A DNA stretch of 64,000 bases from Shinella kummerowiae (lineage in GTDB: Bacteria; Pseudomonadota; Alphaproteobacteria; Rhizobiales; Rhizobiaceae): NCBI RefSeq assembly GCF_009827055.1, contig NZ_WUMK01000003.1:558001-622000 (forward strand), written 5' to 3'. This document shows, piece after piece, positions 1-64,000 of this stretch (positions are counted from its first letter, which is position 1; each line of letters begins with the position of its first letter). Made by a program: the position numbers and the translations under genes. The notes beneath the pieces were generated by a model, which made no database searches, was not told the DNA's origin, and saw only the letters and a program-made list of their open reading frames with translations.

Positions 1-269
1 CTCTTGGCTTCGCGCTGGAACACCAGCCGATAGAGCAGCACGCCGATGGCGGCCATGATGGCGGCTGCGACCGGAAGCATCACGATGGGGTCGATCCCGA
101 GCGACTTGAAACCCCAATAGGTAATGTAGGCGCCGCCGATGATCAGCGAGGGATGGGCGAGATTGACGATGCGCATCACGCCGAAGACCAGCGACAGGCC
201 GGACCCCATGAGGGCGATGACGCCGCCAAGCGCCAGGCCCAGTATCAATATCTGCACTATTTCTGCCAT
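1..269 (-). CDS. livH: LivH-type ABC permease, partial
   Basis: Inner-membrane permease of a branched-chain amino acid (HAAT)-type importer. Only the first 89 or so codons lie in the window, and the gene runs off the left edge. The start is the ATG at 267-269, eleven bases after the livF stop, with GAGGAGCAGAC in front of it. The visible protein opens with a hydrophobic helix (ILILGLALGGVIALMGSGLS) followed by VFGVMRIVNLAHPS, the typical LivH N-terminal pattern, and then a second hydrophobic segment. It is last of the four visible genes of this importer; a LivM-type partner presumably follows outside the window. The substrate is not shown by this fragment. Confidence 0.85.
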   Translation of the reverse strand, partial: MAEIVQILILGLALGGVIALMGSGLSLVFGVMRIVNLAHPSLIIGGAYITYWGFKSLGIDPIVMLPVAAAIMAAIGVLLYRLVFQREAK

Positions 270-281
270 GTCTGCTCCTCG

Positions 282-1010
282 TCAGGCGGCCTTCTTGCCG
301 CCGAGGTAGAGTTCCTGGATGCGCGGATCAGCCAGCACCGTGGCGGCCGGGCCTTCGAACAATGTCCGGCCAAGGTCGAGGACAACGCCCCAATCGGCGT
401 TCTTCAGCCCCATCAGGGCATTCTGTTCGACCAGGAGAACGGTGACGCCCTCTGCCGACATCATCTTCATGATATCGAACATCTCCTGGACCACCTTCGG
501 CGCCAGGCCGAGGGACGGCTCGTCGAGCATGACGATGTCGGGTCTGATGATGAGCGTGCGGGCCATGGCGAGCGTCTGCTGCTGGCCGCCGGACATGGTG
601 CCGGCATGCTGGTCGGCACGCTCGCGAAGGATCGGGAAGCGTTCGAGGATGCCGTCGATACGGCGCTCGACCTCCCTTTTGTCATCGATGATGAAGCCGC
701 CCATGCGCAGGTTCTCGCGCACGGTCATCTTTGCAAACAGTGCGCGCTCCTGCGGCACGAAACAGATGCCCTTGCGCAGGATCTGGTCGGGGCGCAGCCC
801 GTTCAGGCGTTCGCCCTTGAACATCACGTCGCCCTTGCGGATCGACAGCATGCCGCAGATCGCCTTGAGCAGCGTCGACTTGCCCGCGCCGTTCGGACCG
901 ATGATGCAATGGACCTTGCCGGGTTCGACGGTCAGATGCGCGCCATCGATGATGGCGGGGCCGTCGCCGTAGCCGGCGGTGATATTGGTAACGTCGAGAA
1001 GTTTCGTCAT
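282..1010 (-). CDS. livF: LivF-type ABC transporter ATPase
   Basis: One of the two cytoplasmic ATPases that power a branched-chain-amino-acid-type importer. The 242-residue protein has Walker A GPNGAGKST at about 38-46, the Q-loop region FVPQERALF, signature SGGQQQ at about 140, and Walker B IVMLDEP at about 159-165. The start used is MTKLLDV, because its ATG overlaps the livG stop as TGATG, a one-base overlap typical of coupled translation. A longer open frame upstream is only read-through of the livG region. The length and the VRENLRMG motif fit LivF rather than LivG. The substrate is not determined by sequence. Confidence 0.9.
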   Translation of the reverse strand: MTKLLDVTNITAGYGDGPAIIDGAHLTVEPGKVHCIIGPNGAGKSTLLKAICGMLSIRKGDVMFKGERLNGLRPDQILRKGICFVPQERALFAKMTVRENLRMGGFIIDDKREVERRIDGILERFPILRERADQHAGTMSGGQQQTLAMARTLIIRPDIVMLDEPSLGLAPKVVQEMFDIMKMMSAEGVTVLLVEQNALMGLKNADWGVVLDLGRTLFEGPAATVLADPRIQELYLGGKKAA

Positions 1011-1756
1011 CAGGCTGCCTCGTCTTCCAGGACGCCGCCGAGATAGGCATCGAGCACGTGGGGATCCTTGCGCACCACGTCGGGCGTGCCGGCACAGATG
1101 ACCTTGCCGTGCGCCATGACCACGACCTTGTGCGAGAGACGCATGATCAGGTCCATATTGTGCTCGACGATCAGCACCGTCAGGCCCTTGTCGTTGAGTG
1201 CGCGGATATGGCCGACGATCTCTTCCATCAGCGACGGATTGACCCCACCGGCCGGCTCGTCGAGCAGGATGATCTTGGGGTCGGACATCAGAAGAGCTGC
1301 GAGATCCATGAGCTTCTTCTGCCCATAGGAGAGGTTGTGGCCATCCTCGTGGGCGATGCGGGTGATGCCGAGGAAGTCTAGAATGGACATCGCCTTGTCC
1401 TTTTCCTCCTGCGACATGGCTGGACGGAAAAGTCCGCGCAGGCCATCGACCCTCGACTGGACGATGACATTCTCGATCACCGTCATGTCGCCGAGGTTGC
1501 GCGAGATCTGAAACGTCCGGCTGAGACCCTTGGCCGTGATCTTGTGCGGCCGGAGGTGGTCGATCCGTTCGCCATCGAGCCAGACCTCGCCAGACGTCGG
1601 CGCTGCCGTCCGGCTGATGCAATTGAACGCAGTCGTCTTTCCGGCACCATTCGGTCCAATCAGAGCGGTGATCGCCCCTTTCTCGACCGTGAACGTGGCA
1701 CCGTCGACGGCTTTGATGCCGCCGAAATGCTTACAGAGGTTCTTCACTTCCAGCAT
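1010..1756 (-). CDS. livG: LivG-type ABC transporter ATPase
   Basis: Second ATPase of the importer. The 248-residue protein starts MLEVKNLCKHFGG and has Walker A GPNGAGKTT at 34-42. The divergent signature LSYGQ at 142-146 is usual for LivG. Walker B is IILLDEP at about 162-168, with the VNPSLMEEI segment typical of the family. The start was chosen at the ATG preceded by AAAGAGAGATGG; upstream in-frame codons enter the intergenic space. The gene lies 86 bases after the binding-protein gene and overlaps livF by one base, so all four genes probably share one transcript from the 3120-3438 region. Confidence 0.9.
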   Translation of the reverse strand: MLEVKNLCKHFGGIKAVDGATFTVEKGAITALIGPNGAGKTTAFNCISRTAAPTSGEVWLDGERIDHLRPHKITAKGLSRTFQISRNLGDMTVIENVIVQSRVDGLRGLFRPAMSQEEKDKAMSILDFLGITRIAHEDGHNLSYGQKKLMDLAALLMSDPKIILLDEPAGGVNPSLMEEIVGHIRALNDKGLTVLIVEHNMDLIMRLSHKVVVMAHGKVICAGTPDVVRKDPHVLDAYLGGVLEDEAA

Positions 1757-1842
1757 GCGCCATCTCTCTTTCGCAGTTGCGCCGACACGGGCCGGCGGTG
1801 GGAAAGATGCCCAAGGCGGGCACCTTTCCGCTGCCTGTCCTG

Positions 1843-3120
1843 TCAGAACCCGCTCTTGGGGTAGCTGAACGGCGATACACCCTCGAATTCGCCGGTCGGG
1901 TAGACGAACTTCAGGCTGCCATCCTGCCACTGGGTCATGATGTGCGACTTCTCCACCGGCAGGCCGACGTCATCCCAGGAGAAGCGTCCAAGAACCGTGC
2001 GAACGGGGTCGTCCTTGCTGCGCGCGTGCAGCCACTCGCCCATCTTGGCATTGTCAGTGGTGCCCGCACCGAGGATCGCCTGCTCGATACCCTGGCAGAC
2101 CGCGAACGGAATGGCGCTGTCCTCGTCCGGCTCGACATTGTATTCGGCCGTGAACGCCTTGACGAAGTCGGCATTGTTGAACGGCTTGCCGGCAAGCGTG
2201 CTTTCGAACGGCACGTCCTTGTGCCAAGTGGTGTGGATCAGCACACCATCGGCCGCTTCCTTGCCGACACCCTCGATGAACTCCGTCTGCGCGCCCTGGC
2301 TGAGATAGACCAGCTTGGGCGTGGCGCCGACGGTCTTGAGGCTGCGGGTCAACTGCACGGCCTCTTCCGCCGAGGCCGTCAGGCCGATGACCATCTCCGC
2401 GCCGGAGCGCTTGATCGAGTTGGCAAGGTTCAGCCAGTCGTTAAAACCCTCCTCCGGCCACTTCTCCTGCATCAGCACCTCGATGCCCACATCCTTGAGG
2501 TAGCCGGGCGCCAGATCGGCGATCTCCTTGTCGGTCGCCGGGTCCTTCACTTTCTGCCCGAGCAGACCGGCCTCGATGGCATTAGCGAAGAAGTCGTCGG
2601 CCGAAACCACGGCCACGGTCTTCGGCGCCTCGCCGGCCGGAATGAGCTGCTTGATCACCGCGGCCACGTCCTTGCCGGTATATTCGGCAGCATTGACCTG
2701 GAAGTAGAACAGGTTCTTGTAACCCTGTTCGTAGATGCGCAGCGCACCGCCCGAGGGAATGGCGTGCACCATGTTGTATTTCGAAAGGATGCTTGCGACC
2801 GGGAAGGTTAGCCGGCTTGAGAACGTGCCGTATACTGCCTCGACCTTGTCGACATTGATGAACCGCTCATACTGGTTGATTGCGGTTGCCGTGTCCGATC
2901 GGTTGTCGCTGACGATCAGTTCGACCTGCCGGCCGAGAATTCCTCCGGCTTCGTTGATCAGCTTCGTGCAGAGTTCATATCCCCTCTTGTGCTTCTCGCC
3001 GCTGACCGAAAGTCCCCCGGTGATTGGCAGCGACGCGCCTATCCGCAGATTTTCCGCATGCGCCGCACCTGCCATTATTGCCGCCGCGGCCGTTGCCGCG
3101 AGCAATGTATTCAATCTCAT
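1843..3120 (-). CDS. Periplasmic binding protein, LivK/Peripla_BP_6 type
   Basis: Secreted receptor that delivers the substrate to the LivHMGF-type permease. The 425-residue protein has a clear Sec signal peptide, with cleavage likely after AGAAHA at about residue 22. It continues ENLRIGASLPITGGLS, the usual opening of type I binding folds that sense amino acids, amides or aromatic acids. It is the first gene of the operon, reading away from the LacI-family gene. Control by a LacI regulator is uncommon for true branched-chain amino acid uptake, so a sugar-derived or carboxylate ligand is possible. The exact ligand cannot be read from the sequence. Confidence 0.88.
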   Translation of the reverse strand: MRLNTLLAATAAAAIMAGAAHAENLRIGASLPITGGLSVSGEKHKRGYELCTKLINEAGGILGRQVELIVSDNRSDTATAINQYERFINVDKVEAVYGTFSSRLTFPVASILSKYNMVHAIPSGGALRIYEQGYKNLFYFQVNAAEYTGKDVAAVIKQLIPAGEAPKTVAVVSADDFFANAIEAGLLGQKVKDPATDKEIADLAPGYLKDVGIEVLMQEKWPEEGFNDWLNLANSIKRSGAEMVIGLTASAEEAVQLTRSLKTVGATPKLVYLSQGAQTEFIEGVGKEAADGVLIHTTWHKDVPFESTLAGKPFNNADFVKAFTAEYNVEPDEDSAIPFAVCQGIEQAILGAGTTDNAKMGEWLHARSKDDPVRTVLGRFSWDDVGLPVEKSHIMTQWQDGSLKFVYPTGEFEGVSPFSYPKSGF

Positions 3121-3322
3121 ACGCCTTCCTCCCGTTAGCGTTCGATTGCATCAACGACCGGGCGTCCACCATCGAGACGTCCGGGTAGGTTCCGTGCCCG
3201 GCAAAGTTCATCCTGCGGTCTTTTCCGCTTTTCCGTCCGGGATCATTAGGGATGCTGGCTTCGCCGCCCTCCAAGACGACCAAGCCATTGCTCGATGCAC
3301 GAACGCTCCTCCAAGCGGCTAT

Positions 3323-3334
3323 GCAATCGATTGC
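3323..3334. promoter_or_regulatory. LacI-type operator 1
   Basis: GCAATCGATTGC is a perfect 12-base palindrome with the central CG typical of LacI-family operators. It lies between the divergent importer operon and the LacI gene. Confidence 0.7.
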
Positions 3335-3378
3335 GAGAGTGAAGTATCATGGCCCTTGCGTTTGGTCAAGGATATTTT

Positions 3379-3390
3379 GCAAACGATTGC
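3379..3390. promoter_or_regulatory. LacI-type operator 2
   Basis: GCAAACGATTGC differs from operator 1 at one position and lies 56 bases from it, about 48 bases before the regulator start. Two sites in the divergent region suggest repression of both directions, possibly by looping. Confidence 0.65.
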
Positions 3391-3437
3391 GTGCGGCGCC
3401 CGTGATCTGCTAATATGGAGAAATCAGAGGAGATCAG

Positions 3438-4490
3438 ATGCGGCAGAAACGGATTACGCTGAAGGACATTGCCCGGGAGACGGGCGTGCATGTATCCACC
3501 GTGTCCCGGGCCCTTGATCCGGTCGAGCGCAAGTCGATAACGGAAGAGGTCGCCAGCCGCATCCAGGCCGCAGCGGACGCTCTGGGATATCGGCCGAACC
3601 GCATCGCCGCCGGTCTTCGGACCAGCCGCACGATGACCGTGGGGGTAATGATCCCCGACATCACCAACGTGATTTTCCCACCGATCCTGCGCGGCATTGA
3701 AAGCGTCCTCGAGCCGCTGGGCTATGCATCGATCATCGTCAATACCGACAGCGAGCGGGACAGGGAAAGCCGCCTCGTCGACGTGCTGCGTGACCGCGGC
3801 GTCGACGGCATCATTCACGCTGCGGTGCTAAGAAGCGATCCGACCATCGCCAGGGCCGCGGCCGAAGGCTTGCCGGTGGTGACCCTGAACCGCATGGTCG
3901 AAGACTCGCAGATTCCCTACATCATCAATGACGAGGATGCAGGCATCTGCGAAATGCTGCGTCATCTGCGCGACCTCGGGCATCGAGAGATCGCCCATCT
4001 GGCCGGCCCGCAGGATCTGTCGACCGGCCAGCTTCGCCTGGCCGCCTTCCGCAATGCCGCAACAAGCCTGTCACTCGAATTCCGTCCGGAACTCGTGGTG
4101 ACGGCCAGACGCTTCGACGAGCAGGAGGGCGCGCGCTGTATCCGCGACCTTTTGGCGTCGGGCCGGAAATTCACCGCCATCCTGTGCGCCAACGACCGTC
4201 TCGCGCTGGGCGCGATCGATGAATTGCGCGAGCACGGTATCGACTGTCCCCGCGAAATCTCGGTCACCGGCTTCAACGACATGCCCTTCCTCGACCTCAT
4301 CCGCCCAAGGCTGACAACCGTCCGCATCCTCCAGCACAGCGCCGGCCAGACCGCAGCAACCGTCCTGCTGCAACTGATGAATGGCGACACGGCTGAGAAC
4401 ATCCCCACGGAAACCATCCTCCCGGTCGAAATCGTCGTGCGTGAGAGCACCGCGCCGGCAAGGCCGGATGGCCCGCAACAGCCTGCATGA
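3438..4490 (+). CDS. LacI-family transcriptional regulator
   Basis: DNA-binding repressor of 350 residues. The N-terminal helix-turn-helix reads ITLKDIARETGVHVSTVSRA (about residues 6-25), followed by the hinge region RPNRIAAGLRTSRT. A periplasmic-binding-like sensor domain follows (VGVMIPDITNVIFPPILRG onward), with the conserved GFNDMPFLDLIRPRLTTV segment near the end. It is transcribed away from the branched-chain-type importer, and two GCAA..TTGC palindromes lie in the shared promoter region. The likely role is ligand-relieved repression of the importer and of itself. The ATG at 3438 follows GAGGAGATCAG, a good ribosome site. The effector is unknown. Confidence 0.9.
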   Translation: MRQKRITLKDIARETGVHVSTVSRALDPVERKSITEEVASRIQAAADALGYRPNRIAAGLRTSRTMTVGVMIPDITNVIFPPILRGIESVLEPLGYASIIVNTDSERDRESRLVDVLRDRGVDGIIHAAVLRSDPTIARAAAEGLPVVTLNRMVEDSQIPYIINDEDAGICEMLRHLRDLGHREIAHLAGPQDLSTGQLRLAAFRNAATSLSLEFRPELVVTARRFDEQEGARCIRDLLASGRKFTAILCANDRLALGAIDELREHGIDCPREISVTGFNDMPFLDLIRPRLTTVRILQHSAGQTAATVLLQLMNGDTAENIPTETILPVEIVVRESTAPARPDGPQQPA

Positions 4491-4530
4491 TACCGGCAAG
4501 GGCGGCGGCGTAGCGACGTGCCCCCCGCGT

Positions 4531-5589
4531 TCAGGGCCTCGCCTCCAGAACGATGTTGAACGGCGTCTCGGCGGCGCGGCGGAAGCGGGTAAAGCCACTG
4601 TCGGTGACGACCTCGCGCAACCTCGCTTCGCCGGCCTGGGCGCCGAGCCCGAGACCGACTTCCTGCGACAGGGACGCGGGCGTGCACAGGAACGTCGACG
4701 CGGCATAGTAAACGCGCCCGACCGGATTGAGGTTGTCGGAGAGCCGATCATGTGCAAACGGCTCCACGATCATCCATGTGCCGTCCGGCCTGAGCGAACG
4801 ATGCACATGCGCCGATGCGCCCGCCGGATCGCCCATGTCATGCAGGCAATCGAAAAAGGTCACGAAATCGTAGGCACCAGGATAGGACTTGGCGCTCGCA
4901 ACTTCGAAACGGGTGTTTCCCCGAACACCTCCCTCTTCGGCGGCCTGGCGCGCCTGGTCGATGGAGGGAGCATGGTAATCGAAGCCGACGAAGCTGGAGC
5001 GTGGAAATGCACGCGCCATCAGCACCGTCGAGGCGCCATGGCCGCATCCGACGTCGGCGACCTCGATGCCGCGTTCGAGCTTCTCGACCACACCGTCGAG
5101 TGCCGGCAGCCAGGAGTCGATCAGATTGGCGTTGTAACCCGGGCGAAAGAACCGCTCGGTCCCGCGAAACAGGCAGGCACAGTGTTCATGCCAGCCAACG
5201 CCTTTGCCAGAGCGAAAGGCCTGGCTCACCTTCTCCTCATCGATCCACAGGCTGGCCAGAACCTCGAACGCGCCGGCCATGAATGCCGGGCTATCCTCAT
5301 CGGCAAAGACCAGTTCCTGCTCGGAATTGAGATAGAAGCGATCAGCCCCCTCGTCATACTCGATATAGCCGGCGGCAGCCTGCGCGGAGAGCCATTCCCG
5401 AACGAGACGCTCTTGCGTGCGGGTGCGTACCGCGAGTTCAGCAGCCGTCATCGGCCCGCCCGCCCGCATAGCTTTGAACAGGCCCAGCCGATCTCCCAGC
5501 AACACAGCCGCGCCCGTTGCGATCGCACCGAGGTCACCGACCATCTTTCCCAGAAATGCGTTGAGCTTCTCCTGGTTCGGCTCCGACAT
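4531..5589 (-). CDS. Class I SAM-dependent methyltransferase with N-terminal winged helix
   Basis: Predicted cytoplasmic methyltransferase of 352 residues. Residues about 10-95 form a helical/winged region (GDRLGLFKAM, RTRTQERLVREWLSAQAA, YIEYDEG) like that in Rv2258c-type and O-methyltransferase-like proteins. Residues about 175-330 carry the Rossmann SAM-binding fold, with motif I VADVGCGHGAST at 177-188, the acidic VGFDYH at about 201-206, and FFDCLHDMGDP. The start is MSEPNQ, since GGGAGGGCGAT precedes that ATG; an upstream in-frame extension of 40 codons has no ribosome site. It is divergent from the LysR gene at 5748, which probably controls it. The substrate is unknown. Confidence 0.85.
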   Translation of the reverse strand: MSEPNQEKLNAFLGKMVGDLGAIATGAAVLLGDRLGLFKAMRAGGPMTAAELAVRTRTQERLVREWLSAQAAAGYIEYDEGADRFYLNSEQELVFADEDSPAFMAGAFEVLASLWIDEEKVSQAFRSGKGVGWHEHCACLFRGTERFFRPGYNANLIDSWLPALDGVVEKLERGIEVADVGCGHGASTVLMARAFPRSSFVGFDYHAPSIDQARQAAEEGGVRGNTRFEVASAKSYPGAYDFVTFFDCLHDMGDPAGASAHVHRSLRPDGTWMIVEPFAHDRLSDNLNPVGRVYYAASTFLCTPASLSQEVGLGLGAQAGEARLREVVTDSGFTRFRRAAETPFNIVLEARP

Positions 5590-5649
5590 ATCGCCCTCCC
5601 GCTGTTCGTTCCGGGCAGCCACCGACCGGGGTACGGTTCCATCGCCGCC

Positions 5650-5676
5650 TTCGGTAATTCGGGTGAATTTACCGAA
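5650..5676. promoter_or_regulatory. Inverted repeat, candidate LysR-type binding site
   Basis: TTCGGTAA and TTACCGAA arms flank ATTC-GGGT-GAAT-like inner arms, with one base of asymmetry. The site lies between the methyltransferase and LysR starts and fits the divergent-promoter layout of LysR regulators. Confidence 0.5.
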
Positions 5677-5747
5677 AGGCGGAAATCCTCGATAATGCCG
5701 AATTCTCATCGGATCGATGCAGGCGCGACATCGGGAGGGAGCGCGAC

Positions 5748-6623
5748 ATGGAGATGCATGAAATCCGCTATTTCCTGGCCGCCTGTCAGACCCTCAACTT
5801 CCATCGCGCGGCCGAACGCGTCCACGTCGGCCAACCCGCTCTAACACGGGCAATACAGAAGCTGGAGGCGGAACTCGGAGGCAACCTTTTTCACCGCGAA
5901 AAGGGCCATGTGCAACTCACCGATTTCGGTGGCCTGATGCGCACGCGGCTGGAAGAGGTGTTGCAAAGCTCGGAAACCGCCAAAAGAGCGGCAAAGAATT
6001 TTCTTTCTCTCGAGGCCGCCACGCTGACGCTCGGTGTGATGTGCACCATCGGGCCGCTGCGTTTCATCGGCTTCCTGAGGGCTTTCCGGGCGCGCCATCC
6101 CGGCATCGAGATCACCATGATCGAGGGGAGAGCGGACCGGCTTGTCGAGCTCCTTATAGAAGGCGATCTGGACATTGCCATACTGGCGCGCCCGGAACCG
6201 TTCGACGACGGACTGAAAGCGGAACCGCTTTTTCGGGAACGTTTCGGGCTCACCTTCTCCGCCGGCCATCCCTTCGAACGCTGCAATACGATTCAACTCG
6301 ACGATATTCGGGGTGAAACCCGCCTCGAACGCAGCAATTGTGAATACGCCGATTACATTGGCGCGCTTTGCATGAATCTCGGTGTCGAAGCCCAGAGCGT
6401 TTTCCGCAGCGAGCGAGAGGACTGGATTCTGGCAATGGTCGCGGCCGACATGGGCGTCTGTTTCATGGCCGAGTTCTCCGCCAGCCAAACCGGGGTCTGC
6501 CACAGACCTATCGCCAATCCTGAAATCATACGCGAAGTGTCGATCGTTTCAGTCGCCGACCGACCGCCTTCGCCGGCCACCGCCGCCTTCATGAAGGTGG
6601 CGCGGGAGTATGTGTGGATGTGA
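5748..6623 (+). CDS. LysR-family transcriptional regulator
   Basis: Regulator of 291 residues. The N-terminal winged helix-turn-helix (residues about 1-60) reads HEIRYFLAACQTLNFHRAAE, then QPALTRAIQKLEAELGGNLF, the standard LysR signature. The C-terminal region (about 90-290) is the LysR substrate-binding fold (LTLGVMCTIGPLRFIGFLRAF). The ATG at 5748 follows GGGAGGGAGCGCGAC. It reads away from the methyltransferase gene, and an inverted repeat lies between them, so it probably activates or represses that gene. The few distinguishing residues in the sensor domain do not identify the ligand. Confidence 0.9.
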   Translation: MEMHEIRYFLAACQTLNFHRAAERVHVGQPALTRAIQKLEAELGGNLFHREKGHVQLTDFGGLMRTRLEEVLQSSETAKRAAKNFLSLEAATLTLGVMCTIGPLRFIGFLRAFRARHPGIEITMIEGRADRLVELLIEGDLDIAILARPEPFDDGLKAEPLFRERFGLTFSAGHPFERCNTIQLDDIRGETRLERSNCEYADYIGALCMNLGVEAQSVFRSEREDWILAMVAADMGVCFMAEFSASQTGVCHRPIANPEIIREVSIVSVADRPPSPATAAFMKVAREYVWM

Positions 6624-6693
6624 AGCCGAACCAAATTGCAAAGACGCTAGAGAGCAACGCGTGCTTATTTATTATCGATCACCAAGTGTTTGT

Positions 6694-7845
6694 TTAGCAT
6701 CCTCGATTTCCGTAATCGAGCAAGACGATTTCGGCAGGCATGCCCGGCCTGAGAAAACCGACGCTCTCCTGGAGGCGCATGAGGCGGCTTGGGTTTGCGG
6801 TTGCCATTTTCAGCGCCTCCTCCAGCGGGATACCAACCGTCGTGACCAGACGCCGGAGCGATGTCGCCATATCGATATGCACACCCGCGAGTGAGCCGAT
6901 GCGATTGACCAGTTTGCCGCCTTCAAGTCGAACGGTCTCACCGTAGAGGGAGAAGTGATCGGGACCATTCCAGGTCGGCATGGCATCCGATACGAGCACC
7001 ATTCTATCGGCCACCGGCCGCGAACGGACCGCGAGCCGAAGAACGGTATCGTCCACGTGATGGCCATCGGCGATGAACCCGCAATAGACGTCACTGTCGA
7101 GCGCCGCGCCGACGACACCCGGTTCGCGCGAGGTGATGGGAGTCATGGCATTGTAGAGATGGGTTACCGATCGTGCGCCTTCGGCGATTGCGGCGCGCGT
7201 CGTTGCCGCGTCGGCAGCGGTGTGACCGATCGAGACCACGACTCCCATCGCGCACAGCGTTTCGATCGTCCCCGGTGGCACGCATTCCGGGGCGAGCGTC
7301 AGGAGCACGGGCACGTCGGCGCGGCGCAACCGCTCGACAGCGGAGATCGTTTTGTCATCCATCGGCCGAATGAGCCGCGGATCGTGTGCACCCTTCCGTT
7401 CAAGGCTGATATGTGGCCCTTCGAGATGCACACCGACAATGCCTTCGCTGCCCACGACACCGAGAATGGCGTCGACCGCCGCCTCCATGACCTCCGGAGC
7501 GTCCGTGATCAGCGTCGGCAGAAGCGCTGTCGTGCCGCCCTTGCGGTGTGCGGCGGCGATCATCCGCAGACCGTCGGCGGTCGGGTTGGTGTTGAACAGG
7601 ACCCCACCGCCGCCATTGACCTGGATGTCGAAGAAGCCGGGCGATGCCAGGCTCGTCGTGTGCCAGACAGGCAGTCCGTCTCGTCCCGCTTCCTCTGCCG
7701 GAAGGACGTTGTCGATCTTGCCGTCCGCAATGCGCACGGCGAGGCCCGATCGTAGTTTTTCGCCATCGAATAGCTGTTTCGGTACGAGCCACCAGGCCGC
7801 AGTACGCACGACATCGAACGGAGGCTGACCGTTGATCACTGTCAT
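6694..7845 (-). CDS. nagA: N-acetylhexosamine-6-phosphate deacetylase (NagA/AgaA)
   Basis: Amidohydrolase that removes acetate from GlcNAc-6-P or GalNAc-6-P to give the amino sugar phosphate. The 383-residue protein has PGFFDIQVNG (about 69-78), the metal ligand Glu in HLEGPH (about 140-145), His208 in IGHTA, His229 in THLYNAM, substrate-contacting DGHHVD (about 260-265), and the catalytic Asp in LVSDAM (about 287). It is the last gene of the operon, and its ATG overlaps the KbaZ stop as ATGA. The operon partners point to GalNAc-6-P (AgaA role) rather than GlcNAc-6-P; sequence alone does not decide. Confidence 0.9.
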   Translation of the reverse strand: MTVINGQPPFDVVRTAAWWLVPKQLFDGEKLRSGLAVRIADGKIDNVLPAEEAGRDGLPVWHTTSLASPGFFDIQVNGGGGVLFNTNPTADGLRMIAAAHRKGGTTALLPTLITDAPEVMEAAVDAILGVVGSEGIVGVHLEGPHISLERKGAHDPRLIRPMDDKTISAVERLRRADVPVLLTLAPECVPPGTIETLCAMGVVVSIGHTAADAATTRAAIAEGARSVTHLYNAMTPITSREPGVVGAALDSDVYCGFIADGHHVDDTVLRLAVRSRPVADRMVLVSDAMPTWNGPDHFSLYGETVRLEGGKLVNRIGSLAGVHIDMATSLRRLVTTVGIPLEEALKMATANPSRLMRLQESVGFLRPGMPAEIVLLDYGNRGC

Positions 7846-9134
7846 CGTGTAGACCCTGCCGGCGAGGCATAGTAGGGCGCGAGCGCTTCCTGTATCTGCG
7901 CGTAGACGAGCGTTTTCCGCCAGTCCGGCACGACCGTTTCGAGGCGACCGGCACGCGCGAGCGTGGCCGGGGCGAAGAACTGTTCCAACACCATGACGGG
8001 CGGCCTGGTCTCGCCCAGGCGCACCATCAGTCGGCCGACCTGCTCTACGGCGGCCGGCTGGTTCCAGTAGTATCGAATGCGATCCGCATAGCTGAAGTGG
8101 CGCAGCAAGCGCAGTTGTGCGTCACTGCCACTATAGTGTTTGCTCCAGTTGGACGGGTCGGCGCGCATGAGGCCTTCCATCAGGTCGGAGACCTCGGACC
8201 CGGTCGCCGTCGCATCCATCCACGGCGAAAGGGCATCCAGCGCATAGATCGCCTGCCGATAGGCATGGGTCAAAGCGGGGCCGACCTTCAGCACCGCGAA
8301 ATGCCGGCGGCCGAGTTCGGGATAGACGGCAGGCGCCTGGTAATCGGTGGAGTGGGCCTCGAAGCTGAGGCCGGGCATATCCTGCAAGACGGGCGAGAGA
8401 TCGTCCGGCATCGCCGGATCGAAGCGGTGCACATGGTCGGGCGCGAATTCCAGACCCGGCTGCACCACCAGGCCGATCGCCCGCTGCCATGCATCGCCAA
8501 GCCCCAGCGCCTCGAAGTGGCGGCGATGGGCATCGATGGTTGCCCGGGCGCTCTCCGGCTTCGTCGGCGCGATGCCCTGGCCGCCCTCCTCCGCCCGCGC
8601 ACCGCCGGGAGGCGGCACTTCGGTGCCGTATACATAGCTCAGGGTTGACGGATCTTCGGCCGCGGCCTCGCAGATGCCGGCAAGCTCGGCCGCCCGCGCG
8701 GCACTCACCTCATCCGATACCTGGGGAGGTTCGCCGGCGCAGCCTTCCGAGCAATCGAGATGGATTTTCGTGAAGCCGGCGCGGACATAGGCCGCGACGA
8801 GATCACGCGCATGGCCCATCGCCACCTCGGCCGGCTGGCTGCGCCAGACCTGCGGTCCGAGATGGTCGCCGCCAAAGAGCACCGGCTGCTCGGACGCGCC
8901 GACATTTCCGCAGATCGCCCGCACGAAACGGATGAAATCGGCCGGCCGCATGCCGGTGTAACCACCGAGCTGGTTGACCTGGTTGCTGGTCGCTTCGATG
9001 AGCAGCGGCACACGCATTTCCTGCGCCAGCAGCACGGAGGCGGCGATGACATCCGGATGCGCCGAGCAGACGGAGGGCATGGCTTCGCCGGAGCCCGCGC
9101 GATTGCGGGCGATCAGATCGCGCAGTTCCTTCAT
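7842..9134 (-). CDS. kbaZ: GatZ/KbaZ (AgaZ) family protein, tagatose phosphate branch
   Basis: Protein of 430 residues in the family called the non-catalytic subunit of class II D-tagatose-1,6-bisphosphate aldolase. Family features visible are CSAHPDVIAASVLLA, IEATSNQVNQLGGYTGM, FGGDHLGP, KIHLDCSEG and a C-terminal RIRYYW segment. It was also proposed in comparative work on GalNAc use to act as a tagatose-6-P kinase. The start at MKELRDL was chosen because its ATG overlaps the upstream fusion-gene stop as ATGA. No catalytic aldolase partner (KbaY/GatY) is in the window, so either it acts alone or the partner is encoded elsewhere. Confidence 0.88.
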   Translation of the reverse strand: MKELRDLIARNRAGSGEAMPSVCSAHPDVIAASVLLAQEMRVPLLIEATSNQVNQLGGYTGMRPADFIRFVRAICGNVGASEQPVLFGGDHLGPQVWRSQPAEVAMGHARDLVAAYVRAGFTKIHLDCSEGCAGEPPQVSDEVSAARAAELAGICEAAAEDPSTLSYVYGTEVPPPGGARAEEGGQGIAPTKPESARATIDAHRRHFEALGLGDAWQRAIGLVVQPGLEFAPDHVHRFDPAMPDDLSPVLQDMPGLSFEAHSTDYQAPAVYPELGRRHFAVLKVGPALTHAYRQAIYALDALSPWMDATATGSEVSDLMEGLMRADPSNWSKHYSGSDAQLRLLRHFSYADRIRYYWNQPAAVEQVGRLMVRLGETRPPVMVLEQFFAPATLARAGRLETVVPDWRKTLVYAQIQEALAPYYASPAGSTR

Positions 9135-11194
9135 GGCCGGCCTGCCTCTGCCGCCTGGCGGGCGAGGATGGCGGCGCCCCTCGTTCCGCTGGCATCGCCG
9201 TGCTCGGCGATCCTGAAGACCGGGCTGCGCACACCCGGCAGTTTGTGCGTCTCGAAGGCGGCGGCAAGGTCTTCGGCAAGGCCCTCCATACGCGACAGGC
9301 CACCGCCGATGACGACGCAATCCGCATCGATGGTGAGCTGGATCGTGTGGATCAATTCGCACAGCAGGTCGAGCCAGATGTCGAGCACGGTCTGCATCGC
9401 GGCCTCGCCCTTCGATGCGGCAGCAACGATCTCCTCCGCACGCGCCGGCCGGCCGGCGACATGCGCGGCAAGGCACGACAGACCGGGGCCGGAAACGTAG
9501 GTCTCGTAACATCCTGTGCGTCCGCAGCCGCAGGCGACCAGAGGCAGGCCGTGTTTCGCGACCCGCTCCGCCGGCAGGCCGAAATGACCGACTTCGCCGG
9601 GAAGCCCGTTGAGACCCTTCACCAGACGCCCATCGACACAGACACCGCCGCCGACACCCGTGCCGAGAATGAGGCCGAAGACCGTTCGGTAACCTTCACC
9701 CGCTCCACCATTTGCTTCCGACAGGGCGAAACATTTGCAGTCGTTTTCGACCGGGACAGGACGCCCGAGGCGTGCCGAGAGGTCGGCACCGAGGCTGCGC
9801 CCGGTCGCCGGCAGGTTCGAGGTCACCGAAAGCCCGGTTGCCGGATCTATCAACCCCGGCAGGCCGATGCCGATCGCCGTGGGCTTGCCCGCCACGGCCT
9901 GCAGCCAGTCCGCCTGTTCGACGATCGCATCGAGCAGGTCGGCATAGCTCTGCTTGCGGGTGTCGATCCGCCGCTTTTCGATCGGCTGCATATTCTCGCC
10001 GAACAGCGCCGCCTCGATCTTCGAGCCGCCGACATCGATGGCGCCGTAGGCCGCCGGCGCATGCTTCGGCAGGTCGTAGAGTTGCACGCCGGCGACGACA
10101 CGCGTGAGGTTGCGGCCGGCGAAGGGATCATCGACATTCAAGCCCATGCGATCCGACCAGATGACGGCCAGCATCTGTCCGATGAGGACGTGAAGGACGG
10201 AACCCCAGGCATCGTTGCCAGTGGCGGGCACGGCGACATCCGCACCGGTCGCCACGTCGCCGAGGCGCACGACGGTTTGCGGACTGAACTGGACCGCGAT
10301 CTCCTTTGCGAGGTCGGTATCATAGGCTTGCGTGAACGGGTCGGCCGATTGCAGCACGAAGACCAGCGTCTTGTCGTTGACGACGGCCTTCGGACCGTGG
10401 CGGAAACCCAGCGTCGAATCCCAGGAGGTGGAAATGGCGCCGGCCGTCAGCTCCAGCACCTTCAATGCGCATTCCCGCGCCGTGCCGGTCAGGGGCCCGG
10501 AACCGAGAAAGACGACACGGTCCGGCATTGGGAATCGTGCCAATGCGTCGAAGCCGCGGGCGATCAGGCCTTCCGCATCGTCCGCGAGACGCTTAAGAAG
10601 TGCTACCGGATCAGCCGGTGGCTCCGGGTCAAAGCAGGCAAGCGCCGACAACAGCATCGTCGTATAACTCGACGTCATGGCAAAGCCGCGGTCATTGGTC
10701 TCGGGCGGCAGGACAAGTGTGCGCTGCTCGCCCGGCCCCTGGAGAGAGGGCGCTGCAAGGGCGCTTTCGGCATTGCAGGTGATATGCAGCCGGTCGGCCT
10801 CCGGGGCATGGGCATTCAGCAGGTTCAGGGTGCCGAGGCTTTCCGAACTGTTGCCGCTGCGCCCGAACGAGACGACCAGCGCGCGCACGCCCGGGCGCAG
10901 GAAACTGCGCGGAGCGGAGACCAGATCGGTCGTCGGCACGGCGCGAAAGCGCGCCGGACCGGGCGCACGGTTGAGATAGGCCGCCAGTGTCTCGCCGATG
11001 AAGGCGGAGGTGCCAGCACCGCAGAACCAGATTTCCTCGTGCGCGCGACGCTCCAGCCAGGTCTGGATCTCGGCGGCGAAGGTTGCGAGTTGCGGCGCGA
11101 ACGCCCGCCAGACGGCTGGCTGCTGGACGATCTCCCGCACGGTTTCCCAGCGATGAAGACCAGCGGTTGCGGTGGAAGCGCGTTGCGGCGTCAT
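9131..11194 (-). CDS. Fused AgaS-type SIS isomerase/deaminase and ROK sugar kinase
   Basis: A 687-residue bifunctional enzyme. Residues about 1-378 match AgaS (amino-sugar-phosphate deaminase/isomerase): CGAGTSAFIG at 58-67, PTTDLVS at 87-93, SFGRSGNSSES at 109-119, NDRGFAMTSS at 167-176 and GFRHGPK at 263-269. Residues about 383-687 form a complete ROK kinase: phosphate motif DVGGSK at 387-392, ENDCKCFALSEA with catalytic Asp485, and zinc motif GEVGHFGL plus CGCGRTGC with His537, Cys555, Cys557 and Cys562. One frame, no stop or frameshift between domains, and overlaps with both neighbours. It would phosphorylate GalNAc, then isomerise and deaminate GalN-6-P to tagatose-6-P; in between, NagA acts. 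Confidence 0.9.
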   Translation of the reverse strand: MTPQRASTATAGLHRWETVREIVQQPAVWRAFAPQLATFAAEIQTWLERRAHEEIWFCGAGTSAFIGETLAAYLNRAPGPARFRAVPTTDLVSAPRSFLRPGVRALVVSFGRSGNSSESLGTLNLLNAHAPEADRLHITCNAESALAAPSLQGPGEQRTLVLPPETNDRGFAMTSSYTTMLLSALACFDPEPPADPVALLKRLADDAEGLIARGFDALARFPMPDRVVFLGSGPLTGTARECALKVLELTAGAISTSWDSTLGFRHGPKAVVNDKTLVFVLQSADPFTQAYDTDLAKEIAVQFSPQTVVRLGDVATGADVAVPATGNDAWGSVLHVLIGQMLAVIWSDRMGLNVDDPFAGRNLTRVVAGVQLYDLPKHAPAAYGAIDVGGSKIEAALFGENMQPIEKRRIDTRKQSYADLLDAIVEQADWLQAVAGKPTAIGIGLPGLIDPATGLSVTSNLPATGRSLGADLSARLGRPVPVENDCKCFALSEANGGAGEGYRTVFGLILGTGVGGGVCVDGRLVKGLNGLPGEVGHFGLPAERVAKHGLPLVACGCGRTGCYETYVSGPGLSCLAAHVAGRPARAEEIVAAASKGEAAMQTVLDIWLDLLCELIHTIQLTIDADCVVIGGGLSRMEGLAEDLAAAFETHKLPGVRSPVFRIAEHGDASGTRGAAILARQAAEAGRP

Positions 11195-12063
11195 TTCTTA
11201 TTCTCTTCGATTGGGTCTACGCGGTGGACGACGACGCCCCGCGCCTCGATCGCCTCGACGATATCGTCGCCAAGGCCGGTGTCGGTGACGATCGTGTGGA
11301 TGCGCTCGATCTCGCAGAAACGGTGCAGCCCCGGCGCACGGAACTTGGTGGAGTCCGCCAGTACGACGACACGCCGGGAAACGGTGATCATTGCGGTGTT
11401 CTGGTGCGCCTCCTCCTCGTTGAAGGTGCTGAGGCCGGAAACCGGATCGATGGCGTCGGCGCCGAGATAGAGGGCGTCGAAATGCATGTTGGCGAGCGTG
11501 CTCTCCACCATGCGGCCGGAGAGAGAGCGGGATTCATGGCGCAGCACCCCGCCCGGCAGCATGATCGAGTGCTGCGTCGCCCCGCGCAAAGCATCGACGA
11601 TGTTGAGGCCCGTGGTCATCACGGCGAGCGGATCGGCATCGCGGAGCGTCTCGGCAAAGAGCTGCGCCGTCGAGCCGGAGTCGATGATGATCGAGCGGTC
11701 CGTGCCGATGAGCGTGCGGGCAAAGCGCGCGATCGCGCGCTTCGAGGCGAGGTTGACCACAGCCTTGTCGGTGATCTGCGGTTCGAGGAAGGAACTGCGC
11801 TCGGCCGCTGGCCCGTGCACCAGCGCCATGGCGAGCGCAATCCTGAAATCCGGGATGCCCTTGAAGCCGTAGCGGCGGCAGAAGCGAATGACGGAGGGCT
11901 CGCTGACCTCGGCGGCGGCGGCGATCTCCTGCACAGGCTTGTGCATGAAGCCTTCCGGGGCCGACAGCATATATTGCGCCACGCGGCGGAACGTCTTGTT
12001 GAGTTCCGGCAGGTCGGCGGAAACGGCCTCGATCAGCGTTTGTCCTGACGGATGGGATGTCAA
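11191..12063 (-). CDS. Chimeric regulator: RpiR-type HTH with DeoR-type sugar sensor
   Basis: Regulator of 290 residues with mixed architecture. Residues about 10-85 are an RpiR/HTH_6 domain (LNKTFRRVAQYMLSAPEGFM, then SEPSVIRFCRRYGFKGIPDF). RpiR proteins normally continue with a SIS domain. Here residues about 105-275 are instead a DeoR C-terminal sensor: IIIDSGSTAQLFAETL, LPGGVLRHESRSLSG, GADAIDPVSGLST, ADSTKF and a closing HTIVTD. The start is TTG at 12063, preceded by GGAG at good spacing and overlapping the upstream ATPase stop (TTGA). It lies inside the GalNAc-type operon and probably senses a pathway sugar phosphate. HexR-like palindromes upstream of the operon are its likely targets. 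Confidence 0.87.
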   Translation of the reverse strand: MTSHPSGQTLIEAVSADLPELNKTFRRVAQYMLSAPEGFMHKPVQEIAAAAEVSEPSVIRFCRRYGFKGIPDFRIALAMALVHGPAAERSSFLEPQITDKAVVNLASKRAIARFARTLIGTDRSIIIDSGSTAQLFAETLRDADPLAVMTTGLNIVDALRGATQHSIMLPGGVLRHESRSLSGRMVESTLANMHFDALYLGADAIDPVSGLSTFNEEEAHQNTAMITVSRRVVVLADSTKFRAPGLHRFCEIERIHTIVTDTGLGDDIVEAIEARGVVVHRVDPIEENKK

Positions 12064-13202
12064 ACCGGGCTCCTTTCGACCAGATCGCCGCGACGTTCGA
12101 TTGTGACGGCCTCTTCCGTCCGGTAGCGCAAGTTGCGGCCGGTCGCATCGAATATCTGCAACCGCTCATGCGCAATCGTGAAGGCAAGCCGGTCCCCGGC
12201 GCGGATACCGGCCTGCCCGGCGAGTTTCGCCGTCAGCGCCTGGCCATCAGCCAACCGGCCGTAGACGATCGTCTCACCGCCGAGCTGCTCGACCACTTCC
12301 ACCGTCGCATTCAGCGCCCCCGCCGCGGAAACCGCCATGTCCTCCGGGCGCACGCCGAGTTCCAGGCCTTCGGTCGAGACCGCGCCGATTGCCGGCGGCA
12401 GGTCGAGTGTGAGGCGGCCGCCGCCCGGAAGTTCGCCGTTCATCACCTGCCCGGCCTGCGAGGCCGAAGCGAACCGGATGAAATTCATCGGCGGCTGGCC
12501 GAGGAAGCCGGCAACGAAGCGATTGACCGGGTTGTTGAACAGCTCGAGCGGCGCGCCGACCTGCTCGATGACGCCCTGGCGCATCACCACCATGCGGTCG
12601 GCGAGCGTCATCGCCTCCACCTGGTCGTGGGTAACGTAGATCATCGTGTTGCCGAGTTGCGCGTGCAGCTTCGAGAGTTCCACACGCATTTCACCGCGCA
12701 GCGACGCGTCGAGGTTGGAGAGCGGCTCGTCGAACAGGAAGATGCGCGGTTTGCGCGCCAGCGCGCGGCCGATGGCGACACGCTGGCGCTGGCCGCCGGA
12801 AAGTGCCTTTGGCTTGCGGTCGAGCAGCGCCTCCAGTTTCAGGAGCTTGGCCACTTCGAGGACACGTGCCCGGATTTCCGGTTTCGGTGCGTTGGCGATC
12901 TTCAGGCCGAAGCCGATGTTTTCCGCGACCGTCATGTGCGGGTAGAGCGCATAGGACTGGAAGACCATGGCGATGCCGCGTTTCACTGGATCGGCCACCG
13001 TCATATCGTCGCCGTCGATGAGAAGATTGCCGCCGGTGATCGGCTCCAGGCCGGCGATGCAGCGCAGCAACGTGGATTTGCCGCAGCCCGACGGGCCGAC
13101 GAGCACGACAAACTCGCCGCTCGATATGGCGAGGTCGGCGCTGCGGATGATCTCCAGATTGCCGTAGGATTTTTGCAGGTTGCGGATCTCGACCGTCGTC
13201 AT
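12060..13202 (-). CDS. Sugar ABC importer ATPase, UgpC/MsmX type
   Basis: ATPase of 380 residues for the carbohydrate importer encoded upstream. Walker A GPSGCGKST is at 36-44, followed by the Q-loop MVFQSYALYPHMTV, signature LSGGQRQRVAIGRAL, Walker B IFLFDEPLSNLDA and switch VTHDQVEAMTL. The C-terminal 130 residues form the TOBE/OB regulatory domain usual for MalK-like proteins (LELGVRPEDM). The ATG overlaps the preceding gene stop by one base, and the TGA overlaps the TTG start of the regulator. It probably works with the two permeases at 15235-16966 and the binding protein at 17055. Confidence 0.92.
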   Translation of the reverse strand: MTTVEIRNLQKSYGNLEIIRSADLAISSGEFVVLVGPSGCGKSTLLRCIAGLEPITGGNLLIDGDDMTVADPVKRGIAMVFQSYALYPHMTVAENIGFGLKIANAPKPEIRARVLEVAKLLKLEALLDRKPKALSGGQRQRVAIGRALARKPRIFLFDEPLSNLDASLRGEMRVELSKLHAQLGNTMIYVTHDQVEAMTLADRMVVMRQGVIEQVGAPLELFNNPVNRFVAGFLGQPPMNFIRFASASQAGQVMNGELPGGGRLTLDLPPAIGAVSTEGLELGVRPEDMAVSAAGALNATVEVVEQLGGETIVYGRLADGQALTAKLAGQAGIRAGDRLAFTIAHERLQIFDATGRNLRYRTEEAVTIERRGDLVERSPV

Positions 13203-15238
13203 CAGTTCGTCCCGTCTTGGAGCGCGACCCGCATGCGGAAATCCAGGTGTTCCGGCAGCGGATGAGCCTTCATGTGCGTTTCCAGTTCAGCGGGCGCCGG
13301 CGTGCGGCCGAGCCGCTGTTCGAGCCTGCCCTTTTGCAGGCGCTCCCAGAGGTCGGCGGACAGATCCTCGCCCTCGCGGATCGTTGCGAACTCAACCTTC
13401 AGCAGGGCTTCAAGCGCATCGAGATCGCCGCGCTCGGCGGCAACGGACGCGCGAGCGAGCACGATGCGCTCCTGCGCCGCGATATCGTCCGGTAGTTTCG
13501 CCAAGAAGCCTTCCAGGGCCTGGAGTTTCCCGGCGCGCAGCAGGAACTGCACGATCTCGACGGCAAGTTCGGCCGGCGCGTCCTCTGCTGCCCATGCGAA
13601 GAGATAAAGCTGTTCGGCCCTGTCCTCGTTCTTCTCGATCAGCGCCAACTGGCGAAGGCCGAGCCAGGTCGGCCGCGCCGCCACGGAGCGCTCGAACAGG
13701 CTTCGTGCCGCAGCCATGTCCTCTTGATCGAGCGCCGCAATGCCCAGCAGCAGGTCGTGCAACCAGGTCGCCCCCTGCCGTCCGGCGCTGCGTTCCAACG
13801 CGGAACGCCAGAGGTCGGAGACGGCGAAATCGACCGGAACCCGCATCAGGTTGCCCGCGGAAATTTCGCCCGTTTCCGCCAGTTCGTCCCAGACGCTGCG
13901 CTCGGCTTCGACGGCAAAGTCGAGGCCTGCGGCAAGCGGCTTTCCGGTGAGCTTTGCCTGACGCGCGCCCCAGGGAGAGCCTTCCGAAAGGCGCCGGTCG
14001 AGCGGCTGTTGCGAAACACGGGTGAGGAAACCATCGACATCCGAGAGTTCGGCTGTCGGGAATCGGCGGTCGACGGCTTCGGCCGTGGCGCGTTCGGCGA
14101 CCGCATAGTCCTCGGAATGGACCGCAGCCGGATCGACCGACAGGCCGCCATAGACCTCCGTCCAGTGCGTTTCGCTGTCGGCGGCAAGCACGAAACGCTG
14201 GTTCTGCGTCGGCGTGATACCGGCCTGGATCTCGATATAGTCGCCTTCACCCTTACGGGCGAGATAATCCATCCAGTGCTGCCCGCCGGCGGCCGTGCCG
14301 AAATAGAAGAATTTCCGGCCGGTCAGCGCCGATGTGGCGGTCTGCGCGAGACCCGTTCCTGCCTTGTCGAGGGCGGCGATGAAAAGGCGATCCGCCTCCC
14401 GCTTGCGGAAGAAGACCGAAGTCGCGCCCTTCCAGAGGCCGGGATAGGACCCGTCGAAACGCTCCGGATCGGGGAAGGGAAAACGTGCAAGCTCATTGCC
14501 GGGTAGCACATGCTCGATCGCATAGTCGCCGGGACTGACCACGCGCATGCCAGCACTTGCCGGCACCGCCACGTTGGTCCACCAATAGGCGCGCTTCTCG
14601 GTCGGCGCGGCATTGATGATACGGCCGTGCACATAGAGCCGGTCTTCATCGGCCGGCAGGTAGAGGTCGATCTGCCAGATGGCCTCGACGATCCGGTCGA
14701 ATTCGTAGATGCGCAGCACCGGACCGCGCTCCGTGTCCACCACGCCGGTAAAAACAGGCACGCATGTGAACGGCGTATGGCCGGGGATGAGCCCGTTCCA
14801 TTCGATGCCGCCGGAGAACCAGGCGTTCAGCGCAGCGAGGTTGGCTGGCTGGAACACCGGGTTGCGGAAGACGAGGTCGCGCCCGAGTGCATAATCGTAA
14901 AGCTGCATCAACCGGCCGCCGTATTGCGGGGCGATGGTGACGCGTAGCCGGCCGTTGTCGAGCGCGACCAGCGGCATCTCGCCAGGTGTCTGCGCCCGGT
15001 CGTAATCGTCATAGACGCTGTAGGGCAGGATCGAATCCTTGCCCCAATCAAAGGCGTTCGCGTTTTCTTCCGCGCTGAGGCCGCGCGATGGCGGCGTTTC
15101 CTTATCTGGGATCGGCTGCTGCCAGCGGAAGCGCGGCAGGCGGCTTGGCCCGCCGAGATGCGACATCGGCAGCGTCACGACCGTTTCTTCCACGCTCGTT
15201 CTGCCTTCGGCGCGGGCCTTCTGTTGGGTCTGGTTCAC
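13202..15238 (-). CDS. DUF5107 (aldose-epimerase-like) protein with C-terminal TPR-like region
   Basis: Protein of 678 residues. Residues about 85-380 look like a DUF5107 beta-sandwich related to aldose 1-epimerases (VALDNGRLRVTIAPQYGGRL, then NPVFQPANLAALNAWFSGGI, ATSVFFRKREADRL). Residues about 460-650 are alanine-rich helical repeats resembling TPRs (LLGIAALDQEDMAAARSLFE). There is no signal peptide. The start is GTG at 15238, overlapping the permease stop as GTGA, with GGGAGG six bases ahead. It lies inside the GalNAc operon between permease and ATPase, so it may mutarotate or sense the imported sugar. A role in glycoside handling is inference; no catalytic residue was assigned. Confidence 0.75.
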   Translation of the reverse strand: MNQTQQKARAEGRTSVEETVVTLPMSHLGGPSRLPRFRWQQPIPDKETPPSRGLSAEENANAFDWGKDSILPYSVYDDYDRAQTPGEMPLVALDNGRLRVTIAPQYGGRLMQLYDYALGRDLVFRNPVFQPANLAALNAWFSGGIEWNGLIPGHTPFTCVPVFTGVVDTERGPVLRIYEFDRIVEAIWQIDLYLPADEDRLYVHGRIINAAPTEKRAYWWTNVAVPASAGMRVVSPGDYAIEHVLPGNELARFPFPDPERFDGSYPGLWKGATSVFFRKREADRLFIAALDKAGTGLAQTATSALTGRKFFYFGTAAGGQHWMDYLARKGEGDYIEIQAGITPTQNQRFVLAADSETHWTEVYGGLSVDPAAVHSEDYAVAERATAEAVDRRFPTAELSDVDGFLTRVSQQPLDRRLSEGSPWGARQAKLTGKPLAAGLDFAVEAERSVWDELAETGEISAGNLMRVPVDFAVSDLWRSALERSAGRQGATWLHDLLLGIAALDQEDMAAARSLFERSVAARPTWLGLRQLALIEKNEDRAEQLYLFAWAAEDAPAELAVEIVQFLLRAGKLQALEGFLAKLPDDIAAQERIVLARASVAAERGDLDALEALLKVEFATIREGEDLSADLWERLQKGRLEQRLGRTPAPAELETHMKAHPLPEHLDFRMRVALQDGTN

Positions 15239-16080
15239 TTCACGCCTCCCATAGTGATGCCACTGATCATCCGCTCGGAGAGGATGATGAAGAGAAGGAT
15301 CGTCGGCACCATCACGATGGTGACGCCGGCGAAGAGGCCGGCCCAGTCGCCGCCCGAATATTGCATGGAGGTGATCAGCGAATAGATGCCGAGCGACAAC
15401 GTCCGGTTTTCCGGGCTATTCAGGAGGACGAGCGAAAGCTGGTACTCATTCCACAGGCCGACGAAATTGAGGATCGCCACCGTCGCGATGCCGGGACCGG
15501 CGAGCGGCAGCATGACATGCCGGAACACTTGGAAATCCGAGCAGCCGTCGATGATCGCCGCCGATTCCAGTTCCGAGGGCAGCGAGGCGAAGAAGCCCTC
15601 GAGCACATAGATGCTGAACGGAATGGAGAGTGCGACATAGACGATGGAAAGCCCGGTCAGGCTGTCGCCTAGCCGCATCGTCGTCATGATGACGAAAAGC
15701 GGCACGAAGAGCAGCGGTATCGGCACGCCCATGCCGAAGGCAAAGAAGTTGGACAGCGCCTGCCGCCCGGCAAACCGCCCACGGCTCAGCACATAGGCGG
15801 CCGGGACGGAGACGAGAAGCAGGGCTGCGACGGAAACGGAGGTGACGATCAGGCTGTTCAGGAAATAATCGCCGAAGCGGTTGTTCACCCACGTCTTGAC
15901 GTAGTTGCCCCAGGCAGGATCGATCGGAATGGACCACGGCTTGCCGAAGAGGTCGCGATTGCGCTTCAGCGAGGCGAGGATGATCCAGAGGATGAAGAAG
16001 ACCGAAAAGGCCGACCAGCCGCCGACGACGAGATAGGAAAACCCGCGTTTTGCACCGCGCAACGTGAGGAACTTGTTCAT
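15235..16080 (-). CDS. Carbohydrate ABC permease, MalG type
   Basis: Inner-membrane permease of 281 residues with about six hydrophobic helices (first YLVVGGWSAFSVFFILWIIL, last GVTIVMVPTILLFIILS). The cytoplasmic coupling EAA loop reads ELESAAIIDGCSDFQVFRHV, about 90 residues from the C-terminus, as in MalG-type subunits that contact the ATPase. Its start lies one base after the upstream permease stop and its stop overlaps the DUF5107 start. It pairs with the MalF-type subunit at 16082-16966. Confidence 0.92.
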   Translation of the reverse strand: MNKFLTLRGAKRGFSYLVVGGWSAFSVFFILWIILASLKRNRDLFGKPWSIPIDPAWGNYVKTWVNNRFGDYFLNSLIVTSVSVAALLLVSVPAAYVLSRGRFAGRQALSNFFAFGMGVPIPLLFVPLFVIMTTMRLGDSLTGLSIVYVALSIPFSIYVLEGFFASLPSELESAAIIDGCSDFQVFRHVMLPLAGPGIATVAILNFVGLWNEYQLSLVLLNSPENRTLSLGIYSLITSMQYSGGDWAGLFAGVTIVMVPTILLFIILSERMISGITMGGVK

Positions 16081-16081
16081 C

Positions 16082-16966
16082 TCAATACTCCACCCGCTCG
16101 CGCTTGAAGACGAAGCGCAGGAGCACGATCGTGACCAGGGTCAGGAAGAACAGCGCGACGCCGATGGCGGTCGAATAGCCGAGCGCATAGACGGGTTCGC
16201 GCTGGCCGAAGCCCATGATGTAGAGGTAGATCGCCGGCGTATAGAGGTTCTGGTCGATGTTCGGCCCGCCGAAAGCATAGGGAAACTCAACGATCTTGAT
16301 GGCGTGGATCGACCACAGCACCAGCGTGATCAGGATGACGTCCCAGATCATCGGCAGGGTGATCAGGCGAAAGATCTGGAAGGTACTGGCGCCTTCGAGA
16401 CGCGCCGCCTCATACATGTCGGTCGGCACCTTGTCGGCGCCCGCAAGAATGAGGATCGTGTAGAAGCCGGCCGAAATCCAGACGAGACCGACCATCATCG
16501 CGAAGAAGACGTTTTCCGGCGCTGTCCAGGAGATGGAGGCAAGGCTCGTCAGGCCGAGCGCCTTCAGCACGCTGGTCAGAAGCCCGTAGCGCGGCATGAA
16601 GACGAAGGACCAGAAGGTGGTGATCGCGACGACCGCGATGATGTTCGGGAGGAAGATCAGGGCACGGAAGAGCTTCTTGCCGCGCAGGCCCGAATTCAAC
16701 AGCATGGTGAAGAGGAAGGCGAGACCGAAGGTCGCGACACCGCCGACGACCATGATCATCGACATGTTGCGTAGCGCGCCCCAGAAAATCGGGTCCGACA
16801 AGAGCCGCGTGTAGTTGCCGATCCCTACCCAGGTCGGCGTGTCGCCGAAGCCGGAGGTCTCGAACAGGCTCAGATAAAAGGCCTGAAGTGCCGGAAAGAT
16901 CAGCAGGCCCAGATAGAGGATGAGGGCGGGCGCCAGAAACGCCACCACCATACGTCGCCTCATCAT
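16082..16966 (-). CDS. Carbohydrate ABC permease, MalF/UgpA type
   Basis: Inner-membrane permease of 294 residues, with hydrophobic helices from MVVAFLAPALILYLGLLIF to VALFFLTLVTIVLLRFVF. The EAA loop is MYEAARLEGASTFQIFRLIT. The start was placed at the first ATG of the ATGATG pair (16966), with GGAG eight bases before it. The frame could also extend 21 bases upstream to a TTG, which lacks a ribosome site. It follows the sugar-binding protein gene by 88 bases and is nearly joined to the MalG-type gene. Confidence 0.9.
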   Translation of the reverse strand: MMRRRMVVAFLAPALILYLGLLIFPALQAFYLSLFETSGFGDTPTWVGIGNYTRLLSDPIFWGALRNMSMIMVVGGVATFGLAFLFTMLLNSGLRGKKLFRALIFLPNIIAVVAITTFWSFVFMPRYGLLTSVLKALGLTSLASISWTAPENVFFAMMVGLVWISAGFYTILILAGADKVPTDMYEAARLEGASTFQIFRLITLPMIWDVILITLVLWSIHAIKIVEFPYAFGGPNIDQNLYTPAIYLYIMGFGQREPVYALGYSTAIGVALFFLTLVTIVLLRFVFKRERVEY

Positions 16967-17054
16967 CGCGGATTCTCCATTCAGCAAAACCGTTCATGGC
17001 CGCAAGGCCGGTCGAAGCGATACGACTGCACCGCCCCGACCCGTTGCGAAAGCC

Positions 17055-18320
17055 CTATTGCTGGCTTGCCCAATAGTCCTTCGTCTTGTCGACGAGGACC
17101 TTGACGAAGTCTTCCGGCGTCGACTGGCCGAGGAACATCTTGCTGAATTCAGGCGTCAGCACCGTCGCGTTGAACTCCGGATAAGAAACACCGAGACCGC
17201 CGCCGAAGCCGGACAACGCCGTGGCGTTTTTGGCCGAGGCATAGGCATCCGAAAGCACCGGCGGCCATTCGACGCCATCGCGCACCACGCCGACGCCGCC
17301 ATCCGCAACCAGTGTCTTCTGCGCTTCCTCAGAGAGGAGATAGCTGACGAAACCCGCCGCTTCCTTGGCATTCGGCGAGGCCTTCAGGACCATCACCGAC
17401 ACCAGGCCGACTTCGATATCGGTCGCCTTGCCGACGCCGCCGGCGACGGCCGGGAAGTTGAAGGCGCCCCAGGGGAAGTCTGCGCCGGCACTTTCCGTCA
17501 GTTCGGTCGGAAGCCACGAGCCGACGAGCTCACCCATCGTGTCGCCGAGCGCGATCGTCTGCTGACCTGCCGGATACTGGAAGCCGCGAGCGTCTTCCGC
17601 AATACAGCCGACCTCCCAGAATTTGCGGGCCGACTTCGCAGCCTCGAGCACGGCCGGATCAGACCAGCCGGAGCCGTCCTTGACCTCGAAGGCCTTGATC
17701 ATGGCATCCGAGCCCTTGGCGCGCGCCAGAAGGTGGGAGAAGAACAGGACCTGGTAGAAACCGACATTGCCTTCGGTCACCAGCGCGTGTTTGCTGGTTT
17801 CCTTGAGCTTGCCGCAGAGCGTGAAGAGTTCGTCGAGCGTCTGCGGGACCGTGCCGCCGACTTCCGCCAGCATGTCCTTGTTGTACCAGATGTTCACGGT
17901 GTTGTAGATGTAGGGGACCTGTTCGACCTTGCCGCCGGCCGCATAGAGATCGAGCACGCCGGGCAGCAGAGCGGCCTTCGCGTCGCCGAGGTCCGCGCCA
18001 ATCTCGTAGCCGAGCCCTTCCTTCTGCAAGCCGCCGGCGAGCTGGTCGCCATCCTGGTCTGCAAAATCAACCTGCGTGCCCGCCTGTAGGGCGGCGCGCA
18101 GCTTCGTCTGATTCTGGCGGCCGTTCCAGACGACCTTGAAGGTCGTTTCCGGGTGGGCCTTGGTGTAAGTATCCATGATCCTGCGCAGCGCCGCGGCCTG
18201 CGGCTCCGGCTCGTTCCACATGGACCAGAAGACAAGTTCGGCTGCATTGGCGGCGCCCGCCATCATGCCGAACGAAAGCGCAGCCGCAGCGGCAGAGCGC
18301 CACAAAATCGTGTTCGTCAT
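17055..18320 (-). CDS. Extracellular sugar-binding protein, family 1
   Basis: Periplasmic receptor of the carbohydrate importer, 421 residues. It has a Sec signal peptide (cleavage likely after AGAANA, residue 26) and then AELVFWSMWNEPEPQAAALR, the usual opening of family 1 carbohydrate-binding proteins. Later segments such as YNTVNIWYNKDMLAEVGG and a C-terminal STPEDFVKVLVDKTKDYW fit the family. It heads the nine-gene operon, and its promoter region (18321-18579) holds two kinds of palindrome. The catabolic genes downstream make N-acetylgalactosamine, or an oligosaccharide containing it, the best ligand guess. Confidence 0.9.
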   Translation of the reverse strand: MTNTILWRSAAAAALSFGMMAGAANAAELVFWSMWNEPEPQAAALRRIMDTYTKAHPETTFKVVWNGRQNQTKLRAALQAGTQVDFADQDGDQLAGGLQKEGLGYEIGADLGDAKAALLPGVLDLYAAGGKVEQVPYIYNTVNIWYNKDMLAEVGGTVPQTLDELFTLCGKLKETSKHALVTEGNVGFYQVLFFSHLLARAKGSDAMIKAFEVKDGSGWSDPAVLEAAKSARKFWEVGCIAEDARGFQYPAGQQTIALGDTMGELVGSWLPTELTESAGADFPWGAFNFPAVAGGVGKATDIEVGLVSVMVLKASPNAKEAAGFVSYLLSEEAQKTLVADGGVGVVRDGVEWPPVLSDAYASAKNATALSGFGGGLGVSYPEFNATVLTPEFSKMFLGQSTPEDFVKVLVDKTKDYWASQQ

Positions 18321-18397
18321 TCAATCCTCCCAAATTGAAAGCGCGCTGAATTGACCCGTGTCTGCGCGGCTTCGAAATGTACCTTAGAGGATGAATT

Positions 18398-18433
18398 TGA
18401 AGCTTTGCAACAGGAAATTCTCGCAAAGCTTCA
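18398..18433. promoter_or_regulatory. 11-base inverted repeat upstream of the amino sugar operon
   Basis: TGAAGCTTTGC at 18398-18408 and GCAAAGCTTCA at 18423-18433 are perfect inverted copies, 14 bases apart. Each arm is itself close to a palindrome around AAGCTT. This fits two adjacent operator copies better than a terminator, as no T-run follows on either strand in the right place. Confidence 0.55.
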
Positions 18434-18437
18434 TTTT

Positions 18438-18452
18438 TGTAATTTTACTACA
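18438..18452. promoter_or_regulatory. HexR/RpiR-like operator
   Basis: TGTAATTTTACTACA fits the form TGTARTWWWAYTACA remembered for HexR, an RpiR-family regulator. It lies about 120 bases before the binding-protein start. The RpiR-type DNA-binding domain of the operon's own regulator makes it a reasonable target. Confidence 0.5.
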
Positions 18453-18579
18453 TTTACTCATCAAGGGCAGGCACGTTCGCGCGTTCGAGCAGCACTGTGT
18501 CAATCTCCATGCGAAACTGAGCCGATTATGCAGTGAATTCATGAGGCTGGACGCTGAAGCACTTCAAACGTGGCGGCGG

Positions 18580-19620
18580 CTATCTGGGCCTCAGTCCGCC
18601 ATCCATTGTGAAGCGCGGCAGCTCTCCAGCCCGGTCATAAACCTGCCAGTCGATCCCGTCCGTGCGGATCCGAAACACCGCCGTGGCGAGCGTGTTCTCG
18701 TGGTCCGGGTCATCGGGCTGGGCACGATAGATTGGAAGCGGCGATACCGCCATGTCCCAGAGGATGTCGAGAGGATCGGGGGATGTCCCGGTGGCGTCAC
18801 CGAGCATGGCATCGCCGCGCTGCTGGCGTGCGCGGGAGGAGCCGGTGATGATCTGTTTTTCGCCTCTCATCACTTCATGGATGAGATGATTGGCATGGCA
18901 CTGGGGTCGTTCGATCGTGCTGACCGAGCAGGATGCGTGCGTGAACTCGATGCTGAGCAGACGCGGATCGCCCTTCTGGCCGAGCGTCATGTGAAACGCC
19001 CCGGCACGCTCGGCGGTTTTCAAGAGGCGGACGGCGTCGTCAAGCGTGCGGCAATCGAAGAGAGCCCGGCCGAGGACCATGCGCGGGATGCCGATGCCGA
19101 TCCCGCGCGAGCGGATATTGTTGACGGTCTGGATGAGGCCTGCGTCCGTCGCGGCGAAGGTATGGCCGGGGATCGATGCGGGATAGATGAAGCTTGTAAA
19201 GGCGACACCACCCTCCGGGCGGACATGGGCAAGCGCGCAGTGGCCACGAAAGCCCGGATCGCCATCCTCGTTGTGGGCAAGAACCGGTTCAGACCCCGGC
19301 ATCTGCACCGTCGTGCAGCCATCCGGCGCAAAAGCCCAGACATCGCCGCGGCAATTCCAGAGGAAAACATCATCGAATGGAAGATCGAGCCCCATGGCGA
19401 GCCCCTGCAATTCGGCCCAATATTCTGGGAAACGCGCTTCGACCAGCCCGCGCATGCCCGCCACGCGGGGATCATCGCGGAAGGTCATGACGGAGGCCCA
19501 GGCATGACCCGCGATGAGATGGCGGTGGACGATCTCGCGGCCGAAGCGGCCGAGTTGCACGCCGATTTCGAACGGCGTGCCGGCCATTTCGACGAAACCC
19601 AAACCATTGTCAGTGAACAT
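18580..19620 (-). CDS. C45-family N-terminal-nucleophile hydrolase/acyltransferase
   Basis: Homologue of the acyl-CoA:6-aminopenicillanate acyltransferase (AAT, peptidase family C45), which forms or cleaves amide bonds after self-processing. With the start used, the protein has 346 residues, and the predicted cleavage site is DG/CTTV, making Cys102 the new N-terminal nucleophile. HNEDGD follows shortly, as in the family. No signal peptide is visible, so it should act in the cytoplasm. The ATG at 19620 overlaps the ATPase stop by 11 bases; a downstream Met (19587) is possible. In this operon it could hydrolyse an imported N-acyl or peptide-like amino compound. Confidence 0.8.
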   Translation of the reverse strand: MFTDNGLGFVEMAGTPFEIGVQLGRFGREIVHRHLIAGHAWASVMTFRDDPRVAGMRGLVEARFPEYWAELQGLAMGLDLPFDDVFLWNCRGDVWAFAPDGCTTVQMPGSEPVLAHNEDGDPGFRGHCALAHVRPEGGVAFTSFIYPASIPGHTFAATDAGLIQTVNNIRSRGIGIGIPRMVLGRALFDCRTLDDAVRLLKTAERAGAFHMTLGQKGDPRLLSIEFTHASCSVSTIERPQCHANHLIHEVMRGEKQIITGSSRARQQRGDAMLGDATGTSPDPLDILWDMAVSPLPIYRAQPDDPDHENTLATAVFRIRTDGIDWQVYDRAGELPRFTMDGGLRPR

Positions 19621-20338
19621 GCTGCAAGAACTCGCGAAGGCGGGGATTTTCCGGGTTGGCAAGCAGGGCGGCGGGGTTACCGTCGACCGAAATCTTGCCG
19701 TCCTCCATGAAGATGAGCCGCGTGCCGACCTGGCGGGCGAAGGCTATCTCGTGTGTCACCACGATCATCGTCATACCCTCTTCGGCCAGCGCCTGCATGA
19801 CGCGCAGGACCTCGTGGCGCAGTTCGGGGTCGAGTGCGGAGGTCGGCTCGTCGAACAGCATCAGTTTCGGCTTGACGGCAAGTGCGCGGGCGATCGCCAC
19901 CCGCTGCTGCTGGCCACCCGAGAGTTCCGATGGATAGTGATGGCCGCGCTCGGCAAGCCCCACCTTGGCCAGCAGCGCCTTCGCCTGCTCCAACGCCTCG
20001 GCACGGGTGACGCCGCGAACGCGGCGGGGGCCGAAGGCGACGTTGTCGAGTGCCGTCATCTGCGGGAAGAGGTTGAACTGCTGGAAGACCATGCCGGCTT
20101 CCTGACGGATATGGCGCACCTGCGAGCGGCCGGCCTTGACGCTGATATTGTCAACGACGAGATCACCACCGTTGATCTCTTCCAGCGCGTTGATGCAGCG
20201 CAGCAGCGTCGACTTTCCCGAGCCGGACGGCCCGATCAGCACGACCACCTCGCCCTTGTCGATGTTGAGATCGACCTCGCGCAGCACCACAACGGGGCCA
20301 AACGTCTTGGTGACGTTGCGAAATTCCACGATGCTCAT
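19610..20338 (-). CDS. Polar amino acid ABC importer ATPase (GlnQ/HisP type)
   Basis: ATPase of 242 residues. Walker [10 protein letters not shown] lies at 36-44, the Q-loop is [20 protein letters not shown], the signature [15 protein letters not shown], and Walker [16 protein letters not shown], with [10 protein letters not shown] after it. These are hallmarks of PAAT-family ATPases. The start MSIVEF overlaps the permease stop as ATGA. It energises the permease at 20335-20991. Confidence 0.93.
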
Positions 20339-20991
20339 AGGATCCGCATCCTCTTTTCGGTGACACGCAGGACCAGCGTCAGGGTACCGGTCATCAGGAG
20401 GTAGAGGATCGCCACCGCACTCCAGATTTCCACTGCACGGAAATTCGCCGCCATGATCTCCTGCCCCTGGCGGGTCAATTCGCCCACGCCGATGACGATG
20501 AAGAGCGAGGTATCCTTGAGGCTGACGATGAACTGGTTGCCGAGCGGCGGGATCATGCGCCGGAAGGCGACCGGGCCGATGATGTAGACAAGCACCTTCC
20601 ACATCGGCAGGCCAAGCGCGAGCCCCGCCTCCTTCAGCCCCCGATGTACCGAGAGGAAGGAGCCGCGCACGATCTCGGCGATATAGGCACCGGCGTTGAC
20701 GACGATCGCCGTGACGGCAGCGGTCATCGGATTGACCCTGATATCGGCGAGCACCGGCAGCGCGAAGTAGATGAACATCACCTGCACCACGATCGGCGTA
20801 CCGCGGATCAATTCGACATAGGCGAAGGCGACGGCATTGAGGAAGGCGTTGCCATAGGCACGCATCAGGCCCGCAAGGAACCCGACAAGCAGGCCACCGA
20901 CCAGGCCGGCGATGGTGATGAGGATGGTAAGGCGCGCGCCGCTAAACAGGGCGGGCATGGCCTCGCCTATGATGGACCAGTCGAATTCCAT
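20335..20991 (-). CDS. Polar amino acid ABC permease
   Basis: Inner-membrane permease of 218 residues with about five helices ([20 protein letters not shown] at the N-terminus). It has the PAAT motif [17 protein letters not shown] and the EAA loop [20 protein letters not shown]. There is only one permease gene here, so it probably forms a homodimer. Its stop overlaps the ATPase start; a hairpin lies between it and the binding-protein gene. Confidence 0.92.
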
Positions 20992-21014
20992 GAGTGGGCT
21001 CCCCGGGGTGAGGA

Positions 21015-21041
21015 GAGCGCGCCGGAAAGGTCGGCGCGCTC
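21015..21041 (-). terminator. Intercistronic hairpin after binding-protein gene
   Basis: GAGCGCGCC and GGCGCGCTC form a perfect 9-base stem with a 9-base loop, 11 bases after the binding-protein stop. There is no clear T-run, so it probably stabilises the upstream message or causes partial termination, raising receptor over permease levels. Confidence 0.6.
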
Positions 21042-21051
21042 GGCTAAGGCA

Positions 21052-21792
21052 TCAAAGCTTCGGCTCGGCACCGAACCACTTCTTGTAGATTTCGGTGTAG
21101 CGGCCGTCTTTTTTCATGTTGGCGAGCGCCGCATTGACCTTTACGACCAGCTCGCTGCCTTTCGGGAAGCCGATACCGTATTGATGCGCCATCATCTGTT
21201 CACCGACAGCCTTCACCTTGCCGCCGCCGGCGGTTTTTACGTAGTAGAGCACGTTCGGCGTGTCATGCATGGCGGCATCGACACGGCCGGTCTGGAGTTC
21301 CAGATAAGCGTTGTCGATATTGGGGAACTGGCGCAGTTCCGTTTCCTTGAAATGCTCCTTGGCATAGTCCGTCGAGGATGTGCCGGTCTTGGTCGCCAGG
21401 ATCTTGCCCTTCAGGTCTTCGGCGCTCTTGACCGCGCTATCGGCCGGCACCATCAGCAGGAAGCCGCTGTCATAATAGCCGTCGGAAAAATCGATCGCCT
21501 TCTTGCGCTCGTCCTTAATGGTGATGCCGGCAAGCGCCACGTCCACCTGCTTGGTCTGAAGCGCCGGAATGATGCCGTTGAAATCCATCGGCTGCAGCGT
21601 GTAGGTGGCGCCGATCTCCTTGGCGATGGCATCCCACAGGTCGATGTCGAAGCCGACATATTTGTCGCCTTCCTTGAATTCGAAGGGCACGAAAGCCGTG
21701 TCGGTGGCAACCACCAGGTCTTCGGCACGCGCGCCGGGAGCCAGGGCGATCGCCGTGGCGAAAGCGGCAAACAGAATTGAACGCAGTTTCAT
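21052..21792 (-). CDS. Amino acid-binding protein, family 3 (GlnH type)
   Basis: Periplasmic receptor of 246 residues with a signal peptide cleaved near residue 23 (APGARA). It then reads [20 protein letters not shown] and [20 protein letters not shown], the family 3 signature. The C-terminus [16 protein letters not shown] is also typical. It lies between the aminotransferase and permease genes. Its ligand is likely an amino acid or modified amino acid that the neighbouring aminotransferase and hydrolase process. Confidence 0.92.
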
Positions 21793-21813
21793 GGTAGTTC
21801 CCCTTTTGCTTGG

Positions 21814-23151
21814 TTATGCGTTTGAAAGAGCACGCGTGGCGGCGTCGATGGCATCGCCCAGCCGTTCGACGATGCGGCCGATATCGGCGCGATCGACGAT
21901 GAAGGGCGGGGCCAGCAGCACATGGTCGCCGAGGCGGCCGTCGATGGTGCCGCCCATCGGGTAGACCATCAGGCCGCGCGCCATCGCCTCCTTCTTGATG
22001 AGGGCATTCAGCTTGAGTTTCGGATCGAACGGCCGCTTGCTGGCACGGTCCGCAACAAGCTCGACACCGCGGAAGAGGCCGCGCCCGCGGATATCGCCGA
22101 CATGGTGATGGTTGCCGAGGCGTTCGGTAAGCTGGCGCTCCAGCTCCGCGCCCATCGCAACCACATTGGCGAGCAGATTTTCACGACGGATGACCTGTTG
22201 CACGGCAAGGCCGGCCGCCGCCGCCATCGGGTGCCCCATATAGGTATGGCCGTGCTGGAAGAAGCCGGATCCGCCCGCAAAGGCGTTGTAGATCTTCTCC
22301 GAAAGCAGCACCGCGCCGACCGGCTGGTACCCGCCGCCAAGTCCCTTGGCGATCGTCATCAGGTCGGGCGCAACACCGTCCTGTTCGCAGGCATGCAGCG
22401 TGCCGGTGCGACCCATGCCGCACATCACCTCGTCGAGGATGAGCAGTACGCCATAGCGGTCGCAGATCGCGCGGATGCGCTTGAGGTAATCGGCAACGGG
22501 CGGCACGGCGCCGGCCGTGGCGCCCACGACGGTTTCAGCAACGAAGGCGATCACCTCATCGGCGCCAAGTTCGAGAATCTTGTCCTCCAGTTGCCGGGCG
22601 GCTCGCTCGGCATAGGCCTCATCGCTCTCGCCCGGCTCCTGTAGGTGATAGGCGTAGCAGGGATCGATGTGGTGGGTTTCGATGAGCAGCGGCTTGAATT
22701 GTGCGCGGCGCCATTCGTTGCCGCCTGCGGCAAGCGCCCCCAGCGTGTTGCCATGATAGCTCTGCCGACGTGCGATGATGTGGCGGCGCTGCGGCTCGCC
22801 CTTTTCGACGAAATACTGCCGCGCCATCTTCAACGCCGCCTCGACCGCTTCGGAACCACCGCTGACGAGATAGACGTGGCCGAGCCCGGCCGGCGCATCC
22901 TCGATCAGGAGATCGGCGAGCCCCTCGGCGGCTTCGGAAGTGAAGAAGCCGGTATGGGCATAAGCGAGCCGGTCGAGTTGTTCGTGCAGGGCAGCAAGCA
23001 CGGCCGGATGGGCATGGCCGAGGCAGGAGACCGCCGCGCCGCCCGAAGCATCGATATAGGCATTGCCCCCGGCATCGAAGAGTTCGATGCCCTTGCCGCC
23101 AACGGCGACCGGCATGCGGGAATGAATGGCGCGATGCAGAATGCGGGTCAC
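21814..23151 (-). CDS. Class III PLP-dependent aminotransferase
   Basis: Omega-amino acid or beta-amino acid type transaminase, 445 residues. Visible motifs are SGGSEAVEAALKMARQY (about 97-113), SYHGNTLGAL, LILDEVMCGMGRTG with the pyridine-binding Asp240, and AKGLGGGYQP with PLP lysine 269. The ATG overlaps the stop of the RpiR regulator gene (ATGA). With the divergent beta-keto acid cleavage enzyme, a likely role is to convert a beta- or omega-amino acid to its keto acid. The amino acceptor and exact substrate are unknown. Confidence 0.92.
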   Translation of the reverse strand: MTRILHRAIHSRMPVAVGGKGIELFDAGGNAYIDASGGAAVSCLGHAHPAVLAALHEQLDRLAYAHTGFFTSEAAEGLADLLIEDAPAGLGHVYLVSGGSEAVEAALKMARQYFVEKGEPQRRHIIARRQSYHGNTLGALAAGGNEWRRAQFKPLLIETHHIDPCYAYHLQEPGESDEAYAERAARQLEDKILELGADEVIAFVAETVVGATAGAVPPVADYLKRIRAICDRYGVLLILDEVMCGMGRTGTLHACEQDGVAPDLMTIAKGLGGGYQPVGAVLLSEKIYNAFAGGSGFFQHGHTYMGHPMAAAAGLAVQQVIRRENLLANVVAMGAELERQLTERLGNHHHVGDIRGRGLFRGVELVADRASKRPFDPKLKLNALIKKEAMARGLMVYPMGGTIDGRLGDHVLLAPPFIVDRADIGRIVERLGDAIDAATRALSNA

Positions 23152-24038
23152 GGACGCTTCATCCTTGTCTTGAGATGGGTATTGAGGGCGGCGGACTGGC
23201 GGTCGACGCCGGCAAGGGCCGCACTGGCAGCATCGCCGACCTGCCCTGCGACCAGCGCACCCAGCACTTCCGCCACAACGAAGGCCGGCGACATGGCGTG
23301 CAGAAAGGACGGGCTTTCTGTCGGTACGACGACCGTGCAGGCGGCACGCTGGGCGAGCGGGGCAACGGGGCTGTCGGTGATGGCGATCAGCGACACGCCC
23401 GCGTCGCCGGCATAGTCGGAAATCTCGATCGTCTGGCGCGTATAGGGCAGCACGCTGACGGCGACCATCACGTCATCGGCGGTCGCGCTGCCGAGGGCAT
23501 CCGCGCCGATGCCGCCGACGGTATCCAGCATGACCGAGTGTTTGCCGGCGAGGGAAAGTATGTAGTGCAGGTGCCAGGCCGGCGAATGGCTGGAGCGCAG
23601 GCCAAGGCAATAGATGCGCCGCGCGGCGCTGAGCCGCTGCGCCGCCTCGACCAATGTGTCGAGAGCGGCGGGCTGCGAGAGCTGACCGACCTGCGCGGAG
23701 ATGCCGACCAGCATGTCGGCCGCCAGCGCATGGTCGCCCTTGAGTTTCTGATTTTTCGCCTGCGCCCCGACACGGCCGGCAAAGCCCGTCACGTCATTAC
23801 GCATGGCATCGGCATAGAGCTGGCGGATATCCTCATACCCGGCAAGACCAAGATGTTTGGCGAGCCGCGTCATCGTGGCGGGTTGCACGCCCGCCTGCCT
23901 GGCCTGTTCACGCATGGAAAGAAGCGCGACGTCGCGCGGCTGGTTCAGCACATAGCGCGCAGCCGCCTGGAGCTGCTCCGACATCGTGTCGAAGGACTGG
24001 ACGATCGGATCTGCGAGAGGGCCAGTTTGCATGGGCAT
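23148..24038 (-). CDS. RpiR/MurR-family transcriptional regulator
   Basis: Regulator of 296 residues. The N-terminal RpiR helix-turn-helix (about 10-85) includes FDTMSEQLQAAARYVLNQP and QPATMTRLAKHLGLAGYEDI. The SIS domain (about 130-265) includes RIYCLGLRSSHSPA, DDVMVAVSVLPYTRQTIEIS and VSLIAITDSPVAPLA. The start at 24038 follows AAGGAAGAG at good spacing; a second ATG lies six bases on. It is the first gene of the amino acid catabolic operon and divergent from the BKACE gene. AT-rich repeats between them are its likely operators. Confidence 0.9.
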   Translation of the reverse strand: MPMQTGPLADPIVQSFDTMSEQLQAAARYVLNQPRDVALLSMREQARQAGVQPATMTRLAKHLGLAGYEDIRQLYADAMRNDVTGFAGRVGAQAKNQKLKGDHALAADMLVGISAQVGQLSQPAALDTLVEAAQRLSAARRIYCLGLRSSHSPAWHLHYILSLAGKHSVMLDTVGGIGADALGSATADDVMVAVSVLPYTRQTIEISDYAGDAGVSLIAITDSPVAPLAQRAACTVVVPTESPSFLHAMSPAFVVAEVLGALVAGQVGDAASAALAGVDRQSAALNTHLKTRMKRP

Positions 24039-24068
24039 CGGATACACTCTTCCTTCGTGAATTGCAAC

Positions 24069-24110
24069 ATATGTTTCATTAACGTATAAAAATGATCCAT
24101 ATGAATCATT
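24069..24110. promoter_or_regulatory. Direct repeats and palindrome in divergent promoter
   Basis: ATATGTTTCATT (24069-24080) and ATATGAATCATT (24099-24110) are direct repeats 30 bases apart, about three helical turns. The second lies inside a near-palindrome at 24091-24110 (AATGAT..ATCATT ends). Likely RpiR operators controlling both directions. Confidence 0.6.
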
Positions 24111-24124
24111 CTTAGGATCCATGG

Positions 24125-24964
24125 ATGACAGACCCCTATAGACCGCATCGGGTGGCGATTGCAGTGGCGCCGAACGGCGGGCGCCGCACAAAGGTGGATC
24201 ATCCCGCCATTCCGCTGACAGCGGCGGAACTCGCCCGCACCGCGGCCGAATGCAGGGATGCCGGCGCCTCGATGATTCACGTTCATGTGCGCCACCCGGA
24301 CGGTCGCCACCTGCTCGACGCCGATGTCTACGGCCAGGCGATCGCTGCCATCCGCCAGGAGGTCGGCGACGGACTTGTGATCCAGATCACGACGGAAGCC
24401 CTCGGCATCTACAGTCCGGCTGAACAGATTGGCGTGCTGAAGGCCGTGCGGCCAGAAGCCGCCTCGCTGGCCCTGCGAGAGCTCGTTCCGGACGCCGCCG
24501 CCGAGCCGGCCTTTGCCGAAACGCTCGGCTGGATGAAACAGGAAAACGTCCTGCCGCAGATCATCCTCTACGATCCTACGGAAGCCGTGCGACTTGCAGG
24601 GATGATCCGGCGCGGGCTGATACCCTGGCCCGACATTCCCGTGCTCTACGTGCTCGGCCGCTACACCGTCTCCCAGACATCGCAGCCCGCCGACCTTCTC
24701 CCCTTCCTCACGCCGGACATGCCGCGATTTTCCCATTGGAGCGTCTGCGCCTTCGGTCAGCACGAAGCCGCCTGCGTTACCGCCGCGGCCCTCATCGGCG
24801 GCCATGCCCGCGTCGGTTTCGAGAACAATCTTCACCTGCCGGACGGCACCCTGGCCCCCTCGAATGCCACGCTCGTCACAACCGTCGCCAAGTCAGTTCG
24901 CCAGCTTGGATACGATCTCTGCAATGCGACCGATGTCCGCGACACGGTTGCCCGTCAGGGCTGA
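24125..24964 (+). CDS. Beta-keto acid cleavage enzyme (BKACE, DUF849)
   Basis: Zinc enzyme of 279 residues. The family condenses a beta-keto acid with acetyl-CoA and splits it to acetoacetate and an acyl-CoA. The start segment APNGGRRTK, the DHPAIPLTAAELA motif, zinc ligands His52 and His54 in MIHVHVRHPDGRH, and the late HWSVCAFGQHE and RVGFENNLHLPDG segments fit the family known from 3-keto-5-aminohexanoate cleavage. The ATG at 24125 follows AGGA by six bases. It reads away from the RpiR gene; pairing with an aminotransferase suggests it acts on a transaminated beta-amino acid. Confidence 0.88.
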   Translation: MTDPYRPHRVAIAVAPNGGRRTKVDHPAIPLTAAELARTAAECRDAGASMIHVHVRHPDGRHLLDADVYGQAIAAIRQEVGDGLVIQITTEALGIYSPAEQIGVLKAVRPEAASLALRELVPDAAAEPAFAETLGWMKQENVLPQIILYDPTEAVRLAGMIRRGLIPWPDIPVLYVLGRYTVSQTSQPADLLPFLTPDMPRFSHWSVCAFGQHEAACVTAAALIGGHARVGFENNLHLPDGTLAPSNATLVTTVAKSVRQLGYDLCNATDVRDTVARQG

Positions 24965-25191
24965 AGGATCGAAGCCTCGACGTGTGGCTTGCACCGCAGC
25001 TGTGATCGGAATGCCAACTTCCGGCATGCTGGTGCCGGGAACGTGCAACAGACCGTGAATTCAGACAATATTGAAGGCGGGATTCATAGTACTCTCCAAT
25101 TGGACGAGGCCGGGGAAGGCTGAGGCGAAACGAGAAAGGCGATCCAACAGGGGCGGCTCCGCCGCCCGGGCGCCTGAATGAGGATGACCTT

Positions 25192-25603
25192 GTGCGCGAC
25201 CTGCAATTCGGACCGTTCACGCTCGCGCCTGCCCGCCGCACGCTTCTGCGCGATGGCAGGCGCGTGGTGCTGGGCAGCCGGGCGGCCGATATCCTCATTT
25301 TCCTTGCCGCGCACGCGGGAGACCTGAAGACCAATGCGGAAATCGTCCGGCATGTCTGGCCGGACACGTTCGTCGAGGAGGCCAATCTTCGCGTCCATAT
25401 TTCCGCGTTGCGCAAGGCTCTGGACGATATCCAGAAGGAACCGAAGGCCATCGCCAGTTGTCATCGTGCCCGGCAGGCATGTCGACATCGCTCCCGAAGG
25501 GGCGGGCAACGGCCTTCTGATTATCGGCGAAAATGCGCAGTCGCCGCTTTGCGCGGCGACGATACTCATACAGGCCGTTGCCGAGATGCGCCTGCGGACA
25601 TGA
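25192..25603 (+). pseudogene. Winged-helix regulator fragment (CadC/OmpR-type DNA-binding domain)
   Basis: From a GTG at 25192 the first 80 or so codons encode a Trans_reg_C winged helix: FGPFTLAPARRTLLRDG, SRAADILIFLAAHAGDL, and VEEANLRVHISALRKALDD. After DDIQKEPKAI this frame turns into low-quality arginine-rich sequence up to 25692. Another forward frame then carries plausible protein (VVIVPGRHVDIAPEGAGNG to the stop at 25603). This looks like a regulator with a frameshift and internal deletion, since full-length relatives continue with a sensor or ATPase part. The intact N-terminal domain could still be made. It sits just upstream of the Tat hydrolase gene. Confidence 0.6.
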
Positions 25604-25729
25604 CACCGGTGCGGGGGCAAGCGAAAGCCCTTTGCATCGATTTACGACGCTTAACTCGTGTTGTGGCCTGGCTTGCGTCAATCTCATGTTGATCAAAGAG
25701 ACACGGAAAATCCGCACAGGAGGCAAGTC

Positions 25730-26713
25730 ATGCATGAACGAGCCATTGCTTTTCCGGTCGAAGCCACGCGCCGCGACCTTCTTCTTGGCGCTGCTGCCGG
25801 CCTCGCGGCGCTCGCCTTGCCATTCGACGCCTTCGCTCAGGCATCGACCAATGAAAACAGCGAAACGAAGGGAACCAACGCCATGCCTTTCATCAAGACT
25901 GCCGACAATGTCGAAATCTTCTACAAGGACTGGGGTCCGCGCGATGCGCAGCCCATCGTGTTCCATCACGGCTGGCCACTTTCGGCCGACGATTGGGACA
26001 ACCAGATGATGTTTTTCCTCAATGAGGGTTTCCGCGTCATCGCCCATGACCGCCGCGGCCACGGCCGCTCGACGCAGACCGACACCGGCAACGAGATGGA
26101 CACCTATGCCGCCGATGTCGCTGCGCTGACCGATGCGCTCGACCTGAAGGATGCCGTCCATATCGGCCACTCGACCGGCGGCGGCGAGGTGGTGCACTAC
26201 GTCGCCCACGCGAAGAAGGGGCGCGTCGCCAAGGCGGTCATCATCGGCGCCGTTCCGCCGATCATGGTGAAATCCGACAAAAATCCGGGCGGCCTGCCGA
26301 TCGAGGTTTTCGACGGTTTTCGCGCGGCGCTCGTCGCCAACCGCGCGCAATTCTTCCTGGATGTGCCGGCCGGCCCCTTCTACGGCTTCAACCGCCCGGG
26401 CGCGAAGGTTTCCCAGGGGTTGATCAACAACTGGTGGCGGCAGGGCATGATGGGCGGCGCGAAGGCCCATTACGACTGCATAAAAGCCTTCTCCGAGACG
26501 GATTTCACGGAAGACCTGAAGGCGATCGACTTGCCGGTCTTCGTCATGCATGGCGATGACGACCAGATCGTGCCCTATGCGGATTCCGCCCCGCTTTCGG
26601 CAAAGCTGCTGAAGAACGGCACCTTGAAGACCTATCAAGGCCTGCCGCATGGCATGTGCTCGACCCATCCGGAGGTCGTCAACCCGGACCTTCTCGCCTT
26701 CATCAAGGGCTGA
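25730..26713 (+). CDS. Tat-exported alpha/beta hydrolase, chloroperoxidase type
   Basis: Alpha/beta hydrolase of 327 residues closely patterned on cofactor-free haloperoxidases. Residues 1-38 form a Tat signal (TRRDLLLGAAAGLAAL, then DAFAQA). Such enzymes are usually cytoplasmic and begin at the equivalent of MPFIKTADNVEIFY, residue 52 here. Nucleophile Ser148 lies in GHSTGGGE, the acid residue in HGDDDQIVP (about 276-278), and the base His307 in GLPHGM. The start ATG follows AGGAGGCAAGTC. It heads a set with two MBL hydrolases. A role in oxidative or ester hydrolysis in the periplasm is inference. Confidence 0.88.
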   Translation: MHERAIAFPVEATRRDLLLGAAAGLAALALPFDAFAQASTNENSETKGTNAMPFIKTADNVEIFYKDWGPRDAQPIVFHHGWPLSADDWDNQMMFFLNEGFRVIAHDRRGHGRSTQTDTGNEMDTYAADVAALTDALDLKDAVHIGHSTGGGEVVHYVAHAKKGRVAKAVIIGAVPPIMVKSDKNPGGLPIEVFDGFRAALVANRAQFFLDVPAGPFYGFNRPGAKVSQGLINNWWRQGMMGGAKAHYDCIKAFSETDFTEDLKAIDLPVFVMHGDDDQIVPYADSAPLSAKLLKNGTLKTYQGLPHGMCSTHPEVVNPDLLAFIKG

Positions 26714-26793
26714 TCCGCGCCTCCCGACGCCCCGCGCGCCGCGGTCTCCGCCGGCCCGGCGCGCGCCTTTCCCATCGTGCAGAGGGTTTTGGC

Positions 26794-27633
26794 ATGCGCA
26801 TCCATCACCTCAATTGCGGCTCGCATTGCCCTTTGGGCGGTGCGCTGTTCGATGGGGCAAGCCGGGGGATATTTGCGCATATCTGCACCCACTGCCTGCT
26901 CATCGAGACGGCGGACAGCCTTGTTCTCGTCGATACCGGCTATGGCCTTCAGGATGTCCGGCCGACGGCAGGCAGGCGGCTGGCCTTTACCTGGCCGTTG
27001 CTGCTCAACACGCAACTGCGCGAAGGCGACACCGCGATCCGCCAGGTGGAGGCGCTCGGCTATTCCCCGCGCGATGTCCGCCATATCGTGCTCACCCATC
27101 TCGATTTCGATCATGCCGGCGGCATCGCGGATTTTCCCGAGGCACGCGTCCATGTGCTTGCCAGCGAAAAGGCGGCGGCGGAAAGGACACGCCGCGGCTT
27201 CATCACCCGCCAGCGCTATCGGCCGGCCATGTGGGACTGCGTGCGCGATTGGCGCATCTATGCCGCAGGCGGGGATGATTGGTTCGGCTTTGAGGCCGTA
27301 CGCCGGCTCGACGGCCTGTCCGAGGATATCGTGATGGTGCCGTTGCGTGGCCATACGCTCGGCCATGCCGGCGTCGCGATCCGCACAGCGGAGGGATGGC
27401 TCCTTGATGCCGGCGACAGTTTCATGTCCCACGGCGAACTGGACGTCCGGCCACACTGCCCCGTGGGACTGCGCGCCTATCAGGCGATCATGACGAGCGA
27501 CCGCCAAGCGCGACGCGCCAACCTCGAACGGCTGCGGGCGCTTCAGCAGGATACCTCTGCCGGCGTGACGATCTTCGCCGCTCATGACGATATCAGCCTT
27601 GCTGCCCTCAGAGGAGCAGCCGGTTCGCAATAG
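26794..27633 (+). CDS. MBL-fold metallo-hydrolase
   Basis: Zinc-dependent hydrolase of 279 residues, without a signal peptide. The metal motif reads THLDFDHAGG at 101-110, so the usual HxHxDH is HxDxDH (His102, Asp104, Asp106, His107). Further ligands are in GHTLGHAG and LLDAGDSF, and a final AAHDD. The overall pattern resembles AHL-lactonase-like (AttM/AiiA) proteins, but the altered motif makes lactonase activity uncertain. The start MRIHHLNCG follows AGAGGG. The gene begins 80 bases after the Tat hydrolase and is probably co-transcribed with it. Confidence 0.82.
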   Translation: MRIHHLNCGSHCPLGGALFDGASRGIFAHICTHCLLIETADSLVLVDTGYGLQDVRPTAGRRLAFTWPLLLNTQLREGDTAIRQVEALGYSPRDVRHIVLTHLDFDHAGGIADFPEARVHVLASEKAAAERTRRGFITRQRYRPAMWDCVRDWRIYAAGGDDWFGFEAVRRLDGLSEDIVMVPLRGHTLGHAGVAIRTAEGWLLDAGDSFMSHGELDVRPHCPVGLRAYQAIMTSDRQARRANLERLRALQQDTSAGVTIFAAHDDISLAALRGAAGSQ

Positions 27634-27658
27634 ACCAGACAGGGAAGGGAGACCAGCA

Positions 27659-28600
27659 ATGCCCGATTTCGAGACCAACACGCTTCATGCCACCCGTCGG
27701 CAACTGCTTCTGGGCGCGGCCGCGACGACCGTCTCTTTGGCCTTGCCGCGCCATGTCCTTGCGGCGCCCGCGCATACATTCACCCACGGAGCCTTCGACA
27801 TCACGGTCGTCAGCGACGGGATGCTGATGCTGCCGCCGGAAATCCTGCTGCCCGATGCCAATGCCGAGGAGCGCGCCGATTTCCTGAAGCGGCTCGGCGG
27901 CAATGAGAAGGGCGCGGCGGTACAGGCAAACATCCCCCTCATCCGCCACGGCAGCGACCTCATCCTCATCGACACCGGCGCAGGACCGTATTTCCAGGCA
28001 AGCGCGGGGCGCCTTGCGGAAAACCTCAAGACAGTTGGCGTCAAGCCGGAGGAGATTACGAAAGTCGTCTTCACCCATGTGCATCCCGATCACTCCGGCG
28101 GCACGACGACACCCGACGGCAAGCTGCTTTTCCCGAACGCGCATTATTATGTCGGTGAGGCGGAGGCCGCGTTCTGGACGGACCCGGCCTTCGAAACCCG
28201 CCAACCCGCCCCCCTGCACGGTTTCGCCAAGGGCGCGCAGCGCGATCTCGGCGCCGTCGAGGATCGCCTGACACTGGTCAAGTCGGGCGACGAGATCGTG
28301 CCCGGCATGGCGGTCTTGCCGACGCTCGGCCATACGCCGGGGCATCTCTCGCTCGAACTGGCCGGCGACGGCAACCTGCTCGTCACGGGCGATGCCTGCA
28401 CCAGCGATACCATTTTCTTCGCGCGGCCGGACTGGCATTTCGGTTTCGACACGGATGCGGAGATTGCGCTGAAAAGCCGGCAGACGCTGCTCGACCGGGC
28501 TGCTTCGGAGAAGATCAAGATGCTGGGCTATCACTGGACCTATCCAGGGGTCGGTTATGCCGAGCGCAACGGTGCGGCCTATCGCTTCGTACCAACCTGA
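27659..28600 (+). CDS. Tat-exported MBL-fold metallo-hydrolase
   Basis: Zinc hydrolase of 313 residues. The Tat signal occupies about 1-36 (TRRQLLLGAAATTVSLALP). The canonical motif THVHPDHSGG lies at 139-148 (His140, His142, Asp144, His145), with LGHTPGHLS and VTGDACTSDT downstream. It resembles secreted quorum-quenching-like or beta-lactone-hydrolysing MBL proteins; the substrate is not defined. The start ATG at 27659 follows AGGGAAGGGAG. It is the third gene of the operon, 25 bases after the other MBL gene. Confidence 0.87.
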   Translation: MPDFETNTLHATRRQLLLGAAATTVSLALPRHVLAAPAHTFTHGAFDITVVSDGMLMLPPEILLPDANAEERADFLKRLGGNEKGAAVQANIPLIRHGSDLILIDTGAGPYFQASAGRLAENLKTVGVKPEEITKVVFTHVHPDHSGGTTTPDGKLLFPNAHYYVGEAEAAFWTDPAFETRQPAPLHGFAKGAQRDLGAVEDRLTLVKSGDEIVPGMAVLPTLGHTPGHLSLELAGDGNLLVTGDACTSDTIFFARPDWHFGFDTDAEIALKSRQTLLDRAASEKIKMLGYHWTYPGVGYAERNGAAYRFVPT

Positions 28601-28657
28601 CACTTTCTGCGGGAGACGTGTCATTCAATTCTGGGTCGACGCCGCCCGAAGACCGGG

Positions 28658-28984
28658 TTACCGGTCGACGGAAGCACCCAGCACCGAGCCGATCAGCCCC
28701 GGAAACCGTGCCTCGAGGTCGTCCTGCCGGAGGCTGAGGCGGCGGCCGCGGCCCAAAGTCTCGTTGCGGATGACGCCCGCCTCGCGCAGCACCTTCATCA
28801 GATGCGACTTGGTCGATTTCGGCGTCGAGGGGTCGGAGAGATGACATTGCGCCATTTCGAGCGGACCATCGGCAAGCTGGCGCACGATGGCCAGCCGTTC
28901 GGGATCGCTCAAGGCAAAAAGCACGTCCGTCAACCGCAGATCGGTGCGGTCGGGATGGGGAAGGTCGGTGATATCGGGCGCCAT
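28658..28984 (-). CDS. ArsR-type winged-helix repressor
   Basis: Small regulator of 108 residues. The helix-turn-helix core is LFALSDPERLAIVRQLADGP, then CHLSDPSTPKSTKSHLMKVL and REAGVIRNETLGRGRRLSLR, the ArsR pattern. The CxC metal motif (ELCVCDL) is absent, so metal sensing is unlikely. It reads away from the MFS transporter gene, and two TTCGAAC-type inverted repeats lie in the shared promoter, one directly beside the start codon. The likely role is auto-repression and repression of the exporter. The ligand is unknown. Confidence 0.88.
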   Translation of the reverse strand: MAPDITDLPHPDRTDLRLTDVLFALSDPERLAIVRQLADGPLEMAQCHLSDPSTPKSTKSHLMKVLREAGVIRNETLGRGRRLSLRQDDLEARFPGLIGSVLGASVDR

Positions 28985-29003
28985 GGTTCGAATTTAGTTG
29001 AAC
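28985..29003. promoter_or_regulatory. ArsR-type operator next to the regulator start
   Basis: GGTTCGA and TTGAAC form an imperfect inverted repeat immediately upstream of the ArsR-type ATG. It matches the more perfect copy at 29028-29049. Confidence 0.55.
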
Positions 29004-29027
29004 TGTTGCGGAAATAATAGTAGCAAT

Positions 29028-29049
29028 TGGTTCGATATTTTTCGAACCA
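29028..29049. promoter_or_regulatory. ArsR-type operator before the MFS gene
   Basis: TGGTTCGA and TCGAACCA are perfect 8-base inverted arms with a six-base AT spacer. The site ends about 12 bases before the GTG start of the MFS transporter. Confidence 0.65.
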
Positions 29050-29060
29050 TAAGGTGTCCT

Positions 29061-30257
29061 GTGGCCGATACGATGCTTTCCATGCCGCTGCGCAGTCACG
29101 CGGGCTTCCGCATTACGCTTGCCGGCATGGCGGTGATGATGGCCGGCGCCAGCGCGCCCTCGCCTTTCTACCCCTCGCTTCAGCAGGAGATCGGCTTCTC
29201 GGCGGCGACGCTGACCGGCATTTTCGCCGTCTATACCGTCGCGCTCTTGATATCCCTGCTCGTTACAGGGTCGCTGTCGGACCATGTCGGCCGGCGGCCG
29301 GTGATCTCCGCGGGTTTTGTCCTGATGGCGTTGAGCCTGCTGCTCTTCTGGCAGGCGGGGGATGTCGCCGGGCTGATGGTGGCGCGCACATTGCAAGGCG
29401 TCGCAGCCGGACTGCTGCTCTCCGCACTGTCTGCGGCCGTGGTCGATCTGGAGCCGAGAGACCGGCCGGGCAGCGCCTCGGTGTGGAATTCTGTCATTCC
29501 GCTCGGCGGGCTTTCCGTGGGCGCACTCATATCAGGCATTCTGATGGACGTGACCGAGATGGCGGAAGCCGATGTGTTCGGCACGCTGGTCGTCGCCTAT
29601 GTGTTGTTTGCCGCCGTGATCTGGCTCATCCCCGAGACCGCACCGCGACACGAGGGCGTCTGGGCATCGCTTCGGCCGCGGGTCGGCGTGCCAGCCACGG
29701 CTGCCAAAGCGTTTTGGCGCAGCGCGCCGGCCGTTGTCGCGGGCTGGGCGACCGGCGGGCTCTATCTCTCGCTCGGCGCGCCGATCGTCCGCCACGTCTT
29801 CGGCGCGGAAGACCACGTCACGCAGGCCGGCGTGGTCGCGCTGCTCTGCGCTGCCGGCGCCGTCGCCTGCTATCTTGCGCGCGGTCACTCCTCGCGGCAG
29901 GTCACGCTCTATGGAACCTCCGCGCTCTCGATCGGCACGGCATTGACACTCCTCGCAATCGGCTGGCAGTCGCTACCCGCCTATCTCGCCGCGCTGATCA
30001 TTGCCGGAACGGGTTTTGGAACCTGCTTCTACGGCGTGCTGCGCTCCATCGTCCCAGTGGTGCGGCCGGACGAGCGCGGCGAACTCTTCGCCTCGCTGTT
30101 CACCCTGAGCTATCTCGCCTTCGGCCTGCCGACGCTGCTCGCCGGTATGGCCGTCGGCATCTTTGGCCTGACATCGACGACGCTGGGCTATGGCGCGCTG
30201 ATCGTGCTTTTCTCGGCAACGGCCGGCTTGTTGCGGAGGTTCGGAACGCGGGATTGA
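29061..30257 (+). CDS. MFS transporter
   Basis: Inner-membrane transporter of 398 residues with about twelve helices. The loop 2-3 motif GSLSDHVGRRPVI is the MFS signature, and a second-half equivalent is degenerate. ASAPSPFYPSLQQEIGFSAA in the first helices is typical of drug-efflux-like members. The start is taken as GTG 29061, six bases after AAGG; an ATG at 29073 is the alternative. It is divergent from the ArsR gene and probably repressed by it. It may export products of, or toxic substrates for, the adjacent hydrolase operon, but the two are separate transcripts. Confidence 0.85.
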   Translation: MADTMLSMPLRSHAGFRITLAGMAVMMAGASAPSPFYPSLQQEIGFSAATLTGIFAVYTVALLISLLVTGSLSDHVGRRPVISAGFVLMALSLLLFWQAGDVAGLMVARTLQGVAAGLLLSALSAAVVDLEPRDRPGSASVWNSVIPLGGLSVGALISGILMDVTEMAEADVFGTLVVAYVLFAAVIWLIPETAPRHEGVWASLRPRVGVPATAAKAFWRSAPAVVAGWATGGLYLSLGAPIVRHVFGAEDHVTQAGVVALLCAAGAVACYLARGHSSRQVTLYGTSALSIGTALTLLAIGWQSLPAYLAALIIAGTGFGTCFYGVLRSIVPVVRPDERGELFASLFTLSYLAFGLPTLLAGMAVGIFGLTSTTLGYGALIVLFSATAGLLRRFGTRD

Positions 30258-30315
30258 CACTGTCCTGCCAACCGCCGCGCGACGACGGTTCCATCCGCCC
30301 CAGGGAATGTAGGCG

Positions 30316-30843
30316 TCAATCGGCCGACGTCGGATCGATAGCCAAGGCTCGCACGGCAAGGTCTACCTGTTCCGTCGTCGAAAGAGCGACATCGACAACG
30401 ACGCCATCTTCATCCGGGCCGAGCGGTTCGAGCGCTGCAAGCTGCGATTCAAGCAAGGAAGCCGGGAAGAAATGCCCGGCGCGATGCGAAAGCCGGTCGG
30501 CCAGCACCGCGCGGTCGCCGTGGACATGCACGAAGCGCACGCGCGGCGCGCCGCTGCGCAGGATGTCACGATAGGCGCGTTTCAGCGCGGAGCACCCCAG
30601 CACGGAAGACCGGCCGGCGGCTTCGTCGCGGGCGATTTCCGCAGCCAGGGCCTTCAGCCAAGGCGCGCGATCATCGTCATCGAGGGGAATGCCGGCAGAC
30701 ATCTTGGCGACGTTCTGCGGCGGATGAAAGCTGTCGCCCTCGATGAAGCGCCAGCCGAGCCTTTCGGCCAGCGCCTCGCCAACGGTGGTCTTGCCACTGC
30801 CGGAAACGCCCATGACGACGATATGCTGTAATCTTCCGTTCAT
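30316..30843 (-). CDS. gntK: Gluconokinase
   Basis: Phosphorylates D-gluconate to 6-phosphogluconate. The 175-residue protein begins MNGRLQHIVVMGVSGSGKTT (Walker A at about 12-20), then IEGDSFHPPQNVAKMSAGIP, the substrate-binding segment of GntK, and later VLGCSALKRAYRDILR, HVHGDRAVLADRLSHRAGHF. The ATG overlaps the GntP stop as ATGA, so the two are translated together. No gluconate regulator is adjacent, and the gene ends near the MFS gene, which converges on it. Confidence 0.93.
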   Translation of the reverse strand: MNGRLQHIVVMGVSGSGKTTVGEALAERLGWRFIEGDSFHPPQNVAKMSAGIPLDDDDRAPWLKALAAEIARDEAAGRSSVLGCSALKRAYRDILRSGAPRVRFVHVHGDRAVLADRLSHRAGHFFPASLLESQLAALEPLGPDEDGVVVDVALSTTEQVDLAVRALAIDPTSAD

Positions 30844-32216
30844 AGCAGCCACCATCCGACGAGCGCGAAACCGAAGCCGATAACGCCAAGCAGGGTCTCC
30901 ATCACCGTCCAGGTTTTGAGCGTGGTGCGCTCGTCCATCTGGAGGAAGCGGCCGACCAGCCAGAAGCCGGAATCGTTCACATGGCTGAGAACCGTCGCGC
31001 CGCAGGCGATGGCGATGACGAGGAAACACAGATCGAGAGAACTGAGCCCCGTCGTCGCAGCCACGGTGGGCGCCAGCAGGCCCGCCGTCGTGGTCAGCGC
31101 CACGGTGGCCGAGCCCTGCGCGACACGAAGCGCGGTGGAGATCAGGAAGGCGGCGACGATCAAGGGCATGCCGACCGTCTCAAGGCTGCCGGCAAGCGCC
31201 TGGCCGATCCCGCTCGCGCGCAGCACGCCGCCGAACATGCCGCCGGCCCCCGTCACGAGGATAATGCCGCAGATCGGTCCCAGCGCCCCATCCATCAGCT
31301 TTTCCATGTCCTTCGCCGTTCGCTCACCGCTGAGCGTCCACATGCCGACAAGGACCGTGATGAGCAATGCCACCGGCGTCTGCCCGGCCATGCGCAGGAC
31401 ATTCACCCACAGGGCGGAACCGTCGATCGCCTTCGCGGTCGCCAGCGTGGTGAGCCCCGTATTGAGGAAGATCAGCACGAGCGGCAGCAGCAGCACGAGC
31501 ATCACCGTGCCGAAGGACGGAGGCTGGCGGTCACGCGCCGCCTCGCTGCGCACGCCGAGAATTTCCGGAACCGGCAGTTGGAAGCGCTTGCCGGCCCACA
31601 GGCTGAAGAGATAGCTGCCCAAATACCATGTTGGCAGGGCGATGACGAGACCGACCAGCACCAGAAGGCCGATATCCGCTCCCAGCAGCTCGCTCGCGGC
31701 GACCGGGCCCGGATGGGGCGGTAGGAAGGCATGCATCACCGCGAAGGCACCGGCCGAAGGCAGCGCATAAAGCAGCACAGAGCCGCCGAAACGATGGGCG
31801 ACGCTGAAGATGATCGGCAGCATCACCACGAGCCCGGCATCAAAGAAGATCGGAAAACCGAACAGCAGCGAGGCGACACCGAGCGCGAAAGGCGCACGGT
31901 CATGCCCGAACTGTCCGATCAGCCGATCGGCCAGCACCTGCGCGCCGCCCGAGACTTCGAGCATTCGCCCGATCATCGCGCCGAAACCGACCAGCAGCGC
32001 CACCGAGGCAAGCGTCGAGCCAAAGCCTTGCAACAGGGTCGGGACTACATCCTGAAAAGAGATGCCCGTGACCAGCGCGGTGAGCAGGCTGACCAGCACC
32101 AGCGCCACAAATGCATGCAAGCGGAAACGCAGGATAAGCAGAAGGAGCAGCGCCACGGCTGCCACCGCGATCAGCAACAATGTGGCTGTCCCGTAGACGG
32201 GTTCGATCGAATTCAT
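30840..32216 (-). CDS. gntP: Gluconate:H+ symporter, GntP family
   Basis: Inner-membrane permease of 458 residues with many hydrophobic helices. Family features include FGSTLASVALLVGFGAMIGR, FGFPIFFDAGLVVMLPIIF, MHAFLPPHPGPVAASELLGA and a late SHVNDSGFWLVGRF. These are characteristic of GntP and related sugar acid carriers. The start MNSIEPVYG at 32216 follows GAGGGAGGACAC; an upstream frame of nine codons is dispensable. With gntK it forms a two-gene gluconate uptake operon. Confidence 0.93.
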   Translation of the reverse strand: MNSIEPVYGTATLLLIAVAAVALLLLLILRFRLHAFVALVLVSLLTALVTGISFQDVVPTLLQGFGSTLASVALLVGFGAMIGRMLEVSGGAQVLADRLIGQFGHDRAPFALGVASLLFGFPIFFDAGLVVMLPIIFSVAHRFGGSVLLYALPSAGAFAVMHAFLPPHPGPVAASELLGADIGLLVLVGLVIALPTWYLGSYLFSLWAGKRFQLPVPEILGVRSEAARDRQPPSFGTVMLVLLLPLVLIFLNTGLTTLATAKAIDGSALWVNVLRMAGQTPVALLITVLVGMWTLSGERTAKDMEKLMDGALGPICGIILVTGAGGMFGGVLRASGIGQALAGSLETVGMPLIVAAFLISTALRVAQGSATVALTTTAGLLAPTVAATTGLSSLDLCFLVIAIACGATVLSHVNDSGFWLVGRFLQMDERTTLKTWTVMETLLGVIGFGFALVGWWLL

Positions 32217-32246
32217 GTGTCCTCCCTCGGCAAATCGAGTCAAAGT

Positions 32247-32261
32247 CCATGTATTCCATGG
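32247..32261. promoter_or_regulatory. Inverted repeat upstream of gntP
   Basis: CCATG-TATTC-CATGG lies about 31 bases before the gntP start. It may be a regulator site for the gluconate genes, but no regulator gene is adjacent to support the match. Confidence 0.35.
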
Positions 32262-32330
32262 TCTTTCTTCAAAAAACTATGCCGAAACAGGGACGACGGA
32301 AAGCGACGACTTCGATAGTTCACAGAAAGA

Positions 32331-32359
32331 CGGCCGCGCTTCGTCGGAAAGCGCGGCCG
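32331..32359 (-). terminator. Intrinsic terminator after the copper operon
   Basis: CGGCCGCGCTT and AAGCGCGGCCG form a perfect 11-base stem with a 7-base loop, just past the CusF-like stop at 32366. On the minus strand a T-rich TCTTTCT follows. Confidence 0.75.
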
Positions 32360-32365
32360 CCATCA

Positions 32366-32650
32366 TCATTTGACCTGCGTCACGGTCAACTTGCCGTTTA
32401 CGCGCTCGGCAACGAACTGCACCTTTGCGCCGACCTTGAGCTTCTCGAGAAGTGCTTCATCGCCAACCTGGAAGACCATGGTCATGGCGGGCATTTCGAG
32501 GGATTTCAGCTCTTCGTGGATCAGCGTGACCTTCTTGGCCTTCTCGTCCACTTTCTTCACCGTGCCGTTGGTGAACTCCTGCGCGAACGCGCCGGTGGCG
32601 GAGATGAGGGCGATTGCGGCGGCGATGGTGATCTTCGCAATGTTTTTCAT
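32366..32650 (-). CDS. CusF-like periplasmic copper-binding protein
   Basis: Small secreted protein of 94 residues with a signal peptide cleaved after TGAFA (about residue 23). The mature OB-like fold carries His45 and the run MPAMTM at 53-58, matching the copper site of CusF except that its tryptophan (WPxMTM) is replaced by methionine. CusF-type proteins carry Cu(I) or Ag(I) to efflux systems. It is the last gene of the copper operon, 18 bases after the cupredoxin gene. Without the Trp shield, it may bind copper with different affinity or redox protection. Confidence 0.83.
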   Translation of the reverse strand: MKNIAKITIAAAIALISATGAFAQEFTNGTVKKVDEKAKKVTLIHEELKSLEMPAMTMVFQVGDEALLEKLKVGAKVQFVAERVNGKLTVTQVK

Positions 32651-32668
32651 GTCGGTTTCCTTTGAGGT

Positions 32669-33145
32669 TTACTTCTTTGCGACCGTGACGTCGCCGTGCA
32701 TGCCGGCGTCGTAGTGGCCAGGCACCAGGCAGGCGATCTTGAACGTGCCGTCATTGGTGAATTTCCAGACGATCTCGCCGGTCTTGCCGGGAGCGAGACG
32801 GATGGCGTTCGGATCGTCATGTTCCATATCCGGGAACTTCTCCATCACGGCCTTGTGCTCCATAACCTTGTCCTCCTGGTCGAGAACGAACTCATGATCG
32901 AGCTCACCGGCATTCTTGATCGAAAACACGATGGTCTGGTCCTTTCGGACGTTGAAATTGTTCGGCGTGAAGATCATCTTGCCGTCCTCGGTCTCCTTCA
33001 TGGTGACCCGGATGGTCTGGGTGGCCTTGGCCTTCTCACCGGGCTCACCGGCGGCCATTTCGCCATGGCCGCCCTCATGGCTGCCGGAGGCAAGCACAGG
33101 CGTCGCGAGCGTGGCGAGCAGCAGGCCGAAATATAGAGGTTTCAT
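32669..33145 (-). CDS. Cupredoxin (plastocyanin/azurin-like) copper protein
   Basis: Exported blue-copper-type protein of 158 residues. The signal peptide ends near PVLA (about residue 19), followed by a His/Glu/Met-rich stretch (SGSHEGGHGEMAAGE). Copper ligands are the His in LDHEFVLD and Cys, His and Met in IACLVPGHYDAGMHG. The start MKPLYFG at 33145 follows AAGGAC; the longer open frame upstream is read-through. It probably accepts or stores copper alongside the multicopper oxidase encoded 41 bases upstream. Confidence 0.88.
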   Translation of the reverse strand: MKPLYFGLLLATLATPVLASGSHEGGHGEMAAGEPGEKAKATQTIRVTMKETEDGKMIFTPNNFNVRKDQTIVFSIKNAGELDHEFVLDQEDKVMEHKAVMEKFPDMEHDDPNAIRLAPGKTGEIVWKFTNDGTFKIACLVPGHYDAGMHGDVTVAKK

Positions 33146-33186
33146 GTCATTGTCCTTGATTTGCGGTTTTTCGGTTGGAGTTTTCG

Positions 33187-34548
33187 TCAGCCGTGGTCCG
33201 AATGTTTCGGCGTGAGCTTCGTCTTCGCATCCTTGGCCTTGGGGATATCCGGTAGCGCGCCCGTCCATTCCCAGGCCTGCGTGCCGGGCGGGTTTTCGTA
33301 CCAGCCCGGATCGCTGTAATCGCCCGCGGAGATGCCTTCGCGGACCTTCACAACGGAAAACATGCCGCCCATTTCGATGGGGCCGTGCGGTCCCCATCCC
33401 GTCATCATGGGAATGGTGTTTTCCGGTATTTCCATCGACATCTCGCCCATGTCCGCCATGCCGGCGGTGCCCATGGGCATGTATTCGGGACGGAACTGCC
33501 TGATCTTCTTGGCGACCTCCTTCTTGTCGACGCCAATGAAGGTCGGAATGTCGTGACCCATGGCGTTCATGGTGTGGTGGGATTTGTGGCAATGGATCGC
33601 CCAGTCGCCGACATATTTGGCGTCGAACTCATAGGCCCGCATTGCTCCGACCGGGATGTCGATACTGACCTCCGGCCAGCGCGCTTCTGGCCGCACCCAG
33701 CCGCCATCCGTGCACGTCACCTCGAAGTCGTAGCCATGCATGTGGATGGGATGGTTCGTCATCGTCAGATTGCCGACGCGCACACGAACCTTGTCGTTCT
33801 TGGAAACCACCAGCGGGTCGATGCCCGGGAACACACGGCTGTTCCAGGTCCACAGGTTGAAGTCGGTCATTTCCATGATGCGCGGCACATAGGTGCCGGG
33901 ATCGATGTCGTAGGCGCTGAGCAGGAACACGAAGTCGCGGTCGACCGGCATGAATTTTGGGTCCTTCGGATGGACGACGAAGAAGCCCATCATGCCCATC
34001 GCCATCTGGACCATTTCGTCCGAATGCGGGTGGTACATGAAGGTGCCGGACTTGATGACATCGAACTCGTAGACGAATGTCTTGCCGACCGGGATATGCG
34101 GCTGCGACAGGCCGCCGACGCCATCCATGCCTGACGGCAGGATCATGCCGTGCCAATGGATCGTCGTGTGCTCCGGCAGCTTGTTCGTCACGAAAATACG
34201 AACCCGATCGCCTTCGACCACCTCGATGGTCGGTCCCGGGGACTGACCGTTATAGCCCCAAAGATAGGCCGTCATACCTTCGGCCATCTCGCGCTCGACG
34301 GGCTCGGCAACAAGGTGGAACTCCTTCACGTCGCCGTTCATGCGATGGGGAAGCGTCCAGCCGTTCAGGGTGACGACCGGCGTGTAGTCCGGCCCTGTGG
34401 TCGGACGGACCGGAGTCTGGGTGGCTGCCGTGTCCATGATCGCGGCTTCCGGCAATCCCATATTGGAGGTCTGCCCCCAGGCGGTGGAGGAGACGAGCGC
34501 CGCACTGGCAGCGCCGGCGCCAAGAAATTGTCTTCTGTTGAACATCAT
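33187..34548 (-). CDS. Tat-exported multicopper oxidase
   Basis: Periplasmic copper oxidase of 453 residues. The Tat signal begins NRRQFLGAGAASAAL. Copper ligand blocks are IHWHG, YHPHSDE, HPIHMHG and IHCHKSHHTMNAMGH, which supply the type 1, 2 and 3 sites. The C-terminus is methionine-rich (MPMGTAGMADMGEMSM), common in copper-tolerance oxidases. The ATGATG start at 34548 follows AAAGGAAACG. It is flanked by a TolC-like gene and a cupredoxin gene. The expected function is oxidation of Cu(I) to less toxic Cu(II) in the periplasm. Confidence 0.9.
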   Translation of the reverse strand: MMFNRRQFLGAGAASAALVSSTAWGQTSNMGLPEAAIMDTAATQTPVRPTTGPDYTPVVTLNGWTLPHRMNGDVKEFHLVAEPVEREMAEGMTAYLWGYNGQSPGPTIEVVEGDRVRIFVTNKLPEHTTIHWHGMILPSGMDGVGGLSQPHIPVGKTFVYEFDVIKSGTFMYHPHSDEMVQMAMGMMGFFVVHPKDPKFMPVDRDFVFLLSAYDIDPGTYVPRIMEMTDFNLWTWNSRVFPGIDPLVVSKNDKVRVRVGNLTMTNHPIHMHGYDFEVTCTDGGWVRPEARWPEVSIDIPVGAMRAYEFDAKYVGDWAIHCHKSHHTMNAMGHDIPTFIGVDKKEVAKKIRQFRPEYMPMGTAGMADMGEMSMEIPENTIPMMTGWGPHGPIEMGGMFSVVKVREGISAGDYSDPGWYENPPGTQAWEWTGALPDIPKAKDAKTKLTPKHSDHG

Positions 34549-34558
34549 CGTTTCCTTT

Positions 34559-36022
34559 TCAGTGACCGCCGCTTTCGGCGTCCTCGGCCGATGCGACCTC
34601 GGCTTCCGCCACGGCCGACCCGGTGCTGCCGCCATAGATGACGGGAGCAAGGTTCGCTTCGGCGAGCCAGAAATCGCGCTTGGCGTTGACGGCGAGAATG
34701 GTGGAGTCGATCTTGTCGCGGGTATCCGCGATCAGCTCGAACGTGCTGGTGATCATACCGTTGTAGGTGAGGAGGGACTGCTCCTCGATGGCACTGCGCA
34801 GTGGCAGGACGCTGTTGCGATAGTGCCGCGCGATGTCATAGGTCGAGCGGTATGCCACGTAGCCGGAGCGCGCCTCGGAGCGAACGTTGACGGCCTTTTC
34901 CGCAAGCTGGTTGGCGGCCCGCATATAGGCGAGTTCACCCTTGCGCATGCGCGCCTGGCCGGAATCGAAGATCGGTATCGTGAACTCGAGGGATGCGGTC
35001 TTCGAGATGTTGCGATGGATCTTTCCATCCTCGCGTTCCCGCTCCTGTTCCAGCGTGCCGACCAGCTCGATATCGGTGACGAACCGGGTGGCATCCTCCA
35101 GCTTGTAGGACTGCGCTGTCGCGTCGAGTTCCAGGCGCGAGACCTGAAGGTCCATGCGTTTGTGGATCGCTTCGGCCTCGATATCGTCCCGCTTGATCAG
35201 GGTCTTCGGCAACGAAGGCAAGCGGTTGGGAACCTGGAAGGCGATATCGGCCCCGGACAGGCCCATCAACCGGACCAACTCTTCCTTCGCCAGCTTTGCC
35301 GCCAGCCGTGCCTTGGCGGTTTCACCGGTGAGCTCGGCGTAGAAGACATGCTCACGCGCCTGATCGCCCTTGGTCATCGATCCGGCTTCGCCGATCTTCT
35401 TGGCGAGTTCGGATGCGGAGTCGGCAGCGATCTTCGCCTGGTTGAGATAGCCGACGTTCTCCCAGGCCGCCACGGCATTGATCCAGGCGCGGCGGGTTTC
35501 CGACGCAAGCGAGATCGTCGCCAGGGCTGCATTCAACTGGGCCTGCCGGAAGCGGGTATCGGCGAGCTTGATGTCCTTGTCATAGGTCGCCAGGGCCAGG
35601 ATGTTGGTGGCAATCGCTCCTTCAAGAACCCGATATGCCTCGAGGCCCGGCGTGCCGATGCCGGAAAGCCCGACCGAAAATTTCGGAAGAACGGAAAGCT
35701 GCGTCTGCCATGCGTCGGCGGCGCTATCGCCGAGGTCGGCGTAGGCGGCCTGCAGCCCCTTGTTGTTCAGGAGCGCAACCTGAACCGCCGTTTCCACGTC
35801 GATGGTCTTTTTCGCCATCAGCGCATTCACGCGTTCACGGATTTGCTCGGCCTGCTGGCGGTTCTGGACCCAGACCGTCTGCTTGCCGGTTGCTTCAGCA
35901 CTCCTTGCGGAGGCGTTGGCGAAGCCCGCATCCTTGGCGGAATAGCCGGCGCTGACGCAGCCGGTTGCGAAAACGGGAAGGACGAAGGCCGAGATCAGTT
36001 TGATTTTTAACGACGCCATCAT
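34559..36022 (-). CDS. TolC-family outer membrane lipoprotein
   Basis: Outer-membrane efflux duct subunit of 487 residues. The N-terminal helix ends with the lipobox-like FATGC, so it is probably lipid-anchored at about Cys17. Long alanine/leucine-rich helices with heptads follow (DVETAVQVALLNNKGLQAAY, LEFTIPIFDSGQARMRKGEL, LLTYNGMITSTFELIADTRD), the OEP pattern. It is preceded by a small lipoprotein gene, whose stop overlaps its start, and followed by the multicopper oxidase. No RND pump or fusion protein is in the operon, so it may serve a pump encoded elsewhere. Confidence 0.88.
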   Translation of the reverse strand: MMASLKIKLISAFVLPVFATGCVSAGYSAKDAGFANASARSAEATGKQTVWVQNRQQAEQIRERVNALMAKKTIDVETAVQVALLNNKGLQAAYADLGDSAADAWQTQLSVLPKFSVGLSGIGTPGLEAYRVLEGAIATNILALATYDKDIKLADTRFRQAQLNAALATISLASETRRAWINAVAAWENVGYLNQAKIAADSASELAKKIGEAGSMTKGDQAREHVFYAELTGETAKARLAAKLAKEELVRLMGLSGADIAFQVPNRLPSLPKTLIKRDDIEAEAIHKRMDLQVSRLELDATAQSYKLEDATRFVTDIELVGTLEQEREREDGKIHRNISKTASLEFTIPIFDSGQARMRKGELAYMRAANQLAEKAVNVRSEARSGYVAYRSTYDIARHYRNSVLPLRSAIEEQSLLTYNGMITSTFELIADTRDKIDSTILAVNAKRDFWLAEANLAPVIYGGSTGSAVAEAEVASAEDAESGGH

Positions 36023-36240
36023 GCACCTCCATCCGGTGCCTGCGCATCGTTGAGATTGCGCCACGGCTTGGGATCGACAGGCATGCGATGCGAATAGGCG
36101 CCTGCGGGGTTCTTGTAGGCGATCGGGATTGTATCGATTGCCGTATCGGGATGATTGGCCGAGGCAACGACATCAGGCAGCGTGGATGCGCATCCGCTCA
36201 ACGCGAGCGGAATGGCAACCACCAGGAACACATGTTTCAT
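36019..36240 (-). CDS. Small lipoprotein upstream of the TolC gene
   Basis: Protein of 73 residues starting MKHVFLVVAIPLALSGCAST, a lipoprotein signal with Cys17. The mature part is short and proline-rich (IPIAYKNPAGAYSHRMPVDP) with no recognised domain. The ATG at 36240 follows GGATTTTCACC; an ORF extension of 12 codons upstream is less likely. The stop overlaps the TolC-like start. Its tight coupling suggests a role in assembling that outer-membrane protein or in copper binding, but this is inference. Confidence 0.7.
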   Translation of the reverse strand: MKHVFLVVAIPLALSGCASTLPDVVASANHPDTAIDTIPIAYKNPAGAYSHRMPVDPKPWRNLNDAQAPDGGA

Positions 36241-36327
36241 GGTGAAAATCCGAGAAATAGATGACGGGTGCGTCACGGCGCGAGATCGCGCACGGACACA
36301 GCAACACCCTCAAAGGGCAATCACTTC

Positions 36328-36723
36328 TCAGATATTGGGCGGCAGATGGAGGCTGGGCGCCAGGCCGACATAATGCGCGTCGTCGAGAAGCGCATGAACC
36401 AGTTCGAGGCGTGGATGGGTAAGTGCTAGCCCGCCACAATCGATGGCCGCGACACCACAGTAATCCTGACAGCAGGTGTTTTTCGAGCTTTTGGAGTCTG
36501 CGTGATCGTGCTGATCACCACCGTGATCCATGTCGGCGGTAGCCGCATGATCGCTGTCATGGGTCATGGAATGATCCATTTCGACCAGCATCGCTTCGCC
36601 CGGCAGATCCGGATGCATCGCGGCATTCACGGTGGACAGGCTATATCCTGCCAGTGACACAACGATCACCAGCCGAAAAAACAGCGCCACCGCTGAAGAT
36701 GCGAATCGCAACATTCCGCTCAT
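36328..36723 (-). CDS. CopL-like secreted Cys/His-rich protein
   Basis: Hypothetical protein of 131 residues. A hydrophobic segment (LFFRLVIVVSLAGYSLSTV) acts as a signal or anchor. The next part is rich in His, Asp and Met (MDHSMTHDSDHAA, MDHGGDQHDHADS), then CCQDYCG and a late Cys, which resemble metal ligands. The pattern recalls CopL-type copper regulatory proteins that end in PPIG; here the end is LPPNI. It is first of the minus-strand copper operon and probably binds copper; the function is not proven by sequence. Confidence 0.65.
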   Translation of the reverse strand: MSGMLRFASSAVALFFRLVIVVSLAGYSLSTVNAAMHPDLPGEAMLVEMDHSMTHDSDHAATADMDHGGDQHDHADSKSSKNTCCQDYCGVAAIDCGGLALTHPRLELVHALLDDAHYVGLAPSLHLPPNI

Positions 36724-36730
36724 ACCTATC

Positions 36731-36759
36731 TAGATCAATGGAGCCTTGAGAATTGTCAA
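36731..36759 (-). promoter_or_regulatory. Possible promoter of the copper operon
   Basis: On the minus strand TTGACA (36759-36754) and GATCTA (36736-36731) are spaced 17 bases apart. The predicted start falls almost at the ATG at 36723, so either this promoter is leaderless or the true start is the downstream Met. Weak support. Confidence 0.35.
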
Positions 36760-36878
36760 CCGGCAAGCCTTCAGGCCAGGAGTTCGTGCCGCTGTGCGCA
36801 AGCACTGTCAGGCGCATCACTCCGCGGATCGCGTGCGCCCGGCAACCTGCAGGACGCCGGGCTTGCGCTCGCTTGCGA

Positions 36879-37148
36879 CTACCTGCGGTTCTTCTTCAGA
36901 TAGTCGGTCATCGGATCGATAGTGGACACGATGCCGTAACGGCTGTTCGTACGTTCGACTTTGCCATTGTCGAGCACACGGAAGCTGACATCGGGATCGG
37001 AGGATGAGGACGCCGTGTCGCCGGACGCACCATGTCCCTGCGTGATTTTCGAAATGGGCGAGGCGGTCTCGCTGAGGGTCGTATTGGCGAACGCGCCTGA
37101 TGTGACGGACATCACGACGATAAGCGCGACGGTGATTTTCTGCATCAT
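36879..37148 (-). CDS. Small secreted hypothetical protein
   Basis: Protein of 89 residues with a Sec signal peptide (MMQKITVALIVVMSVTSGAF, cleaved near FAN). The mature part is serine/threonine/aspartate-rich, with a late LDNGKVERTNSRYGIVSTID segment and no recognised family. The ATGATG start at 37148 follows AGGAATAG. It is divergent from the two-component system, with a perfect TACAAATTTGTA palindrome between them, so it may be a target of that system. The function is unknown. Confidence 0.6.
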   Translation of the reverse strand: MMQKITVALIVVMSVTSGAFANTTLSETASPISKITQGHGASGDTASSSSDPDVSFRVLDNGKVERTNSRYGIVSTIDPMTDYLKKNRR

Positions 37149-37228
37149 GATCTATTCCTCGTTTGTAGCTGCCACATGCAGCATCGAGACTTTGGACCAT
37201 GCGTTTTTCAGGCGCCTGTCGCGCACTA

Positions 37229-37240
37229 TACAAATTTGTA
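37229..37240. promoter_or_regulatory. Palindrome TACAAATTTGTA, candidate CopR/CusR box
   Basis: A perfect 12-base AT-rich palindrome between the divergent small secreted-protein gene and the response regulator gene. It resembles ACA..TGT cores of copper response regulator boxes. Confidence 0.5.
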
Positions 37241-37345
37241 AAACCGGACGGCGAGAACTTGCCGCAAGAATGCCCGATTTCAAAGCGCTGAAGATGAGAC
37301 TTGAACTGTCACCTGCGCTCGAAACCAAAGACGACGACTTCACGC

Positions 37346-38023
37346 ATGAAAATACTTCTTGTCGAAGACGATCAAACCACGGGATCCTATATTCAGAAGG
37401 GTCTCAGCACGGCTGGGCATGCCGTCGATTGGCTGCGGGATGGTCGCGATGCGCTCGCGGCGGGCCTCGATGTCGGATACGATGCGCTGGTCGTCGACCG
37501 GATGATCCCGGGGCTGGATGGCCTGAACCTCGTCAAAAGCCTGCGCGCCGCCTCGGTGCGAACGCCGGTCCTGTTTCTGACGGCGATGAGCAGCGTGGAC
37601 GACAGGGTGGAGGGGCTCGATGCGGGAGGCGACGACTACCTCGTAAAACCGTTTGCCTTTTCCGAGCTCACTGCCCGGATCAATGCTCTCGTTCGACGCC
37701 CACCCATGGCAACCGAAAGGACAAAGCTGCAGGTCGGCGACCTGGAAATGGACCTGGTCGCCAGAACGGCCTATCGCGATGGACAGCGCATCGATCTCCT
37801 GCCGCGCGAATTCTCGCTGCTCGAACTCTTGATGCGCAATGAAGGGCGGGTGCTGACAAAGACGATGTTTCTCGAAAAGATCTGGAACTTCAACTTCGAC
37901 CCGCAAAGCTCCGTGGTCGAGACACACATCAGCCGCCTTCGGGCGAAAATAGACAGGCCGTTCGCTACCCCCCTCCTGCACACCGTAAAAAACACCGGCT
38001 ATACGCTGCATGCCCGCAGGTAG
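37346..38023 (+). CDS. OmpR-type response regulator, CopR/CusR-like
   Basis: DNA-binding response regulator of 225 residues. The receiver domain (about 1-115) has MKILLVEDD, phosphoacceptor Asp51 in LVVDRMIPGLDG, FLTAMS and the YLVKPF lysine. The winged-helix output domain includes LEMDLVARTAYRDGQRIDLL and VVETHISRLRAKIDRPF. The start at 37346 is the MKILL methionine. The kinase start overlaps by 14 bases. The location beside copper genes suggests copper sensing, though other metals are possible. Confidence 0.9.
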   Translation: MKILLVEDDQTTGSYIQKGLSTAGHAVDWLRDGRDALAAGLDVGYDALVVDRMIPGLDGLNLVKSLRAASVRTPVLFLTAMSSVDDRVEGLDAGGDDYLVKPFAFSELTARINALVRRPPMATERTKLQVGDLEMDLVARTAYRDGQRIDLLPREFSLLELLMRNEGRVLTKTMFLEKIWNFNFDPQSSVVETHISRLRAKIDRPFATPLLHTVKNTGYTLHARR

Positions 38024-39398
38024 CCTTTTCAAAAGCACCGCTGTCCGGCTTGCGATCCTCTACATCGCTCTGTTCGTCATTGCCTACCTCCTCGCCAACA
38101 TTGCTGCCTACCAAATGGTGGTGCGGTTCCTCGACGAGCGGCTGAACGCCAGCGTCATGGAACGGTATCGCGAAATTACGACGGCCTATGAGGCGCGCGG
38201 CCTCGGCGGCGCTGTCCAGATGATCGAAAGCCACGGCCCCGCCATTCGGGGCCAGGAAACCATCTACACCTTGCGAAGGGCGGTGGGTGAACCGATTGCC
38301 GGCAATAGCGACCTATCCGACGTGCCCGAGGGATTTTCCACGCTGCGACCCGAAGACCAGAACGGGAGCGCGCCCCTCTACAAGCTGTTCAAGGGGTCAT
38401 TGGGTGACAATGACCTGATCGTCGGCATCAGCTATGACGACACGGACCGGCTGGCCCACATCGTCCTGACGAGCTTCGGATGGGCCACGGCCATTATCCT
38501 CGTCGTGGGAATGACAGGCGCCGCGATCCTGGCTTACCGGACGCGCGAGCGCATCATCGTCCTTTCCCAGACCGCACACGCGATAGGCCATGGCGCGCTC
38601 TCAAGGCGGCTGCCCGTTTCCTCCCGGATGGATGACATCGATATCCTTTCCAGCGAGGTCAACATCGCCCTGTCCCGCCTCGAGATGAGCGTCGTCGTCC
38701 TGAAACAGGTCAGTACCGATATCGCGCACGACCTGAAGACGCCGATCGGCCGCACGTTTCTGATGCTGGAGGATGCCCTGCAATCGGACGAGACCGATGC
38801 GATGAGGGATGGCATCGAAGCCGCCTTGGCGGAACTGGCCTCCATTGCAAAGACGTTCGACGCGCTGCTGCGGATCGCCCAGCTGGAATCGCAAAGCCGG
38901 ACCGCAAATTTCACGATTTTCGACCTGAAACCATTGGTCGACGACCTTTACGAAATCTACGACGCGACCGCCTCCGAAGCCGGCTATTCACTGACACTGG
39001 ACGGCACCACAGCCGCATGCTGGATCGAAGGTGACCCGGACCTGATCAGACAATTGATCGCAAATCTGCTGGCGAATGCGATGCGCCACACACCCGCCGG
39101 ATCGCAAATCGTGCTTAGCCTCTCCCATCGCTCCCGCCTCATCCACCTGAGCGTCGCCGACAACGGACCGGGTATTCCGCCCGAGGATCACGCACGCGTT
39201 TTCGACCGCTTCTACCGGGTCGAGAAAAGCAGAACGACGGCGGGCACAGGACTGGGTCTCAGTCTGGTGAAAGCGATAGCGGATCTCCACGGCGCAAGAA
39301 TGATGCTGTTCGACAATGCCCCAGGCCTACGTGTTGTCGCCGAATTCCCGGAGGCGAAGGCGGTAGACGGCAACGCCCCGGACAGGCAACCTGGCTAA
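38010..39398 (+). CDS. Sensor histidine kinase
   Basis: Membrane sensor kinase of 462 residues. It has two transmembrane helices (about 12-34 and 153-175) enclosing a periplasmic domain of 115-120 residues, then HAMP (about 178-230). The phosphoacceptor box is DIAHDLKTPI with His240. The ATPase domain includes NLLANAMRH, DNGPGIP and a GTGLGLSLV. It overlaps and partners the response regulator. The periplasmic domain is not obviously metal-binding: no Met/His cluster as in CusS is seen, so the ligand rests on context. Confidence 0.9.
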   Translation: MPAGSLFKSTAVRLAILYIALFVIAYLLANIAAYQMVVRFLDERLNASVMERYREITTAYEARGLGGAVQMIESHGPAIRGQETIYTLRRAVGEPIAGNSDLSDVPEGFSTLRPEDQNGSAPLYKLFKGSLGDNDLIVGISYDDTDRLAHIVLTSFGWATAIILVVGMTGAAILAYRTRERIIVLSQTAHAIGHGALSRRLPVSSRMDDIDILSSEVNIALSRLEMSVVVLKQVSTDIAHDLKTPIGRTFLMLEDALQSDETDAMRDGIEAALAELASIAKTFDALLRIAQLESQSRTANFTIFDLKPLVDDLYEIYDATASEAGYSLTLDGTTAACWIEGDPDLIRQLIANLLANAMRHTPAGSQIVLSLSHRSRLIHLSVADNGPGIPPEDHARVFDRFYRVEKSRTTAGTGLGLSLVKAIADLHGARMMLFDNAPGLRVVAEFPEAKAVDGNAPDRQPG

Positions 39399-39437
39399 AG
39401 GGCGGCGTAACAGCTTTTCGTAATTCGCTCGTCCACG

Positions 39438-40337
39438 CTACCGGGGTCCACGATAGCGCAGCGCATCGACGAACAGCTTGAAGGCGGCCGACGTGTGTCG
39501 GCGGCTGGGATAGTAGAGGTGGTATGCGGGTAGCGGCGGCGTCCATTCGCCAAGCACGCGCACAAGACGCCCGTTCTCCATATGCGCCTCGACCTGATCC
39601 AATGGCAGATAGGCGAGACCGAGGCCGGCGACCGCCGCGTCGAGGATGAGATCGATCGTATTGAAGATCAACGGTCCCTCTACCCGCACCCGCACCTCGC
39701 GACCGTCCTGGATGAGCCGCCAGGCATTCAACGTGTCCGACGTCGGCAGGCGCAGGTTGATGCAGCGGTGATCGATGAGCTGTTGGGGCTCTGATGGCGC
39801 GCCGTGCTTGCGCAGGTAATCGGGCGCGCCGACGATCGCCATGGGAATGTCGGGCGACATGCGCACGGCGATCATGTCTTTGGCTACCTGCTCGCCAAGC
39901 CGCACGCCCGCATCGAACCTGTCTGTCACCACATCGGCGAGGCCGTAATCAACTGTCAGTTCGACCGTGATGTCGGGATAGTCCGTCAGAAGCGGCTTCA
40001 GTGCCGGTGCAATGATGGTCTTGGCCGCGTGCTCCACGGTCGTGATGCGGACGAGGCCAGCCGGCTTGTCACGGAACTCGCTGAGATCGGCCATGCTCTG
40101 GTCGAGATCGCGTAGCATCGGCGAAAGCCGCTGGACGAGCCGCTCGCCCGCCTCGGTCGGCGCGACGCTGCGGGTGGTGCGGGCCAGCAGGCGAATGCCG
40201 ACCCGTTCCTCCAACCGCCGCACGATGCCGCTCAGCGCGGACTGGGAAAGCCCGAGCTTTGCGGCCGCTCGGGTAAAATTCCGCTCCTCGGCCACCACCA
40301 CGAAGGCGGTCAGGTCTGCCATTTCCTCGCGCCGCAT
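39438..40337 (-). CDS. LysR-family transcriptional regulator
   Basis: Regulator of 299 residues. The N-terminal HTH (MADLTAFVVVAEERNFTRAA, then LSQSALSGIVRRLEERVGIR) is the LysR DNA-binding domain; the rest is the LysR sensor domain (ITTVEHAAKTIIAPALKPLL). It reads away from two hydrolase genes. A perfect palindrome TATCACT/AGTGATA touches its start codon, with a further half-site near 40378, fitting autorepression and control of the hydrolases. The effector is unknown. Confidence 0.9.
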   Translation of the reverse strand: MRREEMADLTAFVVVAEERNFTRAAAKLGLSQSALSGIVRRLEERVGIRLLARTTRSVAPTEAGERLVQRLSPMLRDLDQSMADLSEFRDKPAGLVRITTVEHAAKTIIAPALKPLLTDYPDITVELTVDYGLADVVTDRFDAGVRLGEQVAKDMIAVRMSPDIPMAIVGAPDYLRKHGAPSEPQQLIDHRCINLRLPTSDTLNAWRLIQDGREVRVRVEGPLIFNTIDLILDAAVAGLGLAYLPLDQVEAHMENGRLVRVLGEWTPPLPAYHLYYPSRRHTSAAFKLFVDALRYRGPR

Positions 40338-40338
40338 T

Positions 40339-40354
40339 TATCACTCCAGTGATA
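40339..40354. promoter_or_regulatory. LysR-type palindrome
   Basis: TATCACT-CC-AGTGATA is perfectly symmetric and abuts the LysR start codon (40335-40337). A half-site AGTGATAGG occurs at 40379-40387 toward the hydrolase gene. Confidence 0.65.
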
Positions 40355-40460
40355 GGTTCAAGCAGTTCACTGCCATAGAGTGATAGGCGAGAGAGGCCTA
40401 TATTTCCAGTCATCCAAGCCGGAAAACATTTTCAACTCCGGCCAAACCGAGGAGACCACC

Positions 40461-41405
40461 ATGGGCAAGATCAGCTTTACCAACACCAACAACCCGGCCG
40501 TCACGCTCTCGGCCGTCATCAATTTCCCGGAAGGCTTTAGCGAAGCCGGTAGCTATCCGGCCGTCGTGGTTTCCCATCCGGGTGGCGGCGTGAAGGAGCA
40601 GACGGCAGGCACCTATGCCAAGAAACTCGCCGAAGCCGGCTTCGTCACCATCGCCTACGACGCCTCCTACCAGGGAGAATCCACCGGCGAGCCGCGCCAG
40701 CTGGAAAACCCCTATATCCGCACCGAAGATGTCAGTGCCGTCATCGACTACCTGACGACGCTGCCCTACATCGACCAGGAGCGCATCGGCGCCATGGGCA
40801 TCTGCGCCGGCGCCGGCTACACGGCCAATGCCGCCATCCAGGATCGCCGCATCAAGGCGGTCGGCACGGTCAGCGCCGTCAATATCGGGTCGATGTTCCG
40901 CAATGGCTGGGAAAATAACGTCGCCTCGATCGAGGCCCTGCCCTATGTCGTCGCCGGCTCGAATGCCCGCACCGCGGATGCCAAGGGTGGTGCAGCCGCC
41001 ATCATGCCGCTCGCCCCGATGAAGGAAGAAGACGCACCGAACGCCGAACTGCGCGAAGCCTGGGAATACTACCACACGCCCCGCGCGGAATGCGCCACGG
41101 CGCCCGGTTTCGCCACGCTGCGCAGCCTCAACCAGATCATCACCTACGACGCCTATCACATGGCCGACGTCTACCTCACCCAGCCGATCCTCTCGGTCGT
41201 CGGCTCGGCCGCCGGCAGCAAGTGGATGAGCGACGACCTGCTCGCCCGCGCCGCCAGCACGGACAAGGCCATGCACATCGTCGAGGGTGCGAACCACATG
41301 TCGCTCTATGACGGCAAGTCCTATGTCGACGAAGCCGTCTCCGTCCTCGCCCCCTTCTTCCGCGCAAAGCTTGCTGGCGAAGCCGCCCGCCAGGCCGCTG
41401 AATAA
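40461..41405 (+). CDS. Alpha/beta hydrolase with Cys nucleophile (YcjY/dienelactone hydrolase-like), copy 1
   Basis: Cytoplasmic alpha/beta hydrolase of 314 residues. The nucleophile elbow is GICAGAGY with Cys115, like the Cys of dienelactone hydrolases rather than Ser. SHPGGGVKEQTAG supplies an oxyanion-hole region, and the late EGANHMSLYD provides the catalytic His. The start ATG at 40461 follows GAGGAGACCACC. It is the first of two paralogues, and likely LysR-controlled. The substrate is unknown. Confidence 0.85.
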   Translation: MGKISFTNTNNPAVTLSAVINFPEGFSEAGSYPAVVVSHPGGGVKEQTAGTYAKKLAEAGFVTIAYDASYQGESTGEPRQLENPYIRTEDVSAVIDYLTTLPYIDQERIGAMGICAGAGYTANAAIQDRRIKAVGTVSAVNIGSMFRNGWENNVASIEALPYVVAGSNARTADAKGGAAAIMPLAPMKEEDAPNAELREAWEYYHTPRAECATAPGFATLRSLNQIITYDAYHMADVYLTQPILSVVGSAAGSKWMSDDLLARAASTDKAMHIVEGANHMSLYDGKSYVDEAVSVLAPFFRAKLAGEAARQAAE

Positions 41406-41458
41406 CCCATCCACACAGTCGGGCGACACACGGCCCCGGCCTCTCTTGGAGAAAAGAC

Positions 41459-42391
41459 ATGAAAAGCGTCACATTCCAGAACCCGGACATGGCCTGGCCC
41501 ATCGCCGCGACCATCCAGTTCCCGCCGGGCTTCGACGAGACGAAGACCTATCCCGCCATCGTCAGCATCCATCCCTTCGGCAGTTGCAAGGAGCAGACCT
41601 CGGGCAATGTCTATGGCAAGGCGCTGGCCGCGGAAGGCTTCGTCGTCATCGCCTATGACGCCAGTTTCCAGGGTCAGTCGGGCGGTGCGCCGCGCTGGGT
41701 CGAGGACCCGACGCAGCGGGTCGAGGATGTCAGCCGCGTCATCGATTATCTCGTGACCCTGCCCTATGTCGACGAGAACCGCATCGGCGTTCTCGGCGTC
41801 TGCGGCGGCGGCGGCTATGCCGTCAACGCGACCATGACCGAAAAGCGCATCAAAGCCGTCGTCTCGATCACCGGCGTCAACATCGGCCGTCTCTTCCGTG
41901 AAGGCTTCAGCGGCTACAACCCGCTCGGCGCGCTTTCTGCCATGGCCGCCCAGCGCACGAAGGAAGCACGCGGCGGCGAGCTTCAGGGCAACGAACTGCT
42001 GCCCGCCAGCCTCGACGTGGCGAGACAGGCTGGCCTCATCGAACGCGACGTGTTCGAGGCGACTGACTATTACAAGACCCCGCGTGGCCAGGAGGAAGGC
42101 GGCGCGACGCGCATGCTCTTCTCCCACGCGCAGAAGACGCTCGCCTGGGATGCCTTCGCCTTTGCCGAAACCCTTCTCACGCAGCCCGTGATGGTGGTGA
42201 TCGGCCAGAAGATCGGCGCATTCGGCGCCTTCCGCGACGGCATGGAAATCTACGGCCGCGCCACCGCGTCGAAGGACCGCCAGTTGGTCTCGCTCGAGGA
42301 CTGGTCGCACTACGACCTCTACGACAAGCCGGAGCCGGTCGGCCTCGCGCTCGAGAAGGTAACGCCCTTCTTCAAGCAGCACCTCGCCTGA
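41459..42391 (+). CDS. Alpha/beta hydrolase with Cys nucleophile, copy 2
   Basis: Hydrolase of 310 residues, paralogous to the preceding protein throughout (shared EQT.G, GFV.IAYDAS.QG, DVS.VIDYL.TLPY and GxCxGxGY patterns). The nucleophile elbow is GVCGGGGY with Cys115, and the late DWSHYDLYD supplies the His. The gap of 53 bases to the first copy suggests co-transcription. Divergence between the copies implies different or paired substrates rather than a recent duplication. A strong hairpin follows. Confidence 0.85.
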   Translation: MKSVTFQNPDMAWPIAATIQFPPGFDETKTYPAIVSIHPFGSCKEQTSGNVYGKALAAEGFVVIAYDASFQGQSGGAPRWVEDPTQRVEDVSRVIDYLVTLPYVDENRIGVLGVCGGGGYAVNATMTEKRIKAVVSITGVNIGRLFREGFSGYNPLGALSAMAAQRTKEARGGELQGNELLPASLDVARQAGLIERDVFEATDYYKTPRGQEEGGATRMLFSHAQKTLAWDAFAFAETLLTQPVMVVIGQKIGAFGAFRDGMEIYGRATASKDRQLVSLEDWSHYDLYDKPEPVGLALEKVTPFFKQHLA

Positions 42392-42446
42392 AAAAAATGG
42401 GTATCCGCCATTCCCGAACCGGGAGCGGCGGCCACAGACAGCGAAA

Positions 42447-42483
42447 CCGAACCGTACCCGTCGGACAGACGGGTACGGTTCGG
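42447..42483. terminator. Strong hairpin terminator between convergent operons
   Basis: CCGAACCGTACCCGTC and GACGGGTACGGTTCGG form a perfect 16-base stem with a 5-base loop. It lies between the plus-strand hydrolase stop and the minus-strand ATPase stop, so it can serve both directions. Confidence 0.85.
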
Positions 42484-42518
42484 CGGAAGGCGGAAGGCGG
42501 AAGGCGGAAGGCGGAAGG
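42484..42518. repeat. Five tandem copies of CGGAAGG
   Basis: Five exact 7-base repeats directly follow the terminator stem and end one base before the minus-strand ATPase stop codon. A slippage-prone microsatellite; copy number may vary. Confidence 0.9.
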
Positions 42519-42519
42519 G

Positions 42520-43566
<1,047 letters not shown>

Positions 43567-43579
43567 TGTGTTTCCTCCC

Positions 43580-45286
43580 TCAAAGTTTCAGCTGCCAGAT
43601 TTTTGCAGCAGCGACGGTGCCGGTGAGCCTTGCCGAACGCGCGGCGGAAAAACCCGGAATGCGCTTGGTGCCGGTCCAGCGACCGTTGTCGGCAAAAACC
43701 TCGATGGAGCCGGCATCGAGGAAGATGCGCAATTCCTTCGGGTTTGCACCGGCGGCGATATAGCGCGGCGGCGTCTTGCCCGTGCCGACATCGAAGACGA
43801 TGGCGAGGCCCTCGTCATCGAGCCGTACGCCGAGTTTTACATCCGGGTGATCGAAAGCGAGGTCGAAGGCAGCGCCTAGTTCGGCAAGATCAAGCACGAT
43901 CTCGACGGCGCCGTTGCCGAGCGGCACGGCCTCGCCGGCCGCGAGTGCGGTGTCGTCGATGAGCGTGTGACGCAGGCTTTCCACGGCCGCGATGGGCGGC
44001 GTCAGCACGGCGTCGCCATCGAGCAGCACGCGGCGCGGCAGTGTCATCGCTGTCGGGAAATCCTCCTTCTTGGAAAAGTCCGTCCAGTTCGCCAGCCAAG
44101 CCATGCCGACAGGCTCCTCGCCATCGACGAAAGCCTGGAAAGCATAGGCGTCGGAACCGAAGTCCAGTTCCTGCTCGAACTCCGGTTCAAAGCGTCGACC
44201 ATCGAAGCGGCCGACGGTGACGGAGGTGAGGTTACGGCGGCCGGTGGCCGGATCGCGGCTGGTGAGAAGGCCGAAGATCAGCGCCCAGCGCGTCTTGGGA
44301 TCGTCGCCCTTACCGCCGAGCGGCACCATGCACGGGCATTCCGCCGCCGTCATGCCGAAACGATCCTCGCGGTGGACGATCCCGACGAAGGTCCAGCCGT
44401 CTGCGCCCTGCGGATCGGTGGTCTCGTAGAGTAGCACGACGCCGCCCATCTGGTCGCGGCTGCCGAGCAGCATCTTCCAAAAACCATCCGGACCTTTGAA
44501 GACATACGGATCACGGAAATCGGTGGTGAGATTCAGCCCCTCCGGGCGCAGCGGCAGCACGATCTTGGATGTGCCGGCGACGATGCCATCGCGGCTGACG
44601 GCGGAAAGCTGGATCTGCTCCTCCGGCTGCCGATCGCGAACATGCTCCGTGTAGAAGATGCGGATTTCCTCCCCCTCGGGGCCGGCGATGGGAATGGCCG
44701 AACCGGAAAAGGCACCGCCGCGGCCATCGTCCTTTTCCGAAAGATGTGCCGCCGGGAAGAGGAATATCGGCAGATGCGTCCAGCGGAGGAAATCCTGCGA
44801 GACCGCGTGGCCCCAGTGCATGGTGTTCCAGCGCGGGTCGTGCGGGTAGTGCTGGTAGAACAGATGTGCCTTCCCGCCGAAACGGCCGAAACCGTTCGGG
44901 TCGTTCATCCAGCCGAAGGGCGGACGGAAATGGTAGCTTTCCGGCACCTGCGGCGGCGCGGTCCGGGCATCGCGATGGAGCACATGAATGCCCTCTTCCA
45001 GCACCGTGTCCGGACGGAAGGCATAGGCGATGGAGAGCGTCGTCGTAGTGACATCATAGGCGAGCACGGTGCGCCCGCCCGTCCCGAGCGTGACCTCGAA
45101 GAATTCGAATTCCTCAATGCGGCGGGTTGACGGATCGGCGACATCGCGGCGCTCCACGGTGACGAAGAGCCTTGCCTCGTCGCCGTCACCCCACGCCTTG
45201 AGCCAGAGATGCAGCACCGTTCCGGCCGGAAGGTCGGCCTCGATCGTCTGGAGCATGGGGGCCACGGATTCTGCTTGGAGTGTCAT
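43580..45286 (-). CDS. Glycoside hydrolase family 32 (sucrose/fructan hydrolase)
   Basis: Hydrolyses beta-fructosides such as sucrose or fructo-oligosaccharides. The 568-residue protein has the GH32 triad regions WMNDPNG (126-132, nucleophile Asp129), FRDP (about 257-260, Asp) and EC (about 316-317, acid/base Glu). About 118 residues precede the catalytic domain, longer than in most GH32 enzymes; no signal peptide is visible, so it acts inside the cell on imported sugar. The C-terminal portion is the beta-sandwich. The start MTLQAES follows AAAGGTTGACT two bases after the permease stop. Confidence 0.9.
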   Translation of the reverse strand: MTLQAESVAPMLQTIEADLPAGTVLHLWLKAWGDGDEARLFVTVERRDVADPSTRRIEEFEFFEVTLGTGGRTVLAYDVTTTTLSIAYAFRPDTVLEEGIHVLHRDARTAPPQVPESYHFRPPFGWMNDPNGFGRFGGKAHLFYQHYPHDPRWNTMHWGHAVSQDFLRWTHLPIFLFPAAHLSEKDDGRGGAFSGSAIPIAGPEGEEIRIFYTEHVRDRQPEEQIQLSAVSRDGIVAGTSKIVLPLRPEGLNLTTDFRDPYVFKGPDGFWKMLLGSRDQMGGVVLLYETTDPQGADGWTFVGIVHREDRFGMTAAECPCMVPLGGKGDDPKTRWALIFGLLTSRDPATGRRNLTSVTVGRFDGRRFEPEFEQELDFGSDAYAFQAFVDGEEPVGMAWLANWTDFSKKEDFPTAMTLPRRVLLDGDAVLTPPIAAVESLRHTLIDDTALAAGEAVPLGNGAVEIVLDLAELGAAFDLAFDHPDVKLGVRLDDEGLAIVFDVGTGKTPPRYIAAGANPKELRIFLDAGSIEVFADNGRWTGTKRIPGFSAARSARLTGTVAAAKIWQLKL

Positions 45287-45288
45287 AG

Positions 45289-46182
45289 TCAACCTTTCAC
45301 GGCGGAGCCGACGAACGAGCTTACGAACCATCGCTGGAAGGCGAGGTAGAGAATGAGGACGGGGATCATCATCAGCACGGAAGCGGCCATGGCGCGGTCC
45401 CAGTAGATGCTGTCCTGTCCGAAGAAGGTGGCGATGGCGACGGCGATCGGCCGGGCATAGTCGGTCTGGGTAACGAGCGTCGGCCAGAGATATTGGTTCC
45501 AGCTCTCGATACCCATCAGAATGGAGACCGTGGCGAGTGCCGGCAGGCTGAGCGGCATATAGATCGACCGGTAGATGCGGAACGCCGAGGCGCCATCCAT
45601 TTCCGCTGCTTCATAGAGTTCCTTCGGTAGCTGCGCGAAGAACTGGTAGAAGAGGAAGACATAGAGCGGGCTCGCCACCCAGGGCAGGATCTGCACCGCA
45701 AACGTGTCGGTAAGGCCGGCGCGCGACATCATGACGACCAGTGGCATGATGATGCTCTCCTGCGGGATGACATAAAGCGCGACGACAAGTGCAAGCAGGA
45801 TCGCCTTGCCGCGCAGCGAGCCCCAGGCGAGCACGAAGCCGGCCATGGAATTGACGATGAGGCCGGAGATCACGGTGACGACCAGGATCGCCAGCGAATT
45901 GAAGAGATAGCGGCCATAGGCCAGTTCCCCAGAGAAATTGGCGATCTCCTTGTAGTTGGACAGCGTCGGCTCGCTGACCCAGAAGGCGCGGAAACTGCCC
46001 ATGTCGGCAAGGATCTGGAAGCGGTCGTCCTTGAGGCTGGCAATCAGCAGCATGAAAAGCGGCGAGATCATCACCAGCGCGATCAGGAGGATCGAGAAGG
46101 ATTGCACGATGCGCAGGCCCGTCTTGCTGTTGCCCCTGGATTTTGCCAGCGGGGCGGCTTGGCTCAGTGCGAGATCAGACAT
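45289..46182 (-). CDS. Carbohydrate ABC permease, MalG type
   Basis: Inner-membrane permease of 297 residues with helices such as IVQSFSILLIALVMISPLFM and ILLALVVALYVIPQESIIMP. The EAA loop is LYEAAEMDGASAFRIYRSIY, close to the C-terminus as in MalG-type subunits. Its start overlaps the MalF-type stop by eight bases; its stop is two bases before GH32. It pairs with the permease at 46175-47107. Confidence 0.92.
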   Translation of the reverse strand: MSDLALSQAAPLAKSRGNSKTGLRIVQSFSILLIALVMISPLFMLLIASLKDDRFQILADMGSFRAFWVSEPTLSNYKEIANFSGELAYGRYLFNSLAILVVTVISGLIVNSMAGFVLAWGSLRGKAILLALVVALYVIPQESIIMPLVVMMSRAGLTDTFAVQILPWVASPLYVFLFYQFFAQLPKELYEAAEMDGASAFRIYRSIYMPLSLPALATVSILMGIESWNQYLWPTLVTQTDYARPIAVAIATFFGQDSIYWDRAMAASVLMMIPVLILYLAFQRWFVSSFVGSAVKG

Positions 46183-47107
46183 CGAAGCGCCTCAGGAGTT
46201 TGCGCTGGAGGAGCGCGATCAGGAGAACGATGACGAAGAGGATGACGGAGACGGCCGATGCATAGCCGAGTTTCTGCTCCTCGAAGCCGGCACGCACCAT
46301 GTAGTGGACCACGGTTTCCGTGCTTTCCTTCGGCCCGCCCTGGGTGAGGATTGCCACCTGCGTATAGAGCTTGAAGGCCTGGATCGTCGTGATGACCAGC
46401 ACGAAGACATGGGTGGGGCGCAGGCCCGGCATGGTGACGTGCCAGAAGCGGCGCAACGCGCTCGCCCCGTCGATGCGGGCGGCATCGTAGAGTTCATCGG
46501 GAATGCCCTGCAGGCCGGCGAGGTAGATGATCATCTGGAAGCCATAGGCCTGCCAGGCGGAGAGCAGCACGATGGAGAACATCGCCCAGTCGGGATCGCC
46601 CAGCCAGTCGATCGGCTGGATCAGGCCACCGGACAGGAAGCCGACGATCTGGTTGAGCGGCCCGCTCGGATACTGGAACAGCGTGCCCCAGATGACGCAG
46701 ACCACCACCATCGACGTGATCGCCGGCAGGAAGAAGAGGCCGCGCAGAAGGTTCTGCATCGGCAGCTTCTGATGCAGGAGCAGCGCCGTCAGGAAGGCGA
46801 GGCCGCACTGCACCGGCAGCACCCAGATGGTGAACCGGGTGACATTCCACAGCGACGTCCAGAACAGGGGATCGGTGAAAACACGCTGGAAATTGAGGAG
46901 ACCGACGAAGCGCACCGGGGTCGGACGCGGCACCAGCGGCTGGTTGGTCATCGCCGTCCAGAAGGACAACAGGAACGGCGTGATCAGGAAAATCGCCAGA
47001 AGCAGCATGGCCGGCGCGATCATCCCGACCTCCTGCCAGAAGCGCTGCCGGTCGCGACGACGACCGGGACGCGGCAGAACGGCCGCAGGGGTTTCTTGCA
47101 GGGTCAT
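46175..47107 (-). CDS. Carbohydrate ABC permease, MalF type
   Basis: Inner-membrane permease of 310 residues. The N-terminal helix is GMIAPAMLLLAIFLITPFLL and the EAA loop LYDAARIDGASALRRFWHVT. The start MTLQETPA at 47107 follows GAGGAGGAAACC; the longer open frame reaches upstream without a better site. The gap to the binding-protein stop is 70 bases. Confidence 0.92.
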   Translation of the reverse strand: MTLQETPAAVLPRPGRRRDRQRFWQEVGMIAPAMLLLAIFLITPFLLSFWTAMTNQPLVPRPTPVRFVGLLNFQRVFTDPLFWTSLWNVTRFTIWVLPVQCGLAFLTALLLHQKLPMQNLLRGLFFLPAITSMVVVCVIWGTLFQYPSGPLNQIVGFLSGGLIQPIDWLGDPDWAMFSIVLLSAWQAYGFQMIIYLAGLQGIPDELYDAARIDGASALRRFWHVTMPGLRPTHVFVLVITTIQAFKLYTQVAILTQGGPKESTETVVHYMVRAGFEEQKLGYASAVSVILFVIVLLIALLQRKLLRRFDV

Positions 47108-47177
47108 GGTTTCCTCCTCATCGCTCATCCTCCCGTAAAACGCGGGGCCGGCCGGAGAGCCGGCCCCGCGAAACGCC

Positions 47178-48482
47178 TTACTGCTGCTCGTCGAAGGGCG
47201 GGTAGCCGGCATTGTCCTCGATATCTTCGTCGATCTTCTTCGCCGCCGCCGTCAGGGCATCCTGAGCGTCGTCGCCGTTGAAGATCTTGTCGACGGCCTG
47301 CATGAACGCCGAGGTGATCGTCGGATAGGCCGGGTGCGGCGGGCGCGCGATGGCGGTCTTGGAGGCCTGCTCGAAGGCAACGGCGAGAGGACCGCCCTCC
47401 GCATAGAGCGGGGAATCGGCCGCGAAACTCTTCAGGCCTGGATAAGCGGATTGGGTCTTGGCATATTCGCGGTATTCCTTGTCCTTCAAAAGGAAGCTCA
47501 GGAATTTGCCGGCGATTTCCGGATTCTCCGAGGTCGCGGAAATGCCCCAGATCCAGGTGCCGTTCGGGCTGACGCCCTTTTCGCCGATCTTCGGCAGCGG
47601 CAGCACGACGATATTGTCCTTCATCGCCGCGGCCGCCTCGGCATAGAACCAGTGGCCGCCCATGGCGAGCGCGGCCGGCTGTCCCTCGGCATAAAACTGG
47701 TTGGTGCCGGAGGAGGTGGGAACCACCCAGCCCTTCTTCACCCAATCCTGCATCATGGTCAGCGCCTTGACGCAGGCCTCGCCGTCGAGCGTGCCGCTGG
47801 CGGTCCAGGTTTTGCGGTCGATCAGGTCACAGCCGGCGCTTTCGAGCAGCGGGCCATACGCATATGTGATCCACTCGGTCTTGATGCCGTAACCGCGGAA
47901 CGTGTCGATCGGCCATTTCACGCCGTCGAGCTTGGAAAGCTTTTCGAGATAGCCCTCGAATTCCTCGCGCGTCCAGGCGTCCTCGACGGATTTCGGAATG
48001 CGCGCGCCGATGGCTTCGAGATATTTCTTGTTGCCGTAGAGCACGACCGAGGAATCGGTAAGGCCGATCGCGTACAGCTCCTTGTCGATCGGATAGGTGC
48101 CCTGCGAGATGTTGGATTCCGTCATGTCCTCAAGCAGGTCCGCGTCGACCAGCGGCTTGACCGGCTGCAGGTAGCCCGACCAGACGTAGTTTGCGAGGAA
48201 GGGCGCGTCCAGTTCCATGATGTCGGGCAATTGCTTGGCCATGACGGCGGCGCTGAACTTTTCGTTGTAGGCATCATGCGGCGCGTGGATCAGCTCGACA
48301 TCGACATCCGGATTGGCTTCCTCGAAACGCCGGGCGGCATCGCCATAGGCCTTCACCCAGCCTGGATCGCCCTGGTGCATCATGTGGATGACGGTCTTCG
48401 CCTCCGCGAGGCCGGCAGTCGCCAGCAGCGCGGCGGAAGCGATGAGCGCCGAAAGTAATCGATTACCCATTAACGTCGTCAT
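47178..48482 (-). CDS. Sugar-binding protein of the fructan/sucrose importer
   Basis: Periplasmic receptor of 434 residues. The signal peptide (GNRLLSALIASAALLATAGL) ends near GLAEA at about residue 28, followed by KTVIHMMHQGDPGWVKAYGD. The C-terminal half carries the family 1 pattern (TSSGTNQFYAEGQPAALAMG). The start MTTLMGNR follows AGGAGGAGAATACCA. Unusually, a perfect LacI-type palindrome overlaps codons about 6-9. GH32 in the operon suggests a beta-fructoside ligand. Confidence 0.9.
   Translation of the reverse strand: MTTLMGNRLLSALIASAALLATAGLAEAKTVIHMMHQGDPGWVKAYGDAARRFEEANPDVDVELIHAPHDAYNEKFSAAVMAKQLPDIMELDAPFLANYVWSGYLQPVKPLVDADLLEDMTESNISQGTYPIDKELYAIGLTDSSVVLYGNKKYLEAIGARIPKSVEDAWTREEFEGYLEKLSKLDGVKWPIDTFRGYGIKTEWITYAYGPLLESAGCDLIDRKTWTASGTLDGEACVKALTMMQDWVKKGWVVPTSSGTNQFYAEGQPAALAMGGHWFYAEAAAAMKDNIVVLPLPKIGEKGVSPNGTWIWGISATSENPEIAGKFLSFLLKDKEYREYAKTQSAYPGLKSFAADSPLYAEGGPLAVAFEQASKTAIARPPHPAYPTITSAFMQAVDKIFNGDDAQDALTAAAKKIDEDIEDNAGYPPFDEQQ
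48455..48466. promoter_or_regulatory. LacI-type operator inside the binding-protein gene
   Basis: GTAATCGATTAC is a perfect palindrome downstream of the start codon. It shares TGGGTAATCGAT with the operator before the LacI gene. It could act as a roadblock or looping partner. Confidence 0.65.
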
Positions 48483-48523
48483 TGGTATTCTCCTCCTGTT
48501 GAATGCAGATAGCCCAAGTTTTT

Positions 48524-49534
48524 TCAGACGGATGCCCGTTCCACCAGATGGAACGGCAGTGTGCGCAAATGCGGCTCCTGCAGCTCACCGGCCAGAAGGA
48601 TCTCCATGGCGAGGCGGCCCATGGCGCGGTGCGGCAGGGCCATCGTCGTCAGGGGCGGGTCCAGTCGCGAGGCGAGTTCGACCTGATTGTCGAAACTCGC
48701 CACCGCAATATCGTCGGGTATGCAGAGGCCAGCACGGGCAAGCGCCGCATAGACCTCCATCGCCACGCGGTCATTGCCGCACAGAATGGCGTCCGGCCGG
48801 TCGCCGGAATGGAGCAGCGCCTCTACATGGGAGGCGACGAGGCTTGGCGCACGGTCGCTGTAGACGCTGCGGCGCACGGCCGGGTAGACGCCGAGTGGGG
48901 CAACGCCCGCTTCCGTCAGGGCCGCATGAAAACCCTTTTCGCGCAACACGCCGGCCATGATACCGGGCAGGTTGATGAAGGCGATGCGCCGGCGGCCGGC
49001 GGCGAGGAGATAGCGCACGATCTCGCGCGCGCCGCCCTGCTCGTCCGGCACCAGCGAGGTGATCCGACCCTCTGCCTCGCGGCAGTTGATCATCACCCCG
49101 ACCGCGCCGACGAGCTTTTGCGGCACGGCCACTTCCTTGTGGTACATGGCGGCATAGGCCACGGCACGCGGGCGAAACTGCCGCACCTCGTCGAGGACCG
49201 CACCGATCTCCTGCCCGCTGGAATGGTTGACGGCGAAGACCGCCATGCCGGCGTTACGCGCCGCGCCATCCAATCCGCGCACGATCTCGGTGGCGAAGGG
49301 CGAGGTGATGAGGCCATCCGAGACGACGCCAACCAGCGGCAGCCAGCCCTGGCGCACGCCGCGCGCCGCCAGGTTCGTCACATAGCCGAGTTCTTCCGCG
49401 ATGGACTTGATCTTCAGCCGCGTATCGTCAGACATGCGGGCGGAGCCGCCATGCAACGCACCGGACACCGTCTTCACCGAGACGCCCGCACGCTCCGCAA
49501 TGTCAGAAAGCGATATTGCCACGATCTTCACCAT
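48524..49534 (-). CDS. LacI-family repressor of the fructan/sucrose operon
   Basis: Repressor of about 336 residues. The HTH reads ISLSDIAERAGVSVKTVSGA, then the hinge NLAARGVRQG and a LacI-type sensor domain (VGVVSDGLITSPFATEIVRG through DAILCGNDRVAMEVYAAL). Unlike most local regulators, it lies in the same direction as its operon, 41 bases before the binding-protein gene. The start is ambiguous: the ATG at 49534 touches the AGGAGG sequence, and a GTG at 49531 has better spacing. Matching operators lie before it and inside the next gene. Confidence 0.88.
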   Translation of the reverse strand: MVKIVAISLSDIAERAGVSVKTVSGALHGGSARMSDDTRLKIKSIAEELGYVTNLAARGVRQGWLPLVGVVSDGLITSPFATEIVRGLDGAARNAGMAVFAVNHSSGQEIGAVLDEVRQFRPRAVAYAAMYHKEVAVPQKLVGAVGVMINCREAEGRITSLVPDEQGGAREIVRYLLAAGRRRIAFINLPGIMAGVLREKGFHAALTEAGVAPLGVYPAVRRSVYSDRAPSLVASHVEALLHSGDRPDAILCGNDRVAMEVYAALARAGLCIPDDIAVASFDNQVELASRLDPPLTTMALPHRAMGRLAMEILLAGELQEPHLRTLPFHLVERASV

Positions 49535-49540
49535 CCTCCT

Positions 49541-49558
49541 TGGGTTATCGATTACCCA
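49541..49558. promoter_or_regulatory. LacI-type operator before the repressor gene
   Basis: TGGGTTATCGATTACCCA is symmetric apart from one position pair. It lies just upstream of the repressor's ribosome site and supports autorepression. Confidence 0.7.
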
Positions 49559-50305
49559 ATAATGGAGGCGGACAGGTCCTGTCAAGGAGATATTTCAGCC
49601 TTCCAATGGTAGAGTTTTTGGTGCCTTCCGTAAGGCGTTGAAGGGATTTGAACCACCAACCAGACTATAGCTGATCGTGTTTGACAGATAATTAGAATTT
49701 CGGTGACATTCGGCGCTCTGGCGAGGTAGTCTTCCTGCTTCGCCTCCTCCGGCAGCACGTGCTGGTTGGAGGTGGAGCCGCATTCCTTGGCCAAGGCGAC
49801 CCTTGGCGTCGATTTAGCACAGTCTTTACGGCTGCTTCCCTATTCGAGTACCGAGGTCGTAGCCTCCACAGCCTCGATTCCCGACGCTGCGACTTTCTTC
49901 CCTTCAATTCGCGTCACGACCCGATGGTCTTGTTGCCGTTCATGAAGACGCAGCCGTGGACGTGCGCATGCACGGCGCAGGCTAGAACCTAGCTCCCCAC
50001 ATCACGGCCCTACGGTTTCGCTCGGTCAGATCAGCTGTGACAACAATGCCGATAACGGTGCTACGTTTTGTGTAGTGTCGGCATCCGTCATCCATTTGAG
50101 GGGAAGCCCATCCTTCGACAAGGGCGGTCGCTGGCAAGGCAAGACACTTTCGTTGGCAACGAGCGTTATTGTGCCCTCGAAACCGTCCTCTCTCAGCGTC
50201 AGCGCAGCGCGTTCACTCTTCCTGCTCCGACGATAACGAATGAAGATATCCTTTCGAGCCTTCTAAATGGCGGCATCCGCTACCTGGCGTCTCCGCGCTG
50301 CAGAT
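49559..50305. other. Gene-poor, probably decayed region
   Basis: No convincing complete gene was found. On the minus strand one stretch (about 49670-49795) reads like real protein (CGSTSNQHVLPEEAKQEDYL), but it is interrupted and unrecognised. Other frames give only short, arginine-rich or stop-rich products. The stretch follows the LacI promoter and precedes a truncated RpiR gene, so it may be the scar of a deletion or insertion. No tRNA, complete IS or attachment site could be supported. Confidence 0.6.
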
Positions 50306-50340
50306 CTGCGCCCTGACGACGTTAAGTCGTCCTGGCGCAG
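50306..50340 (-). terminator. Hairpin around the stop of the truncated RpiR gene
   Basis: CTGCGCC and GACGAC pair with GTCGTC and GGCGCAG around the loop GTTAA; two central bases on each side are unpaired. The TAA stop lies in the loop, so the last codons of the RpiR fragment are encoded by the hairpin. No T-run follows. Confidence 0.55.
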
Positions 50341-50606
50341 AAGATCAGATGCTGACGAAAGGCAGCCTTCATCTCTTTGAAACTCCGGTAGCCCGCTTTC
50401 GCGGCCAGACGGATAACAGTTGTCCCTGAAACGCCGCAGGCAGTCGCGACCGACTGCAAGGTTCCGAAGGCGACGATCTCCGGCCGGCTGAGAAGAAGCC
50501 GCATCGCCTGTTCCAGCGAAGCGGGAAAGCCGATGTGCCGCTGCGCAATCTGCCGTTTGAGCTCGATGACACTCGGTGGCGATGTCCTGTTTGCAGATGC
50601 TGACAA
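50322..50606 (-). pseudogene. Truncated RpiR-type regulator (DNA-binding domain only)
   Basis: Protein of 94 residues matching only the HTH_6 part of RpiR regulators: GFPASLEQAMRLLLSRPEIV, then SGTTVIRLAAKAGYRSFKEM. Intact RpiR proteins have about 280 residues with a SIS ligand-binding domain, which is missing. The TTG start at 50606 has GGAGG seven bases ahead, so it could still be translated. It follows the frameshifted iolG-like gene by 30 bases. A DNA-binding-only product could act as a ligand-blind repressor; decay is the simpler reading. Confidence 0.65.
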
Positions 50607-50636
50607 ATCCGATCCTCCCAGCCGCGCCGCCTCGGC

Positions 50637-51637
50637 CTAGCCGATGAGGCTCGCAATCGAAACCGGCGCGCCGGTTCTCACCGAAAGGGTTGCCGCTTCA
50701 GCCATGGCGAGTGCCGCGACGCCATCGTCCAACGTGACGGGCAGCGGTTTTGCACCGTCGACCGCTTCCACGAAGGCTGCCCATTCCGCGGCATAGGCCG
50801 GCATATAGCGCTCAAGGAAGAAGTAGGTGGGTTTGGCGCCTGTTACACCTTGTGTCGTTGATTTCACCACGGTGTTCTCAAGCATGTTTTGCGCCTGGAG
50901 CAGGCCGTCGGAACCGAGCAGTTCCACGCGTTGGTCATAGCCGTAGACCGCGCGGCGGCTGTTCTTGATGACAGCGATGCGGCCGTCGGCATAGCTGAGT
51001 GTCACCACGGCGGTATCGACGTCGCCCGCGCCACCGATCTCGGGGTCAACGATGGACGAGCCAACGGCTGTTACCGTGGCCGGCGCCCTACCCATGATAA
51101 AATTCGCCATGTCGAAGTCGTGGATCATCATGTCCCGGAAGAGACCGCCCACACCGTGATATAGGAAACGGGCGGCGGCGCGGGATCGAAGGACGTGATG
51201 GAGAGCAGTTCCGGCTTGCCGATCTCGCCCGCATCCACCGCCTTCTTCAGCGTTGAAAAGTTCGGATCGAAACGGCGGTTGAAGCCGATCATTACCGGGC
51301 ATCCCGTCGAAGCGACCGCTTCCTGGCACGCACGGGCACGCGCCAGACTGAGATCGACCGGCTTTTCACAGAGCACTGCCTTTCCGGCGGCGGTCGCCCG
51401 CTCGATCAGGTCGGAATGTGTATCTGTCGACGTGGCGATCAAGACGGCGTCGATCGTTCTGTCCTGGAGAATGTTATCTGTATCGCGCACCTCGGTACCG
51501 TACTGGGCAGCAATTTTTTGGGCAGCAGCCGTGTTGATGTCGGACACGGCCACCAGCGAGCTGCCAGGGTGGCTGGTGATCGCCGTGGCGTGCACGCCGG
51601 CAATGCGTCCGGCGCCGAGAAGACCAACTTTGAGCAT
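50637..51637 (-). pseudogene. Frameshifted Gfo/Idh/MocA (IolG-like) dehydrogenase
   Basis: The 5' part (from 51637) encodes MLKVGLLGAGRIAGVHATAI (NAD-binding), the Lys-containing VLCEKPVDLS and GFNRRFDPNF, then PPPVSYI, where the frame goes wrong near 51151 and stops at 51128. The rest continues in another frame with GGLFRDMMIHDFDMANFIMG through VRTGAPVSIASLIG. The two halves join perfectly if one base is restored at GTGTGGGCGG, giving a normal-length protein of about 333 residues. It would oxidise an inositol-type polyol or sugar. The break is a real mutation or a sequencing error. Confidence 0.85.
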
Positions 51638-51655
51638 AGGATTTTCCTCTTCTGA

Positions 51656-52480
51656 TCAGAGACCGATGTCGGCCTTGAAAGCATTGAATTCCGTGTCGCC
51701 GATCGCGACGTTGTGCTGGGACTGCGGATAGGCACCCGTGTTCACATCCGCGATGAATTCGCGGAAGGCTGCGATGCGTTCCTTCTGCAGCCTGTCGAAT
51801 TCGGCTGCAAAATTGCGATAGGTCTTGGCGTGGCGCGGCCGATGTCCGTCGGTGTGTCCGAGCACGTCTTCCGCAAAAAGATATTGTGCGTCCGCACCCG
51901 GGCCGGCACCCATGCCGAGCATGATCATCGTGGTATTCTTCGCGATCAGTTCGCCGACCCGGTCCGGCACGACCTCCAGCTCCGCCCCGAAGCAGCCGAT
52001 GGCTTCGAGCTGCTTGACGTGCCGGAAAACTCTGGCCGCCTCCTCGGCCGTCTTGCCCACCGCGCGAAACCCGGTCCAGGTAATGTAGGAGGGAATGAGC
52101 CCGACATGGGCGACGACCGGGACATGATTGTCGCAAAGCACCTTCTGGATATCGAGCGAGGCGGCGCAATAGAAGCAGTCGCCGCCCATGGCGGAGAAGT
52201 GAAAGGCGGCGCGCAAATAATCCTCGGCCGTTGCCAGCGGACGCCCCTCGAATTTGCCCCATCCTCCAAAGGGGAGACCGACCTGCACGAAGCAACGGCC
52301 CGCCGCCTCGCGCATCTCGGGGGAGAAGAAGCGCCCCTCGATCGAGAGCATGTGGATGCCCGCAGCATCGGCGGCGGCCGCCTCCTCAATCGTGGTGACA
52401 TAGAGCATTGAAATCTTTTCGCCCCGCGCCTTCATGGCGCGGATGTCGGCGACGGTCGGACGCGTGTTTTTGTGAACCAT
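51656..52480 (-). CDS. PanB-like (ketopantoate hydroxymethyltransferase family) enzyme
   Basis: TIM-barrel protein of 274 residues of the PanB/PEP-mutase superfamily. AHVGLIPSY (124-132) matches the PanB HxGLTPQ segment, Glu169 in LEVVP matches the catalytic glutamate, and LGMGAGPGADAQ matches the GAG loop. The PanB metal site GDS is IEG here (Glu48), so the metal environment differs. Placement between an isomerase and an inositol-dehydrogenase-like gene argues for a specialised aldol/retro-aldol step rather than pantothenate synthesis. The ATG follows the isomerase stop by four bases. Confidence 0.75.
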   Translation of the reverse strand: MVHKNTRPTVADIRAMKARGEKISMLYVTTIEEAAAADAAGIHMLSIEGRFFSPEMREAAGRCFVQVGLPFGGWGKFEGRPLATAEDYLRAAFHFSAMGGDCFYCAASLDIQKVLCDNHVPVVAHVGLIPSYITWTGFRAVGKTAEEAARVFRHVKQLEAIGCFGAELEVVPDRVGELIAKNTTMIMLGMGAGPGADAQYLFAEDVLGHTDGHRPRHAKTYRNFAAEFDRLQKERIAAFREFIADVNTGAYPQSQHNVAIGDTEFNAFKADIGL

Positions 52481-52484
52481 GGGA

Positions 52485-53264
52485 TTACACCGTGAATGCG
52501 TTGCGGAAGGCCTCGAGGGCGGCCTCGGGATTGCCCGAAGCGAAGGCCTCCATGCCGACCGGGCCGGCATATCCCATGGCCTTCAGCGCCCTGGCGATGC
52601 CATGCCAGTTCACCTCGCCGGTACCCGGTTCACAGCGTCCCGGCACGTCGGCCACCTGAATTTCGCCGATCCACGGCAGACATTTACGGCAGAGTTCGAT
52701 CAGGTTCCCCTCGCCGATCTGGGCATGGTAGAGGTCGAGATTGAGCCGCAAACGCGGATGATCGATGCTCGACACCAGAGCAAGCGTATCCTCAGCCCGC
52801 CCGAATGGCACGCCGGGATGATCGACGGGCAGATTGAGGTTTTCCAACGTGAAGATGACACCTTCCGCTTCGGCCATGTCGGCCACACGGCAAAGTGTAT
52901 CGCGCGCCTTTAGCCACATATCACCTGTCACCACCTCGATAGGCTGGACCGGGAGCCCGCGCTCTCCCAACCCCGTGCCGTGCAGGTTCAACCGCTGGAC
53001 GCCGAGACGCTTGCCGATCTGCGCGGTTTCCCGCGCGGTGCGCAGAAGCTCGGCAGCACCTTCGTCATCCGTCAGGCGACCGGCGAGATAACCGTTCATG
53101 ATGGTGAAGGTGGCGCCAGTGGCTTCGAGCTTTGCCAGATCATGCTCCGGCCAGTTCCAAAGGCCGACGCCGAAACCCATTTCCGTGAGGCGGGAGGCTC
53201 GCCATTCGATGGCTCGCTCCCGCCAGATCATTTCGGCGCAAGCCGCCAATGCAAACTGTGTCAT
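52485..53264 (-). CDS. TIM-barrel sugar isomerase/epimerase (hydroxypyruvate isomerase-like)
   Basis: AP-endonuclease-2-fold protein of 259 residues. Metal-ligand candidates are Glu in FTLENLNLP, Asp in LNLDLYHAQIGEGN, Gln in IGEIQVADVPGRCEPGTGEV and Glu in VGMEAF. The VADVPGR..PGTGE pattern is typical of hydroxypyruvate isomerase (Hyi) and relatives such as MocC and IolI. It lies downstream of a Rieske ferredoxin gene, four bases before the PanB-like gene. The substrate is probably a keto-inositol or keto-sugar; not resolved. Confidence 0.87.
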   Translation of the reverse strand: MTQFALAACAEMIWRERAIEWRASRLTEMGFGVGLWNWPEHDLAKLEATGATFTIMNGYLAGRLTDDEGAAELLRTARETAQIGKRLGVQRLNLHGTGLGERGLPVQPIEVVTGDMWLKARDTLCRVADMAEAEGVIFTLENLNLPVDHPGVPFGRAEDTLALVSSIDHPRLRLNLDLYHAQIGEGNLIELCRKCLPWIGEIQVADVPGRCEPGTGEVNWHGIARALKAMGYAGPVGMEAFASGNPEAALEAFRNAFTV

Positions 53265-53268
53265 GTCA

Positions 53269-53580
53269 TCAAATCTCTATGAAAACGTCGCCACCCTCGA
53301 CCTTGACCGGCCAGGTGCGAAGGTTAATGCAGGCAGGCGCGCGCATCGCCTCTCCGGTCTTGTAGTCGAATTGCGCGCTGTGTTTTGGACACTCGATGAT
53401 GCCGTCCATCACCAGACCGTCGGCGAGGTGCACATGCTCGTGTGTGCAGATTCCGTCGACGCAGAAGAATTCGTCTTCGGGGCTGCGGATCACCAGAAAG
53501 GTGCGTCCGTCATGATCGAAACGGATCTGCTCTTCGAGCTCGACGTCTTCGGTTGCGCAAGCGCGGGTCCAGGTCCCCAT
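53269..53580 (-). CDS. Rieske [2Fe-2S] ferredoxin, MocE-like
   Basis: Electron carrier of 103 residues. The Rieske cluster motif is CTH at 45-47 and CPKH at 64-67 (Cys45, His47, Cys64, His67), spaced as in small Rieske ferredoxins of dioxygenase and MocE type. The start MGTWTRA at 53580 follows AAAGGATGAAGAC. It probably passes electrons to the desaturase-family oxygenase encoded at 56688-57710. No ferredoxin reductase gene is present, so one must be supplied from elsewhere. Confidence 0.88.
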   Translation of the reverse strand: MGTWTRACATEDVELEEQIRFDHDGRTFLVIRSPEDEFFCVDGICTHEHVHLADGLVMDGIIECPKHSAQFDYKTGEAMRAPACINLRTWPVKVEGGDVFIEI

Positions 53581-53623
53581 GTCTTCATCCTTTGGCAGTT
53601 CAGGGTATGTTGATGCGGTGGCG

Positions 53624-54451
53624 TCAGGCCGATGCACCGGCGTGTTGCGGCGCATGGCCGTCATGTGTCGCCATGTAGCCATCGATCTGGGCCTCCAGTT
53701 CCGCCATCGTTTCGCCACCGGCCATCAGGTCGGTTATCTCTTCGCGCGTTTTTTCCCCCTTACGGAAATCGGCGGCGACGGCGCCACGGATCAACACCGC
53801 GAAGTGATCACCCACCGCCATGGCATGCATGACCTGGTGCGTGATGAAGACGACGGCGAGACCCCGCCGCTTCGCCTCGTTGACGATCCTCAAGACATGG
53901 GTCGCCTGCTTCACGCCAAGCGCTGCCGTCGGCTCATCTAGGATCAGAACCTTCGCGCCGAAATGCACCGCGCGGGCAATGGCGAGGGACTGCCGTTCAC
54001 CGCCAGAAAGCCCGCCAACCAGCCTGTCGCCATCCTCGATCCGGGTAATGCCGAAGTCGCGGACGGCCTTCACGGCGATCTCGTTCGCCTTCTTGCGATC
54101 GAAGATCTTGAACGGCCCCCAGCCCTTGGTCGGCTCGACGCCAATGAAGAACGAGCGACCGATGCTCATCAGCGGGAAGGTGCCACCGAACTGATGGACG
54201 GTCGCGATACCCCGGTTGCTGGCATCGCGGGGCCCAGTGAATTCGATGGGCCTGCCGTCCATCTCGATCGTGCCGGAGTTCGGGCGATACACGCCGGAAA
54301 GCGTCTTGATGAGCGTCGACTTGCCGGCGCCATTGTCGCCGAGCAGGCAAAGGACTTCGCCTGGACAGATATCCAGCGAGATGTCCTGGAGGACGTCGAT
54401 CGGGCCAAAGGACTTGCAGATGTTTCTGAGCTTCAGGATGGGTGTAGACAT
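53624..54451 (-). CDS. Ribose-type ABC importer ATPase, single domain (FrcA-like)
   Basis: ATPase of 275 residues. Walker A is GDNGAGKST at 38-46, the signature LSGGERQSLAIARAV, Walker B LILDEPTAALGVKQ and switch ITHQVMHAMAVGD. It has one nucleotide-binding domain, unlike the two-domain RbsA (~500 residues), and matches the short FrcA type. The Q-loop region reads VHQFGGTFPLM. The start MSTPILKL overlaps no gene but follows the permease stop by eight bases. It serves the importer encoded at 54460-56569. Confidence 0.9.
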   Translation of the reverse strand: MSTPILKLRNICKSFGPIDVLQDISLDICPGEVLCLLGDNGAGKSTLIKTLSGVYRPNSGTIEMDGRPIEFTGPRDASNRGIATVHQFGGTFPLMSIGRSFFIGVEPTKGWGPFKIFDRKKANEIAVKAVRDFGITRIEDGDRLVGGLSGGERQSLAIARAVHFGAKVLILDEPTAALGVKQATHVLRIVNEAKRRGLAVVFITHQVMHAMAVGDHFAVLIRGAVAADFRKGEKTREEITDLMAGGETMAELEAQIDGYMATHDGHAPQHAGASA

Positions 54452-54459
54452 GATCGACC

Positions 54460-55515
54460 TCACTTCTTCTTCGGCGAATAGGAGAGCGCCATGCTGCGGA
54501 AGGTGTTGTTCATGAGCACCGCGAGAAGCAGCATCACGCCGATGATCAGGCTCGACCAGTTGCGGTCGAAGGTCGTGAAGTAGATACCCTGATTGACCAC
54601 GGCGAAGGTGATCGTACCGAAGAAGATGCCGACGATGGAGCCGAAGCCGCCGGTGAGCAGCACGCCGCCCACGACCACCGAGATGATCGAGTTGAAGATG
54701 AAGGACATGCCGGCGGAAACCTGGGCCGAATTGAACAGGATCGCCTGGCACATGCCGACGAAGGCCGCACTCGTCGCGGAAAGGACAAACAGCACAATCG
54801 TCAGGCGGGATGTTGGAATGCCGGCATTGCGTGCGCTGATCTTGTCGCCGCCCATGGCGAAGATCCAGTTGCCATAGGGCGAGTAGTGGATGACGTAGAT
54901 ATAGATGGCGGTCAGTGCCAGCCACCAGAATATGATGACCTGGAAGGTGTTGGCCACGAACTGGCCGAAGAGAAACTTCGCCAGTTCCGGCGCCTTGAGA
55001 GCGACGCTGGTGGTGCCTGTGAGCAGAACGGACAGGCCGAGCACGAGTCCGGCGACGGCAAAGAGTGTGCCGAGCGTGACGATGAGGGACGGCACGTTGG
55101 TGCGCACCACAAGAAAGCCGTTCACCAGCCCGACGACGACGCCCAGGCCAAGGGTCGCGGCGATACCGAGCCAGATCGGGAGGCCGTAGTAGCCGGAGAT
55201 GATCGCGACCGTCATGGAACCGGCCGGGATCATAGAGCCGATCGAGATGTCCAGTTCCCCGGCAATCATCAAAAGTCCGATCGGAAAAGCGACGATCCCG
55301 AGGTTGGCTGCAACGTTCAGCCAGCTTGCGGCACCTGCGGGCTTCAGGAAGTCGATGCTTCCGAAAGCGATAAAAAAGACGAAGACACCGAAAAGACCAA
55401 GAAAGGCGCCTGCCTCGGGCCTGCGGAAAAGACCGCCGATAGAAAAGCGTGTTGCCGATGATGACGCCGGCGCATTGGCGACGACAATTGGTTGGCTTGC
55501 GGTTTTCGAATTCAT
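54460..55515 (-). CDS. Ribose-type ABC permease (FrcC/RbsC-like)
   Basis: Inner-membrane permease of 351 residues with about ten helices, for example GLFGVFVFFIAFGSIDFL and IFWWLALTAIYIYVIHYSPYG. The family signature AGELDISIGSMIP lies after the second helix, and FAMGGDKISARNAGIPTSRL precedes the C-terminal part. The start at 55515 follows AAAGGGGAACAATC. It takes substrate from the binding protein at 55595 and works with the ATPase downstream. Confidence 0.92.
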   Translation of the reverse strand: MNSKTASQPIVVANAPASSSATRFSIGGLFRRPEAGAFLGLFGVFVFFIAFGSIDFLKPAGAASWLNVAANLGIVAFPIGLLMIAGELDISIGSMIPAGSMTVAIISGYYGLPIWLGIAATLGLGVVVGLVNGFLVVRTNVPSLIVTLGTLFAVAGLVLGLSVLLTGTTSVALKAPELAKFLFGQFVANTFQVIIFWWLALTAIYIYVIHYSPYGNWIFAMGGDKISARNAGIPTSRLTIVLFVLSATSAAFVGMCQAILFNSAQVSAGMSFIFNSIISVVVGGVLLTGGFGSIVGIFFGTITFAVVNQGIYFTTFDRNWSSLIIGVMLLLAVLMNNTFRSMALSYSPKKK

Positions 55516-55594
55516 GATTGTTCCCCTTTCCGGTCGCCCGGATGTTACGAAGCCGCTCCCTGGGGAGGTGCAGGGAGCGGCTGGCGAGCGCGTG

Positions 55595-56569
55595 TTAACG
55601 TGCGCCCTTCGACACGCCAGCAAGCGTCGATTCGATATTCGACGCATCGACGATGCCTGGTCCGGTCAGCACCGGCCTCACCGGCAAATCGGTTCCGAAG
55701 TCGATGTGGGAGGCGAGCAGAGACACGGCGAGCAGAGACTGGAGATAGGGCTGCTGATCGATCGCAAAGAGCTGTGATCCGTTCTTGATGCGATCAAGGC
55801 TTGCCTCGTTGAAATCAAACGAGCCGAGCTTGACGGCCTCAACCTTGCCAGCCTGCTGAATGCCGCTCGCTGCCGCATCGGCATCACCGGCGGCGATCGT
55901 GATGACGCCGTCGATCGTGCCATCCTGTGAAAGCGTCGCCTTGACGGCCTCCGCGATCGCCGTCGGATCACCGAAGCTGGTTGCCGGCAGCGGCAGTTGC
56001 TTGCCGGCACCACCGGCCTTGGTGACACCGTCGATCACGCCCTTGCAGCGTGCTTCCTGGTTGGCACTGCCCGGCAGCGTGTTGACGCACAGCACGTTCT
56101 TCTGGCCGTTCTTACCGAAATAGTCGCCGCCGGCGGCACCAGCGATATACTCGTCGGACCCGACATAGTTGATTGCGCCTAGCTCCTTGGCCTTTTCGAG
56201 GGAACCGGCGTTCATCAGGATAACCTTGATGCCGCCGTCGACGGCCGCCTTGATCGCTTCATCTTCCGCTTCGGGAACCCAATTTGGAATGACGATGCCG
56301 CTGACGCCCTGGCTGATGGCGGTGCGCACGAGACCCGCCGCATCCGGGCCGAGATTGTCGTAGGTCTGGAGTTGCAGGTAACTGACCTTGCCGCCATTCG
56401 CCTCGACGACGAGCCGGCTGTCATCGACACCCTTCTTGATCTTCGTCCAGAAGGCATCGTCGGTCTTGCCGCCGACGACTGCGATGTCGGCGGCTTGCGC
56501 GATACTTGCGGCAAGACAGATGGCAGCCGTCATTGCGAGCGCCCTGGTCATGGTGGTCAGTCTGGTCAT
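55595..56569 (-). CDS. Ribose/rhizopine-type periplasmic binding protein
   Basis: Binding protein of 324 residues with a signal peptide ending near ASIAQA (about residue 26). The mature sequence opens ADIAVVGGKTDDAFWTKIKK and continues with Peripla_BP_4 features (YDNLGPDAAGLVRTAISQGV, GIVIPNW). It belongs to the sugar/polyol cluster of which MocB is a member, so a polyol-amine or sugar is plausible. The start at 56569 follows GGGGGAGGAAACCCG. The gene follows the desaturase gene by 118 bases. Confidence 0.88.
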   Translation of the reverse strand: MTRLTTMTRALAMTAAICLAASIAQAADIAVVGGKTDDAFWTKIKKGVDDSRLVVEANGGKVSYLQLQTYDNLGPDAAGLVRTAISQGVSGIVIPNWVPEAEDEAIKAAVDGGIKVILMNAGSLEKAKELGAINYVGSDEYIAGAAGGDYFGKNGQKNVLCVNTLPGSANQEARCKGVIDGVTKAGGAGKQLPLPATSFGDPTAIAEAVKATLSQDGTIDGVITIAAGDADAAASGIQQAGKVEAVKLGSFDFNEASLDRIKNGSQLFAIDQQPYLQSLLAVSLLASHIDFGTDLPVRPVLTGPGIVDASNIESTLAGVSKGAR

Positions 56570-56687
56570 CGGGTTTCCTCCCCCTGTGTCCGCCGAGTGG
56601 CGGGTTGCAAATGTTGAATGAATGGCTCGAAGCAGCCCTTCTCTTGTCGGCCCCCGCCTCCCCGCGGGTGCCGAGCGCCGGCTGAGA

Positions 56688-57710
56688 TCAGGAGTTCGCG
56701 CGCGCCGTCTTGGCGTTCATGCGCTCCTTCTTCTTCTGGAAGCGGGCCTGCATCTGCACGTCGCCGTCTTTTGTGCCGTCGTGCCAGGTGCCGAACCACT
56801 TATCGAGCGGGATCAGGCCATCGCCGCCGTAGTTCACCTCAAAATACTTGTGGTGCAGGTAGTGGGCGTAGGCATGCGTATCGAGCGGCGTTTCCTCGGT
56901 GATTTCCAGTTTGTCGAAGCCGATGTGACCGTTGACGGCACCAAAGCCTGCAATGTGAAGCTGGAACATCGCGACGATCGGGTTGGACGGGATGACGAGG
57001 TGCCAGAAGGCGACCGCGTGGTAGAGAAACCCCTCGACCGGATGCATGGAGAGCGAAGACCACGGCGACGGATTGACCGAATTGTGGTGCACCGAATGGA
57101 TCCAGCGATAGAGCGGACCCCAATGGATGAGCCGGTGGATGAAGAAGAAGTGCACCTCGTGGATCATCGGGGCCACGGCGACGAGGAAGGCGAGATAATA
57201 GGGATTGTCTGCCCAGCTCAGCCACGGCACCCAGCCATTGGCGAACACCCAGAGGAACACGACCTCGACCAGCGTCCACAGCGGGATCGAGATGAAGAAC
57301 GAGCGCAGGAAATTATCGATATTCTGGCTTTTGAACCAGAAGACGTCGGACGGCTGTTCGCCGGGGAACTTGGCGTTGTACTTGAAGCGATTGCCCTGCT
57401 TGCGCTTGACGTAGAAGAGCAGTTCGACCGAACCGTAGAAGACGAAGATGGCGCCCGCATTCACGGCGTAAAGCCAAAGCGGCCAACCCCAGCTCAGCGT
57501 CTTCATCACCGCGACCTCCGGCACGACGTAGAACCAGTAAAGCAGGGCCGTCGCCATGTGGAAGGCATTCCACGGCCAGACATACTCCGGCAGCCATTTC
57601 AGCACGGTCATCAGCTTGGGCGGCCAGGCCCAGAACGGCGCAACCTCGATATGTCCGTTCGGTGCCCAGTCACCGCGCTTGTTACGAGTTCCAAAATTGT
57701 GGTCGTCCAT
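56688..57710 (-). CDS. Sterol desaturase/fatty acid hydroxylase family oxygenase
   Basis: Membrane di-iron oxygenase of 340 residues (PF04116-like). The histidine boxes are HRLIH (192-196), HSVHH (205-209) and HYLHH (283-287), with PSPWSSLSMHPVEGFLYH between. Several hydrophobic helices surround them. It probably hydroxylates or demethylates the imported compound, drawing electrons from the Rieske ferredoxin encoded at 53269-53580. MocD, in rhizopine catabolism, plays a similar part, but this protein belongs to the sterol-desaturase family. The start follows GGAGGCAGGACG. First gene of the operon, divergent from LacI. Confidence 0.87.
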   Translation of the reverse strand: MDDHNFGTRNKRGDWAPNGHIEVAPFWAWPPKLMTVLKWLPEYVWPWNAFHMATALLYWFYVVPEVAVMKTLSWGWPLWLYAVNAGAIFVFYGSVELLFYVKRKQGNRFKYNAKFPGEQPSDVFWFKSQNIDNFLRSFFISIPLWTLVEVVFLWVFANGWVPWLSWADNPYYLAFLVAVAPMIHEVHFFFIHRLIHWGPLYRWIHSVHHNSVNPSPWSSLSMHPVEGFLYHAVAFWHLVIPSNPIVAMFQLHIAGFGAVNGHIGFDKLEITEETPLDTHAYAHYLHHKYFEVNYGGDGLIPLDKWFGTWHDGTKDGDVQMQARFQKKKERMNAKTARANS

Positions 57711-57962
57711 CGTCCTGCCTCCGGCGCGCGTCTAGCCTTGTCGTCAAAGGAGGGAGAAACGCTGCTCGCGCGCTGTCGCGGGCACAGCACGACGTTCCTC
57801 GGGCGAAAGCCCAAAGTGCGCAGTTCCGACGATGTCGAAGGCAGTTCCTCCCGGCGTGTGCACCGCATTCGCGTCACCCGCCGTCCTGTGAACAGACAAT
57901 GCCAACTTGACGTCTATTAAATCAAGGTGCATTTCTCTTGGAGGGTACGAACGTATCATTCG

Positions 57963-58003
57963 TCTCACGAGAGCTCGAAAATGGTACAATTTATCTCATG
58001 AGG
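57963..58003. promoter_or_regulatory. Paired TCTCA.GAG operator candidates
   Basis: TCTCACGAGA (57963-57972) and TCTCATGAGG (57994-58003) are similar palindromes with centres 31 bases apart, about three helical turns. They precede the GTG start of the LacI regulator and the divergent operon. Confidence 0.55.
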
Positions 58004-58008
58004 AATCC

Positions 58009-59037
58009 GTGAGAAGACCAACCATCCGCGATCTCGCCGAGGCCGCCGGCGTGTCCATCGCCACGACCAACCGGGTTTTGTCCGGTGCAGACAATGTGAG
58101 CGGCGGCACGCGGGAGAAGGTGCAGGCTGCGGCCACCACGATCGGCTTCTACGGACTGGGGGCGATACAAGCTCGCAACGCGGCAGCGCGTCCCAAATAC
58201 CGTTTCGGCGTGCTTCTTCTCCAGCCGCACCGCCCGTTCTACAGACTGGTCGCGCGCGCCCTGATGGACGCAGCCGCGCAAGCCACCTCGGCCGACATCG
58301 ATCTCAGGATCGAGCATCTGGAAGACCTCTCGCCACAGAACACCGCCGATCGGGCGCTGGCGCTTGCCAAGGAATGCGACGCCATCTGCATTACCACCGC
58401 TGTCCACCCCGTCGTCACGCAGGCGCTCGCCGACATACAGACGAAGGGCATCCCCGTGTTCGCGCTGATCTCCCAGCTCGCCGCAACGGGCCAGATCCAC
58501 TATATCGGGCTCGACAACTGGAAAGTCGGCAGAACCGCCGCCTGGGCGTTCGATCACATCTGCAAGGTTCCCGGCAAGATCGGCATCCTCATGGGCAACC
58601 CGCGCTATCGCAACCAGGAAATGAACGAGACCGGCTTCCGTTCATATTTTCGCGAGCACGCCCGAGACTTCGTTTTGCTCGAGCCTCTCTCGACATTCGA
58701 ATCCTCGGCCGTTGCCCAGGAAATGACAGAGCGTCTTCTACACGACCATGCCGATCTCGCGGGCTTGTATGTCGCCGGTGGGGGCATCAGCGGTGCCCTC
58801 GCCGCCCTGCGCGCCAGCGACCGGGCTGGCAAACTGATCGTGGTCGGTTACGAGCTGATGGACAATGTCAGGGCCGCTCTGCTCGACGGAACCATAACCC
58901 TCTCCATCGCCCATCCCCTGACGCAACTGGCAAGCGAAACGATCAGCGGCATGACGCGAGCGATGGCGTCCAACGGTGAGAATGTCAGTCATACCAGGAT
59001 AGTGCCGTTTGACATCTACACGCGGGAAAATCTGTAG
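58009..59037 (+). CDS. LacI-family regulator of the moc-like operon
   Basis: Regulator of 342 residues. The HTH reads PTIRDLAEAAGVSIATTNRV, and the sensor domain is of the Peripla_BP_4 type (YRFGVLLLQPHRPFYRLVAR; YVAGGGISGALAALRASDRA), the same fold as the operon's binding protein. The start is GTG 58009, with AGGA five bases ahead. An upstream extension of 34 codons contains no ribosome site. It is divergent from the oxygenase operon and paired TCTCAnGAG sites lie between. The ligand is probably the imported compound or its product. Confidence 0.88.
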   Translation: MRRPTIRDLAEAAGVSIATTNRVLSGADNVSGGTREKVQAAATTIGFYGLGAIQARNAAARPKYRFGVLLLQPHRPFYRLVARALMDAAAQATSADIDLRIEHLEDLSPQNTADRALALAKECDAICITTAVHPVVTQALADIQTKGIPVFALISQLAATGQIHYIGLDNWKVGRTAAWAFDHICKVPGKIGILMGNPRYRNQEMNETGFRSYFREHARDFVLLEPLSTFESSAVAQEMTERLLHDHADLAGLYVAGGGISGALAALRASDRAGKLIVVGYELMDNVRAALLDGTITLSIAHPLTQLASETISGMTRAMASNGENVSHTRIVPFDIYTRENL

Positions 59038-59154
59038 AGAGTGAGATCAAATCTCAGCGCGCTCTTGAGCCGATTCGAACCAAGGGACACACAGCTCGAC
59101 CACCAACTAGCTGATCAGATTGCGGATTTTTCTTCTCCTGATATTCTGCAGCTT

Positions 59155-59757
59155 GAACCGCGCCAGGTTTGCCGAAGGCTTCAACTTCTGAGAGAGGGGA
59201 GCCAAAATGGGCAAGACAACGAACACGTTTTCATCCGAAGTCCGCGAACGTGCCATCAGTATGGTGCTGGATCAAGAAGCGGAACACCTATCGCGGTGAG
59301 CGGCCGTTTCCTCTATCGCGGCCAAGATCGGCTGCTCGCCAGCCACGCTGCATGAGCGGGTGAAGAATACCGAGGTCGATAGCGGCAAACGAGCAGGCCT
59401 GCCGAGCGATGTGACCGAGAAGATGAAGGCTTTGGAGCATGAGAACCGCGAGCTTCGTCAAGCTAACCAGATATTGCGAAAGAGCGTTGGCGACAGCTAC
59501 GACGACGCACTCGCCGAAACGATCAACGGGTTCTACAAGGCCGAGGTCATCCATCGGCGCGGACCATGACGCAACTTCGAGGCGATCGAGTTCGCTATCT
59601 TGGAATGGGTCGACTGGTTCAACCACCTGCGAATTTTGGAGCCCATCGGTAATATACCACCAGCCGAAGCGGAGGAGCAGTATTACTGCTATGCTGGACG
59701 CGCAGCTATCGCCGCATAACTTAAACGAAATGGCCTCCGGCAAACCCGGTGCGGTTC
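59155..59757 (+). mobile_element. IS3-family insertion sequence, internally deleted relic
   Basis: Bounded by 25-base imperfect inverted repeats: GAACCGCGCCAGGTTTGCCG (59155 on) and the complementary end at 59733-59757, with 22 of 25 matches. Inside, OrfA starts at 59207 (MGKTTNTFSSEVRERAISMV) but has a TGA at 59297 where a tryptophan codon is expected. It runs on in frame to NQILRK and joins directly to the C-terminal part of OrfB ([20 protein letters not shown]), so most of OrfB is deleted. Another TGA stands in for Trp at 59567, and a frameshift follows near 59687. The element cannot be autonomous. Confidence 0.85.
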
Positions 59758-59773
59758 GGCCGGCACTTATTCT

Positions 59774-61129
59774 TTAACTCAAAAGCGTCTCAAGCGCACC
59801 GCTGGCAGCGAGAACATCAATGTCGCGGCCCCGCGGACAGGAAACGAGTATACCGAGAGGAAGGCCATTTGTGTCCGTGCCGCATGGCAGCGAGACGCCA
59901 CACCAGTCGAGAAAATTGCCGATCAGCGTATTGCGCAGGGTCTTCCCGTTCATCTGAAAGAACAGGTCTTCGTCGTCAACGAGCGGCTGGAGGGCCGGCG
60001 CCACATGCGGCAATGTCGGACTCAGCACGAGTTCCGTCGCCCCCAGCCGCGCCTCGAAGGCGGCGATCAGGCGTTCACGGGCGGCAAGGGTTTCCACATA
60101 GTCGGACAGCGTGATTTTTTCACCTAGCAGCGTGCGCTTGACGACCCGCGGGTCCATGTCCGCCGCCTCCGGCCCGGTGATGCGGGCGCGGTGAAGCACA
60201 TAGGCCTCTGCGGTAACCAGGGCTCCGTGTTTTGCCATGAGGTCGAAAATCGCGGAGAATTCCGGAAAAGCGGCGCGGCGGATACGGGCGCCGGCGCGCA
60301 CCAAATGCTCCACCGTGGCCTCGAAGGCCGAAATGACCGCCGCCTCCGCACCGTCGAAGACAATCGTCTCGGGAATGACGAAAGAAAGGTCGGCCGGATC
60401 GAAACGCGGCAGCACATCCGCCGCCGGCAGGCCGCGCATCGCCGCGTCGATCCAGGCGGCATCTTGAACGGTACGGCAAAGAGGGCCGAGGGAATCGAGG
60501 CTTTTGGCCAGCGGAAACACCCCTTCCATTGAATAGCGTCCGCGGGTCGCCTTGTAGCCCACGACGCCGTTGAAAGCCGCGGGGATGCGCAGGGATCCAC
60601 CTGTGTCCGTGCCGATGGAAACAGGCACGAGCCCGGCGGCAACCGCCACGCCTGACCCGGATGAGGAACCGCCCGGAATGCGATGTTCACCGGCGGGGGA
60701 CGCGGGGTTGCGGGGCGTACCGTAATGGGGGTTGATGCCAAGACCTGAAAAGGCGAATTCACTCATGTTCACGCGCCCGACGTTGACCATTCCCGCGTCG
60801 GTAAGCGCATGCACCACGGCGGCGTCTTTCGTTGCCGGCGCGCTGTCCCTCAGTACACTGGAACCGGCGGTCGTCGGCAGACCTTCAAGATCAAAGAGGT
60901 CCTTCCAGGCGACCGGTATACCGTCCAGAGTGCCACGCGAGCGACCTCCACGCAGTCGCTTGCGTGCGGCTTCCGCCTCCGCCCTTGCCCGCACCGCTGT
61001 CACGGTCGTGAAGATCGTCTGGTCCGCGTGTCCCGCGATGCCCGCCAGGGTCTCCTCCGCCAGATCGACAGGATCAAGCGAGCCGGATTGCAGGAGCACG
61101 GAGAGCTGGGCAATCGAGCGAGCCGGCAT
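59774..61129 (-). CDS. Amidase signature enzyme
   Basis: Amidase of 451 residues that hydrolyses a carboxamide or carbamate-like bond. The Ser-cisSer-Lys triad is visible: Lys76 in AWKDLFD, Ser155 in PGGSSSGSG and nucleophile Ser179 in GTDTGGSLRIPAA. The order and spacing (about 80 and 24 residues) are normal for the family. The C-terminal LVSCPRGRDIDVLAASGALE is also typical. It has no signal peptide. Its start lies two bases after the PotD-like gene stop. The cluster of metal GTPase and deacetylase suggests a nitrogen-compound pathway, substrate unknown. Confidence 0.9.
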   Translation of the reverse strand: MPARSIAQLSVLLQSGSLDPVDLAEETLAGIAGHADQTIFTTVTAVRARAEAEAARKRLRGGRSRGTLDGIPVAWKDLFDLEGLPTTAGSSVLRDSAPATKDAAVVHALTDAGMVNVGRVNMSEFAFSGLGINPHYGTPRNPASPAGEHRIPGGSSSGSGVAVAAGLVPVSIGTDTGGSLRIPAAFNGVVGYKATRGRYSMEGVFPLAKSLDSLGPLCRTVQDAAWIDAAMRGLPAADVLPRFDPADLSFVIPETIVFDGAEAAVISAFEATVEHLVRAGARIRRAAFPEFSAIFDLMAKHGALVTAEAYVLHRARITGPEAADMDPRVVKRTLLGEKITLSDYVETLAARERLIAAFEARLGATELVLSPTLPHVAPALQPLVDDEDLFFQMNGKTLRNTLIGNFLDWCGVSLPCGTDTNGLPLGILVSCPRGRDIDVLAASGALETLLS

Positions 61130-61131
61130 GG

Positions 61132-62364
61132 TCAGATGTCCTTTTCTGCGCGCCCGACCAACTGCATCCAGCGGCGGACGAGATAGTTGTGTTCATCCAT
61201 GGTGGTGTTCCACACGGCAATGCCGTTGGCGCGCTGCCAGTAAGAGCCGCCGCTGCGCACAGCGCCGCGCTTGATGCGGACCGTGCCGTCCGGTCCCGGC
61301 AGGTCCTCCCGCGCCGGAAGGCCCTCGTACCAGTAGTCCCATTCCGCCGCCGTCATGTAACGGCGCGATCGCTCGGGCGTGGAAATGTAGTAGCCCTGGC
61401 GGGCGACCACCGCGCCCGGCCAACCGGAAATCCACCAATTGAGATATTCATAGGCGACGTCGAGCATGCGGCCCGAGAGGTTGCGGGAGAGGCACAAGCC
61501 ACCGTGCCAAGCGCGGTAGCCTTCGGCCGGCGCGGCCTGATCTACGGGAAAGCCACGGCTGTTCAGGATGCCGATACCCGTCGACCACATGCTCTGGATG
61601 TCGGTCTCGCCTTCGATCATCAGGCTCGCGGCATCCTCCGCGGTGCGCCAGAAGCTGCGGAAGAACCCCGCCTTGCGCCGCGCCTCGAGAATATCCACCA
61701 GCTGGTCGATCTCGGCGATGGTCATGTTGCCGATATTGCCGAAGCTCATGAGACCTGCCGCCTGCGCGGCAAGCGCGGCATCGAAAATGCCTATTGCCGG
61801 TTCATCGACGAGCGCGGCACGACCGCTCCAGCGCGCGTCGAGCAAAGCGGCCCAGCTCGCCATCGGCGGAAGCTGCCCTGCCGCATCGCTGCGATAGGCG
61901 AAACTGTCGAAATTGTGTGTCGTCGGCAGCATGGAGATGCGGCCAGTCGGCGTATCGCCGAGCGCAAGGCTCGGCTGGACGTAGAGCTTGCGAGCCGGCA
62001 CGTCACCCTGCCCCATGCGGGCGCCTGGGCCGATCTGGCCGGTCTTCGTCAGGTCGTTGATCTCGTCCCACAAGGCAATACGGGAGACCTCGATCGGCTG
62101 GATGGCACGCCAGTACCAAACGATATCGAGATTGTGGAAACACTGGTCGTAGATATCGTAGCTGTCCGGCTCCTGCGCGGCCTTGTGCTGCGTCACGATG
62201 AAATCGTTGTTGTCGAAGCTGACCTCGATACCAAGATCGGCCTCCGCTTTCACCCGCAACTCTTCCAGCAGGGAGATGGCGGTGCCAAGCACGCGCAGCT
62301 TAGGCTTGCCGGCCGTATGGAGAGCCGGGGTTGCGGGTGCCGGTTTCAAGGAATGTTTATTCAT
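61132..62364 (-). CDS. PotD-like solute-binding fold protein without signal peptide
   Basis: Protein of 410 residues resembling family 1 binding proteins of spermidine/putrescine or Fe3+ type (KLRVLGTAISLLEELRVKAE, SYDIYDQCFHNLDIVWYWRA, WAALLDARWSGRAALVDEPA, VAYEYLNWWISGWPGAVVA). The N-terminus, MNKHSLKPAPATPALHTAGK, has no hydrophobic signal core and no upstream frame adds one. The start ATG overlaps the GTPase stop (TGATG). It may remain in the cytoplasm as a sensor or chaperone, or use a non-Sec route. No permease or ATPase accompanies it here. Confidence 0.7.
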   Translation of the reverse strand: MNKHSLKPAPATPALHTAGKPKLRVLGTAISLLEELRVKAEADLGIEVSFDNNDFIVTQHKAAQEPDSYDIYDQCFHNLDIVWYWRAIQPIEVSRIALWDEINDLTKTGQIGPGARMGQGDVPARKLYVQPSLALGDTPTGRISMLPTTHNFDSFAYRSDAAGQLPPMASWAALLDARWSGRAALVDEPAIGIFDAALAAQAAGLMSFGNIGNMTIAEIDQLVDILEARRKAGFFRSFWRTAEDAASLMIEGETDIQSMWSTGIGILNSRGFPVDQAAPAEGYRAWHGGLCLSRNLSGRMLDVAYEYLNWWISGWPGAVVARQGYYISTPERSRRYMTAAEWDYWYEGLPAREDLPGPDGTVRIKRGAVRSGGSYWQRANGIAVWNTTMDEHNYLVRRWMQLVGRAEKDI

Positions 62365-63434
62365 CAAGGGCTCTGGGCGTTGCGGGCCTGCGCTGCCGCC
62401 TCTGGCTGCGGGTGGGCCTCGACCTTCCCGGCAAGCGCGAAGGCGTTGAACGAGCGTTTCAACAGGTTCGCATCGAGACCGTCAACAATAAAGACGATGC
62501 GGGAAGCGCGTTCGTTGAAGGGCCACGCATCCATATGCACAGGCGGATGAACGAGATGCTGCACGCCATGCACCGCAACGGGGCGTTCCTCGCCGGAAAG
62601 GTTGAGAATACCCTTCACACGCAGCACACGATCGCCATGGCGATTGAGGAGCATGGTGAGCCAGACACCGAAGCCCGTCCAGTCTATCTGCTCATCGACG
62701 ACGATGACGAAGGAGGAGATGGCCGATCGGTGCACAGCACCGTCCGCCGTCTGGAGCGCAGCCGGGGCGTCGCAGTAAAAGCCGCTCGCCGATTGCAATT
62801 GGGCGGAACGATGCACCGCACCGTCGGCAAACAACGTTTCGGCATCGGGACCATGTGGTGTTGCGATATGGCAGATCGCATCCGGGTTCAGCTGGCGGAG
62901 CCGCGTGATGAGCGTATCCGGCGCAACATCACAGAGATCCGTCTTCGTGATGACGATGCGGTCTGCAATGGCGGCCTGCCGGTTTGATTCCATATAGGTA
63001 TCGAGTTGCAACTGGCCGTTGACCGCATCGACGGTCGTCACCACGCTGCCGACACGAAAATGATGGCGCAGCACGGGGTCGGACTTCAACGTCGAAAGGA
63101 CCGGGAAGGGATCGGCAAGCCCTGTGCTCTCGATGATCACGCGGGCGAACGGCGGCACCAGGCCGCGTTCACGCTTGGAATGGAGCTCACGCAAGGCATC
63201 CGCCAGTTCACCACGCACGGTGCAGCAAACGCAGCCCGATTGCAGCAGCACCATCGTATCGTCGATGCGCTCGACGAGGTGATGGTCGAGGCCCACCTCT
63301 CCGAACTCGTTGATCAGCACGGCAGTATCGGACAGCGCCGGATCCGTCAGCAGGCGTTTCAAAAGCGTGGTCTTGCCCGACCCGAGGAAGCCGGTGAGCA
63401 GGTGGACGGGGGTGAATGCGGGTATATCAGTCAT
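62364..63434 (-). CDS. COG0523/CobW-family metal-trafficking GTPase
   Basis: G3E P-loop GTPase of 356 residues. Walker A is GFLGSGKTT (15-23), the metal motif GCVCC lies at 67-71, ESTGLADP follows, and ITKTDL is the guanine motif. Such proteins insert zinc, cobalt or nickel into client enzymes. Unusually, a 35-residue stretch of the linker holds two copies of ADGAVHRSA. Its start overlaps the small CxxC gene by eight bases. Clients could be the adjacent amidase or the polysaccharide deacetylase-like enzyme. Confidence 0.9.
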   Translation of the reverse strand: MTDIPAFTPVHLLTGFLGSGKTTLLKRLLTDPALSDTAVLINEFGEVGLDHHLVERIDDTMVLLQSGCVCCTVRGELADALRELHSKRERGLVPPFARVIIESTGLADPFPVLSTLKSDPVLRHHFRVGSVVTTVDAVNGQLQLDTYMESNRQAAIADRIVITKTDLCDVAPDTLITRLRQLNPDAICHIATPHGPDAETLFADGAVHRSAQLQSASGFYCDAPAALQTADGAVHRSAISSFVIVVDEQIDWTGFGVWLTMLLNRHGDRVLRVKGILNLSGEERPVAVHGVQHLVHPPVHMDAWPFNERASRIVFIVDGLDANLLKRSFNAFALAGKVEAHPQPEAAAQARNAQSP

Positions 63435-63759
63435 CCCTGCCCTCTTCCATCCGGGCGATGAGAACCGGATCGAGCGGATCGCACAGACGCCCCGAAAGCC
63501 GCTCGGCCGCCGGCCAGAGGTGGCCGAGGTCCTCGATCACCTCGCTCTTGCCGGTGCGCGTGGCGAGCACAAACGAAGCGCCCTGCCAATCGGAGAGGCT
63601 CATGCCGAAAGCGGCCAGCGCGCGGTTGGCAGCCGAGACGCGTCGGGCACGCTCGCGCCGGCGGTCGATACGTTCGACATTGCGCGTGAACACGCCGGGC
63701 CGGGCAACGGCATCCGTCCAATGCTCGTTTCCACCGATGACCCCGCACAGCGAACACAT
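63427..63759 (-). CDS. Small CxxC protein of unknown function
   Basis: Protein of 110 residues starting MCSLCGVIGGNEHW, with a CxxC pair at residues 2 and 5 that could bind a metal or form a disulphide. The rest is charged and helical (NVERIDRRRERARRVSAANR, then GKSEVIEDLGHLWPAAERL). The ATG follows GGGGAGAGCACC. It overlaps the COG0523 GTPase, which suggests a metal-linked role. No domain was recognised. Confidence 0.65.
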   Translation of the reverse strand: MCSLCGVIGGNEHWTDAVARPGVFTRNVERIDRRRERARRVSAANRALAAFGMSLSDWQGASFVLATRTGKSEVIEDLGHLWPAAERLSGRLCDPLDPVLIARMEEGRDD

Positions 63760-63781
63760 GGTGCTCTCCCCTCATGTCTTG

Positions 63782-63808
63782 CGAGGGAGCGGGCGGGCCG
63801 CTCCCTCG
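63782..63808 (-). terminator. Hairpin between deacetylase and CxxC genes
   Basis: CGAGGGAGC and GCTCCCTCG form a perfect 9-base stem with a 9-base loop, six bases past the deacetylase stop. It may attenuate or stabilise message within the operon. Confidence 0.6.
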
Positions 63809-63813
63809 ACAGG

Positions 63814-64000
63814 TTACTTCTTGCGCGGAAACCGCTTGGCAAAATCGTCGGCCATCTCGTTCATCGTGACGAACTTGACGCCCGGATGCTTGATCATATG
63901 CGCATAGAGACGCTCCAGCATCATCAGCACCTGCGGCCGGCCAGCGACATCCGGATGGATGGTGAGCGGGAAGACCGCATAGTCCATCTCGCGATAGACC
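63814..64000 (-). CDS. Polysaccharide deacetylase-family protein, partial
   Basis: Only the last 61 codons lie in the window; the gene begins beyond the right edge. The end reads [20 protein letters not shown], then [20 protein letters not shown] and FAKRFPRKK, the C-terminal pattern of PuuE-like/polysaccharide-deacetylase hydrolases that act on ureides or similar nitrogen compounds. The stop is TAA at 63814-63816. It is upstream of, and likely co-transcribed with, the CxxC, GTPase, PotD-like and amidase genes. Confidence 0.75.

Follow-up and report, generated by a model that had tools for sequence, protein, structure and literature searches.

The 64-kb stretch of DNA analysed here (the window) carries a minus-strand operon (57710-50637) encoding an FA_hydroxylase-type oxygenase, a sugar-type ABC importer, a MocE Rieske ferredoxin, a TIM barrel protein, a PanB-like protein and IolG. 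Its assignment to the moc-like demethylation operons is fairly secure. The fuller reading, for which we consider the chances about even, is that it serves demethylation of an O-methyl-cyclitol and that its PanB-like protein loads the formaldehyde produced onto tetrahydrofolate (THF). In cells this loading may be enzymatic or may depend on slow spontaneous chemistry (PMC7073904). The PanB-like clade offers a concrete candidate for such an enzyme. The operon would also tie FA_hydroxylase and desaturase oxygenases to the demethylation of methylated sugars and cyclitols.

Organization and regulation of the operon

Profile searches recovered, at the coordinates of Table 1, every gene that an earlier note on this DNA had assigned to the operon together with its LacI regulator. 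The intergenic gaps measure 118, 79, 8, 43, 4, 4 and 18 bases in gene order. The lacI gene is transcribed divergently (plus strand) from the FA_hydroxylase operon; its start is placed near 58009 (probably a GTG) because the HTH begins at residue 39 of ORF 57907-59037. Judged from sequence, LacI would keep the operon repressed until the substrate arrives. Of 295 loci, 12 have an exact copy of the putative operator TGATAYNNNNNRTATCA, which in every case lies in the gap between lacI and the FA_hydroxylase gene, about 10 bases before lacI. The pattern is not enriched in the 64-kb window (3 matches observed against 1.89 expected), so the window operator is weak on its own.

Table 1. Features of the operon and its flanks (window positions; scores in bits)
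Feature	Position	Strand	Evidence
LacI-family regulator	58009..59037	+	PF00356 and PF13407; ORF 57907-59037; same position in relatives
LacI operator, probable	57982..57998	.	imperfect copy, 2 mismatches to TGATAYNNNNNRTATCA
FA_hydroxylase/sterol-desaturase-family di-iron oxygenase (presumed O-demethylase)	56688..57710	-	PF04116 65.6, cut-off 31
Periplasmic sugar-binding protein	55595..56569	-	PF13407 (Peripla_BP_4); NF052284 160.6, cut-off 420
ABC permease, ribose type	54460..55515	-	PF02653 (BPD_transp_2)
ABC ATPase	53624..54451	-	PF00005
MocE-family Rieske ferredoxin	53269..53580	-	TIGR02377 159.2, cut-off 136.15
Xylose-isomerase-like TIM barrel (MocC/Hyi/IolI-like)	52485..53264	-	PF01261 (AP_endonuc_2) 108.1
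PanB-like protein, proposed formaldehyde-to-THF enzyme	51656..52480	-	PF02548 (Pantoate_transf) 125.8, cut-off 28.7
IolG N-terminal part	51128..51637	-	TIGR04380 203.5, profile 1-165
IolG C-terminal part, other frame	50637..51140 (start approximate)	-	TIGR04380 211.3, profile 165-329
Small RpiR-type HTH_6 ORF	50322..50606	-	PF01418; tblastn homologue of 105 aa in L093
MocF ferredoxin reductase remnant	50062..50211	-	tblastn with MocF of L091, L093, L096
PurU formyl-THF deformylase remnant	49923..50009	-	tblastn; re-found, with stops, in a separate search
FolD remnant	49642..49908	-	tblastn with L093 FolD, 8e-7

Conservation and decay

Among the best 80 of the matches listed for the PanB-like scan, the eight operon genes occur in identical order at 26 loci and the first seven at 37, which argues that their grouping is not due to chance. 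The outcome that the earlier note had named as refuting its reading (genes scattered in relatives, without shared regulation) did not materialize, since relatives share the operon. Rhizobiaceae, Mesorhizobium and many Rhodobacterales have it, so that the "new combination" announced in that note is new only in a relative sense.

In the nearest named relatives the operon continues with MocF, PurU and FolD (MocF with PurU and/or FolD at L091, L093, L095, L096 and L098). These three genes persist in the tail of the window operon as scraps only (50211-49642), and iolG is broken near 51160, its halves corresponding, in an alignment with the IolG of a relative, to residues 1-162 and 163-333. Both features indicate that the window copy is decaying. 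Since it lacks its own MocF, PurU, FolD and unbroken iolG, the operon of this strain is either non-functional or dependent on MocF, IolG and PurU paralogues elsewhere in the genome. Possible stand-ins are an IolG paralogue at C1:901593 (50%), three PurU proteins at 72% and the MocF of two sister clusters, located at C22:363k and C1:891k. Sister cluster B has an oxygenase, MocE and MocF and lacks the PanB-like gene, while sister cluster C has a desaturase-type oxygenase and carries the PanB-like gene, as does Sinorhizobium (S.) meliloti pSymB. The lost tail and the two sister clusters are observations that the earlier note did not contain.

Relation to the moc system

The window oxygenase matched PF04116 only, over its cut-off, and its translation contains three His motifs recognized by eye (HRLIH, HSVHH, HYLHH), which place it in the FA_hydroxylase superfamily. 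The profile search gave no FA_desaturase-type MocD signature in this protein, in agreement with the previous claim of a different oxygenase family; the desaturase-type relative is that of cluster C. The ferredoxin passes the MocE-family model TIGR02377 (159.2 against 136.15). Full-length MocF was not found in the window operon, which retains the remnant 50211-50062; it is full length in L091 and others. With the inositol 2-dehydrogenase equivalog TIGR04380 (cut-off 355 bits) the two IolG halves score 203.5 and 211.3, and the IolG of an intact relative passes with 432.6. MocE, the MocF of relatives and this intact IolG sustain the moc-like oxidative demethylation suggested beforehand. FA_hydroxylase enzymes usually have lipids or sterols as substrates, and the oxygenase might instead hydroxylate a ring or chain carbon without being a demethylase, the role of the PanB-like protein then being unrelated to formaldehyde. 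We find this quite unlikely, as a sugar importer, IolG and one-carbon genes share one operon and several kinds of oxygenase partner one PanB-like clade.

The rhizopine moc genes, attributed to Bahar (1998), reportedly comprise mocDEF, mocBA, mocC and mocR. The demethylation operon described here resembles moc in its oxygenase, MocE and MocF, periplasmic binding protein, MocA/IolG-type dehydrogenase and TIM barrel, and both would feed into inositol catabolism (PMC10107442). It differs by an FA_hydroxylase in place of the FA_desaturase-type MocD, by LacI in place of MocR (no MocR-type regulator was found at the operon, the regulator being of LacI family by PF00356 and PF13407), by a binding protein that does not pass the rhizopine-binding-protein model NF052284 and by the additional PanB-like, PurU and FolD genes. 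A variant moc operon dedicated to catabolism of rhizopine (3-O-methyl-scyllo-inosamine) would accommodate MocE, IolG, the TIM barrel and a binding protein resembling that for rhizopine (160.6 bits); MocD is moreover described as a rhizopine oxygenase (PMC2593844) and a LacI gene adjoins mocDEF in rhizobia (PMC3538637). Such a role is nevertheless very unlikely given a binding-protein score far below the 420-bit cut-off, the different oxygenase family, a regulator that is LacI and not MocR, the absence from the operon of a gene for amino-group removal and the spread in Rhodobacterales. A strict moc assignment was rejected because several defining features fail. When genuine moc regions were sought with NF052284, 3 of 151 genomes of the family exceeded the cut-off; the three regions have ABC genes, two of them with IolG-type genes, and gave no match to MocD, MocE or the PanB-like protein. 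The rhizobial mocDEF locus (with a divergent FixV-like LacI and an epimerase) and cluster C share with the window operon the divergent LacI, the oxygenase-MocE-MocF set and the TIM barrel (PMC3538637; L044), but their oxygenase is of FA_desaturase type and their importer is different.

The PanB-like protein

The PanB-like protein misses the cut-offs of the models for the vitamin B5 enzyme PanB, TIGR00222 (86.2 against 207.55) and NF001452 (114.3 against 272). Dereplication of 184 PanB-like and 9 true PanB ORFs left 65 PanB-like sequences, which were aligned with the window protein (n=66); true PanB numbered 11 with two added. We take D45, D84, K112, E114, H136 and E181 to be active-site residues of PanB, of which D84, K112 and E114 are presumably part of the Mg2+/2-oxo-acid site. 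These three are lost in all 66 PanB-like sequences, while H136 and E181 are kept in 66/66, D209 in 65/66 and D45 in 2/66, where the alignment is gappy. Newly conserved residues (window numbering) are E167 and H217 (66/66) and W135 and R235 (65/66). The PanB-like clade stands apart from true PanB with support 100 in a tree obtained by a quick search and showing long branches. A single structure model (pLDDT 84.5, with a low-confidence stretch at 130-137) has KPHMTs as nearest PDB folds (TM-scores 0.60-0.67); lyases such as 2-methylisocitrate lyase rank lower among the structural matches of this PF02548 model. The protein is thus like PanB (KPHMT) in its fold, H136, E181 and D209, and unlike it in the residues lost and gained and in its separate clade.

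Public records label the family 3-methyl-2-oxobutanoate hydroxymethyltransferase. That it is a second ketopantoate hydroxymethyltransferase is scarcely credible: PF02548 is over its cut-off, and G042, G512 and G616, among 10 genomes checked, show only the PanB-like copy and no true PanB, but both PanB-specific models are missed, catalytic residues are lost and a true PanB is encoded by G000 as well as by 7 of those 10 genomes. Identity with true PanB was rejected on cut-offs and residues. If the THF-loading role is correct, many of these annotations need changing.

Genomic neighbourhoods of PanB-like genes

An oxygenase (FA_hydroxylase, MocD-type desaturase, Fe/2-oxoglutarate or Rieske) lies within 9 kb of 49 of the 65 dereplicated PanB-like homologues; in 40 of these 49 it is FA_hydroxylase (FAH) or MocD. 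The RHO, PhyH, TauD and desaturase queries had themselves been taken from PanB-like loci, which makes the counts obtained with them, here and below, partly circular. At control loci of true panB an oxygenase occurs in one of nine, and FAH or MocD in none. For the other 16 homologues none of the listed oxygenases lies close enough. Some of these are at contig or record ends (at L040 the oxygenase sits across the record start), but at L080, L081, L084, L086, L087 and L090 none was found within 9 kb on the available DNA. From the 80 best of the listed loci, 79 yielded a PanB-like ORF (L112 gave none and was dropped) and 65 had at least 6.5 kb upstream, 14 being dropped as short; FAH or MocD is near 59 of these 65 close homologues, and PurU or FolD beside 10. 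On a Neotabrizicola plasmid the PanB-like gene is followed directly by folD and purU.

The gene is also common among small-genome bacteria of the same class: in one of their orders, 132 of the 150 genomes sampled carry it. A desaturase adjoins it at all 30 small-genome loci retrieved, two of them clipped at contig ends, and in a second small-genome group an oxygenase is found at 21 of 23 hand-picked loci, often with GH4, gluconolactonase or dehydratase genes. Neither FolD nor PurU was found in any of 26 small-genome stretches, and the inositol and TIM-barrel references matched one of the 26, weakly; the scarcity of FolD and PurU, here and among the close homologues, speaks against the THF reading. 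FrmA (E 1e-60) was not found in 18 of 20 small genomes bearing the PanB-like gene, nor in 5/5 lacking it, so its absence does not discriminate as a test for a formaldehyde sink; Fhs is present in 26/26. The host of the window operon has FrmA. Along the PanB-like tree (50 labelled rows) the type of the nearest oxygenase switched 11 times or more. The PanB-like gene is not an obligatory partner: sister cluster B lacks it, and the annotations of S. meliloti pSymA, Rhizobium ACO-34A and Paracoccus yeei do not list it at their related loci.

These oxygenase partners point to one-carbon handling; formaldehyde would be the common product of demethylases of this sort. The earlier note had proposed retro-aldol cleavage of the demethylated, oxidised polyol by the PanB-like protein, which its place between the TIM barrel and IolG genes and its lower-ranking resemblance to lyases might suggest. 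This proposal appears highly improbable now that D84, K112 and E114 are seen to be lost and the family is seen beside desaturases, PhyH and other oxygenase Pfams at loci without inositol genes (one weak match to the inositol references in 26 stretches); IolG and the iol genes already constitute a known ring route. The ring aldolase was rejected on its occurrence beside oxygenases without inositol genes. Capture of formaldehyde by an assimilating aldolase that uses a keto acid, or an enol formed from a sugar, as acceptor is somewhat better placed, although unlikely: the association with oxygenases agrees with it, most PanB-like loci have no FolD or PurU and some PanB variants join formaldehyde to 3-methyl-2-oxobutanoate (PMC7073904), but the 2-oxo-acid and metal residues are lost, and FolD and PurU in the operons of Rhizobiaceae and Rhodobacterales point to THF. 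It is possible, if on balance doubtful, that the PanB-like clade is a dedicated family making 5,10-methylene-THF from free formaldehyde, the folate counterpart of formaldehyde-activating enzymes and a plug-in for several kinds of demethylating oxygenase. The partners covered by this plug-in reading are membrane di-iron (two Pfam families), Fe/2-oxoglutarate and, at single loci, Rieske oxygenases, with hosts that range from rhizobia to the small-genome members of their class.

Proposed pathway and related one-carbon systems

From the gene content we infer a pathway in which the ribose-type ABC transporter would bring in an O-methylated cyclitol or polyol. Electrons would pass from the MocF reductase through the MocE ferredoxin to the FA_hydroxylase oxygenase, which would hydroxylate the methyl group, whereupon toxic formaldehyde would leave. 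The freed inositol-type ring would enter inositol catabolism via IolG and the TIM barrel. The PanB-like protein, rather than being a ring aldolase, would condense formaldehyde with THF, a step equivalent to the one-carbon half of what PanB catalyses. FolD and PurU would then convert methylene-THF to formate. The presence of FolD and PurU, a THF route to formate, in the operon of relatives supports the one-carbon role of the PanB-like protein. We know of no activity for this protein, and a search of the open-licence PMC literature found no link between it and demethylation or formaldehyde capture. Oxidation of methylene-THF by FolD and PurU is established (PMC3891541, PMC4543880). Left to itself, formaldehyde reacts with THF too slowly to sustain growth, and PanB was considered a candidate catalyst; deletion of panB and ltaE in E. 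coli (He et al.), which concerns true PanB, left formaldehyde-dependent growth unaffected (PMC7073904). The legend of a SAR11 one-carbon scheme also stars a "spontaneous reaction" (PMC3160333).

DmmD, of the dimethylamine monooxygenase, is a GcvT-like protein. No GcvT-type fold was found in the PanB-like protein, in which only PF02548 was detected and whose nearest PDB folds are KPHMTs; having a PanB fold, it has in DmmD an analogue only. The likeness is one of function, DmmD being a proposed auxiliary that takes oxygenase-made formaldehyde to methylene-THF (PMC4543880). The nicotine purU-mabO-folD genes of pAO1 differ in that the oxidase itself makes methylene-THF, and the excerpt mentions no PanB-like gene for that operon; like the operon described here, they place PurU and FolD inside a demethylation operon (PMC3891541).

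Organization and Conservation of the Operon

The gene set that the earlier note had assigned to one operon with a LacI regulator is present as such: a compact minus-strand unit from which the LacI gene diverges (see the table). Its ferredoxin exceeds the MocE family cut-off in a profile search. The iolG gene is split into two reading frames by a break near 51160, and the two parts align with residues 1–162 and 163–333 of one relative's IolG.

The operon is common to relatives. A named-genome scan gave 80 loci, the best 80 of at least 527 relatives, among which all eight genes are found in the same order in 26 and the first seven in 37; loci with the operon order belong to Rhizobium, Shinella, Ensifer, Labrys, Mesorhizobium and Rhodobacterales. 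The closest among the matches listed is Shinella sp. CPCC 101442 (PanB-like protein 96%). All eight genes, iolG being unbroken, are also present on a Gemmobacter plasmid. In several of the nearest relatives among these matches the operon is extended by MocF and PurU and/or FolD genes, MocF being preceded in one locus (L093, Rhizobium sp. 16-488-2b) by a small HTH_6 ORF. An inverted repeat, TGATAY-N5-RTATCA, located in the gap between the LacI and oxygenase genes, is also common to relatives (exact copies in 12 of 295 loci examined, all 12 inside this gap); the window copy is imperfect.

Features of the window and its sister clusters (contig coordinates for the latter)
Feature	Position	Strand	Content or evidence
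Operon	57710-50637	minus	FA_hydroxylase oxygenase, sugar-binding protein, permease, ATPase, MocE-type Rieske ferredoxin, TIM barrel, PanB-like protein, IolG, in this order; LacI divergent (ORF list, profile searches)
MocF remnant	50211-50062	minus	tblastn
PurU remnant	50009-49923	minus	tblastn; two stops in second search
FolD remnant	49908-49642	minus	tblastn
Region adjoining operon	59774-63434	minus	amidase-like, extracellular binding protein-like, CobW/G3E-GTPase-like ORFs (by eye)
Looks like fructan or sucrose operon	42520-49585	minus	ABC importer, 583-aa GH32-like (levanase/sucrase) protein, LacI regulator (by eye, ORF list)
Looks like copper-response cluster	32669-39398		multicopper oxidase, cupredoxin-like, TolC-like, two-component ORFs (by eye)
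Cluster B	C22:363k		LacI, FA_hydroxylase 61%, MocE, binding protein, MocF, one protein without Pfam match
Cluster C	C1:891k		FA_desaturase-type oxygenase, MocE, MocF, PanB-like 54-56%, divergent LacI, TIM barrel, transporter, IolG

Between 59037 and 50647 the window DNA is an 88% match to that of Shinella sp. CPCC 101442; beyond this stretch only short pieces match, and remnants of the extension are among them (FolD is short in this relative too). Lacking the tail and an intact iolG frame, the window operon is thus a decaying copy of an operon retained in other genomes.

Two further related clusters, B and C, are found in the same 6.34 Mb genome. The PanB-like gene is absent from cluster B, whose protein without Pfam match has counterparts annotated as sugar isomerases in similar clusters. 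Cluster C resembles rhizobial mocDEF, as described in an excerpt of PMC3538637, in the LacI gene divergent from mocDEF.

The earlier view of a moc-like cluster stands in part, the operon being real and conserved; membership in rhizopine moc in the strict sense does not hold, given the different oxygenase family and regulator and a solute-binding protein (SBP) under the cut-off. This protein distantly resembles the rhizopine SBP and, together with IolG, the TIM barrel and the iol genes accompanying the operon in some relatives, points to an O-methyl-cyclitol as the probable substrate.

The PanB-Like Family

The PanB-like protein is the most interesting part of the operon. It scores over the Pfam Pantoate_transf cut-off and below both NCBI PanB models, and a true PanB is encoded elsewhere in the genome. 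When 66 PanB-like proteins and 11 true PanBs are placed on one tree, each set occupies its own side (support 100). Six residues of E. coli PanB were inspected, which we take to serve in Mg2+ and 2-oxo-acid binding and as base. D84, K112 and E114 are lost in all 66 PanB-like rows and D45 is retained in two (the alignment is gappy there), while H136 and E181 are retained in all 66; true PanB rows keep D45 and K112 in 11/11 and D84 and E114 in 10/11. Conversely, E179 and H229 (E. coli numbering) never vary in the PanB-like family and are found in 1/11 and 0/11 true PanB. The AlphaFold model (pLDDT 84.5) has KPHMTs as nearest solved structures.

Locus L299 (G424:C1:961001) holds an additional PanB of the true clade whose six positions read D, C, K, Q, H and E, with a PhyH-type match nearby. 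In G042, G512 and G616 PF02548 was found only as the PanB-like copy, and no true PanB. One contig at L082 (G679) has a true panB at 1234-2094 and, ~7 kb away, a PanB-like gene at 9054-10193. PanB-like tandem pairs adjoin PhyH-type genes at the small-genome loci L077, L247, L250, L253, L256, L259, L264 and L266, which suggests a two-subunit form.

Genes Associated with the PanB-Like Gene

Of the 65 close loci for which 6.5 kb of upstream DNA was available, drawn from the best 80 of at least 527, 59 have an FA_hydroxylase (FAH) or FA_desaturase-type oxygenase (MocD); MocE is present in 63, the TIM barrel in 55, IolG in 51, MocF in 19 and PurU or FolD in 10. Distant relatives matter more. In a first small-genome group the FA_desaturase-type oxygenase directly adjoins the PanB-like gene in 30/30 best-scoring loci (two cut by contig ends), and 132 of 150 genomes of the group's order have a PanB-like match. 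In a second group FA_desaturase, FA_hydroxylase or PhyH-type genes occur in 21 of 23 hand-chosen loci, where sugar importers are frequent, as are genes for GH4 enzymes, gluconolactonase or dehydratase. Other oxygenases occur at single loci: one of VanA-like Rieske type at L082, TauD together with PhyH at L085, and PhyH at L089. Inositol, TIM-barrel, FolD and PurU references gave one weak match in 26 small-genome stretches, and both there and in the close loci FolD and PurU are mostly non-adjacent to the PanB-like gene.

An oxygenase of one of four classes lies within 9 kb in 49 of 65 dereplicated homologues (40 FAH or MocD, 8 Fe/2OG only, 1 Rieske only) and none of them in the other 16. These counts are partly circular, since it was the PanB-like gene that had led to the loci supplying the desaturase, RHO, PhyH and TauD queries. 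The same test on true panB gave 1/9 loci (PhyH type; FAH or MocD 0/9). Nearest-partner labels change at least 11 times on the tree; FA_hydroxylase and desaturase may be distant kin. The related oxygenase clusters examined have no annotated PanB-like gene. The distribution of the formaldehyde dehydrogenase FrmA in small genomes is uninformative on the PanB-like role; an FrmA-type gene is present in only 2 of 20 tested PanB-like-bearing small genomes (G1096:C5:17508 and G1112:C1:226364), and in both the nearest observed PanB-like gene is ~10-11 kb away.

A Possible Role in Formaldehyde Transfer to THF

Because the PanB-like protein is constant while oxygenase and carbon skeleton vary, it should act on the common product of those reactions. 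With oxidative demethylation, the product shared by all partner oxygenases would be formaldehyde, which the PanB-like protein may load onto THF to give methylene-THF; FolD and PurU would convert the latter to formate. On a Rhodobacterales plasmid folD and purU lie directly downstream of the PanB-like gene; their presence there and in Rhizobiaceae operons indicates that the one-carbon unit passes via THF in these cases. Counting against such a role are the absence of the PanB-like gene from cluster B, its lack of annotation in the related oxygenase clusters, and the mostly non-adjacent position of FolD and PurU.

In excerpts of He et al. (PMC7073904), spontaneous THF loading is slow (a doubling time of ~24 days was deduced) and PanB is proposed as a possible promiscuous catalyst, deletion of panB and ltaE in E. 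coli bringing no change. Since methylene-THF already takes part in the PanB reaction, a PanB without the keto-acid site would be a sensible origin for such an enzyme, and we infer that the PanB-like protein is a candidate formaldehyde:THF enzyme so derived. A parallel idea is found for DmmD, encoded beside dimethylamine monooxygenase and, in an excerpt of PMC4543880, thought to turn formaldehyde into methylene-THF.
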